A stretch of DNA of 64,000 nt from Pseudo-nitzschia pungens. Taxonomy: Eukaryota > Bacillariophyta > Bacillariophyceae > Bacillariales > Bacillariaceae. Below are positions 1 to 64,000 of the stretch, piece by piece. Below the pieces are notes generated by a model. That model did not search any database. It saw only the letters and a program-made list of their open reading frames with translations, and had not been told where the DNA came from. The stretch's first letter is position 1, and the number at the start of each line of letters is the position of its first letter. The position numbers and the translations under genes were made by a program. Location: the NCBI GenBank assembly GCA_037355855.1, contig CM074765.1, forward strand, positions 2,790,001 to 2,854,000, in the 5' to 3' direction.

Positions 1-92
1 ACGATCAATTTTTTTTCTTCGTTCTTTGTAATGAGTAAACCTTAACTGCCACCATATTAATTTGGACGTCTTGTCCCTTTTTTTCTGCAACC

Positions 93-941
93 ATGGAACG
101 ACGTCAATCAAATCTGTGTCAACTTCAGGTTGACCCTGGACGATTGCGACGTTCGTCACTCGATACTTTTCACATTATTGACCAGCCTTTGGCCGATTGG
201 CCAATTGCTCTTTATGTTATCGGCTCTACGGGTACAATATATTCAATAACTTTCACATCTTCGTGTACGATTATATGCAATTGCCCAGATTCCCACCCGA
301 CCTGCAAACATATCCTATTTCTCCTTTCTCTCATTGGATTCCTCCCGCAGCCCGGTGTCACATATGTTGATATTCAACGTGCTCAAGAGACGATTAGGCA
401 GTTATCACCATTCGAACATTTGGATCCAAAGACGAACTATCTTTGCTTCCGTTTGGTAACAGATGATATCTGCCGAGTTTGCGGTGTGTGTCAGCCGCCA
501 CACCCCAAATGCACTACTTATTTCTGTAATAGATGCTGTGAACTGTTGCATGAGTATCATTGTATTGGGAAATCAAAGTGCGTTATTTGCCAACGCAAGT
601 GGAAGCCGTACATCTTGAGTTATGTCAATACATACCCAAATGTAGCTCACGTGCTTATGCGGAACGGAATTCCTTGGTCATTCAGAACGACACGCTTTGG
701 ATATACATGGGATGGGACAACTTCCATATCTCGATATAGGTCGATTGCTGCGAAACCTGTTCATTTTTCGAAGAAATCAAGTCGGCGCCTACCCTCTTCT
801 TCCCGTCACCATTTTGGTACGGACGATGACTCGAGTAATCACTTATCCCTCAACACACCTACTCCCCCTACTCCCCCCGTTGCACCTACCGGTTTCGACC
901 CAGATGTGCCATCTCCCCCCTCGCATGTGGTTTCGCTATGA
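93..941 (+). CDS. SWIM zinc-finger protein with a second Cys-rich domain, associated with a MULE-like block
   Basis: The 282-residue reading frame starts at an ATG in a good eukaryotic context (accATGg). Residues about 55-78 carry the SWIM pattern C-x-C-x5-C-x-H (CNCPDSHPTCKH), preceded by a beta-type stretch as in known SWIM domains. Residues about 125-170 hold a second Cys/His-rich block (CRVCGVC, then CNRCC and CVIC) that resembles a cross-brace RING or ZZ type zinc fold, though I cannot assign the family. The C-terminus is low-complexity Ser/Pro/Thr. SWIM domains bind DNA or protein and commonly sit at the C-terminus of Mutator-like transposases. The large transposase in this block lacks a clean SWIM motif, so this separate gene could supply that function; that is inference. 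It is convergent with the 1214-3820 gene. A host gene unrelated to the transposon remains possible. Confidence 0.7.
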   Translation: MERRQSNLCQLQVDPGRLRRSSLDTFHIIDQPLADWPIALYVIGSTGTIYSITFTSSCTIICNCPDSHPTCKHILFLLSLIGFLPQPGVTYVDIQRAQETIRQLSPFEHLDPKTNYLCFRLVTDDICRVCGVCQPPHPKCTTYFCNRCCELLHEYHCIGKSKCVICQRKWKPYILSYVNTYPNVAHVLMRNGIPWSFRTTRFGYTWDGTTSISRYRSIAAKPVHFSKKSSRRLPSSSRHHFGTDDDSSNHLSLNTPTPPTPPVAPTGFDPDVPSPPSHVVSL

Positions 942-1213
942 TAACTGATATGGTGTAAAAAATATCACTTAAATAATTATTAGTTCTTTGTTACGATGAT
1001 TTATGTGCTTCGATAACGTTGTTTCTGTCTTTTTTGTTCTAATACCTTATTTGTTTGTTTTCTTTGTGTCGAAAACGGCTTGATTCTTTGTCACTATCAG
1101 TTGAATACAAGAATCTTTATCTGTCACGTCTACTACTCTCTCTGGGGCGGACCGTGGTGATGATCGATTTTTCTGTTTTTCGTTACGACGCTTTGAGTTT
1201 TTGGATAACGTTT

Positions 1214-3820
1214 TTATCGCTTTCTTCGTTTCTTTTCTCTGCGTCGTAAACGGTCTGATTCTTCTTCACTATCTGTTGAATCAAAGTATCTTTGACGTCT
1301 ACTACTCCCCCTTGCCGACCGCGGCGGTGATTGATTGCGGTCTCTCCTGTACCAATTGCTCTCGTAATCTCTTTCTCGGTTTGATTCGTTTTCGTCAAAT
1401 TCTTGGTGATTTTCATCTCGTCTGTTGCGTGACCTATCTATAGATCTTTCTCTTTCTCTTTCTGGTTCTTGGTGACTGTTGTCTTCATCTCTTCCTCTAA
1501 ATGTATCCCCTCCTCGGTCTCTTCGTCCTTCTTGTTCTTGTTCTACAGATCTCTCTCTTTCTCGGTCACTTTCCTGGTCCCGGCTTCGTCTGTTGTGTCC
1601 TCTCTGTCGTTCTCGTCCTTGTTGTTCTTGTTCTACAGATCTCTCTCTTTCTCGGTCACTTTCCTGGTCCCGGCTTCGTCTGTTGTGTCCTCTCTGTCGT
1701 TCTCGTCCTTGTTGTTCTTGTTCTACAGATCTCTCTCTTTCTCGGTCACTTTCCTGGTCCCGGCTTCGTCTGTTGTGTCCTCTCTGTCGTTCTCTAGATG
1801 TGTCGCCATCCCGTCTGTTGCGTAGCCTCCTTGATGCATCTCCATTTATTTCCTGTTCCCGATCTTGTCCGTTGCTTCGTCCGTTTCCGTGGTCTCGATC
1901 CCGTCTGTTGTGTCCTACATCTATCCCTCCGTTATGATACGTTCTGTTCTGTTGTTCATATCTATCGCCGGGTGATCCTCTCTCTCTGTCTGTTCTCCTT
2001 TGGTTTTCTCTTAGCTGCTCCTCCTCTTCTCGACGTCTGTCCCTTACAACTGGGTCGCCCTTTGGGCCACTTTTCTTTCGCTTTTCGTAAAAACATGATC
2101 CAGGATAACCTGCTCGTCTGCAATTCGTACAAGGGGCTGTGGAATTGCACGACGATACTTTTTTCTTCTTACACTTGATGCACACGTAGTTGAGTACACC
2201 AGATGCCATCAACTCTATCAATAATCTGTCGTCTTTTATTTTCGAAATGTCTTCTGCTGTCATGAAACCATTTCTGCCTCTTTCCAACATTGTTTGTTGT
2301 GCTTGGGTCAAGTCATTCGGTTCTGGGTAGGTTTCTTCTCCAGGTTGAATGTACCGACACGTTTTCATGTACGTTTTCCCAAATATTTTGCACTGGCAAC
2401 ACGGTTGTTTACCATCACATCTAAACTTTATTTTTCTACCAATGCAGTGGTTGCATGGTTGGATAGGTTCTTCATCTTCGCTTTCGTTCTTTCCATTTGT
2501 TGTTTGTTCATTTGGGGAGTGGTCCTCGTTATCATCATTATTGTGATAGTTAATTTCATCTTCCGGATCGTTCTGATTAACATTCTGGTATCCCGTGTCT
2601 GGTTGTTGGACGGGCATCAGTGGATGGTTCGGTTGGTTCTGATGATGTCGAATGGGCAGAAGTGCTTCGTTTGCCTCGTGTCGAACGTGGACAAGAGGGT
2701 GCTGGTGGTGATGAACCGGTACAATATCGTTTCGGCGTTGGATGGGCACATGTGGGTGGTGATGAACCGGTACAATATCGTTTTGGTGTTGGATGGGCAC
2801 AAGTTGGTTATGAGGGATTTGACAGAAAGGTACTAGTGGGCGAGTCGTGTTGTGATGGACAGGGAATAATCGGCGATTCACGTTGTAATTGACTGCAATC
2901 TGCGGGTTGTTTGGGTGTTGGACGGGGGCAGGCGGAAGATTCGGTGGTTGTTGGACGGGGGCAGGCGGAAGATTCGGTGGTTGTTGGACGGGGGCAGGCG
3001 GAAGATTCGGTGGTTGTTGGACGGGGACAGGCGGAAGATTCGGTGGTTGTTGGACGGGGGCAGGCGGAAGATTCGGTGGTTGTTGGACGGGGGCAGGCGG
3101 AAGATTCGGTGGTTGTTGGACGGGGACAGGCGGAAGATTCGGTGGTTGTTGAACGGGTACAAGTGGCATATTTGGCGGTTGTTGGACGGGGACAAGTGGC
3201 AGATTCGGCGGTTGTTGAACGGGGACAGGCGGAAGATTCGGTGGTTGTTGAACGGGTACAAGTGGCATATTTGGCGGTTGTTGGACGGGGACAAGTGGCA
3301 TATTCGGCGGTTGTTGAACGGGGACAAATGCTTCGTTTGGGTGGTGTCGGTCTTGGAGTAGTGGGTAATTCTGGTCTAGATGGTGACTCAGTGGCTGCTG
3401 ATTTCCTTCTTGACGATTTGGGGTAGGCGGTTGCTGATTCGCATTGTGTTGGACGTGTTGTTGTTGGTGTTGATTCGTTTGTTGATTTGCTCGTTGATTT
3501 AGCTGTTGGTCTAAATTCAGAGTCAGATGAACTTGATTCACATTGGAGATACGACCCCGGTGGATCGATCCATGCGATTGTCGATTATGTTCATTGTATC
3601 GTCTTCCTCGTTGCCGTGTCGGTTGATTGTCTGGATTGGGTACAGTGGCATCAACTTGCCGGCATGGCATCACGGGGAGAGTATCACTTTCATTACCTTC
3701 ACTTCTACTGTCGTCCGTTTCATTACCTACGTCATCCGCGTTGTTGTCTTCTTCTTGGGTTTGGCTGTAGTCACTCACGCCGCAAAATATTGCGATTGCA
3801 GTAGAAAGTTTGTTTCCCAT
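1214..3820 (-). CDS. Repeat-rich protein with two Zn2Cys6-like clusters and an Arg/Glu-rich tail
   Basis: This 868-residue frame is open throughout. It begins MGNKLST, a candidate N-myristoylation signal (MGxxxS). It then has an acidic segment, a Gln/Asn-rich segment, and about 12 copies of an 11-residue repeat VQQPPNLPPAP. Residues about 445-480 and 525-560 each show six cysteines spaced like fungal Zn2Cys6 binuclear clusters; the second reads C-x2-C-x7-C-x5-C-x2-C-x8-C. The C-terminal third is Arg/Glu/Ser-rich, with a 30-residue unit repeated three times, and ends in a basic KKRRKR-type tail. Such a layout suggests DNA or RNA binding, but no function can be named. It lies between the SWIM gene (convergent) and the protease/transposase frames (same strand), so it may be cargo or a partner of the same element. 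Confidence 0.6.
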   Translation of the reverse strand: MGNKLSTAIAIFCGVSDYSQTQEEDNNADDVGNETDDSRSEGNESDTLPVMPCRQVDATVPNPDNQPTRQRGRRYNEHNRQSHGSIHRGRISNVNQVHLTLNLDQQLNQRANQQTNQHQQQHVQHNANQQPPTPNRQEGNQQPLSHHLDQNYPLLQDRHHPNEAFVPVQQPPNMPLVPVQQPPNMPLVPVQQPPNLPPVPVQQPPNLPLVPVQQPPNMPLVPVQQPPNLPPVPVQQPPNLPPAPVQQPPNLPPAPVQQPPNLPPVPVQQPPNLPPAPVQQPPNLPPAPVQQPPNLPPAPVQHPNNPQIAVNYNVNRRLFPVHHNTTRPLVPFCQIPHNQLVPIQHQNDIVPVHHHPHVPIQRRNDIVPVHHHQHPLVHVRHEANEALLPIRHHQNQPNHPLMPVQQPDTGYQNVNQNDPEDEINYHNNDDNEDHSPNEQTTNGKNESEDEEPIQPCNHCIGRKIKFRCDGKQPCCQCKIFGKTYMKTCRYIQPGEETYPEPNDLTQAQQTMLERGRNGFMTAEDISKIKDDRLLIELMASGVLNYVCIKCKKKKVSSCNSTAPCTNCRRAGYPGSCFYEKRKKSGPKGDPVVRDRRREEEEQLRENQRRTDRERGSPGDRYEQQNRTYHNGGIDVGHNRRDRDHGNGRSNGQDREQEINGDASRRLRNRRDGDTSRERQRGHNRRSRDQESDRERERSVEQEQQGRERQRGHNRRSRDQESDRERERSVEQEQQGRERQRGHNRRSRDQESDRERERSVEQEQEGRRDRGGDTFRGRDEDNSHQEPERERERSIDRSRNRRDENHQEFDENESNRERDYESNWYRRDRNQSPPRSARGSSRRQRYFDSTDSEEESDRLRRREKKRRKR
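1531..1794 (-). repeat. 90-bp coding tandem repeat, three copies
   Basis: Three nearly identical 90-bp units (starts 1531, 1621 and 1711) keep the reading frame of the 868-residue protein and encode a 30-residue Arg/Glu/Ser-rich unit (RERQRGHNRRSRDQESDRER and following). Near-identity of the units points to recent expansion. Confidence 0.9.
2917..3326 (-). repeat. 33-bp coding minisatellite (Pro/Gln repeat)
   Basis: About 12 full copies plus a partial copy of a 33-bp unit encode VQQPPN(L/M)P(P/L)(A/V)P. Frame is preserved in all copies, so this is a coding expansion and not a spacer-separated array. Confidence 0.9.
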
Positions 3821-3980
3821 TGCGGCTGATGGGTTTGAATCGACATGAAAACTTTTTTATGAGCAACTTTTTTCTAGTAGAAGTGTTTATTTTTTCGCCG
3901 GTGGATGCTTAATATCAAAAATGGAAAGGTTTTTGTTCGAACTCGTTTCTGGGAGTGATTTTTCGTTGCGGGTGTAGTCA

Positions 3981-4090
3981 CGGTGGGTAGACACGATCTT
4001 GGTGTGCTCACGGTGGGTAGACACGATCTTGGTGTGCTCACGGTGGGTAGACACGATCTTGGTGTGCTCACGGTGGGTAGACACGCTCTT
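3981..4090. repeat. 30-bp minisatellite in an intergenic gap
   Basis: Three complete copies and one partial copy of a 30-bp unit (cggtgggtagacacgatctt plus ten more bases) occur between the 868-residue gene and the next minus-strand frame. No convincing gene occupies 3,821-4,176. Confidence 0.9.
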
Positions 4091-4176
4091 GATTGAGAAC
4101 ATAACGGAAATCAACTGACAATGTGTGTCGTCGAATTTTCATTCTTGTGTTTGTTCTCCACCTTTTGTCGCGTTTA

Positions 4177-5127
4177 TTATGATGTAACGGGTGAAATTTC
4201 TTTCCTTTTTCCTCTTCTTGACGGGATTCCAAGGTTTCGGATGATAACCTCATAGAACGGGTAGTTTTTATTTCTCTTGATTCCTTCCAAGAAAGAAACG
4301 GCATCGCCATTTCGGAAGGCTGAAATAACCTCTGACCATCTTAGATTCATTTTGCAAAACAATATAAGCGCCCTCCTTTTAACCCTGCCACGTGCCTTTT
4401 CTAACCTTTTCCCCGGAAAATTTGCGTTTCGACCAGGATTAAAATTGTTGTATAGACGACTGTGTACACGATTGGCAATGTAAGATAGGAAATGATTCGG
4501 CATGTTTCCGTAACCTTTTGGGCGGCAGTCATGATTCTCTACCATATCCATGTAAATCGATTTCCACTGTTTAATATTTCTTGAATCCAACAATTCTGGA
4601 TAATCATTGTCGCTATCATTTGGATCTATGGGCAGACAAAAGGTTCCATTACACATTTTCGTCCACTCTGTCTCGCCAATTGTCACTTGTAAACACATGT
4701 CAAGATTGAATGTTATGCGTTGTGAATCGATTGAAATTTGATCAATGTCATCATCACCCCCTTGATTATTAAGTGAGCCATTTAGTCGTTCATCTGATTC
4801 CGATTCCGTTTCGCCTTCCAAGTTCTGATTATTGACCGAGTCACTTAGTCGTTCGTCTGATTCGGATTCCTTTGTGCCTTCCACGTTCAGATTATCAACC
4901 GACCAGTCACTTAGTCGTTCGTCTGATTCCGATTCCTTTGTTCCTTCCAAATTGAGATTTGTTACACTTGAATCGACGTATGATTGAAGCAATCTCTGGT
5001 ATAAAATTTCAAATTGAGTTTTTTTCATCCGACGAATTTCGGATGATTGCATTAGTGTACCTTCGGTCAATTTTTCATATTCACACCCATGTTTTGAATA
5101 CCATCTTAGCCAACTTGGTGGCACCAA
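4177..5127 (-). CDS. C-terminal segment of the MULE/Ulp1 reading frame (frame-shifted)
   Basis: This frame of about 316 codons overlaps the end of the Ulp1-like segment in another phase and has no ATG at its start, so it is probably the continuation of the upstream gene after a frameshift or an unresolved intron. It contains three to four tandem copies of an acidic 20-25 residue unit (core TKESESDERLSD), then a unique C-terminal region ending in a basic stretch. I see no recognisable catalytic domain. I looked for a simple GT-AG intron between about 5,081 and 5,230 that would join the frames and found none that avoids stops. An independent small gene is the alternative. Confidence 0.45.
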   Translation of the reverse strand: MVPPSWLRWYSKHGCEYEKLTEGTLMQSSEIRRMKKTQFEILYQRLLQSYVDSSVTNLNLEGTKESESDERLSDWSVDNLNVEGTKESESDERLSDSVNNQNLEGETESESDERLNGSLNNQGGDDDIDQISIDSQRITFNLDMCLQVTIGETEWTKMCNGTFCLPIDPNDSDNDYPELLDSRNIKQWKSIYMDMVENHDCRPKGYGNMPNHFLSYIANRVHSRLYNNFNPGRNANFPGKRLEKARGRVKRRALILFCKMNLRWSEVISAFRNGDAVSFLEGIKRNKNYPFYEVIIRNLGIPSRRGKRKEISPVTS

Positions 5128-6373
5128 TCATCAACATCAAAGACCTGGGACTGTAAAAGTATCGGCATAGAATGGATGACACCAGGGAAATATGTAGCCA
5201 TTTGTTGTATGTACCAACATTTTGTTGTGTGTGATATTGATCAGTTGAAACCGTTGATTGTTTAAATATAACATCCATTGATGAAAGTCCAGAGTCAACC
5301 TGATTGTCAAAGAACATTTTATTCAACCCAAGTTCCCACCTTTGTGTGACATCATCTTCAGCATTAAAACATTCTTCCAAAATCTGTTGTGAGACATGAA
5401 GTAAAGCATCCTTGTGTTCCGTCACCATGCTGTTGAGAAGGTGAATATACGCTGTATGATCCAAAATGGAAATAGCCAGTACACCCCAATAGTAAAAGCC
5501 TGTCTTCAGTTTACTGTCATTGCTTGTGATAAAGATAGGCAATAAAACTTTGTCTGGCACAAACAGTTTCTCTGTAAGAGAATGACTCAAATAGTATGGC
5601 CGTCTGTCGCAAATAGTGTTCCGTACATTTGGTTCCGAAGCATTGATTGATTCGTGTATAAAATACTTGGGTCTCTGCCGATACTTAGGCATTGGGTGAT
5701 GATTAAGTAATTGCGAATAGAAATCAAAAACATTCGGAGTGATGCTACCAGGAACATTCCTCGTTATTCTCCGTACGTCCCCAGGAGTGACATTGTAAGG
5801 GATTCGATTGCCGCGAAAGCTCATGTAGAATGAATTCTTGATGTTTTCGTACGATAATGTTGGCTCCAACTCATATATCTGTGTCATGAGTTCATGCAAG
5901 AGCTCCTTAGTTTCTGATTCGGAAAGTGACTGTGATGTTGACTCTTGTATTTGTTCGTTGCAAAACTGGGAACAAAGATTGCCCAAATCATCCGACAGTT
6001 GAGAACAAGTGAATGGGTTCAGACCCGACACATTTGTTTCCTGTGTCAAGCCGCACAATGCTACCGGGTTATCTTCTTTTAAATCTGTGTTGAACAGCTC
6101 CACGTACTCTTCATCATGGTTGACTGCGTCATTCCGGTTCCCTTCTACGTTCCGGTTCTGTTCCACTCCTGCCATCCCGTTCCCATCCACGTCCACGTCG
6201 CCCTTATGTTCCACTTCTACCTTCCCGCTGCCTTCAGTGTCCTTGTTCCCGTTACGTTCTAGGTTCGCATTCCGGTTCCTTTCGTCATTCAAGTTCCCTT
6301 CTATGTTCCGGTTCTGTTCTACTCCTGCCATCCCCTTCCCATCCAGCACGTCCACGTCCCCCTTCTGTTCCAC
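5081..6373 (-). CDS. Ulp1/C48-type cysteine protease-like segment, in frame with the MULE transposase
   Basis: This 430-codon stretch is in phase with the transposase frame upstream and is separated from it only by a TAA at 6374-6376. Its first codon is GTG, not ATG. The N-terminal part is a tandem repeat rich in Gly/Asn/Glu (GNGMAGVEQNRN type). Residues about 275-320 (FITSNDSKLKTGFYYWGVLA, then ISILDHTAYIHLLNSM) match the beta-sheet core around the catalytic His/Asp of Ulp1 proteases, although Tyr occupies the usual His position. The expected Gln...Asp-Cys-Gly block is not recognisable before the frame is lost near 5,100. Ulp1-like domains are known companions of plant MULEs. Assignment is by fold pattern only. 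Confidence 0.5.
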   Translation of the reverse strand: MEQKGDVDVLDGKGMAGVEQNRNIEGNLNDERNRNANLERNGNKDTEGSGKVEVEHKGDVDVDGNGMAGVEQNRNVEGNRNDAVNHDEEYVELFNTDLKEDNPVALCGLTQETNVSGLNPFTCSQLSDDLGNLCSQFCNEQIQESTSQSLSESETKELLHELMTQIYELEPTLSYENIKNSFYMSFRGNRIPYNVTPGDVRRITRNVPGSITPNVFDFYSQLLNHHPMPKYRQRPKYFIHESINASEPNVRNTICDRRPYYLSHSLTEKLFVPDKVLLPIFITSNDSKLKTGFYYWGVLAISILDHTAYIHLLNSMVTEHKDALLHVSQQILEECFNAEDDVTQRWELGLNKMFFDNQVDSGLSSMDVIFKQSTVSTDQYHTQQNVGTYNKWLHISLVSSILCRYFYSPRSLMLMIGATKLAKMVFKTWV

Positions 6374-9300
6374 TTATACTTTCCCACTGCGTTCAGTGTC
6401 CTTATTCCCGTTACCTTCTAAGTTCGCATTCCCGTTCCCTTCCTCGTTCCGGTTCGCTTCTGCCTTCTGTTTCACTCCTGTCATCCCATTCCCATCCGTG
6501 TCCCCGTTCTGTTCAACTTCTTCTGCCTTTCCCTCGCCTCCCGTTTGCCTTTTCTGTGCAAAATCTGCCTTCCCATTCCCTGCCAATTCTACCTTCCCTT
6601 CAACATCTGATTTCACGATCGCTGTCAAATTTGTTTTGAATATTTGCATTAAATCATCTTCTTCTTCTTCTTTTATAAAATCACTCATAACTTGTTCTGG
6701 TATTTTGTCTGGAATCGGACAACCGCTACCAAGACTTTCCGAGTTATTTAAATCGGATTCGTCTATAACAGAAAAAGAAAGATCGAGATGTTGAAGAACC
6801 TGTCCGGCTATCTCACCAAAAAATCTGCTACCAAACTCTGTTAATGCGTAAACTTGTTCGTTGTTTGGTCGAGTAGACAAAACGGATCCATCAGAAAAGT
6901 ATGATTGTTGTTCGGTTGTTAATGGTTCTGGACTTCCACCCCAAACTTTTTTAACAGAAAAAGCAGCCAGAAAGGGATCTTCCTCACATGCAGAAAGAGG
7001 CAAAATTCTATGCGGTTTTTTCGAGAAGGGGAACGCCATATGCCCAAACTGGTTCTCTGGTTGGGACGCATAACTGCCAACTTGATAAACTTTGTATTCG
7101 CCCGGAACAATTGTGGATAGATCCTCTACTTTCATACCGAAAGGGTCCCTACCTTCATTAACCGATGTTGACTCACTCTTCTTCGTCAATGCATTCATCT
7201 GATCTACACCTTCTTGACAGAAAAGGCCATTGGGCTGTGTAAAGCGTTTTGTAATATCATCTGCTTTCTTCTGGTTTCTTTTAGAAAGTGGCTTGTTGAT
7301 TGTAGATAACGGAGAGTCAACACCACCTTCTCTTTTCGATTTTTTCCTAACCGGGCTGGACAAATACATCGAGAATTCACCATTGGACCTAATCCGCCTC
7401 TTAGGTCCCCGAGTTTTCTTGTATAGGGGAGGACACGACATTTGTTTAGGGCACACAAGATTCGACATAGATTGCTCGTTCGGTGTCCGGAGGAAAAGAC
7501 TATTGGTGTGCAAGGCGAAGTAATCTTCAACCTTTCCTTCGCATTGTTCGAATAGACTTTGACTACAAAGACGGACGCATGATGCGCGGTAAACCAAGAT
7601 TTCCATCAAACCTTTCGATACAATAGACCGAAGAAAGGGCCAACGTGAATGCAACTTTGCTTTTTCGAATCCTTTCGTGAAACATGCACATGGGCATTTT
7701 CTCATTTGAGTAAATTCGACATGACGAGTGCAGACGATACGGAAGTTGTATTTTTCCCTAGCTGCTATTGGGTCTGCTGATGCACGTTGTTGATTCATTT
7801 CCCTTTCTTCATCCTCAACCTGATGGGACTTCCACAATATGATAAGATTATGGTAACCACCGTGCCTGTTAGCTCCACTAGTGAAGACGCAATTTAGCCC
7901 GACGTATCCTTCTTTTTCGTCTAATTCAGATGTGTCGACCAACGTGTAATCAGTGGCTTCAAACTCGGCAGAGTTCATTGTTTTGATCATTTGGCCAACC
8001 GACGTTAGAGAATTACTATAGTCGTCGGAAGGATCTCCGTCCAATTTTGTTTTCATTGATGCAATTGCCGCATTATAGAAACGCAAAAAAGCAATGTTTG
8101 TGTAATACGGTCGTCTATCACGAATGTTGGTAGTAAACATCTTGCTCGCAACAGTTTCGGCAAGGTTCGTCCGCTTGAAGCCCATACGGGCACCTTTCTC
8201 GCCGTGTTCACATGTTGCTTTTTTCTCATAATCAAATTCTGCAGCGTGTGCCTGGCATAGAGATTTTCTTTGCTCAAGACTATCTTGCGAAACACTTTCG
8301 GGGGAAACCGAATAATCCGATAACAGATATTTTAGGTACATAAACTGTCCCACGGCTCCCCTGACATTTTCAAGGAAATCCTCCTCCACGAATTGATCGG
8401 AATTCCCTACAACAGTCCATAATTTTGGGTCATATTTCAGAACGTACAACATGGCATCGACACAATCGTGCATAAGGAGGACCTTTTGGGGATTGTGAAT
8501 GTCAACGTTTTTGTTGTTGTGCAAACGCACAAGGTCAGAGAACAACCCCACAATTTCTTGAAAAAATGATTGAGTACTCGAAGAATTCGATGCGGCTGAT
8601 ATTCTTTTCCGGAGAGCACGGTCACATTTGTAGGCGAGATCGTTATTGTCGGGTTTGGACATACGAAGGGGGGGAAAGACTCTATCAAAGCCGACCCTGA
8701 TGGACCTTATGAGATGCTGGATACACAAAGCTACAAGAAAGGACAACCCATACCTTTGAAACAAAACATTAAACGTGGAGACAAGTGGGCCTTGATCAGT
8801 TAGAAAAGGGTGCCTGTCAACTCGTAGGTTCCCTTTCAGACACATCTGGATAATCCAACCAAGGTGTTCCGTCTTTTCACTTGGAATAATAGCCCATGCC
8901 AGTGGTACCGTATCACCGTAAGAGGTTTTAGTAACAAGAACAAAACATACACCGTCGTATGTGGGATCCTTATAATGGAAACAATCACCGACAAAAACAG
9001 GAGTTGTCAATGTGCCGAAAAACTTGGATGATGAAATAGGGGTTGCGACGAAGCATCTGTAAAATCGATCTTGTGCATCAGTCTGTAGAACAACGGTTGC
9101 TTCGGGATTTTCCTTGGCAAGACTCTGTAACCATAATGCCATTGAGGAATAATCCGACTTGACATTTTCAAGTATGTAATCGTAAATTGCCTTCTTGGTC
9201 ATAGTAACATATTTCGTTATGGTTCCTGCCTTGCTTGATGTACCCTTCAACTGAAACTTGCAGGCAGAAAATAGATGATCCGTTACAGACCTTTCGGAAA

Positions 9301-9862
9301 GAAAGGAAGAATACAAATGGTCGTGATGGTTATGAAGCCGCTGTTCGATGTATAATTGATATGGAGGGAAATGAACCAATACGTGCTTGCTACTAGTAAC
9401 CAAAGCAGGCGCAGCCTCCTCCAGATATGACTGGAATTGATCAATGTCGTTTCGAGGAGAAAGAACCCATGTACCTGACTTTTGATCGAAGTCAACATAC
9501 ACCTTAATCTTTACATTGGAAGTGCATATGTATGTGCGACTTGAATAACGACACCCATAATTTGTTCCACAGAAAGTTTTGACGGTAAAGCCCCATCTAT
9601 TAAAACAGTATGAACTGAGTTGATGTACAAGATCACTCCCTGGGTTGTAGGTGGATGTAAACGGAGGAGGAAATGATCGATATTCCTTTAGGGTAGCGGG
9701 ATGCCAAAAAAGAACTTGGAGTTTTTTGTTCTTACTTCTTTGCGTAGAATTACCATCACTACTGGCCGTCATAGTGTCAAAGATGATGGGAAAGGGGAAA
9801 GAGGACAAAATCGGTTGAAAAGATACGGATAGTTCAGAGATTTCGTGATGATGTTGTTGCAC
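6374..9862 (-). CDS. Mutator-like (MULE) transposase
   Basis: The frame is 1,162 codons; the first ATG is at 9862, and another in-frame ATG about 30 codons in (MTASSDGNS) could be the true start. The central region has the MULE pattern. It includes a first Asp in VFVGDCFHYKDPTYDG, the conserved stretch VPLAWAIIPSEKTEHLGWII, a second Asp in HPFLTDQG, and C-x2-H (CIQHLIRS) soon after. The third acidic residue cannot be fixed by eye. The C-terminus runs into Glu/Asn/Gly repeats that continue beyond the TAA at 6374-6376 into the protease-like segment. The equivalent repeat unit nearby reads GKVEVE where the stop now reads GKV*VE, suggesting GAA to TAA. Length is large for a MULE transposase even without the downstream segment. 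No SWIM domain is evident at its C-terminus. Confidence 0.7.
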   Translation of the reverse strand: MQQHHHEISELSVSFQPILSSFPFPIIFDTMTASSDGNSTQRSKNKKLQVLFWHPATLKEYRSFPPPFTSTYNPGSDLVHQLSSYCFNRWGFTVKTFCGTNYGCRYSSRTYICTSNVKIKVYVDFDQKSGTWVLSPRNDIDQFQSYLEEAAPALVTSSKHVLVHFPPYQLYIEQRLHNHHDHLYSSFLSERSVTDHLFSACKFQLKGTSSKAGTITKYVTMTKKAIYDYILENVKSDYSSMALWLQSLAKENPEATVVLQTDAQDRFYRCFVATPISSSKFFGTLTTPVFVGDCFHYKDPTYDGVCFVLVTKTSYGDTVPLAWAIIPSEKTEHLGWIIQMCLKGNLRVDRHPFLTDQGPLVSTFNVLFQRYGLSFLVALCIQHLIRSIRVGFDRVFPPLRMSKPDNNDLAYKCDRALRKRISAASNSSSTQSFFQEIVGLFSDLVRLHNNKNVDIHNPQKVLLMHDCVDAMLYVLKYDPKLWTVVGNSDQFVEEDFLENVRGAVGQFMYLKYLLSDYSVSPESVSQDSLEQRKSLCQAHAAEFDYEKKATCEHGEKGARMGFKRTNLAETVASKMFTTNIRDRRPYYTNIAFLRFYNAAIASMKTKLDGDPSDDYSNSLTSVGQMIKTMNSAEFEATDYTLVDTSELDEKEGYVGLNCVFTSGANRHGGYHNLIILWKSHQVEDEEREMNQQRASADPIAAREKYNFRIVCTRHVEFTQMRKCPCACFTKGFEKAKLHSRWPFLRSIVSKGLMEILVYRASCVRLCSQSLFEQCEGKVEDYFALHTNSLFLRTPNEQSMSNLVCPKQMSCPPLYKKTRGPKRRIRSNGEFSMYLSSPVRKKSKREGGVDSPLSTINKPLSKRNQKKADDITKRFTQPNGLFCQEGVDQMNALTKKSESTSVNEGRDPFGMKVEDLSTIVPGEYKVYQVGSYASQPENQFGHMAFPFSKKPHRILPLSACEEDPFLAAFSVKKVWGGSPEPLTTEQQSYFSDGSVLSTRPNNEQVYALTEFGSRFFGEIAGQVLQHLDLSFSVIDESDLNNSESLGSGCPIPDKIPEQVMSDFIKEEEEDDLMQIFKTNLTAIVKSDVEGKVELAGNGKADFAQKRQTGGEGKAEEVEQNGDTDGNGMTGVKQKAEANRNEEGNGNANLEGNGNKDTERSGKV

Positions 9863-9957
9863 ACTAAAGTGAGACGGTGCCTAAAAGACGAAAACAAGGA
9901 AGAGAGTGGCTAACAGGTTACGTAAAGAGGTTACGTAAGGGAAAGTGGAAAGCAATG

Positions 9958-10178
9958 AATGAAAGAACACGTAATGGTGGGGGTATGAGAAAAAACGGGA
10001 GATTTGGAAGAGTGATGGGGAAATCCGATGGTGGGAAAAAAAATTCATGCCGGGGGAGTCAATAAAGAATGAAAGAACACGTAATGGTGGGGTGATGGGA
10101 AAAAACGGGAGATTTGGAGGAGTGATGGGGAAATCCGATGCTGGGAAAAAAAATTCATGACGGGGGGTCCATAAACAA
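9958..10178. repeat. 110-bp tandem duplication at the edge of the MULE-like block
   Basis: Two adjacent units of about 110 bp (starts 9958 and 10068) share aatgaaagaacacgtaatgg at the left and a run ending in aaaaaaaattcatg at the right. They lie just upstream of the transposase start and could be subterminal repeats of the element. The window start cuts the opposite end, so terminal inverted repeats cannot be tested. Confidence 0.85.
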
Positions 10179-10212
10179 ACTTGTGGATGATTAAATTACT
10201 ACATTACTGGAT

Positions 10213-11053
10213 ATGTGGATAGAGCGGGAAGTATCATCTGTTTTCATTACCAGATTTGCGTACCGGATTTCTCCCCATTTCCGTTTTTTACCCTATTTGC
10301 GTACCGTCCGAAAGATTTCGACCCAGATTACCCTATCTGCGTTCCCTTCGACTTCGTTTGTCGTATTTGCGTTCCAGGCTCCGAGAGCTCGGGTGGAGCT
10401 CTGTATCGCTGATTCGTATGTCAGTAAAGGGCCAGGGTACGTAGGTACTTAATTGAACGTACTGACCATACCTTTTACTGACACCTGTAGCACCGGTGAT
10501 GTAGGGTACGCGCTATACACTGTAGCACTGCCCTCGCTAAACTTGCTCGCTTGTTAACTGCAGGAACTGGGTATCTGGTTATAGTACAAATCGTACACAA
10601 TGACCATACCCCGACGGTAGCATAATATCGAGGTGATATATCTTCATAGTCCCCATGATTCATGCCAGTACTCAAAGATCATACATAGCTCCATGTAGAA
10701 CCACAGTAATACAAGATACCAATCAAAATCCAAATACTTTGCTGAGTCATACCACAAAGCAATTCTTGCTTCATGTCGATGTCCCTGGAACAAAGATCTC
10801 CAGATCGAGTTGATGGTCACGATCAAAAGGACTTGGTACTTGCATGGATCATACAATAGATCACCGTGTATCCGCCCTGCTTGTCAGAGAACAAACTGCA
10901 TCAAATATTGCAGCTTTCAATATCGTGTTTCTTGTTTCTTCGAACGTACAACAGAGGCCTGGCTAATAGTAAAAAGAAAAATGGGGTTTTTGTGGACATC
11001 GTTCCAGCACTTAGGACCTTTTGCCCTCCATGCTTTCAAAGATATACTGTCCC
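10213..11053 (-). mobile_element. Decayed fragment of a copia LTR and 3' untranslated region
   Basis: The stretch has no gene. It resembles the 3' LTR/internal junction of the copia element at 19,161-29,220. The sequence around 10,560-10,675 matches the LTR end and the next 25 bases (tcttcatagtccccatgatt versus tcttcatagtccccgtgatt at 20,082). The segment near 10,878-10,920 matches a motif of the copia 3' region at about 20,234-20,275 and 20,721-20,765 (cttgtcagag...ctgca...attgcag). It is an old relict of the same or a sister family. Confidence 0.5.
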
Positions 11054-11368
11054 TGTAACATGCTAGCATAGCGTGCGCTAGTAGAGTTACAAATGGATGA
11101 TTAACCAAATCCCACATGGGAATTGAATTGAATATAGGATATTAATATATGAATATCCGATATGTATGAACAGGCATGCAGGAAAAGCGATTATACGATT
11201 AAGGTTACATACGAGATATATATTATATACAAAGTTGTATATCATATAATGAGGTTGCGATGACATCATGGCTCATTATTTCCTCTCTTTAATTTGAATC
11301 CCATCTTGTAAAGTATAATAACACACAATTTTTAATACTACTCCAAATTTCTACCTTAGAGTGTTACA
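11054..11368 (+). repeat. LTR of gypsy fragment F1
   Basis: The 315-bp sequence runs from TGTAACATGC to GTGTTACA and is followed directly by the leader palindrome. The solo LTR S (46,260-46,359 plus 51,960-52,174) has the same length and much shared sequence (cgattatacgattaaggttacata region), which supports the ends. Confidence 0.8.
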
Positions 11369-11627
11369 CAGTAATTACTGTCCGCTTCAACATAGGAACA
11401 GTAGTAGACTTCAGTACTGAACTCTCAACAAACACAAAAATATTAACAGCCTCAATAACAGATGCAACCTGTATCCCTGACAAGAGCAGCAACCCAAGCT
11501 CCTCAACTAAACAAAATGGCCAGTATCTAAAGAGACCCACCAATAATGTACAAGACGTCATTTGACAGTTCCAAACCCAAGCTCATGACACTTTTGATCT
11601 ATGATGCCGACGATCATTCGGACAGTG
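11369..11627 (+). pseudogene. Gypsy F1 leader and 5' end of gag, truncated
   Basis: After the LTR the leader carries both conserved palindromes (11,368-11,381 and 11,411-11,420). Gag begins at 11,516 with ATG GCC AGT ATC, then TAA where other copies have TAC. It continues in frame as RDPPIMYKTSFDSSKPK and following, and stops abruptly at about 11,627 where another LTR end begins. Confidence 0.7.
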
Positions 11628-12518
11628 TATTTCTACCTTAACATGTAACACAGTAATTACTGTTTATTGTTTAAAGTAGAAGACAAAGACAGGAACTCAG
11701 TACTGAATCAAAAACATCCTTTATCCTAAACAACAGGGATACATCGATACCCTGACAAGCAAAATCCTACAAAAGAATTGAAACGAGAACCGCTTGAATG
11801 AAACAATCAAAATCTACAAAACAAACTGAATCGATCAAACGCTCCAGAAGAAACAGCCAAACTCTCAAATTGATCAATATGATCAAACACTTTGAATCAA
11901 GAAACAATGGCAGGACTCTACAGAGATCCTCCAATCTCTTACAAGAGAGCCTTTGACAGTTCCAATCCCACGCTTGTTACTCTAACAGTTTAAAATCAAG
12001 ACCAAGAAGACAGCATCAAAGTCCCTCTATTCACTAACATTTATTTAGAAGAACTTCTACATACAGCAGAAGCCTTCCAAAATGCAGCTGAAGACCTCAA
12101 TCTATCAGCAACCAAATACATTAAATATTTTGGTCAATGCCTTTGCGTTGACGCTCAAACCAAATGGAGAGCCTTAACAAGAAGTCAACGTAACTACCCA
12201 GCTACAAGCAATGGATACAAATGAGCATTTTCAGCCTCTATCAAACAATACTGCAGTGCCAAAGATGCCAAGGATATAATGCATACATACCTTCAAACGC
12301 TGAAGAAATCAGTGGGCATTTCCTGTAAAGACCATGCAGACCGAATGGAACAGCTCTGCAAATACACTTCAAAATAACAAGGCTATGCTGCTGATCTAAA
12401 CCATCTACAACAGATGACAATCATGCCCCACAGCTTTCCAAATGAATGGATTGAAGATTATTGCTGAATCCACAGAGGAATCCGGCCCCAAACCACTATT
12501 CAGTTCATAATCGGTCAT
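11628..12518 (+). pseudogene. Gypsy F2: LTR end, leader and decayed gag
   Basis: About 23 bp of an LTR 3' end (ctaccttaacatgtaaca) are followed by the leader palindromes (11,650-11,663 and 11,697-11,706). Gag starts at 11,907 (MAGLYRDPPISYKRAF) and can be followed to 12,518 through at least four internal stops. One is a TGA where related gags have CGA (YCRIH position). It ends within the VDHM motif, where an unrelated sequence begins. Confidence 0.65.
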
Positions 12519-13090
12519 ATGTATCTTGGTGTCACACCCTATCATCCCTTTGCTTCGTACATCACTCCCTACTGGTATAAGCATGTGTGGAAATTCTTTT
12601 CTGTTCACCCTGTGAGCTTGGTTGAAGACTTCCCAGATCTTCCCCTGCTTCGTTCCAATGACTGCTACCTCATGCAAGCCTTTGTCAATGCTGGCTTCAG
12701 AGGTGCTAACTTGTCCCTCTTGAATCTCATCCGGATATCCCTCAAGGCTGTTTCCCTTGCTGATATCTGTACTCCAGATGGGACAAGACTCTCTCCCATG
12801 GCCTTCCAGTTGACATCTTCCAACCATTTGAGAGATCATCTTGACTGGCCTAGATGTCCTCTACCATGGCCTCCAGCAGCACAGCGCCTATGGACTAAGG
12901 CTCTTCAGACCTGTTTTCTTCCCCCCTGTCCACCCCCTGCAGCCAGAGCCCTGGCTCCTTCTTTTCACCTTGGGCATTGGCTCTCTCCCTGGACAGCTTC
13001 TCTTTGGCCTTGGTTCTTGTCTCCCTCTACCAATAGCATATTCTCCAAATGTTCTACTGGCTGGATGGTGGGTACTTCCCAAGGCCGGGG
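12519..13090 (+). pseudogene. Possible C-terminal fragment of a non-LTR-type reverse transcriptase gene
   Basis: The + frame from 12,519 encodes about 190 residues (HPFASYITPYWYKHVWKF, DFPDLPLLRSNDCYLMQAF, VSLADICTPDGTRLS, LGHWLSPWTASLWPW). From memory this order resembles the C-terminal region of LINE-like RT proteins in algae and stramenopiles, but I cannot confirm that by search. The opposite strand also has a 144-codon open frame. The fragment is joined to gypsy sequence at both ends, so it is a truncated remnant. Confidence 0.3.
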
Positions 13091-14175
13091 CCAATTATAA
13101 CATCCTTCGAAAACATCAAACCCTTTTCGACGGCATTCTCAAACATTACCCCGACGAAGAAATACACCTCAAAGTGTCGATACCACTATCCCCCCTCACC
13201 GCTCCAGAGCCTACCCTGTTCCCCGCACAAACCTGGACCTCTTCAAGAAAGAACTTGATCGCCTCGTCCAAATAGGCATCCTCTCCCCTCAAGGTCGATC
13301 CAACTGGATCTCCCCCACTTTTGTCACCCCAAAGAAAGACGGCAAAATCCAATGGGTTTCTGACTTTCGCGCCCTCAACAAAGCCATCAAAGGCAAAGTC
13401 TACCCCATACCCCGTATCCAAGACATCCTCTCCCGACAATCCGGATACAAATACCTCACAAAACATGACATCTCCATGCAATACTACAACTTCCTATTTG
13501 ACAACAAAAGTAAAGACCTCACCACCATTACCACACCCTCTGGTCTCTACAAATACAACCGCCTTCCCATGGGTATCTGTCAATCTCCAGATGTTGCCCA
13601 AGAAATCATGGAAAAAGTCCTCCGTGACATCCCCAATCTAGAAGTCTACATCGACGACATTGCCTGCTTCAGTGGTGACTTCCAATCCCACCTCGACCTC
13701 ATTGACATCACCCTCACCCGCCTCGAAGACAAGACAAAGGATTTGTCATTAATCCCCTCAAATGTGAATGGGCCATCAAAGAAACCGATTTTCTTGGACA
13801 CTGGCTCACACCCAAAGGAGTCAAACCTTGGTCCAAGAAAATCAAGGCAATACTCGCCATGCAACCTCCCAAAAACCTAAAACAACTCCGTGTCTTACTT
13901 AGTCTCGTCACATACTATCATGATATGTGGTCCTGCCGTTCGCACATCCTTGCCCCCTCACCAACCTCCTAAAAACTCCACAAACCTTTCAATGGAACGC
14001 CCAATGCCAAAAAGCCTTTGAAGACATGAAATCCCTCATCTCCGTTGAAACCATGTTAGCGTACCCCAACCACAATGTCGAATTCCACATCTTCACCAAC
14101 GCGGCGCCATCATCAAACAAAAAGGTCTTCCCGTTGCTTACTACACACGCAAACTCAACAAAGCTCAACTCAACT
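13091..14175 (+). pseudogene. Gypsy J pol fragment (RT and start of RNase H)
   Basis: Translation in shifting frames gives a typical gypsy pol. It contains FVTPKKDGKIQWVSDFRALN, the block KYLTKHDISMQYYNF, then RLPMGICQSPDVAQ and the catalytic VYIDDIACF near 13,646-13,672. After a frameshift near 13,735 it continues with ETDFLGHWLTPKG, a connection segment (YYHDMWSCRSHILAP) and the start of RNase H, ending near KLNKAQLN. At least three frameshifts are needed. The family differs from the A-H elements. Protease and integrase are missing. Confidence 0.7.
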
Positions 14176-14266
14176 AACATGTTGCGTTGGTCAGGGAGGA
14201 GATGTGTACAATCGTTGCAGACAGCACGGACGTCGTGTCGATTGTAGGTGGATTCCGGCGTAGGTG

Positions 14267-15469
14267 TCAATTTGTGTGGAGTTCATGGGGTCTATGTGGT
14301 TGGCATGTAGTTGGAGTGCAAGGTTGATGGAATTGGTTGCGCTTCGTGGGTATACTCGCATGGGAATGATGAGTTGGTCGCTTTCGATGAGGTTTTAGTT
14401 GAAGTTGAGGATGATGTGCGTCAGAATGGTTGTTGCCGTTGGTCATGGCGTGATGTTGTTGGAAGTGAGTATTGTATCTGGGGGGTCCATGAGGGCGACT
14501 GGGGGTGTTGGGTTGGCGTCCGTTGTTTGGGCGAGAGTTGGGGCGACTGGTGGTTTGAGAGCCATTGGGGCGTTGTCCGTTGGAGTAACCATTGGAGTGT
14601 CCATTGGAATGTGGGCAGGAGGTGGTCTGGGTGTACTGGTTGTGAGAGGCGTTGGTGTTGTTTGGGCGATAGGGGTTGTTGTTGTGGAACAGAGTGTGTG
14701 GGGAGGCGGAGTTGTAACGAGAACGTTGAGCGCGGTTGTTGTGATTTCCGTTGAATTTGCGATGGTTTTGGCGGAATTGTTGGCTGGCGTTGTGATGAAG
14801 GCATTGCTGTTCCATGAAGGCAACAAGACGTTGGAATTTGTAATTCGTGTCGTCAAGTTGATTTTCGGTGGATCCGGGGAGGTGGACGCTGAGAACATTG
14901 ATGAGACGGAGACGACCTGCTGTTGCAAAACAGTCCATGTGGAATGGTTTTGTGGCGTGGAGCATGTATTCCTATTGGATCAAAAATGCGTTGGATGGGA
15001 GAAACATGCCAATGAAGGTGCGGATGTTCTTGTTGAAGTCCGAGTCTTTGAGGTTGGTGTTACCGGTGATGACGGAGTCCCAGGAGTGTTTGAGATCACC
15101 ACCGAGAACGTTGCAAGTTTTCTTGTGGAGGACATCGTCGTGAAGGTCGAGGTTGGAGGCACTTGCTCTGTCGATGAAGTCTTTGATGACAAGAATGAGG
15201 CGTTCCTTGTCAGAAGAGTCAGGGCAGAAGGTGGTGTCTTGTTTCTTGAGGATCGAGGTGGATGAGGTGGTCGATGGGGCTGGTGCTGGGGCTGGTGCTG
15301 GAGCTGGGGCTGGAGCTGCTACTGGGGGTGGGGCTGGTGCTGCAGTGGGGGGTGGAGGGAGGGTGAAGCGGTGGACAAGGCGAGTGGTGGGGTAATCCTG
15401 GTAGGAGATGACGGGTTTGAAGGGGATGGGCGGTTGCTTGGTAGCTTGAAGCTGAGCGATGGCGGCCAT
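14267..15469 (-). pseudogene. Gypsy-like gag K with one in-frame TAG
   Basis: Starting at an ATG at 15,469, this frame encodes a Pro/Ala-rich N-terminus with a (PA)n run, then a helical gag-like region (FIDRASASNLDLHDDVLHKK, LHATKPFHMDCFATAGRLRL). The C-terminus is Gln/Asn/His/Pro-rich. A single TAG at 14,972-14,974 interrupts it; the next codons continue in phase to 14,267. I see no zinc knuckle. It is opposite in strand to pol J and no matching pol follows, so it may be a separate truncated element. Assignment to gag rests on composition and context. Confidence 0.45.
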
Positions 15470-15484
15470 GGTGATCAGGTGTTA

Positions 15485-15770
15485 CAGTGGTTTTTAGAAG
15501 GTGATGAGACTTTATCAATAAAGAGAAAAAAATTTCGGCGATATTGCAATTGAATTCAATATGAATTACGCTGATTGTAAAATTGTGTGCTATTGAGTTT
15601 TAGAACCAAAAGGACTCAATTGAGAAACTTGTAGGTTCAATGAATTTATCTATTCGTGAAAATACTTAAGAAGACCGACTTTGTCTAACGGTCGGAATTG
15701 TATCAGAACTTCAAGGAGAAGGATGATCAATCTGTAAGATTGAATAATGACTGATACTTGTGAATGAATC
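15485..15770 (-). other. Gene-free stretch upstream of gag K (possible leader or LTR)
   Basis: AT-rich sequence without a supported gene. It precedes the gag K start and is the likely place of its leader or LTR, but no second copy exists in the window to define ends. A short 18-bp tandem pair (tgtctgtgcgttgttcag and a one-base variant) sits just beyond, at about 15,789-15,824. Confidence 0.3.
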
Positions 15771-16284
15771 AGTGAGTCATGAAGTGAGTGTCTGTGCGTT
15801 GTTCAGTGTCTGTCCGTTGTTCAGTCTGGCCAAAACTAGTTTTGATGTGGTGCTTGACATGCTGCAGAGTAGACAGGAGAACCTCACAAATATGTGCAGG
15901 AAGCCCAAAGCTCTGGAGGGTGAGACCAGCAATGGGATGGGAGATCCTGTAATAGCAGCCCTTGGCATCATTCATAGCAACAGCACCTGATCTACGCTTT
16001 TGGCGCAACACATCACAGATGAGCTTCTTGTTCAGGCAGGTATTGATGGCCTTGTGGTGTTTCCTGCTACCATGCTGATCAGCAGCCACTGCATTGGCAC
16101 ATTCGGCATGGGCAAGAATGCGTCTGCCAATCATCTTGTTGTTGATCTGGAACTCAGGAGACATCAACTTGATAAGCCTCATCTTGTCCACCCTATATTC
16201 ACCAGGTTTCTTGAAGATCTGTACATCAGTGATGACCTGCCAAGCAGAAGGAGAGAAGCCAACAATCAATGGGACTGATCGCAG
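15771..16284 (-). pseudogene. Non-LTR-type reverse transcriptase fragment, split by gypsy A
   Basis: The minus frame encodes about 165 residues with the order of non-LTR RT blocks. It has VDKMRLIKLMSPEFQINNKM, an IGRR region, QHGSRKHHKAINTCLNK and the motif-A block AVAMNDAKGCYYRISH. FGLP, LSTLQHVKHHIKTSFG and then a divergent tail follow. The YxDD block is not present. Its upstream continuation lies beyond element A, at 36,893-36,965. Joining the flanks restores one reading frame (FDTLLRSVPLIVGF), which shows that A inserted into this gene. Confidence 0.6.
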
Positions 16285-16624
16285 TGTGACGGGCTAGCGT
16301 AGCTAGCCCAAGCCACGACTGAATAATTAACCGAATCCCACATCATCGGAATCGAATATTATATATATGTCAATCTACGTTCATGGATACATCATTATAT
16401 GTGTCCTAATTATTATGGTCAAGTCCCAGGAGAAGATATATGCCTAATCGTGGGAACCGACAATGAAACAACATTTATGGCAGAGCATGCCAAAAATGTG
16501 GCTATGCTCGCGACCTCAAATTTTATATGTTTCCATTCTCAATTTGCGTAACAATATTCCGTAAAGTATCTAAACATTCACAATTTTATATACCACTCCG
16601 AATTTTCTACTCTAGACTGTAACA
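16285..16624 (+). repeat. 5' LTR of gypsy A
   Basis: The sequence runs TGTGACGGGC...TGTAACA, about 340 bp, and is nearly identical to 36,551-36,892. It is followed at once by the leader palindrome. Confidence 0.9.
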
Positions 16625-16675
16625 CAGTAATTACTGTTTGTGCTTTATAGTAGAAACAGTAGAACTCAGTACTGA
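16624..16675 (+). promoter_or_regulatory. Leader palindrome pair at the primer-binding position (element A)
   Basis: ACAGTAATTACTGT, a perfect 14-bp palindrome, begins at the last LTR base. TCAGTACTGA, a perfect 10-bp palindrome, ends at 16,675. The same pair occurs in F1, F2, E, C and B with 42-47 nt between starts. No tRNA-type TGG... primer-binding site is seen. Role unknown: candidates are priming, RNA dimerisation or packaging. Confidence 0.6.
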
Positions 16676-16744
16676 ATTCAAAACAATTGAACAAACCTCC
16701 CTTATCCTCAACAACAGAGGCATCTTGTATCTCCAACAAGCAGT

Positions 16745-17129
16745 ATGGCCGGCATCTACAGGGACCCACCAATCGCCTACAAGAGCTCCTTCAACAGCTC
16801 CAAACCCAAGCTTGTAACCCTATTGGTCTACAACTCCGAAGACCACTCAGATAGTGTCAAGGTGCCCTTGTTCACTGACAAGGGGGGACTAGAAGAACTC
16901 CTCCACACTGAAGAAGCTTTCCTAAACGCCGCAGAAGATCTCAGCATCCCAGACTCAGCACTCATTTGATATTTCGGTTGATGCCTATGCGTCGACACTC
17001 AGACAAAGTGGAGAGCGCTGACACAAGCAACTCACGTGAACAACCAACGAGTGTATCCACTCACAAAAGAAGGATACACCTCAGCCTTCCAAGCGTTCAT
17101 TAAACTATACTGCAATGCTGAAGATGCCA
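16745..17129 (+). pseudogene. Gypsy A gag, part 1
   Basis: Gag begins MAGIYRDPPIAYKSSFNSSK at 16,745 and follows the intact gag of element C (41,274-42,311). Two stops (SALI*YFG*CLC, 16,967-16,984) are TGA where the C copy has CGA. The frame runs to NAEDA, where the 17,130-18,827 insert begins. The intact family gag is about 340-345 residues and makes the particle structural protein. Confidence 0.85.
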
Positions 17130-18827
17130 ATAATAATAATATACTTATTTAAGTAGGAAAATCCACCGAAGGTGGTTAAAAGCTACTCAGTCTGTAACCA
17201 GACTTTATCGTCGCCTCAATCGAAGAGAGGTTAGGCCCCAAGTTGTGGAACGACGCGTTGCCTCAACCATGGGGGATTAGGCCCCAGGTTGTAAAGACGA
17301 CTATTTTGCAAACGAACCTTGGTAAGAAGCAGGAAAAAAACGAACCAGTCCAGAGCACAACAGACACTGCTGTTGCGAAGCGTACAAGAGACGGGTGACA
17401 AGAACGTGAAAGGGAAAGACACAAGCAAAACTGTCCCTCTGTCCCTCCAATGCTGGTGTGCAGCATCCGTAATGCTAGTGGTCAGCTGACACAAGCAAAA
17501 CCCTTGCTTAGATACATAGTATCTGTAATGCTAGTGGTCAGCGTACAAAAGCAAAACTCCTCTTTGAATGCTGGATTGCAGCATCAGTAATGCGAGTAGT
17601 CATCCCCAAACGCATTCCCGTACCGTATGGTATGGTGCATCAAAAGAACACGAGCAAAATTTCCAAGGTAATGCTCGTGTACCATGTACTGCACAACACT
17701 TAGAGGCAGTGGAGCCTACTACCAAATTTGTAGAATGAACTTGAGCTTCCGTAGTAGCTTGGAAACAGGGGCTCTAAGTGATAACACTTCTGAACCATCA
17801 GGGCTGTAGGCTTGAAAACAGGTGTCAGCTGTACTGTGAGCTGGAGGGGTATATGTTAGTGGTGAAGCGTTAAGTAACATGTACTTAGCGAATTGGGGGC
17901 TTGGGTCATAAAAACAGTAGGTCCATAATCGAAAACACTTATGGTCCAGCAGGGCAGTAGACTTGAAAACAGATGACAGTTGAAGTGTGCATCTGAGAGG
18001 GTTATGTAGGTAGGAGAGCCTTAAGCAAGCTGTACTTAGCGGCTTTGGGGCTTGGGTCAGAAAAACAGTAGGACCTTAAGTGAGAACACTTATGGTCCAG
18101 CAGGGCAGTAGACTTGAAAACAGATGACAGTTGAAGTGTGCATCTGAGAGGTATATGTAGGTAGGAGAGCCTTAAGCAAGCTGTACTTAGCGGCTTTGGG
18201 GCTTGGGTCAGAAAACAATAGGACCATAAGCGAAAACACTTATGGTCCATCAGGGCAGTAGACTTGAAAACAGATGACAGCTGGAATTTCTTAAAGAAAG
18301 ATTCCTACAGTGGAAGGGGCTGTTCGTGAACTTCGACTTGAAAAGACTTAAGAGGACTCAGCAAGGAACTTCGAAGAATGTAGAACATTAAGTGAGAATC
18401 ACTTAAGCAGCTTGGAAATAGTGTAGAACATTAAGTACAAGATATACTTAGGGGCCTTGGAATGGAGCTGGGTAACAGATCGAAGCAGTACAACGAAAAT
18501 TATTGGTGAATTGCTGTAGAATCTGTACTGGAGGTGCTGTAGAAAATTATGTGTCGGTTTGCTGCTGCTGCTGTTGCCGAATCGACATCGACATCGACAT
18601 CGACGACCATGGTGAAGGCCACCAAAGCAACTGAACAAAGCAGCAAGCAACTGAACTGATAGCAGAAACGAAGAGCGGAGGTCTTGGTTAATACATGTAG
18701 GTCCTGGTATTGTGATTGGGGGTGTAGAAGGGAGCGAGATATCGCATGGTAAATGTGTGTAGAAATCTACGTATTTTTAGTACTGGAACATCGGAATGTC
18801 GGACAAAATGCGCTTCGCGCAAATTGT
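17130..18827 (-). mobile_element. 1.7-kb SINE/LINE-like non-coding insertion with a (ATT)n tail
   Basis: The insert is flanked by the 12-bp duplication atgctgaagatg (17,115-17,126 and 18,828-18,839; 15 bp if one mismatch is allowed). That length is typical of target-primed retroposition, not LTR integration. On the minus strand it ends in (ATT)n against the target. A 13-nt perfect hairpin (TGCGC-GAA-GCGCA on minus) lies near its minus-strand 5' end. The body holds no convincing protein frame. It contains an internal tandem array of about 150 bp units and a shorter repeat of about 60 bp (around 17,466-17,610, unit with gtaatgctagtggtcagc). I do not recognise the family. A retrocopied non-coding RNA is an alternative. 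Confidence 0.6.
17785..18285 (-). repeat. 150-bp tandem repeats inside the SINE/LINE-like insert
   Basis: The segment atggtccagcagggcagtag starts at 17,941 and 18,092, with a one-base variant at 18,242 and a more diverged unit near 17,790, giving a period of 150-151 bp over about four units. Each unit also carries gtacttagcggctttggggc and a run of aaaacag. Confidence 0.85.
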
Positions 18828-18839
18828 ATGCTGAAGATG

Positions 18840-19160
18840 ACAGAGACATCATGCATGTTTATTTATGAAGCAGCGCCTGCAAGAAGAAGATCTAATCCAC
18901 CTGTAAGGATCACACCGATCGGATCATGACCTTAATCAAGTACTCAGCCAAGCTACATGGATTCTCATCCAACTTGGACCACTTGCAGACGCTAACCATC
19001 CTCCTACACAGCTACCCCAACAGCTGGATCGAAGATTATGTTCGAATCCACCTAAAGCTCACTCCGGAAACCACCTCTCAGTTCATTGTGGATCACATGA
19101 GCAGCCTCTATCGACTCAGCAAACAAAAGACTAAGAATAATGGAAGACGTTCCACCAATT
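18840..19160 (+). pseudogene. Gypsy A gag, part 2
   Basis: Gag resumes after the insert (DIMHVYL*SSACKKKI*STC) with two more stops; the first is TGA against CGA or CGG in other copies. The domain then reads openly through KDHTDRIMTLIKYSAKLHGF and SQFIVDHMSSLYRL to NNGRRSTN. There the copia element starts, duplicating AATT. Confidence 0.85.
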
Positions 19161-20089
19161 TGTGATGATATTCGCTCGTCAGCGATCTTCGTGGTCTAAT
19201 CGTAGAACTTAATCGGCTTATACTGCGTACTGTAAAAATAGGCGAAAGCCTTAACAATAACAATACATAAAGTCCTGGCAAATCGTGAGTCTACAGTGGA
19301 CCATTCAAGGTCTATTGCATACACTTAGGCAATACAAGGCACTTCCCTAGAGGTACATCGGAATCGATCGGTAGGAGGGCATGATAGGCGTGTTTATTTT
19401 AGAGTGAAATATAAAGAGTGAAAGGAGCTGAGCCAAAGCGCTCAGCTCTGTATCGTGACATCGATTCGCTAACTCGTATAATAACAGAGCTTCCGTAGCT
19501 CTGGTACTGTATTCTAGGGAGTAGCGTATCGGAGTATTGCTTAATGAGATCGAATCGTGCGCTAGCGCTAGCTCGCTTATGCTAGCGCGTTGGGTAACTG
19601 TTTGGGCCGGGTATCCGGTCATGGTATATATTATACACCAATGACCCGACCCCGGCGGTAGCATCGTATCTTAGCATTGGTATCATGGTAGGTTAGCATC
19701 TTCCAGTATCTCGTAGCCTTAGCAACCCTAACCTTGTAGCATTTAGCTACACCATAAAGGTGCTTTACTCGGGGTACGTACGATTGGTACAAATCGTACG
19801 CGACGACCCTAGTAAACTCTGCTAGCAATACTAGACAGGATAGGTCTGCTGCTAAGCCTGCTGCTAAGCCTGCTGCTAAGCCTGTTGCTAAGCCTGTTGC
19901 TAAGCCTGCTGCTAAGCCTGTTGCTAAGCCTGTTGCTGAGCCTGTATGCCAGCAATTAGCACACAGCTCTAGCACTCAGCTCAGCACCTGTTAGTCAGTT
20001 ACTGGATGTTGCTGTCTGTAGACCCAGTAGCCCTTCTACACAGGAGCCTTGCTAGCACAGATCATAGCACCACCATGAATATCTTCATA
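19161..20089 (-). repeat. 3' LTR of the copia element
   Basis: 929 bp, nearly identical to 28,292-29,220. On the minus strand it runs TATGAAGATA...CATCACA. It is preceded by a short purine-rich CACGGGGAC. It contains about eight copies of a 12-bp unit (gctgctaagcct) at about 19,856-19,953. Confidence 0.95.
19856..19953. repeat. 12-bp tandem array inside the copia LTR
   Basis: About eight copies of gct(g/t)(c/t)taagcct-type units. The same array is in the other LTR at about 28,987-29,084. Any open frame through it (Gly-Leu-Ala repeats) is a by-product. Confidence 0.85.
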
Positions 20090-20780
20090 GTCCCCGTGAT
20101 TCATGCCAGTGGCCCTGTACTGAGCAACTATACTGGTCCCCGGAAACAGATACTCCCAGGGGAACACCAATACTCTTGCTTGTTGTACCAGGACACTTGG
20201 ATGGATCATAACAGAATTCAGGGTTGTATCCATATCACTTGTCAGAGGTCAAAACTGCACCAAATATTGCAGTTCTTCTATCAGAGGCCCGGCCGATTTA
20301 TTGTAAAAAAAAAGGGGGTTGGACCAGAAGGCGTTTTGCCCTTGGTCCGATTCCTTAACACATATAAGGACATATCAATCGGCCTATTGTATTTCAAGTT
20401 TATAGTCCCCGGAACCGGTGTACCGGAGACTCCCAATATAACATATAACATAGGACATAAGGATCAGGTCGGATCGAAATCTGCTGCAACCAAATAATCC
20501 ATAATCCGTAATCGGAATCCTCTGCGCCCCGAAATAAGATTGCGGCATTCAGAATAAGGTTGCAATAAGGGTCGAAATCGAAGCCAGAATCAGTTGCGTC
20601 CGAAGAATCCGTTGCGTCCGAAATCGAAAAACGAAATCGAAATCGTAACGATCGAAGGACTCGTAATCGAAATCCGGAATTGACTGGTTCCAAAATCGAA
20701 ATCAAAAAAAATCTGCTGCGTCCGGGCTGCTTGTCAGGGGCCAAAGGTACCCCAAATAATGCAGCTAGAGCAATTTTTCT
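20090..20780 (-). other. Copia 3' untranslated region
   Basis: About 690 bp between the RNase H stop and the 3' LTR, without a gene. The motif cttgtcag(a/g)g...tgcag occurs twice within it (near 20,234 and 20,721) and once in the relict at 10,878, so the region has an internal duplication. Its central part is rich in cgaaatcgaaatc-type simple repeats. Confidence 0.7.
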
Positions 20781-23333
20781 TTACCACATGCATCGAGCGC
20801 AGTGTTCTTTCAGAGCCGGACCATTGAGCAACTTCGTGAATAAATCAGCAATATTGGTCTCACCAGGCTCCTTTGCAATTCGAATCGTCCCAGCGGCAAT
20901 AGATTCTCTTGCCTTGTGGTACGCAACACTGTTGTGCTTCTTGTTGCAAGGGCTCTCTGGTCTGGTGGTATTTTTGACGACAGACTCATTGTCACAGTAT
21001 ACATTCGTAGGACCTTCAATAGGAACGCCCATCATCCGGAGCTTGTACCTGAGACCCTCAATCAGTTCAATGGCAATCCGCAATGCCACTATCTCAGAAC
21101 CAAAGGTTGACGTCTCGACAGTGGTCTGGCGTTTGCTGAACCACAGTATAGGGGCTCTGTTTACAAAGATGATAATTCCGGTATGGGACCTTCTTGTTGC
21201 TTTGCATCCGGCATGATCGGCGTCAACAAAACAACTCATGATAACTGCTTTTCCAAGGGCTTCAGGAGCATCTGGCGGCAACACCTCCTTGGCGTCAGGA
21301 TAGAATTCACTCCAGTCGCAGTCAGGGAATCTGGACTCATCCACTTCAGGCCGAGTCTCATCGAACACCAACTTGGATCGGGCATGCGCCTTGAGATAAG
21401 CGAACATATGCAATACTTGATTCAAATGCCCTGTTCTTGCTTGTGCTAGGTATCTAGACATGAGAGATACAGGCATGACCAAATCCAGTCTTCCAAGTTC
21501 ACACAGCCATCTCAAGACGCCAATCAATCCTTGGTAGTAGTTCTGCTTGCTTGGATCCAGTTCGGTGGTAACATCAACTTCTGGACGATAATCGGATGTC
21601 AACGGGGTTGATACCTTGTTCGGAAGATACTTGTAACCATATTGCTCGGTGCCAAGCTCCTTCTCTACTGCGTCGATGGCTTTCTTGGCATATTTCTCGG
21701 AGGACATCGCCCACTTGGGGATTGGATCGCCTTCAACCACATGCGAGTGAACATCAGCGCCCAAATACAAGGTTGGAACTTCTATAGTCCCGTCCTTCAG
21801 CGTGAAGCGCTGCTCGATACTCTCCAACTGCCGTCGTGGGTCCTCGCTGCAACAGATGATATCATCGACGTATGCAATCAAGTAAGCCCAGTACCTAGAA
21901 CCATCCTTCCTTGTCTCCACTCGCATATGAACATCAGGATCAGCTTTACAGGGTTGATATCCTAGCGTTCGTAGGTGCTTGGTCAAATAGGATCGGAACG
22001 ACGCGCCTGCAACAGGAAGTCCATACAGTGCTCGGACGATCTTACATACCTGACCTACCAAGTGCTGGGGGAAACCATCTTCAGCCCGTGCAACCAAATA
22101 ATACTTCTTCTTGATCGGCGCTGTAAGATAGGCGTTTTGAATGTCCGCAGACAGCACGTCCAAATTGTTCAGCGCTGCCAACAGGAAGAAGATACGGACT
22201 GAATCCCTGCTTGGTACACTGCTGAAGGTATGTTCCTTAGCTGTGGCTTGTACCTTGTGGCCATCGGCGACAAGCCGTGCTTTCCTTGTGAGAGACCCCA
22301 ACTTCACGTCAAAGATCATGTGCGTCGTGATCTTGCTGAATCCTTCGGCCTTCAGACCTTCGACGGTGTAGCTGGAGTCAAACTCGAACGCCATCTCGTT
22401 GTTCCTCATCTCCTTCGCGATCGCCTTCTCCCAATAGTCCGTTCCAGTCTTTCGGTCGATGGCTAGGGCTTCGGGAATGGAATGAGGTAACTCCACTCCA
22501 AACTTGTGCGTCCTATCCCAGTACTTGTTTCGCTTGGTGGCCTTGAGGATTCGCTTCTTCCTTCGTAGTACGTGGTGGATCCACCATCGGAATGCTGGCT
22601 GATCCGAGATCTTGGCGGAAATGGCGTACTCTGCGGTCTGCACAGGAAAGGACTCTTTCAGATCGCTCAACTTACACCAGGATTCGGTTCCGTCTTTCCA
22701 ACTGACGAGCAATCGCCATCCCTTCGTTGTAGGCTTGGGGACTTTGCGACCATACTTGTTGGTGATCGTCGCATCTTGTTTCCTAACGGCGGATCCGTCC
22801 TTCTCGTGATCGATAATCTCGTCCAGTAGAGAGAACATTCGTCCGTCGTCATCGATCTCGCTGTACATGCTCTCAGCAACGATATTGGCGGTGTACTGCT
22901 CGACGGAACCATCTGGAAACTGCAGATCATACATTCTGGTATCAAGGATAGGGTTATCATTCCTCTTACCAATCGGATTGCCATTAAGATCAGCAGAACG
23001 ATTCTTCACGACACACCGTAATCGTTCGTCGCCCTTCTGGATCATGACATTATTACCAATATACTCATCATAGTCATCCCCATCAGGTATGAGGTCGTCG
23101 ATATCTGGGATGGAAGCTTCAGGCTCGGCGAGCTCCCACCGTTCTTGGTGACCTTCAAATAACTCAGCAGGGGGATCAGGGTACGTAGCTTGGAACTTTG
23201 CGTCGTTATCCTCCACTTTGTCCCCGATCTTGGATTCAACTGCTTGGTCAAATGAGTCCATATACCGCTTGACGTCGTGGGAACGCCATTCTTCTTCAGT
23301 AACTGCACGGACTGTGTTAGTGCTTACCGGCAT
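20781..23333 (-). CDS. Copia pol, second part: reverse transcriptase and RNase H
   Basis: The 850-codon frame starts after an in-phase TAG at 23,436-23,438. About 34 codons between that stop and the first ATG are also open and look like normal copia linker (LSDGTEKLGRWLGPCGDRF). The RT has THMIFDVKL, then RKARLVADGHK, DVLSADIQNAYLTAPI, RALYGLPVAGASF and the catalytic LIAYVDDIIC near residue 490. RNase H has CFVDADHAGC near residue 705, TFGSEIVALR and YCDNESV, and the usual C-terminal HNSVAYHKARESI...NIADLFTK. All key acidic residues are present. It converts the element RNA to cDNA. Expression needs readthrough of the upstream TAG unless that codon is an inactivating mutation. Confidence 0.92.
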   Translation of the reverse strand: MPVSTNTVRAVTEEEWRSHDVKRYMDSFDQAVESKIGDKVEDNDAKFQATYPDPPAELFEGHQERWELAEPEASIPDIDDLIPDGDDYDEYIGNNVMIQKGDERLRCVVKNRSADLNGNPIGKRNDNPILDTRMYDLQFPDGSVEQYTANIVAESMYSEIDDDGRMFSLLDEIIDHEKDGSAVRKQDATITNKYGRKVPKPTTKGWRLLVSWKDGTESWCKLSDLKESFPVQTAEYAISAKISDQPAFRWWIHHVLRRKKRILKATKRNKYWDRTHKFGVELPHSIPEALAIDRKTGTDYWEKAIAKEMRNNEMAFEFDSSYTVEGLKAEGFSKITTHMIFDVKLGSLTRKARLVADGHKVQATAKEHTFSSVPSRDSVRIFFLLAALNNLDVLSADIQNAYLTAPIKKKYYLVARAEDGFPQHLVGQVCKIVRALYGLPVAGASFRSYLTKHLRTLGYQPCKADPDVHMRVETRKDGSRYWAYLIAYVDDIICCSEDPRRQLESIEQRFTLKDGTIEVPTLYLGADVHSHVVEGDPIPKWAMSSEKYAKKAIDAVEKELGTEQYGYKYLPNKVSTPLTSDYRPEVDVTTELDPSKQNYYQGLIGVLRWLCELGRLDLVMPVSLMSRYLAQARTGHLNQVLHMFAYLKAHARSKLVFDETRPEVDESRFPDCDWSEFYPDAKEVLPPDAPEALGKAVIMSCFVDADHAGCKATRRSHTGIIIFVNRAPILWFSKRQTTVETSTFGSEIVALRIAIELIEGLRYKLRMMGVPIEGPTNVYCDNESVVKNTTRPESPCNKKHNSVAYHKARESIAAGTIRIAKEPGETNIADLFTKLLNGPALKEHCARCMW

Positions 23334-23435
23334 GGCCGCCTCGTTCAGAATCCAGTGGCAATCTCCACCTCCGAATCGGTCACCGCACGGACCAAGCCAT
23401 CGTCCCAGCTTCTCAGTCCCGTCAGAGAGATCAAC

Positions 23436-25292
23436 CTAATAGACGAAATCATACCATTCATGGGCTTGGTACAGAGATATATCAGGCATGTACCCATGTA
23501 CAATTTCGAACGGCGTTCGACCCATCGTCATAGGATTAGCCGTGCGCTGGCGGATTGCAGCAACGAGCTCTCCGCAGAAAGCCCACAGGCGCTTGGGGGA
23601 TCGCTTTCGAGCCGTCTTTTTGTGGATGCTTCTGCTGATATGGCCGATGCTGAGCTCCGCGCGATTCTGGAAGGGGCATCTTGGCTGGATAAAGGTCTGA
23701 TGGATATGGTTCTTGCTGACGACCTTATTCCATGGAGTCTTGTAAGTACCAGGGGCTCCTTGCTCTCGAGCGCCATCAGATATCAAATGCTCGGGGATGC
23801 CGACATCGTGGATGAAAATCTTCAGTCCTTCATACGCTTGCTTCTTGCCCTGTATAGGTATGAACTCATCGTAGCCCTTACCATTACTGAACACTTGGGC
23901 GGCTGAATCTTGTCGCATGATACTCGGAACCTTTGCCATCCAGGTGTCGGTGTACCATTTGCCAGCCGCGATGCGCTTGTTTCTGAAGCTCTGCGTTGGC
24001 AATCGGCGGACAAGGGGATGCATAGGGTTGCGGAACCCTTTCTGCGTCGTGACTCGGAGGGTATCCGCAGCCTTTCTCGGGGATACATCCCAAATCTTGG
24101 ACAGACGGTCGGAGTCGATCTTACAGTATCGTTCGGTGTCAATCGTCGGACCCCACTTGGCTCGTCTGGCAATAGTGTCGAGCTCGGGGTCGACTGGTTC
24201 GACTGCATCGTCGTCCCATCGAACATGCTTGTAAACGGCAGACAGGCAGATGGGGGAATCCCTACAGCAGGGATCCAGTTTGAAGCGCTCGCGTCCATCG
24301 GTGTAGGCGCGCTCGTACAACGGAGTATGCATGGCGTTGATTGTAAGACTTGGTACTGTTGCATCCTCGTCTACATCATCGTCCCCGCAAGTCTTCAATG
24401 AATCGCCCGAAAAGAGAGAAGATAGTCGTGCATCCAGACGAGAGTCGGATGCAATCGCACATGGGGTCAGATCACGGCGGGTGCAGAGTTGCTGGAGACT
24501 CCGCAGCTTGTACTTCTCGTAGGAGTCATGCGGCGGTAGAATCAGCTCGTCGCTCCGAAGAGGTTCGTCGTACAAATGGGGACTGAAATTGGACCGTGTT
24601 TCGACGGGCTCCAACTTGCGCTTGTTCGTCTTGGACCTCTTGGACTGCTTCGTGGTCGGCGCGGACGCATGGGGCGTCCCCGCGCGAAGGACAGACAACG
24701 TCGGGTTCAACGGATGAGATCCGTCGATGGCTTCTTCGGCTTGCTCGAACTTCTTGCTCTTCGGATCCCAAGGGAAGTCTCGGGTAGCAACGACATGATC
24801 GCATGTAGCCATTTCATGCTTGGTTGGCTTGCGGGAAGGGAAATAGGACACGACCCCATCAAGCAGGAGCTTGATGTCGAGGGTGTGGCCCGCATGGGGA
24901 TCTTCAGGATCGGTATTGTCAATATGGATGGAGTGACTGGACTGCTCATCATACTGACGGGGCGCTTCACTGACACGATTGGGATGGCAATCCCGTATCT
25001 GATTCGGGCAAATCAAGCTGTGGGACAACTTGTCGCCAAAATACAGGGCTTCGTGGAAATAAATCAACCAAACTTTCCCGTCGGTATCTGTGTAGGCCGT
25101 AACACAGGTCCCAATAGGAATGTTCTTGATAGGCTCGAGCTCAGGCGAAAAAGGATGAACATCAACGTGGCTGACGACTTGGTCTTCAAGCAAGATCATA
25201 TTGGAACCGGCGGCGGTCGTATCAGCGTGGCTGTCCAGCTCGCACTGTCCCTCAGGACTCGGGCGCGCGCGCGGCAGATCCATCTGGTACAA
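23436..25292 (-). CDS. Copia pol, first part: protease and integrase
   Basis: The 618-codon frame is in phase with gag, from which it is separated by a TGA (25,335-25,337) and 14 open codons. The aspartic protease motif CELDSHADTTAAGSN is near residue 17. A pre-integrase His/Cys region is weak. The integrase core shows the first Asp in KWYTDTWMAK, the second in HLISDGAREQG, and a Glu in FQNRAELSIGHI, in the right order. It ends at EWYDFVY followed by TAG, after which the same frame continues into RT. It cleaves the polyprotein and inserts cDNA. Confidence 0.9.
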   Translation of the reverse strand: MYQMDLPRARPSPEGQCELDSHADTTAAGSNMILLEDQVVSHVDVHPFSPELEPIKNIPIGTCVTAYTDTDGKVWLIYFHEALYFGDKLSHSLICPNQIRDCHPNRVSEAPRQYDEQSSHSIHIDNTDPEDPHAGHTLDIKLLLDGVVSYFPSRKPTKHEMATCDHVVATRDFPWDPKSKKFEQAEEAIDGSHPLNPTLSVLRAGTPHASAPTTKQSKRSKTNKRKLEPVETRSNFSPHLYDEPLRSDELILPPHDSYEKYKLRSLQQLCTRRDLTPCAIASDSRLDARLSSLFSGDSLKTCGDDDVDEDATVPSLTINAMHTPLYERAYTDGRERFKLDPCCRDSPICLSAVYKHVRWDDDAVEPVDPELDTIARRAKWGPTIDTERYCKIDSDRLSKIWDVSPRKAADTLRVTTQKGFRNPMHPLVRRLPTQSFRNKRIAAGKWYTDTWMAKVPSIMRQDSAAQVFSNGKGYDEFIPIQGKKQAYEGLKIFIHDVGIPEHLISDGAREQGAPGTYKTPWNKVVSKNHIHQTFIQPRCPFQNRAELSIGHISRSIHKKTARKRSPKRLWAFCGELVAAIRQRTANPMTMGRTPFEIVHGYMPDISLYQAHEWYDFVY

Positions 25293-25334
25293 TAGCCGGC
25301 CAACCTTACTTAATTTCGGGCACCGGCCGTCGTT

Positions 25335-27332
25335 TCAGTTCTTGGGGGTCTGTCCTTGGTTCGAGCCGTTGCCCTTCTTCTTGTTCTTGTTCTTTCGGCG
25401 CCCCTTGGGCCCAAAACTGTTCCCTGCACCTTGGGTCGCATTCGAGTTCGCGGAGGCAGCAGGCGTGGTAGAACTAGTGGACTGAATAGTTCGAGCTTTC
25501 TTCTGCTGACGGAGGTCATACAACTGCTTTCGTTGTTCCTTGGAGAAGGTCTTGTAGACTTCATAGGGATAAGGTTTGTCCTCAATCTTGCCGCCGTACG
25601 ATCCACCCTTGTTGCTTCCCTGGTTGCCACCGCCACCACCACCTTGGTGTACAGAGGAGATACTTCGCGCTCGCTTGGTTGAGACCGCACCCATTTTTCG
25701 TATGCCAAGGCACCTCTTGAAGTACGAGACGCACTCATTGAAGTCCTTGGTGTACTTGTCGGTTTCAAAGATCTGGATCTTGGGGTTCTCAAACCGGTCG
25801 TCTTGGATGCTGTGGATGAAACGCATGGTGAAGTCCTCTTCGTCGTGCAACTTGTTGTGGTTGGAGAGCGTAGTCCGGAAATTCAACCAAGTTCTGCAGT
25901 GCTTCTCAAAGTCGTATGTTCGAGATTCCCCTGTGTAGCGGGAGGTGTACATGCCGGTACGGACCTTGTCAAGAATAGCCGCGACGTTGGTTGCAGAGAA
26001 GGCATTCTCGTAGAGATGTAGGAAAGCCGCCCGGGCGTTCCCAGTCGGATTCTTCGCGTCTTTGTACCTTCGAGTGTAGGCCCAGGCGGGGCCATCACGG
26101 ACTGCGTTGCAGAGCAACACCCAAACGTCATGGTTGTCGGTGACAAATTGCGGGCCTTCAAGCGTGGCGCATCGAACATTATAATCCATCCAGTTGGAAT
26201 ATGTCCCGTCCTTCCCAACAGTGGTGGACCTTTCTGCTGCAGTCACTGTCTCCTGCTCCCTCGGACGGATGACGTATGATAGGGGGAATCCTTGTTCATT
26301 GTACTGAAAGCGGAGGAACTGACGAAAGCTTTCTTCCCACTGACGGAAGTTGTCAAGGTTGACGAGCTTCGGCGGAGTAATGGACGCTGAGACGGCCTCC
26401 TTGTCGGCGGTCTGCATTTCATGCAGGCGCTGGCGCGTTCGGTCGGCTGCAAGGGGATCACTAAGCCAAGTATGGGCAGTAGGCTTGATACCAATGAGAG
26501 GTTGGTAGCGGATCCACTCCGAAAGAAGCTGGAAGGATTGTCTGAAGGATAGTCCGATAAATACTCGTTCATGGTAGGGGCACATCGGATGACGACCCCC
26601 ATTGAAGTCACGGAGGTACTTGGGGAGTTCCTTGGCAGAGAGCTGTTGGATCGCCTCGATGCTGTTGAGGCCATTCCGGAATAGTTCGTCCGCCGTATCA
26701 CTGTTGCTGAACCCAGAGAGGATCTTGTGGAGATCTAACTCCCTTGAGCTGAGCTTTGCTCCGTTCTTGTACCCAGAGATGCCTCCATTAGCTTGGGCTG
26801 TGGCATGGGCTTGGAGGATATCTGGACTAGCCCCTGCAGGTGCAGGAGCAGGAGCGGGAGCGGGAGCAGGAGCAGGGGCACGAGCAGCGGCGGCAGCAGC
26901 AGCAGCAGCAGCAGCTTCAGCAGCCACTCGAGCGGCAGCTTCAGCAGCCGCTCGGGCTGCGTTCTCATTGCGCATTGCTCTCAGTTCTTGAACAGCAGCA
27001 AGTAGGATCATCTCAGATCGAGGTTGGATGTCAAGGTTTGGTTCCTGTTGGACTCTGGAGGCTCCAGCAGGGGCAAAAGGAGGGATTTCAGGCGCTCCGA
27101 CAGGGGGAACACCGGCTCCAGGCGCTCCGACAGGGGGAACGCCGGCGACAGGGGGAACACCGGCTCCAGGCGCTCCGACAGGGGGAACGCCGACTCCATC
27201 GACGACTCCAGGGACAGCGCCTCCAGGGGCAGCGCCTCCAGGGACAGCGTCGCCTCCAGCTTCAGGGACGTTTCCAGCAGCGCCGGCTCCGGCAGCGGCT
27301 GCAGCGATTTGTCTTCTAGTTTGCTTGGCCAT
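25335..27332 (-). CDS. Copia gag
   Basis: 665 codons starting MAKQTRRQIAAAAAGAGAAG. The N-terminus has Gly/Pro/Val and (PA)n-type low-complexity repeats. Residues about 190-560 form the helical gag domain (KILSGFSNSDTADELFRNGL, RFLRFQYNEQGFPLSYVIRP). The C-terminus is basic and Gly-rich (KGRRKNKNKKKGNGSNQGQT) with no CCHC knuckle, so RNA binding may rely on this basic tail. The stop is TGA, and the pol frame continues in phase. Confidence 0.88.
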   Translation of the reverse strand: MAKQTRRQIAAAAAGAGAAGNVPEAGGDAVPGGAAPGGAVPGVVDGVGVPPVGAPGAGVPPVAGVPPVGAPGAGVPPVGAPEIPPFAPAGASRVQQEPNLDIQPRSEMILLAAVQELRAMRNENAARAAAEAAARVAAEAAAAAAAAAAARAPAPAPAPAPAPAPAGASPDILQAHATAQANGGISGYKNGAKLSSRELDLHKILSGFSNSDTADELFRNGLNSIEAIQQLSAKELPKYLRDFNGGRHPMCPYHERVFIGLSFRQSFQLLSEWIRYQPLIGIKPTAHTWLSDPLAADRTRQRLHEMQTADKEAVSASITPPKLVNLDNFRQWEESFRQFLRFQYNEQGFPLSYVIRPREQETVTAAERSTTVGKDGTYSNWMDYNVRCATLEGPQFVTDNHDVWVLLCNAVRDGPAWAYTRRYKDAKNPTGNARAAFLHLYENAFSATNVAAILDKVRTGMYTSRYTGESRTYDFEKHCRTWLNFRTTLSNHNKLHDEEDFTMRFIHSIQDDRFENPKIQIFETDKYTKDFNECVSYFKRCLGIRKMGAVSTKRARSISSVHQGGGGGGNQGSNKGGSYGGKIEDKPYPYEVYKTFSKEQRKQLYDLRQQKKARTIQSTSSTTPAASANSNATQGAGNSFGPKGRRKNKNKKKGNGSNQGQTPKN

Positions 27333-28291
27333 GGTTGACTTTGCTTGACTTGCTTTGAGTAACTAACTTGCTTCGGATTTCTAAACCAAATTCTTTTGTG
27401 GTGGGGACTGTCTCCATCCAAGTTGTCGATCGAAGGTTCGGGAGCTGTCTCCAATCGATGGTCCGCGTCGATTGTTCCGTACTCGTATCGACAGTGGGTT
27501 GTCGATTGTTCCGTGTCGACAATTCCGAAAGAAAAAGGTATCACGTATCACGTCAGCATTGGTGTCAACATTTTCGTGTTGACGTCTATCCACATCGATG
27601 GTTCCGATTCGATGGTTGGATGGTTGGTTACGACCAAAAAGAAGAATTCTATCTGGTCTTTCTACTCTGCTCTGGACCAATCGATTGATTCTGAGATATG
27701 ACAGATCTCAGGGTTCTTGGCTTGTCTGATTCCAAGTTCCCTTGGCTAAAAATCAAAAATTCGATGGTATAGCAGGTTCGAGGTTGTCTGCGCCTCGTTG
27801 AGGTTGTCTGCGCCTCATTTATGGATGGTCCTGACGTCATGTCCTTTGGTCTGCTGGATATGACTGTTCTCACTGGAGAGTACGTGGTGGTCCGTCTCCA
27901 CGAAAATTCCTTCTCCAGTGTGGTTCCATCCGTTGCAAGCAAGCGTCCCCCTTGAATCCTGTAAAATAACAGGGAATGATGGACGCTGCTTTCTCCACGT
28001 CCTGCGCCTTCCCCTACCGGATCGAGCCTCCATGGTGCCACCATGATGCTCGTCTACTGTATCAACAGGCCCCAGAGGTGGATGTGTGGGCTCCGGTCGG
28101 TCGCGTGTCTGGGGAAGGGCTCCCCATTAACATCAGGGATCTCGCGATGTCAGCTGCTGGTCCAGTTTTCAGCTGAGGTTTTACATCCAAGTGTAGGCAT
28201 GGATGCCAGTGGTGATCAGCCAGCTGGGTTTCATCACGCGCTCTAGCCGGCGTCCCGGTTCGTAGTGGGTCGAGCGGTGGGTCTGATAAAC
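27333..28291 (-). other. Copia leader between 5' LTR and gag
   Basis: About 960 bp without a supported gene. On the minus strand the first bases after the LTR (GTTTATCAGACC) share TATCAGA with the usual copia primer-binding site for initiator Met tRNA (TGGTATCAGAGC), so 28,280-28,291 is a possible but imperfect primer site. Confidence 0.5.
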
Positions 28292-29220
28292 TGTGATGAT
28301 ATTCGCTCGTCAGCGATCTTCGTGGTCTAATCGTAGAACTTAATCGGCTTATACTGCGTACTGTAAAAATAGGCGAAAGCCTTAACAATAACAATACATA
28401 AAGTCCTGGCAAATCGTGAGTCTACAGTGGACCATTCAAGGTCTATTGCATACACTTAGGCAATACAAGGCACTTCCCTAGAGGTACATCGGAATCGATC
28501 GGTAGGAGGGCATGATAGGCGTGTTTATTTTAGAGTGAAATATAAAGAGTGAAAGGAGCTGAGCCAAAGCGCTCAGCTCTGTATCGTGACATCGATTCGC
28601 TAACTCGTATAATAACAGAGCTTCCGTAGCTCTGGTACTGTATTCTACAGAGTAGCGTATCGGAGTATCGCTTAATTAGATCGAATCGTGCGCTAGCGCT
28701 AGCTCGCTTATGCTAGCGCGTTGGGTAACTGTTTGGGCCGGGTATCCGGTCATGGTATATATTATACACCAATGACCCGACCCCGGCGGTAGCATCGTAT
28801 CTTAGCATTGGTATCATGGTAGGTTAGCATCTTCCAGTATCTCGTAGCCTTAGCAACCCTAACCTTGTAGCATTTAGCTACACCATAAAGGTGCTTTACT
28901 CGGGGTACGTACGATTGGTACAAATCGTACGCGACGACCCTAGTAAACTCTGCTAGCAATACTAGACAGGATAGGTCTGCTGCTAAGCCTGCTGCTAAGC
29001 CTGCTGCTAAGCCTGTTGCTAAGCCTGTTGCTAAGCCTGCTGCTAAGCCTGTTGCTAAGCCTGTTGCTGAGCCTGTATGCCAGCAATTAGCACACAGCTC
29101 TAGCACTCAGCTCAGCACCTGTTAGTCAGTTACTGGATGTTGCTGTCTGTAGACCCAGTAGCCCTTCTACACAGGAGCCTTGCTAGCACAGATCATAGCA
29201 CCACCATGAATATCTTCATA
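28292..29220 (-). repeat. 5' LTR of the copia element
   Basis: 929 bp, direct repeat of 19,161-20,089. The downstream flank (aattctaac) carries the AATT duplication. Confidence 0.95.
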
Positions 29221-29568
29221 AATTCTAACAGTTCCAGCAACAATCGAAAACGCTCTGGTCCTAACAACAAATCTAACCAGAACAAGAACAAGAAGAAATC
29301 CAATCCATGCCAAATCCAAGGGCACAACCATGATTGGTCCGAATGTCCTAAGAACAAGTTTTCAAAGAATTACAAGGGACCCGGCAACAACAACAAAAAC
29401 CACAATGCCAACTCCAACAATGAGACCTTCCACTCTCAGTGCCAAGAGGTCCCTGGAAGCAACGAGTCCTTCCAAGCTCACATGAAAGCAGCCATGGAAT
29501 CATATAATTCCGAACATGGAGGCCGAACGGAAAGGAGCATCGATGGTGAGCTTATTTGGCTCCCATGA
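29221..29568 (+). pseudogene. Gypsy A gag, part 3
   Basis: The C-terminal gag segment resumes with SNSSNNRKRSGPNNKSNQ. It contains the family nucleic-acid-binding motif C-x4-H-x-H-x4-C (PCQIQGHNHDWSECPKN) and ends SIDGELIWLP followed by TGA at 29,566-29,568. The next codons continue in frame into pol. Confidence 0.88.
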
Positions 29569-29582
29569 TTGCACAAGCAATC
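29566..29582 (+). promoter_or_regulatory. Gag-pol UGA hairpin (element A)
   Basis: TGATTGCACAAGCAATC holds a perfect 6-bp stem, GATTGC/GCAATC, with loop ACAA that starts at the G of the stop codon. The same sequence is at C, G and H; B has a compensated variant. It is a candidate recoding or other RNA element. Confidence 0.5.
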
Positions 29583-31428
29583 CTCCACCAAGAGACCCAA
29601 GGGTCCAACAAAACCAGAAATCACCTTGCCTCCGGCGCCACAGGCCCTGGATGCCAGTACAGCACAGCTGACTGGGATGATGCATGGAGGAGATCTCCTA
29701 GAGAAAAAGGGGAAGGAACCTACAGGATGGAGTATTCCTGTTGAGCGCTCAGCAAAGACTGCAAACACAGCAACAATAAAAACAGTTCGGTTCTCCAAAA
29801 AGAGCAATCCGAACATGGATCTGAATCGAAAACAATCGAATCGATCCAAGGGTACAACACGCGAAAGATAGTACAGCAGCAATAAATAGACCACTCTTGA
29901 CCCTGACAAGGAACTGGTCTACCGGTACAGCAAAAAACCTCTATTGCAATCCCGGAAACTCCAAAGACTACACCAAAGGAGGTGCGCTGGAGCAAAATTA
30001 TTTAAAGCTGCTGTTGCCTGCTGGAAATACAACCAAAAATACAGCAGAACAGGCATCACCGAATAAGAGCAACGTGGCTCCTATTCTTCTAACCAACGTA
30101 CAATACATACAAGGTATCCCCATGAAATCAAGACCACTACTCGCACTACTTGATAGTGGATCTTCCGGAACTCTAATTGATAAAAGAGCACTACCATTTG
30201 GTACGCTACCAATCGAAGCAAGCATCAAGTCCTAACTACAACAGCAAATGGAAGCTTTGATACTACAGAATACATCATTATGAAGAACATCAAGCTACAA
30301 GAGTTTGGCAACTACACCATTGACAAACACGAAGCAAGGCTCTTCCATTCCCCCGACTGCAGATATGATCTGATACTAGGCAGAGACTTCCTCCATCTAG
30401 CAAAGATCAACCTCCTATTTGACAAGGAAGCAGTAAAATGGATGGATAGAACTATTCCCATGAAGGATACCTCTATATACCATGTGGCAAACCACACTAT
30501 GCTCATGGAAGAACTAGAAGATGCTGAACTCTTTGCTGATGATCTCTCCTTCGCGAATCCATACAAGTCCAAAGTAATCCTAGACAGAGCCTACCAAGAA
30601 ACAAATCCATCTACAGTCGCACAGCAACAGTCCCACATGTCCAAAGCAGAGCAGCAGCAGTTCCAAGCAATACTCAGCAAGTATCCTAATGTCTTCAATG
30701 GAGAATTAGGGAAATATCCACACAAGTAGATCTCTCTACGACTGAAGCCCGGATCCAAACCCATACACAAGAAGCCTTATCCAGTTGCATACAAAAGAAA
30801 AGACCTATTCAAAAGGGAGCTCCAGAATCTGTGCAATGATGGAGTACTCAAACGATGCATCGGACCGGCTGAATGGGCATTTCCCACTTTCATTGTACCA
30901 AAGAAAGACAACAGAGTTAGATGGGTATCAGACTTCAGAGAACTCAATGAACTTCTTGAAAGACGTCCTTATCCAATCCCTAGAATACAGGACATCATGA
31001 ACAAGAGAGGCAAGTACACTCACTTCACCAAGATTGACTTGTCCATGCAATACTATTGCTTTGAACTGGATGACGCAAGCAAGAAGCTCTGTACCATAGT
31101 CACTCCATATGGATGCTATGAATACCAAAGACTACCAATGGGAGTTAAAGTCTCCCCGGATGTGGCGCAGCAGCTGATGGAAGATATTCTACAAGACACT
31201 GACTGCACTGTCTACATTGAAGATATTGGAATATGGACCAATGGATCCTTTAACCTCCACATGAAAACTATCGACAAGATCCTTGACCGGCTCAACCAGA
31301 ATGGACTCAAATGCAACCCACTCAAATGTGATTGGGCTGTACAAGAAACTGACTTCCTTGGCTATTGGATGACTCCTACAGCAGTTAACCTTGGAGAATG
31401 AAGATTGAAGCCATCTTGCATATGGATC
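29569..31428 (+). pseudogene. Gypsy A pol, part 1 (PR and RT)
   Basis: Pol homologous to the intact G copy but broken by several frameshifts (near 29,870, 30,225 and 31,385) and by a TAG at 30,727-30,729 (KYPHK*ISL). Protease has LLALLDSGSSGTLI. RT blocks are RVRWVSDFRELNELL, KIDLSMQYYCFELDD and RLPMGVKVSPDVAQQL. The catalytic motif reads YIEDIG (31,213-31,230) where other copies have YIDDIG, which would be expected to inactivate the polymerase. It is cut by element E at GGATC. The stretch from about 30,279 to 31,256 is almost identical to element D and shares both defects. Confidence 0.85.
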
Positions 31429-31731
31429 TGTAACATGTTAATGTTACGATCTCTAAATGATTATTGAATCCCACATGTACTCCAATATATGTGGTATTCA
31501 TGTATGTATGTTTGGTGTATATACACATACAACGGATACTGACAAATATCAAGATAAAAATATCAAGAGTCTTTATGACTCGCTGATAATCTTTGATCGC
31601 TCATTCATCCCATACTCAAGGAATCATTCCCATCTCGTAAAGTATTCAACCATTCACAATTTTATAATTATTCTTTATTAAAATACCTCTATCGCGTACC
31701 ACTCCATCTAATTCTACCCTAGAGTGTTACA
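31429..31731 (+). repeat. 5' LTR of element E
   Basis: 303 bp, TGTAACATGTTA...GTGTTACA. It is followed by ACAGTAATTACTGT overlapping its last base. Confidence 0.93.
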
Positions 31732-31943
31732 CAGTAATTACTGTCCGCTTGAAAGTAGAAGACAAGAACCAACTCAGTACTGAATCCAAAACATCCTTTA
31801 TCCTAAACAACAGGGATACATCGATACCCTGACAAGCAAAATCCTACAATCAAAACAAGATAGAATTGATCGAAATCTACGAATCGATTGAACGAAACGC
31901 CGATACGAATCGATCAATTGATCCGATCGAACGCTCCGAAACC

Positions 31944-33107
31944 ATGGCAGGACTTTACAGAGATCCTCCAATCAATTACATCCCTTCATTCAAGAGAAGC
32001 AAACCAAAACTCACCAAGCTCTCCATTACACATGCCAATGGACGACAAGACAGCATGAAGATCCCTTTATTCACCGACAAAGGAGGTCTAGAAGAATTCC
32101 TATTTGTTGAAGAAGCCTTCAGGAACGCCGCAAAGCTCCTAGGACTACCAACCACCGACCACATAACTTACTTCAGCAGATGCCTAAATACAGACACCCA
32201 ATCCAAGTGGCATGAAATGCTACAGGATCCCCTGGATCCAGATGAATCCCAATATGAAGAAAGCGCCGAAGGACATGACGCAGCAATCATTGACTTTATC
32301 AAGCAATTCTGCAATGCGTCAGATGCGAAAGACATCATGCACACTTATCTCCGAAGCTCCGAATGCAAGAAGCCAAGCAACGTCTCATGCAAGGACCATG
32401 CCGACCGAATGCAAATTCTCTTCAAATATACCAAAAGACTCCAAGGCCATGCTGGTGACCTTTCAGCAACAGAAGCAAAGACCATCCTGCTACACAGCTT
32501 TCCAAGCAAATGGATCAACAGCTATGGTCTAATCCACCAAGGAATCCAAGAAGATACCACTGTACAATTCATCGTCGACCACATGAGCTGCTTAGAACGC
32601 CAACGCCAACGCCAATGCAAAAGACGAACGTCGAACGCTAATTCGGACGCTGAAAGCATGGACAGCAATAATAACAGCTCTGATTCGGACGCTGACAGCA
32701 TCGATAGCCACAGCCCTAATTCCGACAGCGACAGTAACAGCGACGCTGAATCCGAAGAAGAGCAAGAGCAAGAGCCATCCAGTGGCAAAAGAAAATACAA
32801 CAATCCTTGCCGAATCCCAGGACATAACCACGACTGGTCCGAATGTCCAAGGAACAGATATTCCAAAAGAAATAAGAGCAATAGCAGCAACAACAGCACT
32901 GCTACGGCTCCTAGCAATGAAACTGGAAGCACTGCTTCCAATGAATCCTTCCAAGCCCACATGAAACGCGCCATGGAATCATACTGCGCCCAACATGATG
33001 GAACACTTGAAAGAACTATCGAAGGTACCATTATCTTCAAACCCAAAACCAAACCGCCTCGCTTTCGATGGCAACCGATTACCACGCCGGCTTACCCAAC
33101 CCGGTAA
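31944..33107 (+). CDS. Element E gag
   Basis: An intact 387-codon gag starting ATG in accATGg context (MAGLYRDPPINYIPSFKRSK). It has the family capsid region (VPLF-like IPLFTDKGGLEEFLFVEEAF, then FIKQFCNASDAKDIMHTYLR and CKDHADRMQILFKYTKRLQG). An Asp/Ser/Asn-rich linker absent from other copies follows. It then has the motif CRIPGHNHDWSECPRN and a tail ending in TAA, with no pol frame after it. Open frame in a gag-only element suggests the protein may be functional. An upstream open stretch reaches 31,866 but lacks ATG. Confidence 0.85.
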   Translation: MAGLYRDPPINYIPSFKRSKPKLTKLSITHANGRQDSMKIPLFTDKGGLEEFLFVEEAFRNAAKLLGLPTTDHITYFSRCLNTDTQSKWHEMLQDPLDPDESQYEESAEGHDAAIIDFIKQFCNASDAKDIMHTYLRSSECKKPSNVSCKDHADRMQILFKYTKRLQGHAGDLSATEAKTILLHSFPSKWINSYGLIHQGIQEDTTVQFIVDHMSCLERQRQRQCKRRTSNANSDAESMDSNNNSSDSDADSIDSHSPNSDSDSNSDAESEEEQEQEPSSGKRKYNNPCRIPGHNHDWSECPRNRYSKRNKSNSSNNSTATAPSNETGSTASNESFQAHMKRAMESYCAQHDGTLERTIEGTIIFKPKTKPPRFRWQPITTPAYPTR

Positions 33108-34188
33108 TACCAAACAACAATACAGCACTGTGCCTCCAGCTCCCCTGGACCTGGATGCCAGCTCAGCCCTGCTGACTGGGAAGACGCATAGAGGAGAACC
33201 CCCAGAAAGGAGGGAAGGAACCTACAGAGATGAGCCCTGTTGCAAACAAAATGTTTGAACTAAATCAAAGCGCTCAGTCCAATCCACAGTGACGGCAACA
33301 ACAATCAACCAAATAAAAACAATAAACAGATTCAATGGCAAATACAAACAAAAGCAATAAAGATCTGGACGCAGATCGGTTCGGACGCGAACCAGTTGCA
33401 AGGGTACAGACGCTAAAAGCCATGAATCAATTAATCGAATCGAATAAGTATCGATATCGATAAGGGTACAGACGCAAAACAAAATAAAGGGTATAGCAGC
33501 AACAACAAAACCAACCTTGTTCCGGACAAACAAATAGTCCACAGGGAGCTCCAGAACTAATAGAGGAATCCCACGAATCCAAATTCAATACCCACAGAGG
33601 TGCTCTGGAGTTACAAAAACTTAAGCTCCAATCGACTGCTGCAAATACACCCATAAAGACCGGACAAAGTATACGGCAAATCAAAACATCCAATTTCACC
33701 ACGAAACTAACAATGCGTCCCCTCTCTGCTGTAATATACAATCGCAGACACAACAACGGACCAACAACAATATAACACGCTCAACACAATGCTCCGGCTT
33801 TTCACCTACCTAACTCCTACTACAGGAGGTGTTTTTATGCCTAACGAGCAATCGATTTCAGAAACTCAGCTCCACTACCCCGAGAGGTACATCACAGTTG
33901 GGGGAGGAAAAGAATTTTCTTCGACTCTTTTTCTATTTTTACCATGTCTTTACGACCTTTCTCAAGAACAAGAAACAAATCTTCGATTTCTAAAGTGTCA
34001 TGAAGAACCTTCTTCAATCCCAGTTCAATCTACATTACCATATATCTTCAGAATGGTTCGAATGGCATATATCATCATCTTCAACCGGTTCTCCGAACGA
34101 GCATATCCCTTTTCCAACGATACCACTCAACTCCGAACCTATTTTGTATTGTACCACATGCAAACTTCACCTAATCATTGGGGCACTA
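33108..34188 (+). other. Non-coding 3' part of element E
   Basis: About 1.1 kb without a supported frame. The first part retains decayed similarity to the start of pol (PPAPLDLDASSALLTG-like). The rest has simple cgaatcgaat and aaaacaata runs. It ends in CATTGGGGCACTA before the 3' LTR, matching the GAGGCACTA found before the 3' LTR of other copies. Confidence 0.6.
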
Positions 34189-34491
34189 TGTAACATGTTA
34201 ATGTTACGATCTCTAAATGATTATTGAATCCCGCATGTACTCCAATATATGTGGTATTCATGTATGTATGTTTGGTATATATACACATACAACGGATACT
34301 GACAAATATCAAGATAAAAATATCAAGAGTCTTTATGACTCGCTGATAATCTTTGATCGCTCATTCATCCCATACTCAAGGAATCATTCCCATCTCGTAA
34401 AGTATTCAACCATTCACAATTTTATAATTATTCTTTATTAAAATACCTCTATCGCGTACCACTCCATCTAATTCTACCCTAGAGTGTTACA
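34189..34491 (+). repeat. 3' LTR of element E
   Basis: 303 bp, near-identical to 31,429-31,731. The downstream flank begins GGATC, duplicating the upstream flank. Confidence 0.93.
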
Positions 34492-36519
34492 GGATCGACC
34501 AAGAACTGTAACTCAAGTCAAGTCCTTTCTAGGAGCAGTAGGATACTACAGGGATATGTGGCCGCACAGGTCCCATGTCCTAGCTCCTCTCTTTGATATC
34601 ACGGGTACACCCAAGAAGCAAACTCCTCAACAAGCTACCATTAAAGGCAAGCAAAGAAAAGCTCCTTCAGCTTTTACTTGGGGACCTGCTCAAGATAAAG
34701 CCTTTCAAGAGATGAAAGCCATGGTAGCAGCAGATGCGCTGAACACTTATCCAGACCTCAACAAGCCGAACTGTACACTGATGCCTCAGACCTGCAGCTT
34801 GGTGCTGCCATACTTCAGGATGGCAAGCCCATAGCCTATTGGTCCAAGAAACTATCTGATGCCCAAAAGAACTACACTACTATGGAGAAAGAACTCCTTG
34901 CAATAGTACTCTGTTGCAAAGAGTACCGAAAGATGCTCCTCGGTGGAGTCATCAATGTATATACTGATCATAAGAACCTCTCCTTCAGAACCCTGTCAGT
35001 CCAACGAGTCCTCCGGTGGAGATTATTCCTAGAAGAATTCAGTGTCAACCTCACCTATATTGAAGGCAAGAAGAATGTTCTTGCTGATGCCTTCTCCAGG
35101 CTCTCCCGGATGGATCCACCTACTGAGGGGAAGAAAGCCCTTGAAAAGGGCACCTTAATTGATTTCTTGAAGCTTGAAGTCCCTAAACAAGATGAAGAAC
35201 TGTTTCTAACAGAGTTCCCAAACCTATTCCAGCACTTATTCAATGACGCAGACCAGGAACTCCAATCCTGTTTGCTGAACAATGAGTGTCTTATCAACCT
35301 ACCAAACAACCAAGATCTGGAATGCCCGGTGAACTATTTGAATATCTATCTTCATCAGCAAAAGGATCCTACCATCAAGTTCAAGATTCAATCCAAAACC
35401 TTCTTCTACCAAGAATTAGAGGGCAATAAGATACTTTGCTACGCGAACCAATCCAATCCCAAATGCTGGAGAATCTACATCCCAGCATCCCTCACTCATG
35501 ATACCATCAAGTGGTATCATCTTCTGTTGGGTCATTGTGGATCCACCAGATTACACCAAACCATATCAGCTTGCTTTTATGCCGACAATTTAACCACCAG
35601 TTTATGCAAGTCCTACATATGCCCAGACCACTGCATCAAATACAAGAACCAGAATGCCGAGTATGGCAAACTGCCACCGAAAGACGCACCACTGTCCCCA
35701 TTCCATGAAGTACATGTGGATCTAATAGGCCCTTGGAAGATTACAGCACAAAACAAAACTTACAACTTCAACAGTTACTAACCTCTTGGAAATCATCCGA
35801 ATCAGGGACAAGTCATCTCAGCATGTATCAGACCAATTCAGGAACTGTTGGCTCTCAAGATACCCAAGACCTATAAGATGTGTCCACGACAATGGTGGTG
35901 AATTTTTTTGAGCTGAATTTCAAATTACCCTCAAGCAGTATGGAATCCACTCAGTTCCGACAACAGTAAAGAATCCCCAGTCAAACATCATCTGTGAAAG
36001 AGTCCATCATACAGTGGCTGATATTCTCAGAGTCCTAGTGCATGTCAATCCTCCTCAAGCCAATACCAGAGCCAGTCAGCTCATGGATAATGCCTTATCC
36101 ACATGCATGCATGCCTCCAGGTGTGCTGTCAATGCCTCTCTACAAGCCTTGCAAGAATCCCTGGTATTCAATTGGGACATGCTGGTTGATCTACCACTAA
36201 CATCAAACTTGTTAGCTCTATAGCAACTTCGACAGCAAGGAATCAACAAGGCCCTGCTCAGAGACAATGCCAAACGTAAGGAACATACCTTTCAACCCAA
36301 TGAAAAGGTATGGATTCAAGAACCAGATCCGGACAAGTTACAATCTCGAAAGACAGGACCATTCACTATTACCCAAGTCCATGACAATGGTACTGTTAAA
36401 ATTCAAAAGACCCCATCAGTTATTGAAACAGTTAACATCCGGAAGCTAACCCCTTACAGAGAGGCCCCAACTGACCAGTCTGACGCTTCAGACAGCTCAG
36501 CAATCCATTGGTCAGCTTA
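34492..36519 (+). pseudogene. Gypsy A pol, part 2 (RNase H and integrase)
   Basis: The frame resumes at [20 protein letters not shown]. RNase H includes [15 protein letters not shown] after a small deletion near 34,768, TTMEKELLAIVLCC and VYTDHKNLSF. Integrase has the HHCC zinc region (HLLLGHCGSTRL, CKSYICPDHC), HVDLIGPW, VHDNGGEF and CERVHH. The frame breaks near 35,780 (about 25 codons lost), and stops occur near 35,910 and 36,222. It ends SAIHWSA like the G copy. Confidence 0.85.
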
Positions 36520-36550
36520 AGTATGGGATTCATTCAATCATGAGGCACTA

Positions 36551-36892
36551 TGTGACGGGCTAGCGTAGCGAGCCCAAGCCACGACTGAATAATTAACCGA
36601 ATCCCACATCATCGGAATCGAATATTATATATATGTCAATCTACGTTCATGGATACATCATTATATGTGTCCTAATTATTATGGTCAAGTCCCAGGAGAA
36701 GATATATGCCTAATCGTGGGAACCGACAATGAAACAACATTTATGGCAGAGCATGCCAAAAATGTGGCTATGCTCGCGACCTCAAATTTTATATGTTTCC
36801 ATTCTCAATTTGCGTAACAATATTCCGTAAAGTATCTAAACATTCACAATTTTATATACCACTCCGAATTTTCTACTCTAGACCGTAATACA
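36551..36892 (+). repeat. 3' LTR of gypsy A
   Basis: About 342 bp, TGTGACGGGC...GTAATACA, nearly identical to the 5' LTR and preceded by the conserved GAGGCACTA. Confidence 0.9.
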
Positions 36893-36965
36893 CAGAAGAG
36901 TATCAAACTGGTTCAACTGTGGATCAAGGGCAAAGGACTTGTGATGGGCAAAACTCAGACAGGAT
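36893..36965 (-). pseudogene. Upstream part of the non-LTR RT fragment
   Basis: The minus strand reads SFAHHKSFALDPQLNQFDTL and joins in frame to the fragment at 16,284-15,771. It ends where element C begins. Confidence 0.5.
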
Positions 36966-37284
36966 TGTTACACGTTAAGGTAGAATTTTCGGAGTGGTAT
37001 GAATATTGTGAATGTTTAGATACTTTACGGAATATTGTTACGCAAATTGAGAATGGAAACATATAAAATTTGAGGTCACGAGCATAGCCACATTTTGGCA
37101 TGCTCTGCCATAAATGTTGTTTCATTGTCGGTTCCCACGATTAGGCATATATCATCTTCTGGGACTCGACCATAATAATTAGGACACATATTAAATGTAT
37201 CCGTCACCAAAGATTATATTCGATTCCCCAAGCGGGGTTCAGTTCATTATTCATTCTTGATCGTAGCTACGCTACCGTGTCACA
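36966..37284 (-). repeat. 3' LTR of element C
   Basis: On the minus strand it runs TGTGACACGG...GTGTAACA, 319 bp, preceded by GAGGCACTA. Confidence 0.85.
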
Positions 37285-37314
37285 TAGTGCCTCATGATTA
37301 AGCAAATACCGTGA

Positions 37315-39792
37315 TTAAGCACTCCAATGAATGGTAGATAGTTCTGATTGGTTCACGGGGGCATCTGGTTCTCTAAATGGAGTTAGCTTCTGGATATTCA
37401 CTGTTTCAACCACTGAGGGGGTCTTTTGCAGTTTAACAGTACCATTGCTGTTTACTTGGACAATGGCGAATGGTCCTGTTTTTTGTGGTTGTAGTTTATC
37501 TGGATCCGGTTCTTGCATCCATACCTTTTCATTGGGTTTGAAGGTATGTTCCTTACACTTGGCGTTGTCTCTGAGCAGGATCTTGTTAATTCCTTGCTGT
37601 CGAAGTTGCTGTAGAGCTAACAGATTTGACGTTAGTGGTAGATCAACCAGCATGTCCCGATTGAATATTAGGGACACTGGGGATGCCTGTAAAGCATCAT
37701 TAACAGCACATCTGGAGGCATGCATGCAAGTCGCGAGAGCATTATCCATGAGCTGACTAGATTTGGTATTTGCTTGTGGAGGGTTGACATGTACCAGGAC
37801 TCGTAGAATATCAGCAACTGTGTGATGGACTTGCTCACAGATGGCATTAGACTGTGGATTCTTGACTGTGGTAGGAATGGATTGGATTCCATACTGCTTG
37901 AGGGTAGTCTGGAACTCAGCTCCTAGGAATTCACCACCATTGTCATGGACGCATCTGATAGGTCTTGGGTATCTTGAGAGCCAGCAGTTCTTGAATTGAT
38001 CTGATACATGCTGTGAGGACTTGTCTTGGATTCTTATGATTTCAAGGAGATTAGTAACCGGATCAATACAGGTTAAGGCTTTGAAGTTGTAGTTCTTGCC
38101 CTGAGCTGTAATCTTCCAAGGACCAATGAGATCAATGTGTACTTCATAGAATGGGGATAATGGCGCTTCTTTTGGTGGCAGCTTGCCATATTGGGAGTTC
38201 TGGTTCTTGTATTTGATGCAATGGTCTGGGCATACATAGGATTTGCATAAACTGGTTAAGTTATCAGCATAGAACCGGGCTGATATAGTCTGTTGTAATC
38301 TGGTGGATCCACAATGACCCAACAGAAGATGATACCACTTAATGGTATCATTAATGAGAGATGCTGGGATGTAGATTCTCCAGCAATCAGGGTTGGCTTG
38401 ATTGGCGGAACAAAGTATCTTATTTCCTTCTAGTTCTTGGTAGAAGAAGGTTTTAGATTGGGTCTTGAACTTGATGGTCGGATCTTTCTGCTGATGAAGA
38501 TGGATGTTTGAGTAGTTAACCGGGCATTCCATATCTTGGTTGTTTGGAAGGTTGATAAGACACTCATTGTTCAGCAGACAGGAGTGGAGTTCCTGGTCTG
38601 CGTCATCGCATAAGTGTTGGAATAAGTTGGGGAACTCTGATAGAAACAGCTCTTCACCTTGCTTGGGGACTTCAAGTTTCAGAAAATCAATAAGAGTGCC
38701 CTTACGGAGGGCTTCTTTCTTCCCCACAGTAGGTGGATCCATCCGGGGGAGCCTGGAGAAGGCATCAGCAAGAACATTCTTCTTGCCTTCCACATAGGTG
38801 AGATTGACACCAAATTCTTCAAGGAATAGTCTCCATTGGAGGACTCGTTGGACTGAAAGGGTTCTGAACGTAAGATTCTTATGGTCGGTGTATACATTGA
38901 TGACTCCACCGAGGAGCATTTTTCTGTACTCTTTGCAACAGAGTACTATGGCTAGGAGTTCTTTCTCCATAGTAGTATAATTCTTCTGGGCATCAGATAG
39001 TTTCTTGGACCAATAAGCAATAGGCTTGCCATCTTGTATTTTGGCAGCGCCCAGCTGTAGGTCTGAGGCATCAGTGTACAGTTCAAAGGGCTTGTTGAGG
39101 TCTGGATAGGTGTTCAGCGCATCTGCTGCCACCATGGCTTTCATCTCTTGAAAGGCTTTGTCTTGAGCAGGTCCCCAAGTGAAAGCTGATGGAGCTTTCC
39201 TTTGTTTGCCTTTGATGGGAGCTGCTTGAGGAAACTGCTTCTTGGGGGTTCCGGTAATATCAAAGAGAGGAGCTAAGACATGGGACCTGCGAGGCCACAT
39301 ATCTCTGTAGTATCCTACTGCTCCTAGGAAGGATTTGACTTGAGTTACAGTTCTTGGTCGATCCATATGGAGGATAGCTTCTATCTTCTTTCTCCACGGC
39401 TTAACTGCTGTTGGTGTCATCCAGTATCCAAGGAAGTCAGTTTCTTGTACAGCCCAATCACACTTGAGTGGGTTGCATTTGAGTCCATTTTGGTTGAGCC
39501 GGTCTAGGATCTTGTCGATAGTCTTCATGTGTAGATCAAAAGAGCCATTGGTCCAGATGCCAATATCATCAATATAAACAGTGCAGTCGGTGTCTTGTAG
39601 GATATCTTCCATTAGTTGCTGGGCAACATCTGGAGAGACTTTGACACCCATTGGTAGTCGCTGATATTCATAACACCCATAGGGAGTGACTATGGTACAG
39701 AGCTTCTTGCTTGCGTCATCTAGTTCAAAGCAGTAGTATTGCATGGACAAGTCAATCTTGGTAAAGTGAGTATACTTGCCGCGCTTGTTCAT
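37315..39792 (-). CDS. Element C pol, 3' part: RT, RNase H and integrase
   Basis: The 825-codon open frame begins with the RT block MNKRGKYTHFTKIDLSMQYY, and homology extends upstream in the same frame to about 39,920. Catalytic TVYIDDIGIW is intact. RNase H has [26 protein letters not shown] and VYTDHKNLTF. Integrase has the HHCC zinc region, HIDLIGPW, CVHDNGGEF and NAICEQVHH, so D, D and E are all kept. It ends STIHWSA. It is separated from the upstream pol piece by a one-base frameshift, so the element cannot make full-length Pol without correction. Confidence 0.88.
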   Translation of the reverse strand: MNKRGKYTHFTKIDLSMQYYCFELDDASKKLCTIVTPYGCYEYQRLPMGVKVSPDVAQQLMEDILQDTDCTVYIDDIGIWTNGSFDLHMKTIDKILDRLNQNGLKCNPLKCDWAVQETDFLGYWMTPTAVKPWRKKIEAILHMDRPRTVTQVKSFLGAVGYYRDMWPRRSHVLAPLFDITGTPKKQFPQAAPIKGKQRKAPSAFTWGPAQDKAFQEMKAMVAADALNTYPDLNKPFELYTDASDLQLGAAKIQDGKPIAYWSKKLSDAQKNYTTMEKELLAIVLCCKEYRKMLLGGVINVYTDHKNLTFRTLSVQRVLQWRLFLEEFGVNLTYVEGKKNVLADAFSRLPRMDPPTVGKKEALRKGTLIDFLKLEVPKQGEELFLSEFPNLFQHLCDDADQELHSCLLNNECLINLPNNQDMECPVNYSNIHLHQQKDPTIKFKTQSKTFFYQELEGNKILCSANQANPDCWRIYIPASLINDTIKWYHLLLGHCGSTRLQQTISARFYADNLTSLCKSYVCPDHCIKYKNQNSQYGKLPPKEAPLSPFYEVHIDLIGPWKITAQGKNYNFKALTCIDPVTNLLEIIRIQDKSSQHVSDQFKNCWLSRYPRPIRCVHDNGGEFLGAEFQTTLKQYGIQSIPTTVKNPQSNAICEQVHHTVADILRVLVHVNPPQANTKSSQLMDNALATCMHASRCAVNDALQASPVSLIFNRDMLVDLPLTSNLLALQQLRQQGINKILLRDNAKCKEHTFKPNEKVWMQEPDPDKLQPQKTGPFAIVQVNSNGTVKLQKTPSVVETVNIQKLTPFREPDAPVNQSELSTIHWSA

Positions 39793-39893
39793 GATATCTT
39801 GTATCCTTGGTATGGGATAAGGTCTGCGCTCAAGGAGTTCATTTAGTTCTCTGAAGTCTGATACCCATCGTACCCTGTTGTCTTTCTTTGGTA

Positions 39894-41273
39894 CTATGAA
39901 GGTTGGAAAAGCCCATTCAGCTGGTCATTGCATCTCCTGAGTACTCCATCATCACAAAGATTCTGGAGCTCCCTTTTGAATAGGTCTTCTTGCTTGTATG
40001 CAACTGGATAAGGCTTTTTGTGTATGGGCTTGGATCCGGGCTTCAGTCTTAGCGAGATCTTCTTGTGTGGATATTTTCCTAGTTCTCCATTGAAGACGTT
40101 CGGATATTTACTTAGTATTGCTTGGAATTGTTGTTGCTCTGCTGTTGACATGTGTGACTGTTGTTTGGCAACTGTGGATGGATTTGTTTCTTCGTAGGCT
40201 TGGTCTAGTATTAGCTTGGATTTGTATGGATTCGCGAAGGATAGTTCATCGGCAAAGAGTTCAGCATCTTCTAGTTCTTCCATGAGCATGGTATAGTTGT
40301 CATGGTATAAGGAGGTGTCCTTCATGGGAATGGTTCGATCCATCCACTGAACTGCTCCTTCTTTGAATAGGAGATTGATCTTTGCTAGGTGGAGGAAGTC
40401 TCTGCCTAGTATCAGATCATATCTGCAGTTGGGTGAATGGAAGAGCCTAGCCTCTTGCCGGTCGATGGTGTAGTTGCCAAACTCCTGTAGCTTGATGTTC
40501 TTCATGATAACATATTCTGTAGTATTGAAGCTTCCGTTGGCTGTCGTGGTTAGGACTTGATGCTTGCTTCGTATTGGTATGGTGCCAAATGGTAGTGCTC
40601 TCTTGTTGATTAGAGTTCCGGAAGATCCACTATCTAGTAGTGCTAGTAGTGGTCTTGATTTCATGTGGATGCCTTGTATATACTGTACGTTGGTTAGAAG
40701 AATAGGAGCCACGTTGCTTGTATTCTGAATAGGAGCCACGTTGCTCGTATTCTGAATAGGAGCCACGTTGCTCTTATTCATGGATGCCTGTTCTGCCGGA
40801 TTTCCAGCAGTCGACAGCAGCTTTAAATAAATTTGCTCCAGCGCACCTCCGTTGGTGTAGTCTTTGGAGTTTTGGGTATTGCAATAGAGATTTTTTGCTG
40901 TACCAGTAGACCAGTTCCTTGCCAGGGACAAGGTTGGTCCATTTATTGCTGCTGCCTTATTCGAATCGATAGTAATCGATGATGCGTAAGTACCCTTGGA
41001 TCGATTTGTTTGATTTCGATTCGGATCCATGTTCGGATTGCTCTGTGTGGAGAATCGAACTGTTTTTGTTGTTGCTGCTGTTGCAATCTTTGCTAAGCGC
41101 TCAACAGGACTCCATCCTGTAGGTTCCTTCCCCTCTTTATCTGGGAGATCTCCTCCATGCGCCATCCCAGTCAGCTGTGCTGGACTGGCATCCAGGGCCT
41201 GTGGCGCCGGAGGCAAGGTGATTGCTGGTTTTGGTGGACCCTTGGGTCTCTTGGTAGAGGATTGCTTGTGCAA
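39894..41273 (-). CDS. Element C pol, 5' part: linker and protease
   Basis: 459 codons in frame with gag behind the TGA at 41,274-41,276; the first codon is TTG. It contains the basic/Ser/Thr linker, the protease motif LLALLDSGSSGTLI and a repeated NVAPIQNTS unit (three near copies). The retropepsin-like segment GRDFLHLAKINLLF follows, and then the start of RT. The frame is lost near 39,925 (RRCNDQLNG where others read RCTGPAEWA). Confidence 0.85.
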   Translation of the reverse strand: MHKQSSTKRPKGPPKPAITLPPAPQALDASPAQLTGMAHGGDLPDKEGKEPTGWSPVERLAKIATAATTKTVRFSTQSNPNMDPNRNQTNRSKGTYASSITIDSNKAAAINGPTLSLARNWSTGTAKNLYCNTQNSKDYTNGGALEQIYLKLLSTAGNPAEQASMNKSNVAPIQNTSNVAPIQNTSNVAPILLTNVQYIQGIHMKSRPLLALLDSGSSGTLINKRALPFGTIPIRSKHQVLTTTANGSFNTTEYVIMKNIKLQEFGNYTIDRQEARLFHSPNCRYDLILGRDFLHLAKINLLFKEGAVQWMDRTIPMKDTSLYHDNYTMLMEELEDAELFADELSFANPYKSKLILDQAYEETNPSTVAKQQSHMSTAEQQQFQAILSKYPNVFNGELGKYPHKKISLRLKPGSKPIHKKPYPVAYKQEDLFKRELQNLCDDGVLRRCNDQLNGLFQPS

Positions 41274-41276
41274 TCA
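41261..41276 (-). promoter_or_regulatory. Gag-pol UGA hairpin (element C)
   Basis: On the minus strand it reads TGATTGCACAAGCAAT(C): the same stem and ACAA loop as in A, G and H, starting within the gag stop. Confidence 0.5.
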
Positions 41277-42311
41277 TGGGAGCCAAACAAGCTCACCATC
41301 GATGCTCCGTTTGGTTCGGCCTCCATGTTCTTCATGGTAGGATTCCATTGCTGCTCTCATGTGGGCTTGAAATGATTCGTTGCTTCCAGGGGTCTCGTGG
41401 CACTGAGAATAGAAGGTTTCAGTGTTGGAGTTGTTGTTGTTGTTTTTGTTGCCGGAGCCCTTGTTGTAATTCTTGGAGAACTTGTTCTTCGGGCATTCGG
41501 ACCAATCATGGTTATGTCCCTGGATTCTGCATGGGTTGGATTTCTTCTTGTTCTTGTTATGGTTGGATTTGTTGGTTGGACCAGAGCGTTTGCGATTATT
41601 GGAATTGTTCGAGCGCCTTCCACTATTCTTGTTGTTGTTCTTCTGCTTGCTGAGTCGATCAAGGCTGCTCATGTGGTCCACAATGAACTGGGAAGTGGTC
41701 TCTGGAGTAAGCTTTAGGTGGATCCGTACATAGTCTTCGATCCAGCTGTTCCGATAGCTGTGGAGAAGGATTGTTAGTGTCTGCAAGTGGTCCAAGTTGG
41801 ATGCGAATCCATGTAGTTTGGCTGAGTACTTGATTAAGGTCATAATTTGATCAGTGTGATCCTTGCAGGTGGATTCGATCTTCTTCTTACAGGCACTGCC
41901 TTGTAGATAGACATGCATGATGTCTCTGGCATCTTCGGCGTTGCAGTAGAGCTTGATAAAGGCTTGGAAGGCTGAGGTGTATCCGTCTCGGGTTAGTGGA
42001 TAGAGTCGGTGGTTGTTGGCGCGGGTTGCTCGTGTTAGTGCTCTCCATTTTGTTTGCGCGTCGACGCATAGGCATCGACCGAAGTATCGAATAAGCGCCG
42101 TGTCAGGGATGGAGAGATCTTCTGCAGCATTCAGATAGGCTTCTTCGGTGAGAAGGAGTTCTTCTAGTCCCCCCTTGTCCGTGAACAGGGGCACCTTGAC
42201 GCTGTCCGAGTGGTCTTCAGAGTCGTAGACCGATAGGGTTACGAGCTTCGGTTTGGAGCTATCAAAGGAGCTCTTGTAGGCAATTGGTGGGTCTCTGTAG
42301 ATACCTGCCAT
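41274..42311 (-). CDS. Element C gag
   Basis: An intact gag of 345 codons from ATG (MAGIYRDPPIAYKSSFDSSK). It has the capsid-like region VKVPLFTDKGGLEELLLTEE, the FIKLYCNAEDARDIMHVYLQ block, SQFIVDHMSSLDRL and an Asn/Lys-rich linker. The putative zinc motif PCRIQGHNHDWSECPKN follows, and the frame ends SIDGELVWLP-TGA. The stop is part of the hairpin conserved in A, G and H. It is the best reference gag of this family in the window. Confidence 0.9.
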   Translation of the reverse strand: MAGIYRDPPIAYKSSFDSSKPKLVTLSVYDSEDHSDSVKVPLFTDKGGLEELLLTEEAYLNAAEDLSIPDTALIRYFGRCLCVDAQTKWRALTRATRANNHRLYPLTRDGYTSAFQAFIKLYCNAEDARDIMHVYLQGSACKKKIESTCKDHTDQIMTLIKYSAKLHGFASNLDHLQTLTILLHSYRNSWIEDYVRIHLKLTPETTSQFIVDHMSSLDRLSKQKNNNKNSGRRSNNSNNRKRSGPTNKSNHNKNKKKSNPCRIQGHNHDWSECPKNKFSKNYNKGSGNKNNNNNSNTETFYSQCHETPGSNESFQAHMRAAMESYHEEHGGRTKRSIDGELVWLP

Positions 42312-42431
42312 AATGCTTGTTGGAGATACAAGATGCCTCTGTTGTTGAGGATAAGGGAGGTTTGTTCAATTGTTTTGAATTCAGTACTGAGTTCTACTGT
42401 TTCTACTATAAAGCACAAACAGTAATTACTG

Positions 42432-42752
42432 TGTTACGGTCTAGAGTAGAAATTGCGGAGTGGTATAAAATTGTGAATGTTTAGATACTTTACGAGATAT
42501 TGTTACGCGAATTGAGAATGGAGACATATAAAATTTGAGGTCGCGAGCATAGCCACATTTTGGCATGCTCTGCCATAAATGTTGATTCATTGTCGGTTCC
42601 CACGATTAGGCATATATCATCTTTTGGGACTTGACCATAATAATTAGAACACATATCGAAATGCATTCATGACTGAATATATAATATTCGATTCCCATAT
42701 GGGATTTGGTTAATTATTCAATCGTGACTGCTAGCTACGCTAGCCCGTCACA
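42432..42752 (-). repeat. 5' LTR of element C
   Basis: On the minus strand it runs TGTGACGGGC...CCGTAACA, 321 bp, followed by the palindrome ACAGTAATTACTGT (42,419-42,432) and TCAGTACTGA (42,381-42,390). Confidence 0.85.
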
Positions 42753-45551
42753 TGCATAACAAAGTATCTTATTGCCTTCTAATTCTTGATAGAAGAAGGC
42801 TCTGGATTGAATCTTGAATTGGATGGTAGAATCTTTTAACTGATGAAGATAGATATTGGAGAAGTTCACCGGGCATTCCATATCTTGGTTGTTTGGTAGA
42901 TTGACTAGACACTCATTGTTCAGCAGACAGGTTTGTAGGTCCTGGTCTGCGTCATTGCATAAGTGCTGGAATAAGTTGGGGAACTCTGCTAAGAACAGTT
43001 CTTCATCTTGTTTGGGGACTTCAAGTTTCAAAAAATCAATAAGAGTGCCCTTACGGAGGGCTTCTTTCTTCCCCACAGTAGGTGGATCCATCCGGGGGAG
43101 CCTGGAGAAGGCATCAGCAAGAACATTCTTCTTGCCTTCCACATAGGTGAGATTGACACCAAATTCTTCAAGGAATAGTCTCCATTGGAGGACTCGTTGG
43201 ACTGAAAGGGTTCAGAAGGTAAGGTTTTTATGGTCAGTGTATACATTGATAACACCACCAAGGAGCATTTTTCTGTACTCTTTGCAGCAGAGTACTATCA
43301 CTAGGAGTTCTTTCTCCATAGTAGTATAGTTCTTTTGGGCATCGGATAGTTTCTTGGACCAGTATGCAATGGGCTTGCCATCTTGTAGTATAGCAGCACC
43401 AAGCTGCAGGTCTGAGGCATCGGTATACAGTTCAAAGGGCTTGTTGAGGTCTGGATAGGTGTTCAGCGCATCCGCTGCCACCATTGCTTTCATCTCTTGA
43501 AAGGCTTTGTCTTGAGCAGGACCCCAAGTGAAAGCTGATGGAGCTTTCCTTTGTTTGCCTTTGATGGCAGCTGCTTGAGCCGTTTTCTTGGGGGTGCTGG
43601 TGATATCAAAGAGAGGAGCTAGGACATGGGACCTGCGAGGCCACATGTCTCTGTAGTATCCAACTGTTCCTAGAAAGGACTTGACTTGGGTCACAGTTCT
43701 TGGTCGATCCATGTGTAGGATTGCTTCAATCTTCTTTCTCCAAGGCTTAACTGTTGTAGGAGTCATCCAGTATCCAAGGAAGTCAGTTTCTTGTACAGCC
43801 CAATCACATTTGAGTGGGTTGCACTTGAGTCCATTTTGGTTGAGCCGGTCTAGGATCTTGTCGATGGTCTTCATGTGGAGGTCAAAGGATCCATTGGTCC
43901 ATATTCCAATATCTTCAATGTAGACAGTGCAGTCAGTGTCTTGTAGGATATCTTCCATAAGTTGTTGAGCAACATCCGGGGAGACTTTAACTCCCATTGG
44001 TAGTCTTTGGTATTCATAGCATCCATATGGAGTGACTATGGTACAGAGCTTCTTGCTTGCGTCATCCAGTTCAAAGCAATAGTATTGCATGGACAAGTCA
44101 ATCTTGGTGAAGTGAGTGTACTTGCCTCTCTTGTTCATGATGTCCTGTATTCTAGGGATTGGATAAGGACGTCTTTCAAGAAGTTCATTGAGTTCTCTGA
44201 AGTCTGATACCCATCTAACTCTGTTGTCTTTCTTTGGTACAATGAAAGTGGGAAATGCCCATTCAGCCGGTCCGATGCATCGTTTGAGTACTCCATCATT
44301 GCACAGATTCTGGAGCTCCCTTTTGAATAGGTCTTTTCTTTTGTATGCAACTGGATAAGGCTTCTTGTGTATGGGTTTGGATCCGGGCTTCAGTCGTAGA
44401 GAGATCTACTTGTGTGGATATTTCCCTAATTCTCCATTGAAGACATTAGGATACTTGCTGAGTATTGCTTGGAACTGCTGCTGCTCTGCTTTGGACATGT
44501 GGGACTGTTGCTGTGCGACTGTAGATGGATTTGTTTCTTGGTAGGCTCTGTCTAGGATTACTTTGGACTTGTATGGGTTTGCGAAGGATAGATCATCAGC
44601 AAAGAGTTCAGCATCTTCTAGTTCTTCCATGAGCATAGTGTGGTTTGCCACATGGTATATAGAGGTATCCTTCATGGGAATAGTTCTATCCATCCATTTT
44701 ACTGCTTCCTTGTCAAATAGGAGGTTGATCTTTGCTAGATGGAGGAAGTCTCTGCCTAGTATCAGATCATATCTGCAGTCGGGGGAATGGAAGAGCCTTG
44801 CTTCGTGTTTGTCAATGGTGTAGTTGCCAAACTCTTGTAGCTTGATGTTCTTCATGATGATATATTCAGTTGTATCAAAGCTGCCATTGGCTGTAGTGGT
44901 TAGGACTTGGTGCTTGCTTCTGATTGGTATTGTTCCGAATGGTAGTGCTCTTTTGTTGATTAGTGTTCCGGATCCACTATCTAGTAGTGCTAGTAGTGGT
45001 CTTGCTTTAAGTGGGATGCCTTGTATGTACTGTATGTTGGTTAGAAGAATAGGAGCCACGGTGCTCTTATTCGGGGATGCGTGTTCTGCTGTATTTCCAG
45101 CAGTCGGCAGCAGTTTTTAATAATTTTGCTCCAGCACACCTCCTTTGGTGTAGTCTTTGGAGTTTTTCGTATTGCAATAGAGATTTTTTGCTGTACCGGT
45201 AGACCAATTTCTTGCCAGGGACAAGGTTGGTCCATTTGTTACTGCTGTCTGATCGATTGAATTGATCCATGGTGCGTCTGTGCCCTTGGATTGATTTGCA
45301 TCCATGTTTGATTGTTTCTCTGTGGCAGAGAATTGAACTGTTTTTGTTGTTGCTGCGTTCGCAGTCTTTGCTGAGCGCTCAACAGGACTCCATCCTGTAG
45401 GTTCCTTCCCCTCTTTATCTGGGAGATCTCCTCCATGTGTCATCCCAGACAGCAGGGCTGTGCTGGCATCCAGTTCCTGGGGAGCTGGAGGCAAGGTGAT
45501 TGCTGGTTTTGGTGAAGCTCGGGGCTTCTTGTTAGGCTTGGAGCCTTGGAG
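42753..45551 (-). pseudogene. Element D pol, defective and truncated
   Basis: Pol of the same family runs from the gag stop to GNKILCYA, where element C begins; the rest of integrase is missing. Defects are a TAA near 45,119 (LEQNY*), TAG at 44,406-44,408 (PHK*), YIEDIG instead of YIDDIG at 43,911-43,922, loss of a Ser in the protease (DSGSGT), and TGA at 43,212-43,214 in RNase H (LTF*TLS). The frame is otherwise open from 44,405 to 42,753. About 44,855-43,880 is almost identical to element A. Confidence 0.85.
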
Positions 45552-46259
45552 TCAGGGGAGCCAGACAAGTTCCCCATCGATGCTCCTTTTGGTTCGGCCA
45601 CCATGTTCTGAATGGTATGATTCCATTGCTGCTTTCATGTGGGCCTGGAAGGACTCATTGCTTCCGGAAACAAGTTGAGCTTGGGTGTGGAAGGTTTCCC
45701 TTGTCTTGGTATGAGGGCTCTTGTTGTAGTTCTTAGAGAACTTGTTCTTGGGACACTCAGACCAATCATGGTGATGTCCCGGAATTCGACAGGGATTGGA
45801 CTTCTTCTTGTTACTGTTGCTCTTGTTGTGTGCATTTGTTGTTGTTGTTGTTGCCGGAGCTGTTGTTTGAGCGTTTGTTTTGGGTCTTGCTATTCTTGTT
45901 GCTCTTTTTGTTAGCTTGGTGCTCGTGGCAGCTCATGTGGTCAACTATGAATTGTACAGTAGTGTCCGCATATATCCCATTGTGGATCATGCCGTAGTGT
46001 TTGATCCATGTTGAGGGAAAGGAGTGTAATAGAATGGTGAGCTTTTCCACTCTGGATAGAGGAGCACTGCTCCCTTCTAGTTTTGCCGTGTATTGTATTA
46101 GGATTGTAATCCGATCGGCGTGTTCTTTACATGTCATTGCTGGTGTCTTCCTGCAATTGTTGCTTTGGAGATAAGTGTGCATGATGTCCCTGGCATCCCG
46201 GGCATTGCAGTAGAACTTGGTAAAGTCCAAAATCGCTTGTTCGTATCCTCTGATCTCTT
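45552..46259 (-). pseudogene. Element D gag, 3' part
   Basis: Gag from EIRGYEQAILDFTKFYCNAR through CKEHADRITILIQYTAKLEG and QFIVDHMSCHEHQ. A frameshift near 45,820 precedes PCRIPGHHHDWSECPKN. It ends ELVWLP-TGA (45,552-45,554). The hairpin bases after the stop are not conserved here. Its upstream codons continue at 52,175-52,214 beyond the solo LTR. It is closer to the gag of E (DPLDPDESQYEE region) than to that of C. Confidence 0.8.
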
Positions 46260-46359
46260 TGTAACATGCTAGCGTAGGCTAGTAGTTACGAATTAATAAT
46301 TAACCGAATCCCACATGGGATTCAATCGGTACATATATATATGATATACATGTACGGAC

Positions 46360-46620
46360 TGTGACATGCTAGCGTAGCGAGCATGAATCACGATTAAATA
46401 ATTAACCGAATCCCACATACGAGCTGACCGGTGTTTGAATACAAATATTCAAACTGTACGCCGGACGCTCCAGCAATGCATGTGTGCCGATATTCAAACA
46501 ATAGTTAGGCACGCTCGTGTGTATTCAAACGGTCACACGAAAACTGAAACTCTCTCTTAAGAGTTAACGATTAGTCACAATTTTCATACTACTCCTAATT
46601 TTCTACCTTAGAGTGTAACA
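46360..46620 (+). repeat. 5' LTR of element B
   Basis: 261 bp, TGTGACATGC...GTGTAACA. The palindrome pair follows at 46,620-46,633 and 46,662-46,671. Confidence 0.95.
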
Positions 46621-46761
46621 CAGTAATTACTGTTTATCTTCAATGTAGAAAACAGTAGAATTCAGTACTGAACGAAACAATTAATCAAGTAAAACATCGA
46701 AATCCCTTATCCTCAACAAGAGAGGTACCTTGTATCCCTGACAAGCAGCAACACCTCCACC

Positions 46762-47784
46762 ATGGCAGGAATATACAGAGAACCACCGATTGCCTACAAG
46801 AGCTCCTTTGACAGCTCAAAGCCCAAGCTTGTAACCCTATCAGCCTACGATTCCGACAACCACTCAGACAGCGTCAAAGTCCCGTTATTCACAGACAAAG
46901 GGGGACTAGAAGAACTCCTCCATACTGAAGAGGCCTTCCTGAATGCAGCAGAAGATCTATCCATTCCAGATACCTCTCTAATCTGTTACTTCAGTCGATG
47001 CTTGTGCGTCAACGCGCAGACCAAGTGGCGAACATTAACCAGAGCGACTCGCGCCAACCATCAGCGTGTCTATCCCCTTACCAAGGATGGATACAAATCA
47101 GCTTTTCAAGCCTTCATCAAGTTATACTGCAATGCCGAAGATGCCAGAGACATCATGCATGTCTATCTACGGAGCAGCGCATGCAAGAAGAAGATTGAAT
47201 CCACCTGCAAGGACCACACCGATCGGCTCATGACCTTAATCAAGTATTCAGCTAAGCTACATGGTTTCGCATCCAACCTGGACCACCTGCAGACGCTCAC
47301 TATCCTCCTACACAGCTACCCCAACAGCTGGATCGAAGACTACGTTCGAATCCATCTAAAGCTTACTCCGGAAACTACATCTCAGTTTATCGTAGACCAC
47401 ATGAGCAGCCTGGACCGACTTAGCAAGCAGAAAAACAACAAGACAAACAATGGGCGCCGCGCAAACAACTCCAACAGCGCTAACAACAATCGAAAACGCT
47501 CAGGCCCCAATAACAAGTCTCATCAGAACAGAAACAAGAAGAAATCCAATCCATGCCGGATACCAGGCCACAATCATGACTGGTCTGAATGCCCGAAGAA
47601 CAAATTCTCCAAGCAGCACAAGGGATCTAACAACAGCAATCGATCCCCCACTACAACACCGACAAACGAGTCTTTCCAAGCTTGTATCCAAGCCGCAATG
47701 AACTCTGCCATGGAAACCTTCCATAATGAACATGGTGGCTGCACTGAAAGAAGCATCGATGGAGACCTAGTATGGCTCCCATGA
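46762..47784 (+). CDS. Element B gag
   Basis: An intact 340-codon gag from ATG in accATGg context (MAGIYREPPIAYKSSFDSSK). It carries the same blocks as the C gag, the PCRIPGHNHDWSECPKN motif and ends GDLVWLP-TGA. Pol follows with no gap in the same frame. The TGA lies in a variant hairpin, GAGTGC-ACCA-GCACTC. Confidence 0.92.
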   Translation: MAGIYREPPIAYKSSFDSSKPKLVTLSAYDSDNHSDSVKVPLFTDKGGLEELLHTEEAFLNAAEDLSIPDTSLICYFSRCLCVNAQTKWRTLTRATRANHQRVYPLTKDGYKSAFQAFIKLYCNAEDARDIMHVYLRSSACKKKIESTCKDHTDRLMTLIKYSAKLHGFASNLDHLQTLTILLHSYPNSWIEDYVRIHLKLTPETTSQFIVDHMSSLDRLSKQKNNKTNNGRRANNSNSANNNRKRSGPNNKSHQNRNKKKSNPCRIPGHNHDWSECPKNKFSKQHKGSNNSNRSPTTTPTNESFQACIQAAMNSAMETFHNEHGGCTERSIDGDLVWLP

Positions 47785-47798
47785 GTGCACCAGCACTC
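47782..47798 (+). promoter_or_regulatory. Gag-pol UGA hairpin (element B, compensated variant)
   Basis: TGAGTGCACCAGCACTC keeps the 6-bp stem of A/C/G/H although a T-A pair is replaced by G-C and the loop changes from ACAA to ACCA. Both stem changes alter the encoded residue, so pairing is kept and coding is not. Confidence 0.55.
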
Positions 47799-50700
47799 TT
47801 CCAAGAGGCCCAAGGGCCCACCTAAACCAGCAATCACCATGCCTCCGGCGCCACAGGCCCTGGATGCCAGTACAGCACAGCTGTCTGGGATGACGCATGG
47901 AGGAGATCTCCCGGAGAAAGAGGGGAAGGAACCTACAGGATGGAGTATTCCTGTTGAGCGCTTAGCAAAGACTGCAACAGCAGCACCAGAATCTGCTACA
48001 ACAGCAGCGAAAACAATCGTTCGGAACATCCTACAGGATATATCGAACTCGGATCTGACTCGAACATCGAATCGATCCAAGGGTACAGACGCAATCGATC
48101 AGACAGCAGCAACAAATGGACCACTCTTGTCCCTAGCAAGGAATTGGTCCACTGGTACAGCAAAAAACCTCTATTGCAACACCAAAAACTCCAAAGACTA
48201 CACCAAAGGAGGTGCGCTGGAGCAAAATTATTTAAAGCTGCTGTCGACTGCTGGAAATACAGCAGAACAGCCATCACCGAATAAGAGCAACGTGGCTCCT
48301 ATTCTTTTAACTACGGTACAGTACATACAAGGCATACCCCTCAAAGCAAGACCACTACTAGCACTCCTAGATAGTGGATCCTCCGGAACTCTAATCAACA
48401 AAAGAGCACTACCGTTTGGAACAATACCACTCCGAAGCAAACATCAAGTGGTAACTACGACAGCAAATGGAAGCTTCGATACTACGGAATACGTCATCAT
48501 GAAGAACATCAAGCTACAAGAGTTTGGTAACTATACCATCGACCAACAACAGGCAAGACTCTTCCATTCCCCCAACTGCAAATATGATTTAATACTAGGC
48601 AGAGACTTTCTCCACCTAGCACAGATCAATCTCCTATTCAAAGAAGGAGCAGTTCAGTGGATGGATCGAACCATTCCTATGAAGGACACCTCTTTATACC
48701 ATGACAACCATACCATGCTCATGGAAGAACTAGAAGACGCCAAACTCTTTGCTGATGATCTCTCGTTTGCGAATCCATACAAGTCCAAGGTTATACTCGA
48801 CAGAGCCTACCAAGAAACAGATCCATCTACAGTTGCCAAGCAACAGTCCCACATGTCCACAGCAGAACAACAACAGTTTCAAGCAATACTAAGCAAGTAT
48901 CCGAATGTCTTCAACTGCAAATTAGGGAAATATCCACACAAGAAGATCTCCCTAAGACTCAAGCCCGGATCCAAGCCCATACACAAGAAGCCCTATCCAG
49001 TGGCATACAAACGAGAAGACCTATTCAAAAGGGAGCTCCAGAATCTTTGTAATGATGGAGTACTCAAGCGTTGCACTGGACCGGCCGAATGGGCATTTCC
49101 AACCTTTATAGTACCAAAAAAAGATAACAGGGTACGATGGGTATCAGACTTCAGGGAACTAAACGAACTCCTTGAAAGAAGACCTTATCCCATACCAAGG
49201 ATACAAGACATCATGAACAAGCATGGCAAGTACACCCACTTCACCAAGATTGACTTGTCCATGCAATACTACTGCTTTGAACTAGATGACGCAAGCAAAA
49301 AGCTTTGTACCATAGTAACGCCGTATGGTTGCTATGAATACCAAAGACTACCAATGGGCGTCAAAGTCTCTCCAGACGTTGCCCAGCAACTAATGGAAGA
49401 TATCCTACAAGACATGGACTGCACTGTTTATATTGATGATATTGGGATCTGGACCAATGGCCCCTTCAACCTCCACATGAAGACCATAGACAAGATACTG
49501 AACCGGCTCAACCAAAATGGACTTAAATGCAACCCACTCAAGTGTGACTGGGCTGTACAAGAAACTGATTTCCTTGGATACTGGATGACACCTACAGCAG
49601 TCAAGCCATGGAGGAAAAAGATTGAAGCCATCCTACATATGGATCGGCCGAGAACTGTGACCCAAGTCAAGTCCTTTCTAGGAGCAGTTGGATACTACAG
49701 AGACATGTGGCCCTGGAGATCTCATGTCCTAGCTCCTCTCTTTGATATCACCGGGACCCCCAAGACTCCTCAAGCAGCTGCCATCAAAGGCAAGCAGCGA
49801 AAAGCCCCCTCAGCTTTCACGTGGGGTCCTGCTCAAGACAAGGCCTTCCAAGAGATGAAAGCAATGGTGGCAGCAGATGCGCTGAACACCTATCCAGACC
49901 TCAACAAGCCCTTTGAACTGTACACTGATGCCTCAGACCTACAGCTTGGCGCAGCCATCATACAAGACGGCAAACCAATAGCCTACTGGTCCAAGAAACT
50001 ATCTGACGCCCAGAAGAATTATACAACCATGGAGAAAGAACTCCTAGCAATAGTACTCTGTTGCAAAGAGTACCGCAAAATGTTACTTGGTGGTGTTATC
50101 AACGTATACACTGACCATAAGAACCTTACTTTCCGAACCCTCTCCGTCCAGCGAGTCCTCCGGTGGAGACTATTCCTAGAAGAATTTGGTGTCAACCTCA
50201 CTTATGTTGAAGGCAAGAAGAACGTTCTTGCCGATGCCTTCTCCAGACTGCCCAGGATGGATCCACCTACTGTGGGGAAGAAAGAAGCCCTTGGTAAGGG
50301 CACTCTAATTGATTTTCTGAACCTTCAAGTTCCCAAGCAAGATGAAGAACTGTTCCTAAGCGAGTTCCCAAACCTATTCCAGCACTTATGCAATGACGCA
50401 GACCAAGAGTTACAAGCCTGCCTGCTGAACAATGAGTGCCTAGTCAACCTCCCTAACACGACAGACATGGAATGCCCGGTTAACTACAATAAGATATACC
50501 TCCATCAGCAAAAGGACCCGACTGTCAAGTTCAAGATTCAATCCAAGGCATTCTTTTACCAAGAATTACAGGGCAATAACATCCTATGCTACGCCAACCA
50601 ATCCAATCCAGATAATTGGAGAATTTACATACCAAGCTCTCTCACGAATGATACCATCAAATGGTATCATCTCCTGTTGGGTCATTGTGGATCCACCAGG

Positions 50701-51669
50701 TTATATAAGACCATCTCTGCTTGATTCTATGCAGACAACCTGTCCAATCTATGCAAGTCCTACATCTTCCTGGACAATTGCGTCCAATACAAGAGCAGGC
50801 AAGCCAAATATGGCATGCTTCCTCCCAAAGAAGCGCCAGTATCCCCCTTCGATGAAGTCCATGTTGATCTCATAGGCTCCTGGAAGATCACAGCCCAAAA
50901 CAAGACCTATAACTTCAAGGCGCTAACGTGTATCGATCCAGTCACCAACCTACTCGAAATCATCCGGATCAGGGACAAATCTTCTCAGCATGTCTCTGAT
51001 CAATTCAAGAACTGCTGGCTCTCAAGATATCCCAGACCAAACAGATGCATCCATGATAATGGTGGTGAGTTCCTAGGGGCTGAATTCCAACTCACTCTCA
51101 AGCAGTACGGAGTCCAATCAGTCCCCACCACTGTGAAGAATCCACAAGCCAATGCTATATGCGAGCGGGTACATCATACAGTGGCTGATATCCTGCGAGT
51201 CCTAGTACATGTCAATCCTCCACAAGCAAACGCCAAAGTTACTCAGCTCATGGACAACGCCCTATCAACATGCATGCATGCCTCCAGGTGCGCTGTCAGT
51301 ACCTCCTTACAAGCATCCCCTGGTTCCCTGGTATTCAACAGGGACATGATGATAGATTTACCATTAACCTCCAATCTATTAGCCCTCAAGCAGCTTCGAC
51401 AACAAGGCATCAACAAAGCCCTGCTCAGGGACAACTCGAAGAGAGTCGCGCACACCTTCCAAGTCAATGACAAGGTATGGTTACAAGAACCGGATCCGGA
51501 CAAGCTACAGCCACGAAGAACCGGACCCTTCCTTATTCTGCAGGTTAATGACAATGGTACAGTGAAACTGCAGAAAGCCCCTTCAATAGCCGAAACAGTG
51601 AACATCCGAAAGCTAACCCCTTACAGAGAACCAGAATCGGAGTCTACGGCTATTCATTGGGCATCGTAA
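47785..51669 (+). CDS. Element B pol (PR-RT-RNase H-INT) with one internal TGA
   Basis: 1,294 codons in frame with gag. Protease LLALLDSGSSGTLI lies near residue 190, with RT blocks and TVYIDDIGIW near 545. RNase H has [14 protein letters not shown] and TTMEKELLAIVL near 710-760. Integrase has the HLLLGHCGSTRL zinc region, HVDLIGSW, CIHDNGGEF and NAICERVHH. The only break is TGA at 50,722-50,724 (TISA*FYADN), where C has CGG and G has CGA, a typical CpG transition. The frame is open again to 51,669. Otherwise the element looks competent. Confidence 0.92.
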
Positions 51670-51693
51670 GATTCGTTTAATCATGAGGCACTA

Positions 51694-51954
51694 TGTGACA
51701 TGCTAGCGTAGCGAGCATGAATCACGATTAAATAATTAACCCAATCCCACATACGAGCTGACCGGTGTTTGAATACAAATATTCAAACTGTACGCCGGAC
51801 GCTCCAGCAATGCATGTGTGCCGATATTCAAACAATAGTTAGGCACGCTCGTGTGTATTCAAACGGTCACACGAAAACTGAAACTCTCTTTTAAGAGTTA
51901 ACGATTAGTCACAATTTTCATACTACTCCTAATTTTCTACCTTAGAGTGTAACA
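51694..51954 (+). repeat. 3' LTR of element B
   Basis: 261 bp direct repeat of the 5' LTR, preceded by GAGGCACTA and followed by CGGAC. Confidence 0.95.
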
Positions 51955-52174
51955 CGGACATCCGGTATATATGAACAGACATACAGAAGAGAGCGATCAT
52001 ACGATTAAGGTTACATACAGAATATATGTTATATACAGGGATGCAGATTATATAAAGAGATCGCGATGACCTCATCGCTCATTATTTCCTCTCTTTAATT
52101 TCAATCCCATCTCGTAAAGTGAAATAACACACAATTATTCATACTACTCCGAATTTCTACCTTAGAGTGTTACA

Positions 52175-52214
52175 CTCTTCTTCTTCATACTGGAGATTGT
52201 CTGGATTGAGTGGG
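52175..52214 (-). pseudogene. Element D gag, short upstream piece
   Basis: The minus strand encodes DPLNPDNLQYEEE, matching DPLDPDESQYEE in the E gag and joining the D gag across solo LTR S. It ends at an inverted junction with the gag of G near 52,209-52,215. Confidence 0.6.
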
Positions 52215-52725
52215 TCTTCAGCAAGTCACCATCCTCCTCCACAGCTACCCGAATGCTTGGATCGAAGACTACGTACGCATTCACCAGGGAGTTACTCAGA
52301 ACACCACACCTCAATTTATTGTCGACCACATGAGCAGCCTCGACAGGCTCAGCAAACAGAAGAATAAGAACAACGGGAGACGTCCTAACAGTTCTAATCC
52401 TTCAAACAACAACAACAAGAAACGTTCCGGCAACCAAAAGAACAATCCTAAGAACAAGAAGAAGTCCAACCCTTGTCGAATTCCAGGCCATAACCATGAT
52501 TGGTCTGAATGCCCTAAGAATAGGTACTCCAAGAACTACAAGGGGCCCGGCAACAAGGCCCATGGCACCAACACCAACGAGACCTTCCATTCTCACACTC
52601 ATGACCTTTCAGGTAGCAATGAGTCATTCCAAGCCCACATGAAAGCAGCAATGGAATCCTACCATGAAGAACATGGCGGACGAACAGAAAGGAGCATCGA
52701 TGGTGAGCTTGTTTGGCTCCCATGA
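52215..52725 (+). pseudogene. Element G gag, 5'-truncated
   Basis: The open gag C-terminal half starts at LQQVTILLHSYPNAW. It runs through SLDRLSKQKNKNNGRRPN and PCRIPGHNHDWSECPKN to GELVWLP-TGA (52,723-52,725). The N-terminal half, leader and 5' LTR are absent because the sequence switches to inverted element D upstream. Confidence 0.88.
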
Positions 52726-52739
52726 TTGCACAAGCAATC
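52723..52739 (+). promoter_or_regulatory. Gag-pol UGA hairpin (element G)
   Basis: TGATTGCACAAGCAATC, as in A, C and H. Confidence 0.5.
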
Positions 52740-55700
52740 CTCCAAAAAGAGACCCAAGGGTCCACCAAAACCAGCAATCACCTTGCCTCCGGCGCCACAG
52801 GCCCTGGATGCCAGCACAGCACAGCTGACTGGGATGACGCAAGGAGGAGATCTCCCGGAGAAAGAGGGGAAGGAACCTACAGGATGGAGTATTCCTGTTG
52901 AGCGCTCAGCAACGACTGCAACAGCAGCAACAAAAACAGTTCGATTCTCCGAAAAGAGCAATACGAACATGGATCCGAATCGCATACCGAATCGATCCAA
53001 GGGTACAGACGCATCATCGATTAACATCGATCAGAATAAGACAGCAGCAATAAATGGACCAACCTTGTCTCTAGCAAGAAATTGGTCCACAGGTACAGCC
53101 AAAAATCTCTATTGCAATACCCAAAACTCCAAAGACTACACCAAAGGAGGTGCGCTGGAGCAAAATTATTTAAAGCTGCTGTCGACTACTGGAAATCCAG
53201 TAGAACAGGCATCCCCGAATAAGAGCAACGTGGCTCCTATTCTTTTAACCACAGTACAGTACATACAAGGCATCCCCATGAAAACAAGACCACTACTAGT
53301 ACTACTAGATAGCGGATCCTCCGGAACTCTAATTAACAAGAGAGCACTACCATTCGCCACTATACCGATTCGAAGCAAGCACCAAGTCCTAACAACTACA
53401 GCGAATGGAAGCTTCGATACTACAGAATACATCATCATGAAGAACCTCAAGCTACAAGAGTTCGGCAACTACACCATAGACCAACAAGAGGCAAGGCTCT
53501 TCCATTCCCCTAACTGCAGATACGATTTGATACTAGGCAGAGACTTTCTCCACCTGGCACAGATCAATCTCCTATTCAAAGAAGGAGCAGTTCAGTGGAT
53601 GGATCGAACCATTCCCATGAAGGACACCTCCTTATACCATGACAACTATACCATGCTCATGGAAGAACTAGAAGATGCTGAACTCTTTGCCGATGAACTA
53701 TCCTTCGCGAATCCATACAAATCCAAGCTAATACTAGACCGAGCCTACGAAGAAACAAATCCATCCACAGTTGCCAAACAACAGTCACACATGTCAACAG
53801 CAGAGCAACAACAATTCCAAGCAATACTAAGTAAATATCCGAACGTCTTTAATGGAGAACTAGGGAAATATCCACACAAGAAGATCTCTCTGAGACTGAA
53901 GCCCGGATCCAAGCCCATACACAAGAAGCCTTATCCAGTTGCATACAAAAGAGAAGACCTATTCAAAAGGGAGCTCCAGAATCTCTGTAACGATGGAGTA
54001 CTCAAGCGTTGCACTGGACCGGCCGAATGGGCATTCCCTACTTTTATTGTTCCAAAGAAGGACAACAGGGTACGATGGGTATCAGACTTCAGAGAACTGA
54101 ATGAACTCCTTGAGAGACGCCCTTATCCAATCCCCCGGATACAAGATATCATGAACAAACGAGGCAAGTACACTCACTTCACCAAGATTGACTTGTCTAT
54201 GCAATACTACTGCTTTGAACTGGATGATGCGAGCAAGAAACTCTGTACCATAGTAATGCCATATGGCTGCTATGAATATCAAAGACTCCCAATGGGCGTC
54301 AAAGTCTCCCCAGATGTTGCCCAGCAACTAATGGAAGATATCCTACAAGACACTGACTGCACTGTTTATATTGATGATATTGGGATCTGGACTAATGGCT
54401 CCTTTGATCTACATATGAAGACCATCGACAAGATCCTAGACCGGCTCAATCAAAATGGGCTCAAGTGCAACCCACTCAAATGCGACTGGGCTGTACAAGA
54501 GACTGATTTCCTTGGATACTGGATGACTCCTACAGCAGTTAAGCCATGGAGAAAGAAGATAGATGCAATCCTACAAATGGACCGACCAAGAACTGTGACC
54601 CAAGTCAAGTCCTTTCTTGGAGCAGTAGGATACTACAGAGATATGTGGCCTCGCAGATCTCACATCCTAGCTCCTTTATTTGACATAACAGGGACCCCCA
54701 AAACTCCCCAAGCAGCTGCCATCAAAGGCAAACAAAGAAAAGCTCCCTCAGCCTTCACCTGGGGACCTGCTCAAGACAAAGCCTTTCAAGAGATGAAAGC
54801 AATGGTGGCAGCGGATGCGCTAAACACTTATCCAGACTTAAACAAGCCCTTTGAACTGTACACTGATGCCTCAGACCTACAGCTAGGCGCTGCCATAATA
54901 CAAGATGGTAAGCCTATTGCATATTGGTCCAAGAAACTATCTGATGCCCAAAAGAACTATACAACCATGGAAAAAGAACTCCTAGCAATCGTACTCTGTT
55001 GCAAAGAATACAGAAAAATGCTCCTCGGTGGTGTTATCAATGTATACACTGACCATAAAAACCTTACCTTCCGAACATTATCAGTCCAACGAGTCCTCCG
55101 ATGGAGATTATTCCTAGAAGAATTCGGTGTCAACCTAACCTATGTGGAAGGCAAGAAGAATGTTCTTGCTGACGCCTTCTCCAGGCTCCCCCGGATGGAC
55201 CCACCTACTGTGGGGAAGAAAGAAGCCCTTGGTAAGGGCACTCTTATTGATTTCTTGAACCTTGAAGTCCCGAAGCACGATGAAGAACTGTTTTTAGCAG
55301 ATTTCCCCAATCCATTCCAGCACTTATGCAATGACGCAGATCAAGAACTACAAGCTTGCCTGCTGAACAATGAATGCCTAGTCAACCTACCAAATTCCCT
55401 TGACTTGGAATGCCCAGTCAACTTCTCCAATATATATCTTCATCAGCTGAAAGACTCCACCATACAATTCAAGATTCAATCCAAAGCCTTCTTTTATCAA
55501 GAATTAGAAGGCAACAAGATACTTTGTTACGCCAACCAAGCCAACCCAGACAGCTGGAAAATATACCTTCCTAGATCACTTACAGATGATACCATACGAT
55601 GGTACCATCTCCTCTTGGGTCATTGTGGATCCAAGAGGCTTTATCAAACTATAACAAACCGATTCTATGCAGATAACCTCGACGTGAAATGCAAATCCTA

Positions 55701-56619
55701 CATTTGCCCCGACAATTGCATCCAATACAAGAACCTACAATCCAAATATGGCAAATTACCACCTAAGGAAGCACCACTATCCCCATTCCACGAAGTACAT
55801 GTGGATCTAATCGGCCCTTGGAAGATCTCAGCTCAAGGCAAGAACTACAATTTCAAGGCCCTAACTTGCATTGATCCAGTCACAAATCTTCTTGAAATCA
55901 TCAGAATCAGAGACAAATCATCTCAACATGTATCAGATCAATTTAAAAACTGCTGGCTCTCAAGATACCCAAGACCCATCAGATGTGTTCATGACAATGG
56001 CGGCGAATTCCTAGGAGCTGAGTTCCAGACCACTCTTAAACAGTATGGAATTCAGTCCATTCCAACCACAGTCAAGAACCCGCAATCTAATGCTATTTGC
56101 GAGCGAGTCCATCATACAGTCGCTGATATCCTACGAGTCCTTGTACATGTTAATCCTCCACAAGCAAATACCAGGGCTAGTCAACTCATGGATAATGCCC
56201 TCTCGACTTGCATGCATGCCTCCAGATGCGCTGTCAATGCTGCCTTACAGGCATCCCCTGGATCCCTTGTGTTCAACCGGGATATGCTGATCGACCTACC
56301 ACTAACTGCTAACCTGTTGGCGCTACAACAGCTAAGACAGCAGGGCATTAACAAGGCTCTACTCAGAGATAATGCCAAGCGCAAGGAGCATACCTTCCAA
56401 CCCAACGAGAAGGTATGGATGCAAGAACCGGACCCAGACAAACTACAGCCAAGAAAAACAGGACCATTCATCATTGCTCAGGTACATGATAATGGGACTG
56501 TTAAAATTCAGAAGACTCCATCGATTGTTGAGACAGTTAACATCCGAAAGCTAACTCCATACAGGGAACCAACGCCCGTTGACCAATACGAACCTACAAC
56601 AATTCACTGGTCGGCTTAA
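52726..56619 (+). CDS. Element G pol, uninterrupted (PR-RT-RNase H-INT)
   Basis: 1,297 codons without a break, directly after the gag TGA and in its frame; the first codon is TTG, so there is no own ATG start. Domains by position: linker 1-180; protease LLVLLDSGSSGTLI near 190; RT about 400-600 with TVYIDDIGIW near 548; RNase H about 705-830 ([25 protein letters not shown]). Integrase spans about 955-1,170 (GHCGSKRL, CKSYICPDNC, HVDLIGPW near 1,025, VHDNGGEF near 1,088, NAICERVHH near 1,125). The C-terminal domain ends TTIHWSA and has no chromodomain I can see. All catalytic residues are kept. It could serve other copies in trans only if transcribed, since its 5' LTR is lost. Confidence 0.94.
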   Translation: MHKQSSKKRPKGPPKPAITLPPAPQALDASTAQLTGMTQGGDLPEKEGKEPTGWSIPVERSATTATAATKTVRFSEKSNTNMDPNRIPNRSKGTDASSINIDQNKTAAINGPTLSLARNWSTGTAKNLYCNTQNSKDYTKGGALEQNYLKLLSTTGNPVEQASPNKSNVAPILLTTVQYIQGIPMKTRPLLVLLDSGSSGTLINKRALPFATIPIRSKHQVLTTTANGSFDTTEYIIMKNLKLQEFGNYTIDQQEARLFHSPNCRYDLILGRDFLHLAQINLLFKEGAVQWMDRTIPMKDTSLYHDNYTMLMEELEDAELFADELSFANPYKSKLILDRAYEETNPSTVAKQQSHMSTAEQQQFQAILSKYPNVFNGELGKYPHKKISLRLKPGSKPIHKKPYPVAYKREDLFKRELQNLCNDGVLKRCTGPAEWAFPTFIVPKKDNRVRWVSDFRELNELLERRPYPIPRIQDIMNKRGKYTHFTKIDLSMQYYCFELDDASKKLCTIVMPYGCYEYQRLPMGVKVSPDVAQQLMEDILQDTDCTVYIDDIGIWTNGSFDLHMKTIDKILDRLNQNGLKCNPLKCDWAVQETDFLGYWMTPTAVKPWRKKIDAILQMDRPRTVTQVKSFLGAVGYYRDMWPRRSHILAPLFDITGTPKTPQAAAIKGKQRKAPSAFTWGPAQDKAFQEMKAMVAADALNTYPDLNKPFELYTDASDLQLGAAIIQDGKPIAYWSKKLSDAQKNYTTMEKELLAIVLCCKEYRKMLLGGVINVYTDHKNLTFRTLSVQRVLRWRLFLEEFGVNLTYVEGKKNVLADAFSRLPRMDPPTVGKKEALGKGTLIDFLNLEVPKHDEELFLADFPNPFQHLCNDADQELQACLLNNECLVNLPNSLDLECPVNFSNIYLHQLKDSTIQFKIQSKAFFYQELEGNKILCYANQANPDSWKIYLPRSLTDDTIRWYHLLLGHCGSKRLYQTITNRFYADNLDVKCKSYICPDNCIQYKNLQSKYGKLPPKEAPLSPFHEVHVDLIGPWKISAQGKNYNFKALTCIDPVTNLLEIIRIRDKSSQHVSDQFKNCWLSRYPRPIRCVHDNGGEFLGAEFQTTLKQYGIQSIPTTVKNPQSNAICERVHHTVADILRVLVHVNPPQANTRASQLMDNALSTCMHASRCAVNAALQASPGSLVFNRDMLIDLPLTANLLALQQLRQQGINKALLRDNAKRKEHTFQPNEKVWMQEPDPDKLQPRKTGPFIIAQVHDNGTVKIQKTPSIVETVNIRKLTPYREPTPVDQYEPTTIHWSA

Positions 56620-56649
56620 GTATGGTTTCCGTTCAATCATGAGGCACTA

Positions 56650-56942
56650 TGTGACACTGTAGCGTAGCTACGTTCACGAATGAATAATTAAACGAATCCC
56701 ACACGGGAATCGAATATATGTGTCCTAATTATTACGGTTGAGTCCCAGAAGATAATATATGCCTAATCGTGGGAATCGACAATGAAACAACATTTATGGC
56801 AGAGCATGCCAAAATGTGGCTATGCTCGCGACCTCAATTTTTATATGTTTCCATTTACAATTCGCGTAACAATATTTCGTAAAGTATCTAAACATTCACA
56901 ATATTCATACCACTCCGAAACTTTCTACCTTAACGTGTAACA
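56650..56942 (+). repeat. 3' LTR of element G
   Basis: 293 bp, TGTGACACTG...GTGTAACA, preceded by GAGGCACTA. It resembles the left LTR of C. The next bases (acaag) are gag of H, so G landed in or recombined with H. Confidence 0.88.
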
Positions 56943-57958
56943 ACAAGAGCTCCTTCGACAGCTCCAAACCCAAGCTAGTCACCCTATCGGTCTACAACGC
57001 CGAGGATCACTCAGACAGTGTCAAGATCCCCTTGTTCACTGATAAAGGGGGATTAGAAGAATTGCTCCACACCGAAGAAGCGTTTCTAAACGCTGCAGAA
57101 GACCTATCCATACCGGACTCAGACCTCATGCGGTACTTCGGTCGGTGCCTATGCGCCGACGCTCAGATGAAGTGGAGAACACTAACATGAGCAACTCGCG
57201 CCAACAACCACCGACTCTATCCACTAACCCGAGACGGATACACCTCAGCCTTCCAGGCATTTATCAAGCTCTACTGCAACGCTGAAGATGCTAGAGACAT
57301 CATGCACGTCTATTTACGAAGTGGTGCCTGCAAGAAAAAGATCGAATCCACGTGCAAGGACCACACTGATCGCATCATGACCTTAATCAAATACTCCACC
57401 AAGCTACATGGATTCGCCGCCAACCTGGACCACCTGCAAACACTAACCATTCTTCTCCACAGCTATCCCAACAGCTGGATCGAAGACTATGTCCGAATCC
57501 ATCTTAAACTTACCCCGGAGACAACATCGCAGTTTATTGTGGACCACATGAGCAGTCTCGATCGGCTCAGCAAACAAAACAAGAACACCAACAAAACTAA
57601 TGGAAGACGTTCGAACAATTCCAACCCGTGCAAACGCTCCGGTCCCAATAACAACAAAGCCAACCAAAACAAAAAGAAATCCAACCCATGTCGGATCCAG
57701 GGACATAACCATGATTGGTCCGAATGCCCGAAGAACAAAATCTCCAAGAATTACTCCAAGGGCCCCAACAACAAGACCAATCACAGCACCTCTAACACTG
57801 AAACATTCTACTCTCAGTGCCATGAGATCCCCGGCAGCAATGAATCCTTCCAAGCCCACATCAATGCGGCACGCGAGGCTGCCATTGAAGAATATCATGC
57901 CAATCATGGTGGAAGAACAGAAAGGAGCATCGATGGGGACCTAGTCTGGCTCCCATGA
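56943..57958 (+). pseudogene. Element H gag, lacking its first codons
   Basis: The frame starts at KSSFDSSKPKLVTLSVYNAE directly after the G LTR; about 12 N-terminal codons are missing. A TGA at 57,188-57,190 (RTLT*ATRANN) stands where C has CGA. After it the frame is open through RDIMHVYLRSGACKKK and PCRIQGHNHDWSECPKN to GDLVWLP-TGA (57,956-57,958). Confidence 0.88.
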
Positions 57959-57972
57959 TTGCACAAGCAATC
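57956..57972 (+). promoter_or_regulatory. Gag-pol UGA hairpin (element H)
   Basis: TGATTGCACAAGCAATC, identical to A, C and G. Confidence 0.5.
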
Positions 57973-59926
57973 CTCCAACAAGAGACCCAAGGGTCCACCC
58001 AAACCAGCAATCACCTTGCCTCCGGCGCCACAGGCCCTGGATGCCAGTACAGCACAGCTGACTGGGATGACGCAAGGAGGAGATCTCCCGGAGCAAAAGG
58101 GGAAGGAACCTACAGGATGGAGTCCTGTTGAGCGCTTAGCAAAGACTGCAACAGCAGCAACAACAAAAAACGTTCGATTCTCCGAAACGAGCAACATGGA
58201 TCCGAATCGAAAAACGAATCGATCCAAGGGTACAACAGACGCGAAAGATAGTACAGCAGCAATAAATAGACCACTCTTGTCCCTGGCAAGGAATTGGTCC
58301 ACTGGGACAGCAAAAAATCTCTATTGCGATACCCAAAACTCCAAAGACTACACCAAAGGAGGTGCGCTGGAGCAAAATTATTTAAAGCTGCTGTCGACTA
58401 CTGGAAATCCAGTAGAACAGGCATCAAATAAGAGCAACGTGGCTCCTATTCAGAATACGAGCAATGTGGCTCCTATTCTTCTAACCAACGTACAGTACAT
58501 ACAAGGCATCCCCATGAAATCAAGACCACTACTCGCACTCCTAGATAGTGGATCCTCCGGAACTCTAATCAACAAAAGAGCACTACCATTCGGCACACTG
58601 CCGATTTGCAGCAAACATCAAATCCTAACTACAACAGCAAATGGAAGCTTTGACACCTCAGAGTATATCATCATGAAGAACCTCAAGCTACAAGAGTTTG
58701 GCAACTACACAATATCTCGACAAGAGGCAACGCTCTTCCATTCCCCGAACTGCAGATACGACTTGATACTAGGCAGAGACTTCCTCCACCTAGCACAGAT
58801 CAATCTCCTATTCAAAGAAGGAGCAGTTCAGTGGATGGATCGAACCATTCCTATGAAGGACACCTCTTTATACCATGACAACCATACCATGCTCATGGAA
58901 GAACTAGAAGATGCTGAACTCTTTGCTGATGAAGTCTTCGCGAATCCATACAAATCCAAGCTAATACTAGACCAAGCCTACAAAGAAACAGAACCATCTA
59001 CAGTCGCCAAGCAACAGTCCCACATGTCCACAGCAGAGCAACAGCAGTTCCAAGCAATACTAAGCAAGTATCCGAATGTCTTTAATGGAGAACTTGGCAA
59101 GTATCCTCACAAGAAGATCTCTCTAAGACTGAAGCCCGGATCCAAGCCTATACACAAGAAGCCTTACCCAGTTGCATACAAAAGAGAAGACCTACTCAAA
59201 AGGGAGCTCCAGAATCTTTGTAATGATGGAGTCCTCAAGCGTTGCACTGGACCGGCCGAATGGGCGTTTCCAACCTTCATAGTACCAAAAAAAGATAACA
59301 GGGTACGATGGGTATCAGACTTCAGAGAACTCAATGAACTCCTTGAGCGCAGACCTTATCCCATACCAAGGATACAAGATATCATGAACAAACGAGGCAA
59401 GTACACTCACTTCACCAAGATTGACTTGTCCATGCAATACTACTGCTTTGAACTCAACGATGCAAGCAAGAATGCCGTGCACCAGAATACAGTCACGAGT
59501 ACACACGGGACTGGATTAAGGATAAGGATAAAAACAATCGGCGAGTCGACAGAATCGCTGATTCGGAAGGCTCTTAGAACTGTAGCAAATAGACTAATCA
59601 ATAGAGCTCACAATTTGCATATCACTACTATTCTAATCACTAGTAGACCCGGGGTATGGCATGATTTTAAAATCAAGCTGAGTGCTGATGACCATGAGCA
59701 GAAAGAGATCGATCGGCCAAGGCGCCGACGAGATCGAAAGACTGCCAGAAAATGGAGGCACAGAGAGGCAAAAACAGGGAGAAGGATATCCAGTGTCTGC
59801 AGCACAAGGAAGACCGACCCCAGCAACTGTTGGCGCCCAAAGAAGGGAGCAACAGCAGCAACAGAGACACCTAAGTACCTAAACAGGACCATGGTCGACA
59901 GCAGAAATAATCGAACAAAGAAATAA
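57959..59926 (+). pseudogene. Element H pol, truncated in RT and fused to foreign sequence
   Basis: The frame follows pol of the family through protease (LLALLDSGSSGTLI), an NVAPIQNTS duplication as in C, and RT up to YYCFELNDASKN at about 59,470. It then runs by chance for about 150 codons into unrelated sequence (a basic Arg/Lys-rich tail) that belongs to the next element. The YIDD block, RNase H and integrase are lost. Confidence 0.85.
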
Positions 59927-60449
59927 TGAAATTACAGCAGAAATAATCGAACAAAGAAATAATGAAATAAGTGTCGAAAAAGTGACACATGATCCAGTGA
60001 GTGGACTAATTGGACCAACACTGAGTGGATGGACAGACCGAATAGGGGATGCCAACCAAAACCGAAGTATACGGATATCCGGAAAGGTATATAATGAATA
60101 CCTAAACACCACCAATCCCACGGGAAACGGGAAGTGGGACCGGCCCGGTGATTGCTTAATAGAGAAGCAACGCCGGAGAACCACGGGAATCAAATCCCAC
60201 GTTATAAAAACAGAAACAACTCCGGAGAACCACAGGATTCCCGGGAACTAAAGAGAGAAACAACTCCCACCACTGGACAAACCAGGGGGAAAATCAGTTA
60301 CAACACGAGTTATCACGAGAGCAATGAAAATCCAGCAAGAAAAACTGGAGGAACTGAGCAATCACTTTTTGCTCAGTCTCACCACAAGCAGTGAAATAAC
60401 AAGAAATAGTGTAACTAAAGTAACTTAATAAACAACTGATTAAACCACC
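59471..60449 (+). other. Presumed 5' LTR and leader of gypsy I
   Basis: About 980 bp lie between the broken H pol and gag of I. I cannot define the LTR because the 3' LTR is outside the window. Visible features are a tandem pair of about 36 bp near 59,898-59,968 (cagaaataatcgaacaaaga twice) and two similar ccggagaaccac units near 60,172 and 60,223. Confidence 0.4.
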
Positions 60450-61889
60450 ATGGCGACCAAAGGAACCAAGTTGAAACCTTTCAACATCACACGGGAGGAC
60501 TGGCCGGAAGACGCCACCACCGTAAAAATGAATGTAGACAGCGAACAAGGTGGAGTCGCATTCAGCGACTACCTGAAGGTTCTCAACGGTACTGAAAGAC
60601 CAGAACTCTTCCTTATCTGGAAGAGAGACTTTGACCAGAAAATTGCTGGCAATGACAAACTCCACGGAGACCAGAAATTGGAGGTTCTACAGAGAATCCT
60701 CTCTAAGGAAGCACTCGCACTTGTCCAGCGAACGCTCACTCAGACCTACTTGGCCGAACCGACCCACAAGGTCCACCAAACCAGACGCGTACAGAAAAAG
60801 ATCCAAGAGATCGAGCAAAGGGACCAAGCAAACATCCTACTATCAATGGGGCAAGACGCCACCGAAACTCCCACGGGAGCCTCCAAGGAGAAGGCAAAGG
60901 AGAAATCTCCGAACGCCGACAAAACCGACACAGCCACGGCGAGATCGGACAAAGAATCAGAGACCGACAACCTCGAGTCCCCAATCCCAAAGAAAAAGGT
61001 CGCAAGCGCCCTCACCCAGTACTACCAATCCCAGGAGTACAGGAAGGATATCATGGAGGAGTGCATGCATGTCCTCAAGCTCAAAATCTTTGGCAATGAC
61101 CAACACGGCAAGCGCTCGTATATCGTCCTCCGACGATTCATGCGAGGCATGCGCGTGGACCTCAAACATGGCATTAGAGCCTGGGCCAATCGAATGGCCG
61201 AACTCCAAAGCTATCTCCCAGAATGCCTCTGGGAATGTGGCAGTGACCAAATGGAAACACCAAGAAGTTTCACCCAAGGAGAACTGAAGGAAATCTTGGA
61301 TTCCAACATGACCCACTCCCAACGCGAGAAACTGGAGCACATTAGTTGGGACCTCTACACCCACTCCTTTAACACCACTATCGACAAGCTCGAAAACCTG
61401 GAAATCACCATCCGGAAGGAAGCAATAATGCAACAACGCATCACCGACCTCGAAAAGCAGACCGGTGTCACCAACAAGACTCCCAAGGCCGCATCTGGGG
61501 GAGGAACCCACCACGGGAAATCCCCTGGCAAAAAGAAGCGCCCTGTGGACAACAGCAACAAACAGCTATGCAAGACCTGCGGCAAGGTCCATGCCGGCAA
61601 ATGCTGGAAACTAACCGGTGGTCCCTCCAAGAAGGGGAAGTTCGACCGGGAAACCATCAACCTGCTCAAGGAGCACTTTGTGGCAAAAGAACAAGACTCA
61701 GACGCTGAGCAACACTCCAAACCCCACTGGGGAAGGAATCTATCGAACCACGAGTACTCTTATGTACTGGCCACGGCCCAAGCTGACCACGACGTCTCTG
61801 ATGACGAGATCGACATCTCCGACCGGGAACTCAAAGAGTACAGAAGAAAGTACAGAAAGACCTTTAAAAAGAAAGGCTCCCACAACTGA
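60450..61889 (+). CDS. Gypsy I gag
   Basis: 479 codons from ATG in accATGg context (MATKGTKLKPFNITREDWPE). The N-terminal helical region includes VAFSDYLKVLNGTERPELFL. A Lys/Glu/Ser-rich middle segment follows, then a second helical part (YYQSQEYRKDIMEECMHVLK), and a zinc knuckle CKTCGKVHAGKC (C-x2-C-x3-H-x3-C). The C-terminus is acidic, then basic. The stop is TGA, followed at once by an in-frame ATG of pol. Unrelated in sequence to gags A-H. Confidence 0.88.
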   Translation: MATKGTKLKPFNITREDWPEDATTVKMNVDSEQGGVAFSDYLKVLNGTERPELFLIWKRDFDQKIAGNDKLHGDQKLEVLQRILSKEALALVQRTLTQTYLAEPTHKVHQTRRVQKKIQEIEQRDQANILLSMGQDATETPTGASKEKAKEKSPNADKTDTATARSDKESETDNLESPIPKKKVASALTQYYQSQEYRKDIMEECMHVLKLKIFGNDQHGKRSYIVLRRFMRGMRVDLKHGIRAWANRMAELQSYLPECLWECGSDQMETPRSFTQGELKEILDSNMTHSQREKLEHISWDLYTHSFNTTIDKLENLEITIRKEAIMQQRITDLEKQTGVTNKTPKAASGGGTHHGKSPGKKKRPVDNSNKQLCKTCGKVHAGKCWKLTGGPSKKGKFDRETINLLKEHFVAKEQDSDAEQHSKPHWGRNLSNHEYSYVLATAQADHDVSDDEIDISDRELKEYRRKYRKTFKKKGSHN

Positions 61890-64000
61890 ATGGCTGATAC
61901 CATCCACACGGGACCCCGCATCATCAACAGATTTGCGGACGTCTGTGTGGAGGTATTGGATCACAAGGGAAGGGGAAGGATGCTCCGGGGACTACTAGAC
62001 TCCGGTTGCTCCAAATCCATCATACTACAACAGTTTGTCGACCGAAGTCAACTAACGAACTGAGACCAAAGATCTGTCACCTATAATACTTACGGGGGCA
62101 AGTTCCGAACCAAGTCTGCGGCTTCAGTGGGACTGAGGTTGATAGAATTTTCAAACTCCAAGACCATTAAATGGACCTTCCAAGTGGACGAATATCATCA
62201 CCACGAGGAAGTACCCTATGACATGATCATAGGATCAGACCTGATGGCACAACTGGGACTGGATATAAAATACAGTTCCCGAACAATCGAGTGGCAGGGT
62301 GACTCCATCCCCATGAAGGGACTGGGGGAGCTTACTGACCCGGACAAATGTAAGGCAGTATTCTTCGCCAACACACAGAGTCCAATCCTCCAACAGGAGG
62401 AAGAGAGGCAATCCAAAATTCTGGATGCAGACTACTCCAAAGTCGATATAGACGCTATGGTCAATGACCTGGAGATTACAGACGCGTCCAAGACAGCCTT
62501 GAAGAAAACGCTAAAGAAATTCCCAACACTCTTTGGAGGAGGATTGGGTCTTCTCAAAAACATAGAACCGGTGTCCATTGAGCTACAACCAGGGGTCAAA
62601 CCGGTCCGGCAGAGGTACTATTCTGTACCCCATGCCTTTGAACAAGCACTCCGGAAGGAGATTACTAGGCTCTGCGATATTGGAGTCCTGGAAAAACTCC
62701 CTCACGATGATGACTCTCCATGGGCATCTCCTACTTTTTGCCAACCCAAAAAGACAGGGGACATTCGCGTTCTAACGGACTTCCGGAAGATGAATGCAGC
62801 CATCCAACGAAAGCCTTTCCCACTACCACGAATAGGGGAAACAATCCAAAGGCTCCAGAAGTTCAAGTCAGCTACGGCGCTGGACTTGTCCCAGGGATAT
62901 TACACCATTCCCATTTGCAAGGAGAGCCAGAAGATTTGCTCTACCATTTTGCCATGGGGAAAATATGCCTACAAGAGACTGGCTATGGGGATCGCATGCG
63001 CACCCGATATCTTCCGGTCAGTCATGATGAACCTCCTAGGGGATCTGGACTACGTCCTTGTCTATATCGACGACATCTTAATTATCCAGAGAGAAGGGGA
63101 ATCTGAACAGGATCACCTCGACAAAATCGATACAGTCCTACAAAGACTGGATGACGCCGGCTTTCGAGCCAACCTCAGAAAATCCTTCTTCATGCAAAAA
63201 GAAGTGGAATATCTGGGATTTCTGTTAACAACAGAGGGCATTCAGCCCCAGCCAAAGAAACTGGAGGCGATGAAGCGTCTGGAAGCCCCCAAGAACACTA
63301 AGCAACTCAAGATGTTTCTTGGAATGGTAAACTTTTACAGGGACATGTGGAAGCGACGCTCCCACATCCTAGCCCCCCTGAACAAACTAGCAGGGAAAAA
63401 GGGAAAACTGAACTGGTACTGGGGTCCAGCAGAGCAGAAAGCTTTCATGGAGGCGAAGAGGATGCTCGCAGATGAAGCGAAACTCGCATTCCCGGATTTT
63501 ACGAAACCATTTCACCTCTACTCAGACGCCAGTGACAGGCAACTGGGAGCAACCGTATGCCAAGATGGCAAACCCCTTGGTTTCTACACAAGGAAACTGA
63601 ACTCAGCGCAGCTCAACTACACTGTCGGGGAAAAAGAACTCCTTGGCATAGTAGAAGGCTTGAAAGCGTTTGAAGGAATCCTACGAGGACAAGATGTAAC
63701 CATTCACACGGATCACCTGAACCTATTGTATCAGCAGATGCCGACCCAAAGAATGGTCCGGTGGAGACTCCTCATGGAGGAGTTCCATCCGGTAGTCAAG
63801 CACGTTGCTGGCAAAGACAATGATGCAGCAGATGCACTGTCTCGATTGGACATCACAGATGACCCAGCAGACACCGTGGAATGGCTACCACCAAACAAGC
63901 CCCTCACCTATGCGGATGAGGAAGAGCACCTCCGGCAACTCCTATTCCCGCTTGGAGAAGCGCCGGAAGAATTCCAGGGCAATAGTGCATTCCCACTTGC
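61890..64000 (+). CDS. Gypsy I pol (PR-RT-RNase H), one internal TGA, runs off the window
   Basis: The frame is in phase with gag, begins ATG GCT GAT and has one TGA at 62,061-62,063 (SQLTN*DQRS); after that it is open to the window end. The protease is RGLLDSGCSKSIIL. RT has PTFCQPKKTGDIRVLTDFRK, ATALDLSQGYYTIPI, RLAMGIACAPDIFRSV and catalytic VLVYIDDILII. It continues with VEYLGFLLTTEGI and the NFYRDMWKRRSHILAPL connection. RNase H has LYSDASDRQLGATV, YTVGEKELLGIVEG and IHTDHLNLLY. Integrase would lie beyond the window. It is a different gypsy lineage from A-H, less decayed than J. Whether the internal TGA is a mutation cannot be judged without a second copy. Confidence 0.88.

Follow-up and report, generated by a model that had tools for sequence, protein, structure and literature searches.

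The window, by which is meant the whole stretch of 64,000 nt analysed from contig CM074765.1 of Pseudo-nitzschia pungens, carries six retrotransposon copies (A, B, C, D, G and H) with a TGA between gag and pol, all lying where a sequence-only reading of this DNA had placed them. The first hairpin at this stop either overlaps it (hairpin H1, classes T1 and T2) or stands a few nucleotides beyond it (class T3), and copy B is mapped in the most detail:

46360..46621, forward strand: copy B, 5' LTR, 262 bp, 99.2% identical to the 3' LTR
46693..47781, forward strand: copy B, gag reading frame, stop to stop, with the C-terminus IDG..WLP
47782..47784, forward strand: copy B, gag stop UGA, pol in the same frame
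47783..47798, forward strand: copy B, H1, overlapping the stop, T2 type, 6 bp with a 4-nt loop
47785..50724, forward strand: copy B, pol reading frame, ended by a second in-frame stop at 50722-50724
47807..47818, forward strand: copy B, hairpin H2 (GGCC-CAAG-GGCC)
47837..47900, forward strand: copy B, P3, enclosing H3 and H4, arms 47837-47842 and 47895-47900
47845..47863, forward strand: copy B, hairpin H3
47867..47888, forward strand: copy B, hairpin H4
47935..47954, forward strand: copy B, hairpin H5 (ACAGGA/UCCUGU)
51694..51955, forward strand: copy B, 3' LTR, 262 bp
29566..29582, forward strand: copy A, UGA and H1, T1 type
41260..41276, reverse strand: copy C, UGA and H1, T1 type
45534..45554, reverse strand: copy D, UGA (45554-45552) and T3-type hairpin (45546-45534)
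52723..52739, forward strand: copy G, UGA and H1, T1 type, pol open over 52726-56619
57956..57972, forward strand: copy H, UGA and H1, T1 type

The element is a Ty3/gypsy retrotransposon and belongs to a large family in its diatom host. Pfam matches to copy G, in three pieces, follow the Ty3/gypsy order of protease, reverse transcriptase (RT), RNase H and integrase, with the integrase core just below its cut-off (30.2 bits against 32.6) and the integrase zinc domain above its own, and flanking LTRs are present in copy B, the one copy in which they were mapped. The named relatives of gag come from Pseudo-nitzschia, which can only suggest membership of the diatom gypsy elements known as GyDi. 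A protein search with pol returned RT relatives, the top one of which (P0017) begins at the methionine of an MTHGG motif and is for this purpose uninformative about the stop. A likeness seen by eye between the peptide behind the UGA and P0006 was not borne out by BLASTP, and the viral contigs searched gave no matches. Elsewhere, a protein of the window has a Zn-cluster match of 24.8 bits (cut-off 21), a protein search with it giving one partial match. A fungal host, to which the Zn-cluster match had pointed, was set aside in view of the Pseudo-nitzschia relatives of gag and of the tRNA-Sec loci in the genome, as most fungi are not known to have this tRNA.

The observation at the junction is confirmed and extends further than first noted. 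A single stop separates gag from pol, and across the genome TGA directly follows the C-terminal motif of gag in 341 of 344 exact matches, a census that is limited to the UGA group because it requires the IDG..WLP motif. With up to one mismatch allowed the motif matches number 362, or roughly 360 copies. The frame is locked across the stop, with the segment behind the UGA in the gag frame in 151/151 analysed copies even as the spacer between the UGA and a KPAIT motif, which lies upstream of the MTHGG AUG, takes seven different lengths of 11-20 codons. These 151 form the whole, enriched set (153 TGA copies less L009 and L130, which have no downstream anchor; L026, L109, L110 and L111 are excluded as non-TGA, L026 and L109 being one place), in which each of the pairs L001/L017, L002/L037 and L003/L073 is a single place entered twice; a separate sample of 100 copies was drawn by position. 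The pol frame contains stops in 2 of 131 segments, compared with 59 and 55 for the other two frames, and is open from the first codon after the UGA in 129. The +4 base after the UGA varies among copies, which speaks against readthrough.

The sequence-only reading had also held that no ATG follows the stop, and this has to be given up, as the first in-frame ATG is found at codon 35-39 in 122 of 150 copies, and 139 of the 150 conserve the AUG of the MTHGG motif in frame. Ribosomes might therefore terminate at the UGA and reinitiate about 37 codons downstream at this AUG, with the hairpins, which sit between the stop and the AUG, serving to retain ribosomes or recycle them, and Gag and Pol would not be joined in one protein. 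Such a route would also suit the related UAG group described below, where most copies (15 of 19 hand-picked ones out of frame) need a route other than simple in-frame readthrough. Reinitiation would however have no need of a locked frame in the variable segment before the AUG, nor of a pol frame that is open immediately after the stop, nor of a stop that is almost invariably UGA, and is rather improbable. No restart AUG at or adjoining the stop was found among the in-frame Met positions of the 150 copies.

The hairpin overlapping the stop is genuine. The H1 motif gives 5 matches at up to three mismatches (shuffled sequences average 0.28 and 0.21), and the genome has 34 occurrences of the 17-mer that copies A, C, G and H share, but none of its reversed control. 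The perfect stem described for those four copies and the altered stem of copy B are both there, and all six pairs form in 63 of 69 copies, with five of six in the remainder. At pair 3, all five changes on the 5' side are matched on the 3' side, on five branches of a tree that was built without the hairpin sequence, the compensatory change originally noticed in copy B being one of these five. Single copies L132 and L135 have gained new A-U pairs, and in T1 and T2 together 31 changes fall on the 4 loop sites and 20 on the 12 stem sites. RNAalifold prefers for T1 a long-range pairing, UGAUUGC/GCAAUCA, with a pair probability of about 0.76, but this partner is broken in T2, which restores the local stem, and the local stem is preferred for that reason. 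Dimerisation, one of the functions proposed initially, gained no support, as inspection of the loops that this hairpin usually has (ACAA and AACA) shows no self-complementarity.

That the structure includes the stop is true of T1 and T2, which make up 28 of the 100 copies sampled by position and 69 of the 151 in the enriched set, but fails as a general rule, because the commonest class, T3 (64 of the 100), has a spaced hairpin. In 65 of 70 scored T3 copies it begins 5-9 nt past the UGA (first paired nucleotide 9-13), and copy D, which had been thought to lack the stem, belongs here, with its hairpin at nucleotides 9-21 counted from the U of the UGA. A first hairpin is not clear in 6 of the 98 usable position-sampled copies. 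As the T3 stems were chosen by a GGC...GCC pattern, which excluded 12 of 82 copies, only the inner and outer pairs are informative; the inner pair changed on both sides 7 times, in 6 cases from one standard pair to another, and at pair -2 a double change created or removed a G-C pair five times. The T3 hairpin thus covaries independently of the T1/T2 stem. An all-pairs covariation analysis was underpowered in both cases, with a best pair of E 0.175 in T1 and T2 combined, and in T3 with top pairs outside the stem and a best stem pair of E 8.6.

It could be argued that the stems are a by-product of a conserved peptide or of the recent shared descent of the copies, which are indeed related, and recombination could shift the 17-nt block as a whole and so imitate double changes. 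This is already disfavoured and highly improbable, given that changes are denser in the loop than in the stem, that A-U pairs appeared anew in individual copies and that the T3 stems differ and covary on their own. In addition, shuffles of synonymous codons that preserve the peptide weaken the fold (p<=0.05 in 22/28 T1, 22/22 T2 and 57/63 T3 copies). Together with the compensatory changes they support the earlier suggestion that the stem is selected as RNA, and this applies to the first hairpins of all three classes.

Behind the first hairpin lies H2, at about nucleotides 22-33 counted from the U of the UGA, which was scored as the longest stem within 25 nt and controlled only by the peptide-preserving shuffle test. 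When nucleotides 1-13 are masked, 18 of 40 T1 and 20 of 27 T2 copies show no MFE pairing before nucleotide 22, whereas in the others pairing begins sooner. Other parts of pol match or exceed the junction in shuffle scores: in windows of 180 nt the mean z is -2.1 at the junction but -2.3 to -2.8 for those placed from +180 to +360 and at +720.

A nearly frozen synonymous zone starting at the stop codon was unexpected. Synonymous change falls sharply at the UGA itself, and the constraint extends about 500 nt beyond it, over a stretch that contains the 10-nt palindrome GGAGATCTCC. An overlapping second ORF is not the cause, since each of the five other frames has a 60-nt bin in which 93 or more of 105 copies carry a stop, and recombination or gene conversion alone would not seem to account for it, as amino-acid differences remain at the level seen in gag even though synonymous differences drop.

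The related UAG/UAA group provides a contrast. Its pol frame is not fixed, with offsets of 0, 1 and 2 in 4, 4 and 11 copies (n=19, from 20 pieces picked by hand among 108 listed, less L183, which has no anchor), and the mean MFE over the 48 nt from the stop is -3.2, against -13.2 in the UGA group. The counter-example named for the original idea, a sense codon or a different frame at the junction, does exist, but in a related group without strong structure at the stop; because the strong structure is missing there too, the group limits the idea and does not refute it. H3 and H4 are also present in this group without the frame lock, and being common to it they are not specific to readthrough.

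The last point, the palindrome and a constraint reaching well beyond a usual recoding signal could each be taken to mean that the hairpins are a signal for RNA packaging, dimerisation or reverse transcription that overlaps the start of pol, with readthrough of the UGA independent of structure. This is unlikely, although it carries some weight, as the synonymous drop begins at the UGA itself, and the strong structure adjoining the stop tracks the UGA and the locked frame, none of the 19 measured copies of the UAG group having it.

The UGA might instead be decoded as selenocysteine, with a hairpin that resembles what is termed a selenocysteine redefinition element. The stop is kept as UGA and not as UAA or UAG, the T3 hairpin lies a few nucleotides downstream, and the genome has six tRNA-Sec loci at 77.6 bits (cut-off 47; 19 more fall below it), although 5 of 14 control genomes also score above the cut-off with this model. 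Rfam, which may miss a divergent SECIS, gave no SECIS family in the window at the gathering score, at 47-64 kb with E up to 5 or at the 3' end and LTR of copy B with E up to 10, its scope being the window, and the residue would fall in a variable linker, so that selenocysteine is very improbable. Splicing across the UGA was likewise set aside, there being no conserved donor, as no site within 100 nt upstream has GT in 90% of copies (the best has 68%).

Programmed UGA readthrough of Ty3/gypsy gag-pol, assisted by 3' RNA structure, is thus the probable explanation. The UGA would halt most ribosomes to give Gag, whilst a minority would decode it as an amino acid with a near-cognate tRNA to give Gag-Pol, and this fraction may be raised by RNA folded behind the UGA, firstly by the first hairpin and then by H2. 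In T3 the first hairpin lies at the distance of known readthrough signals. The T1/T2 hairpin is unable to act as a classical roadblock, and its unsuitable distance counts against the proposal; because H1 must be melted once the UGA occupies the A site, any stimulation in these classes would fall to H2 and the folds farther downstream, with H1 perhaps, as a guess, setting the order of folding. It is possible, if tentative, that one retrotransposon lineage within this genome has switched its gag-pol coupling, from which would come a locked UGA group with two hairpin geometries, a stop hairpin that recodes without a roadblock at entry, and an unlocked UAG/UAA group. Keeping H3 and H4 without the frame, the UAG/UAA group would then have to make pol in some other way, for instance by reinitiation, internal entry or bypass.

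Readthrough of a stop between gag and pol is already known in kind, from murine leukaemia virus (MLV), Tca2 and Tj1, and the diatom junction adds a new form. The structure in MLV is spaced 8 nt after an in-frame stop between gag and pol, to which the T3 arrangement is comparable. MLV is described as having a UAG stop, then a spacer rich in purines and a pseudoknot (PMC2194720; PMC3835772), unlike the UGA and simple hairpins found here, of which the T1/T2 hairpin takes in the stop. The fission yeast elements Tj1, Tosmo1-3 and Tcry1 are Ty3/gypsy with an in-frame TGA between gag and pol and a strictly conserved 8-nt stretch, GAA-TGA with CT, and the available part of that account describes no structure at the stop (PMC10085805). 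In the diatom, by contrast, the bases after the UGA vary and the structure is retained. Tca2 of Candida albicans, a Ty1/copia element, likewise has a UGA between gag and pol. It is followed by an 8-nt purine-rich spacer and a possible pseudoknot, and the junction sequence alone is reported to have given no readthrough in S. cerevisiae (PMC2194720). For the stem-loop of Drosophila dfr, at about +10 to +58, distance and stability are reported to matter and sequence not (PMC13170385), a distance that T3 matches and that leaves T1/T2 outside the rule, although dfr is a cellular gene with a UAG stop. The GyDi elements are likewise diatom Ty3/gypsy, and in the paper on them most of the selected LTR elements are said to carry one or no stop codon or frameshift between gag and pol, with no readthrough signal described in the available part (PMC2806351), and no report of readthrough in a diatom retrotransposon was found among the literature search results.

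A single genome thus offers over 340 natural variants of the same readthrough-like signal, with contrasts built in, as the hairpin stands in either of two positions and the UAG group has neither the lock nor strong structure at the stop. The role of the distance, stability and sequence of 3' structure in readthrough is therefore directly testable in this family.

The UGA lies between gag and pol of a Ty3/gypsy family that has six copies in the window (A, B, C, D, G and H), of which B, of gypsy type, has LTRs of 262 bp that are 99.2% identical. The pol of this copy has an extra in-frame stop at 50722-50724. Pfam matches in pol of copy G give protease, RT, RNase H and integrase in the order of Ty3/gypsy, with the integrase core match slightly below cut-off, whilst Pfam at E 0.01 gives no match for the Gag of copy B. 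This Gag has 16 relatives, the organism-labelled ones including one from Pseudo-nitzschia pungens and one tagged Psemu1, which we take to be P. multiseries, and on this basis a diatom is the most likely host.

The genome (66.9 Mb, 28 contigs) was searched, with no mismatch, for the gag C-terminal motif IDG..WLP, picked independently of stop or stem. It is apparent that the stop is kept, with the motif followed by TGA 341 times, never by a codon starting with anything but T, by TA, TC or TT twice and by TGC, TGG or TGT once. Two of these three exceptions become unrelated sequence at the stop position, the third (L110) has an altered stop with a hairpin arm still present 3' of it. The copies compared were the first 100 listed motif places (contigs 1 and 2), 40 from three BLAST lists, places from a few further genome searches and the six window copies. 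The downstream motif KPAIT is present in 151 of 153 TGA copies, and the stretch leading to it has seven lengths of 11-20 codons, all 151 being in frame with gag. From the UGA to the MTHGG site, 131 distinct segments have a stop in the pol frame in 2 cases and in the other frames in 59 and 55. The sequence-only reading, that TGA is kept with pol in the same frame, is therefore borne out by the motif matches and the in-frame lengths. On the antisense strand two frames out of three stay open for the first 120 nt past KPAIT in at least 101 of 105 copies but close beyond that, and in copy B an antisense open frame of 174 aa (47574-48098, minus strand) spans the gag-pol junction.

An in-frame TGA is also found in an element of another type:
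20781-27362, minus strand: copia-type retrotransposon (RVT_2), with an in-frame TGA at 25335-25337 between the upstream frame and pol
This TGA is present in the window copy and in 20 of 20 further copies, out of 39 others listed; a possible GCCGG/CCGGC stem from about 7 nt after it was spotted by eye.

The first hairpin of the gypsy family comes in classes, the first 100 copies giving 64 T3, 20 T1, 8 T2, 6 with no clear hairpin and 2 unusable. In T1 (GAUUGC/GCAAUC) and T2 (GAGUGC/GCACUC) the stem overlaps the stop, and among 69 such copies, two odd ones included, all six pairs are complete in 63 and five in 6. Pair 3 is U-A in 40, G-C in 27, A-U in one and G-U in one. On a tree built from the flanks only, pair 3 changes five times on its 5' side, and each time the 3' side is altered on the same branch, which upholds the claim that U-A to G-C in the stem of copy B is compensatory. 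Part of these double changes could be block recombination, but L132 and L135 carry new combinations, A-U at pair 3 and at pair 4 respectively. The commonest class, T3, has a different hairpin spaced 3' of the UGA; in 65 of the 70 copies scored, pairing begins at nt 9-13 counted from the U. Copy D, said to keep the TGA without the stem, belongs to T3 and so has this other hairpin. The T3 inner pair has seven double changes, six between standard pairs, pair -1 has two, and pair -2 five, each gaining or losing a G-C pair. In an all-pairs phylogenetic test of covariation around the gag stop, for T1 and T2 together pair 3 is top of about 12,700 column pairs, but with an E of only 0.175, although it is stronger than this implies because the pair was named beforehand, and for T3 non-stem columns rank first, the best stem pair having an E of 8.6.

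Codon shuffles that keep the peptide were used to see whether the structure exceeds what the coding sequence imposes. Over the 48 nt starting at the UGA they gave p<=0.05 in 22/28 T1, 22/22 T2, 57/63 T3 and 2/8 other copies. When 40 copies were scanned the UGA window was strongest (32/40), with +48 (29), +240 (29) and +480 (24) scoring too. Among 180-nt windows, taken from 16 copies, the lowest energy is that of the junction (-59.7; mean z -2.1; significant in 10/16), while mean z lies between -2.3 and -2.8 at +180 (13/16 significant), +270 (10), +360 (9) and +720 (10). As other pol windows also score, structure is not unique to the junction. Across 57 distinct open-frame copies the fraction of comparisons in which four-fold sites differ is 0.41-0.62 all along gag, drops to 0.004-0.25 for the 165 codons that follow the UGA and is 0.19-0.41 beyond them, with no parallel fall in amino-acid difference; the step recurs when T1 (12 copies) and T3 (37) are taken separately. 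The near-frozen zone extends about 500 nt past the UGA (47785 to about 48280 in copy B) and contains the palindrome GGAGATCTCC. A second overlapping ORF was considered as its cause, no other frame accounts for it.

Further predicted stems follow. H2, taken as at least 4 bp within 25 nt before AAACCA, is present in 142/151 copies, a count without a control in which a 4-bp stem may be chance, and its sequence varies by group (GACC/GGUC, GGCC/GGCC, GGGC/GCCC, GAAGCC/GGCUUC). Stems P3, H3, H4 and H5 come 3' of H2, one P3 pair usually being a U-U mismatch in T3.

A contrast comes from a second gypsy group of this genome, related to the first. It was found by searching with the Gag of a relative, P0006, which at its C-terminus has a sense codon where other Gags end and reads on through; 20 pieces were hand-picked from 108 listed matches, 19 being measurable. 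Gag, ending WQP, is followed by UAG in 15, UAA in 2 and a sense codon in 2, with pol at frame offset 0, 1 and 2 in 4, 4 and 11 copies. For the 48 nt that begin with the stop the mean MFE is -3.2 kcal/mol, against -13.2 in the UGA group, in which this comparison puts 148 of 151 copies in frame. A sense codon or another frame, which the sequence-only reading held would count against it, does occur in this related group, where strong structure at the stop is lacking as well, which narrows that reading without overturning it. H3 and H4 are kept in 20/20 of its pieces (140/140 and 178/180 cells), and therefore serve something common to both groups. When the H3/H4 region was analysed with this group, column pairs ranked 1, 2 and 4 for covariation are stem pairs (E 0.10, 0.36, 1.5), the third joins loop to loop (E 0.45), and mean changes are 1.56 in paired and 4.92 in unpaired columns.

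With UGA in the A site, the T1/T2 hairpin falls inside the ribosome. If nt 1-13 are hidden, predicted pairing begins at nt 22 or later (H2) in 18/40 T1 and 20/27 T2, and earlier in the others. The case described for an HIV-1 pseudoknot, which contains the slippery site and refolds after unwinding (PMC3835772), is comparable to the stop-overlapping hairpin, for which similar behaviour is only a possibility. T3 geometry resembles known readthrough signals, namely the spacer after the stop in Tca2 (PMC2194720) and the stem-loop from +10 in dfr (PMC13170385). Decoding of the UGA as selenocysteine is possible in principle, the genome having six tRNA-Sec loci, but Rfam searches of the window, of 47-64 kb and of the copy B 3' end with LTR found no SECIS. 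The six loci, all above cut-off, are on contig 10 (2371879-2372342) and elsewhere, four of them tandemly arrayed with a spacing of 126 nt. Searches of the open-access literature showed, among the papers listed, none on readthrough between gag and pol in elements of diatoms. The contrast with the UAG/UAA group means that a locked frame and strong stop-adjacent structure go together with UGA, and UGA readthrough, probably programmed, is the simplest account of the kept UGA, the locked frame and the 3' structure.
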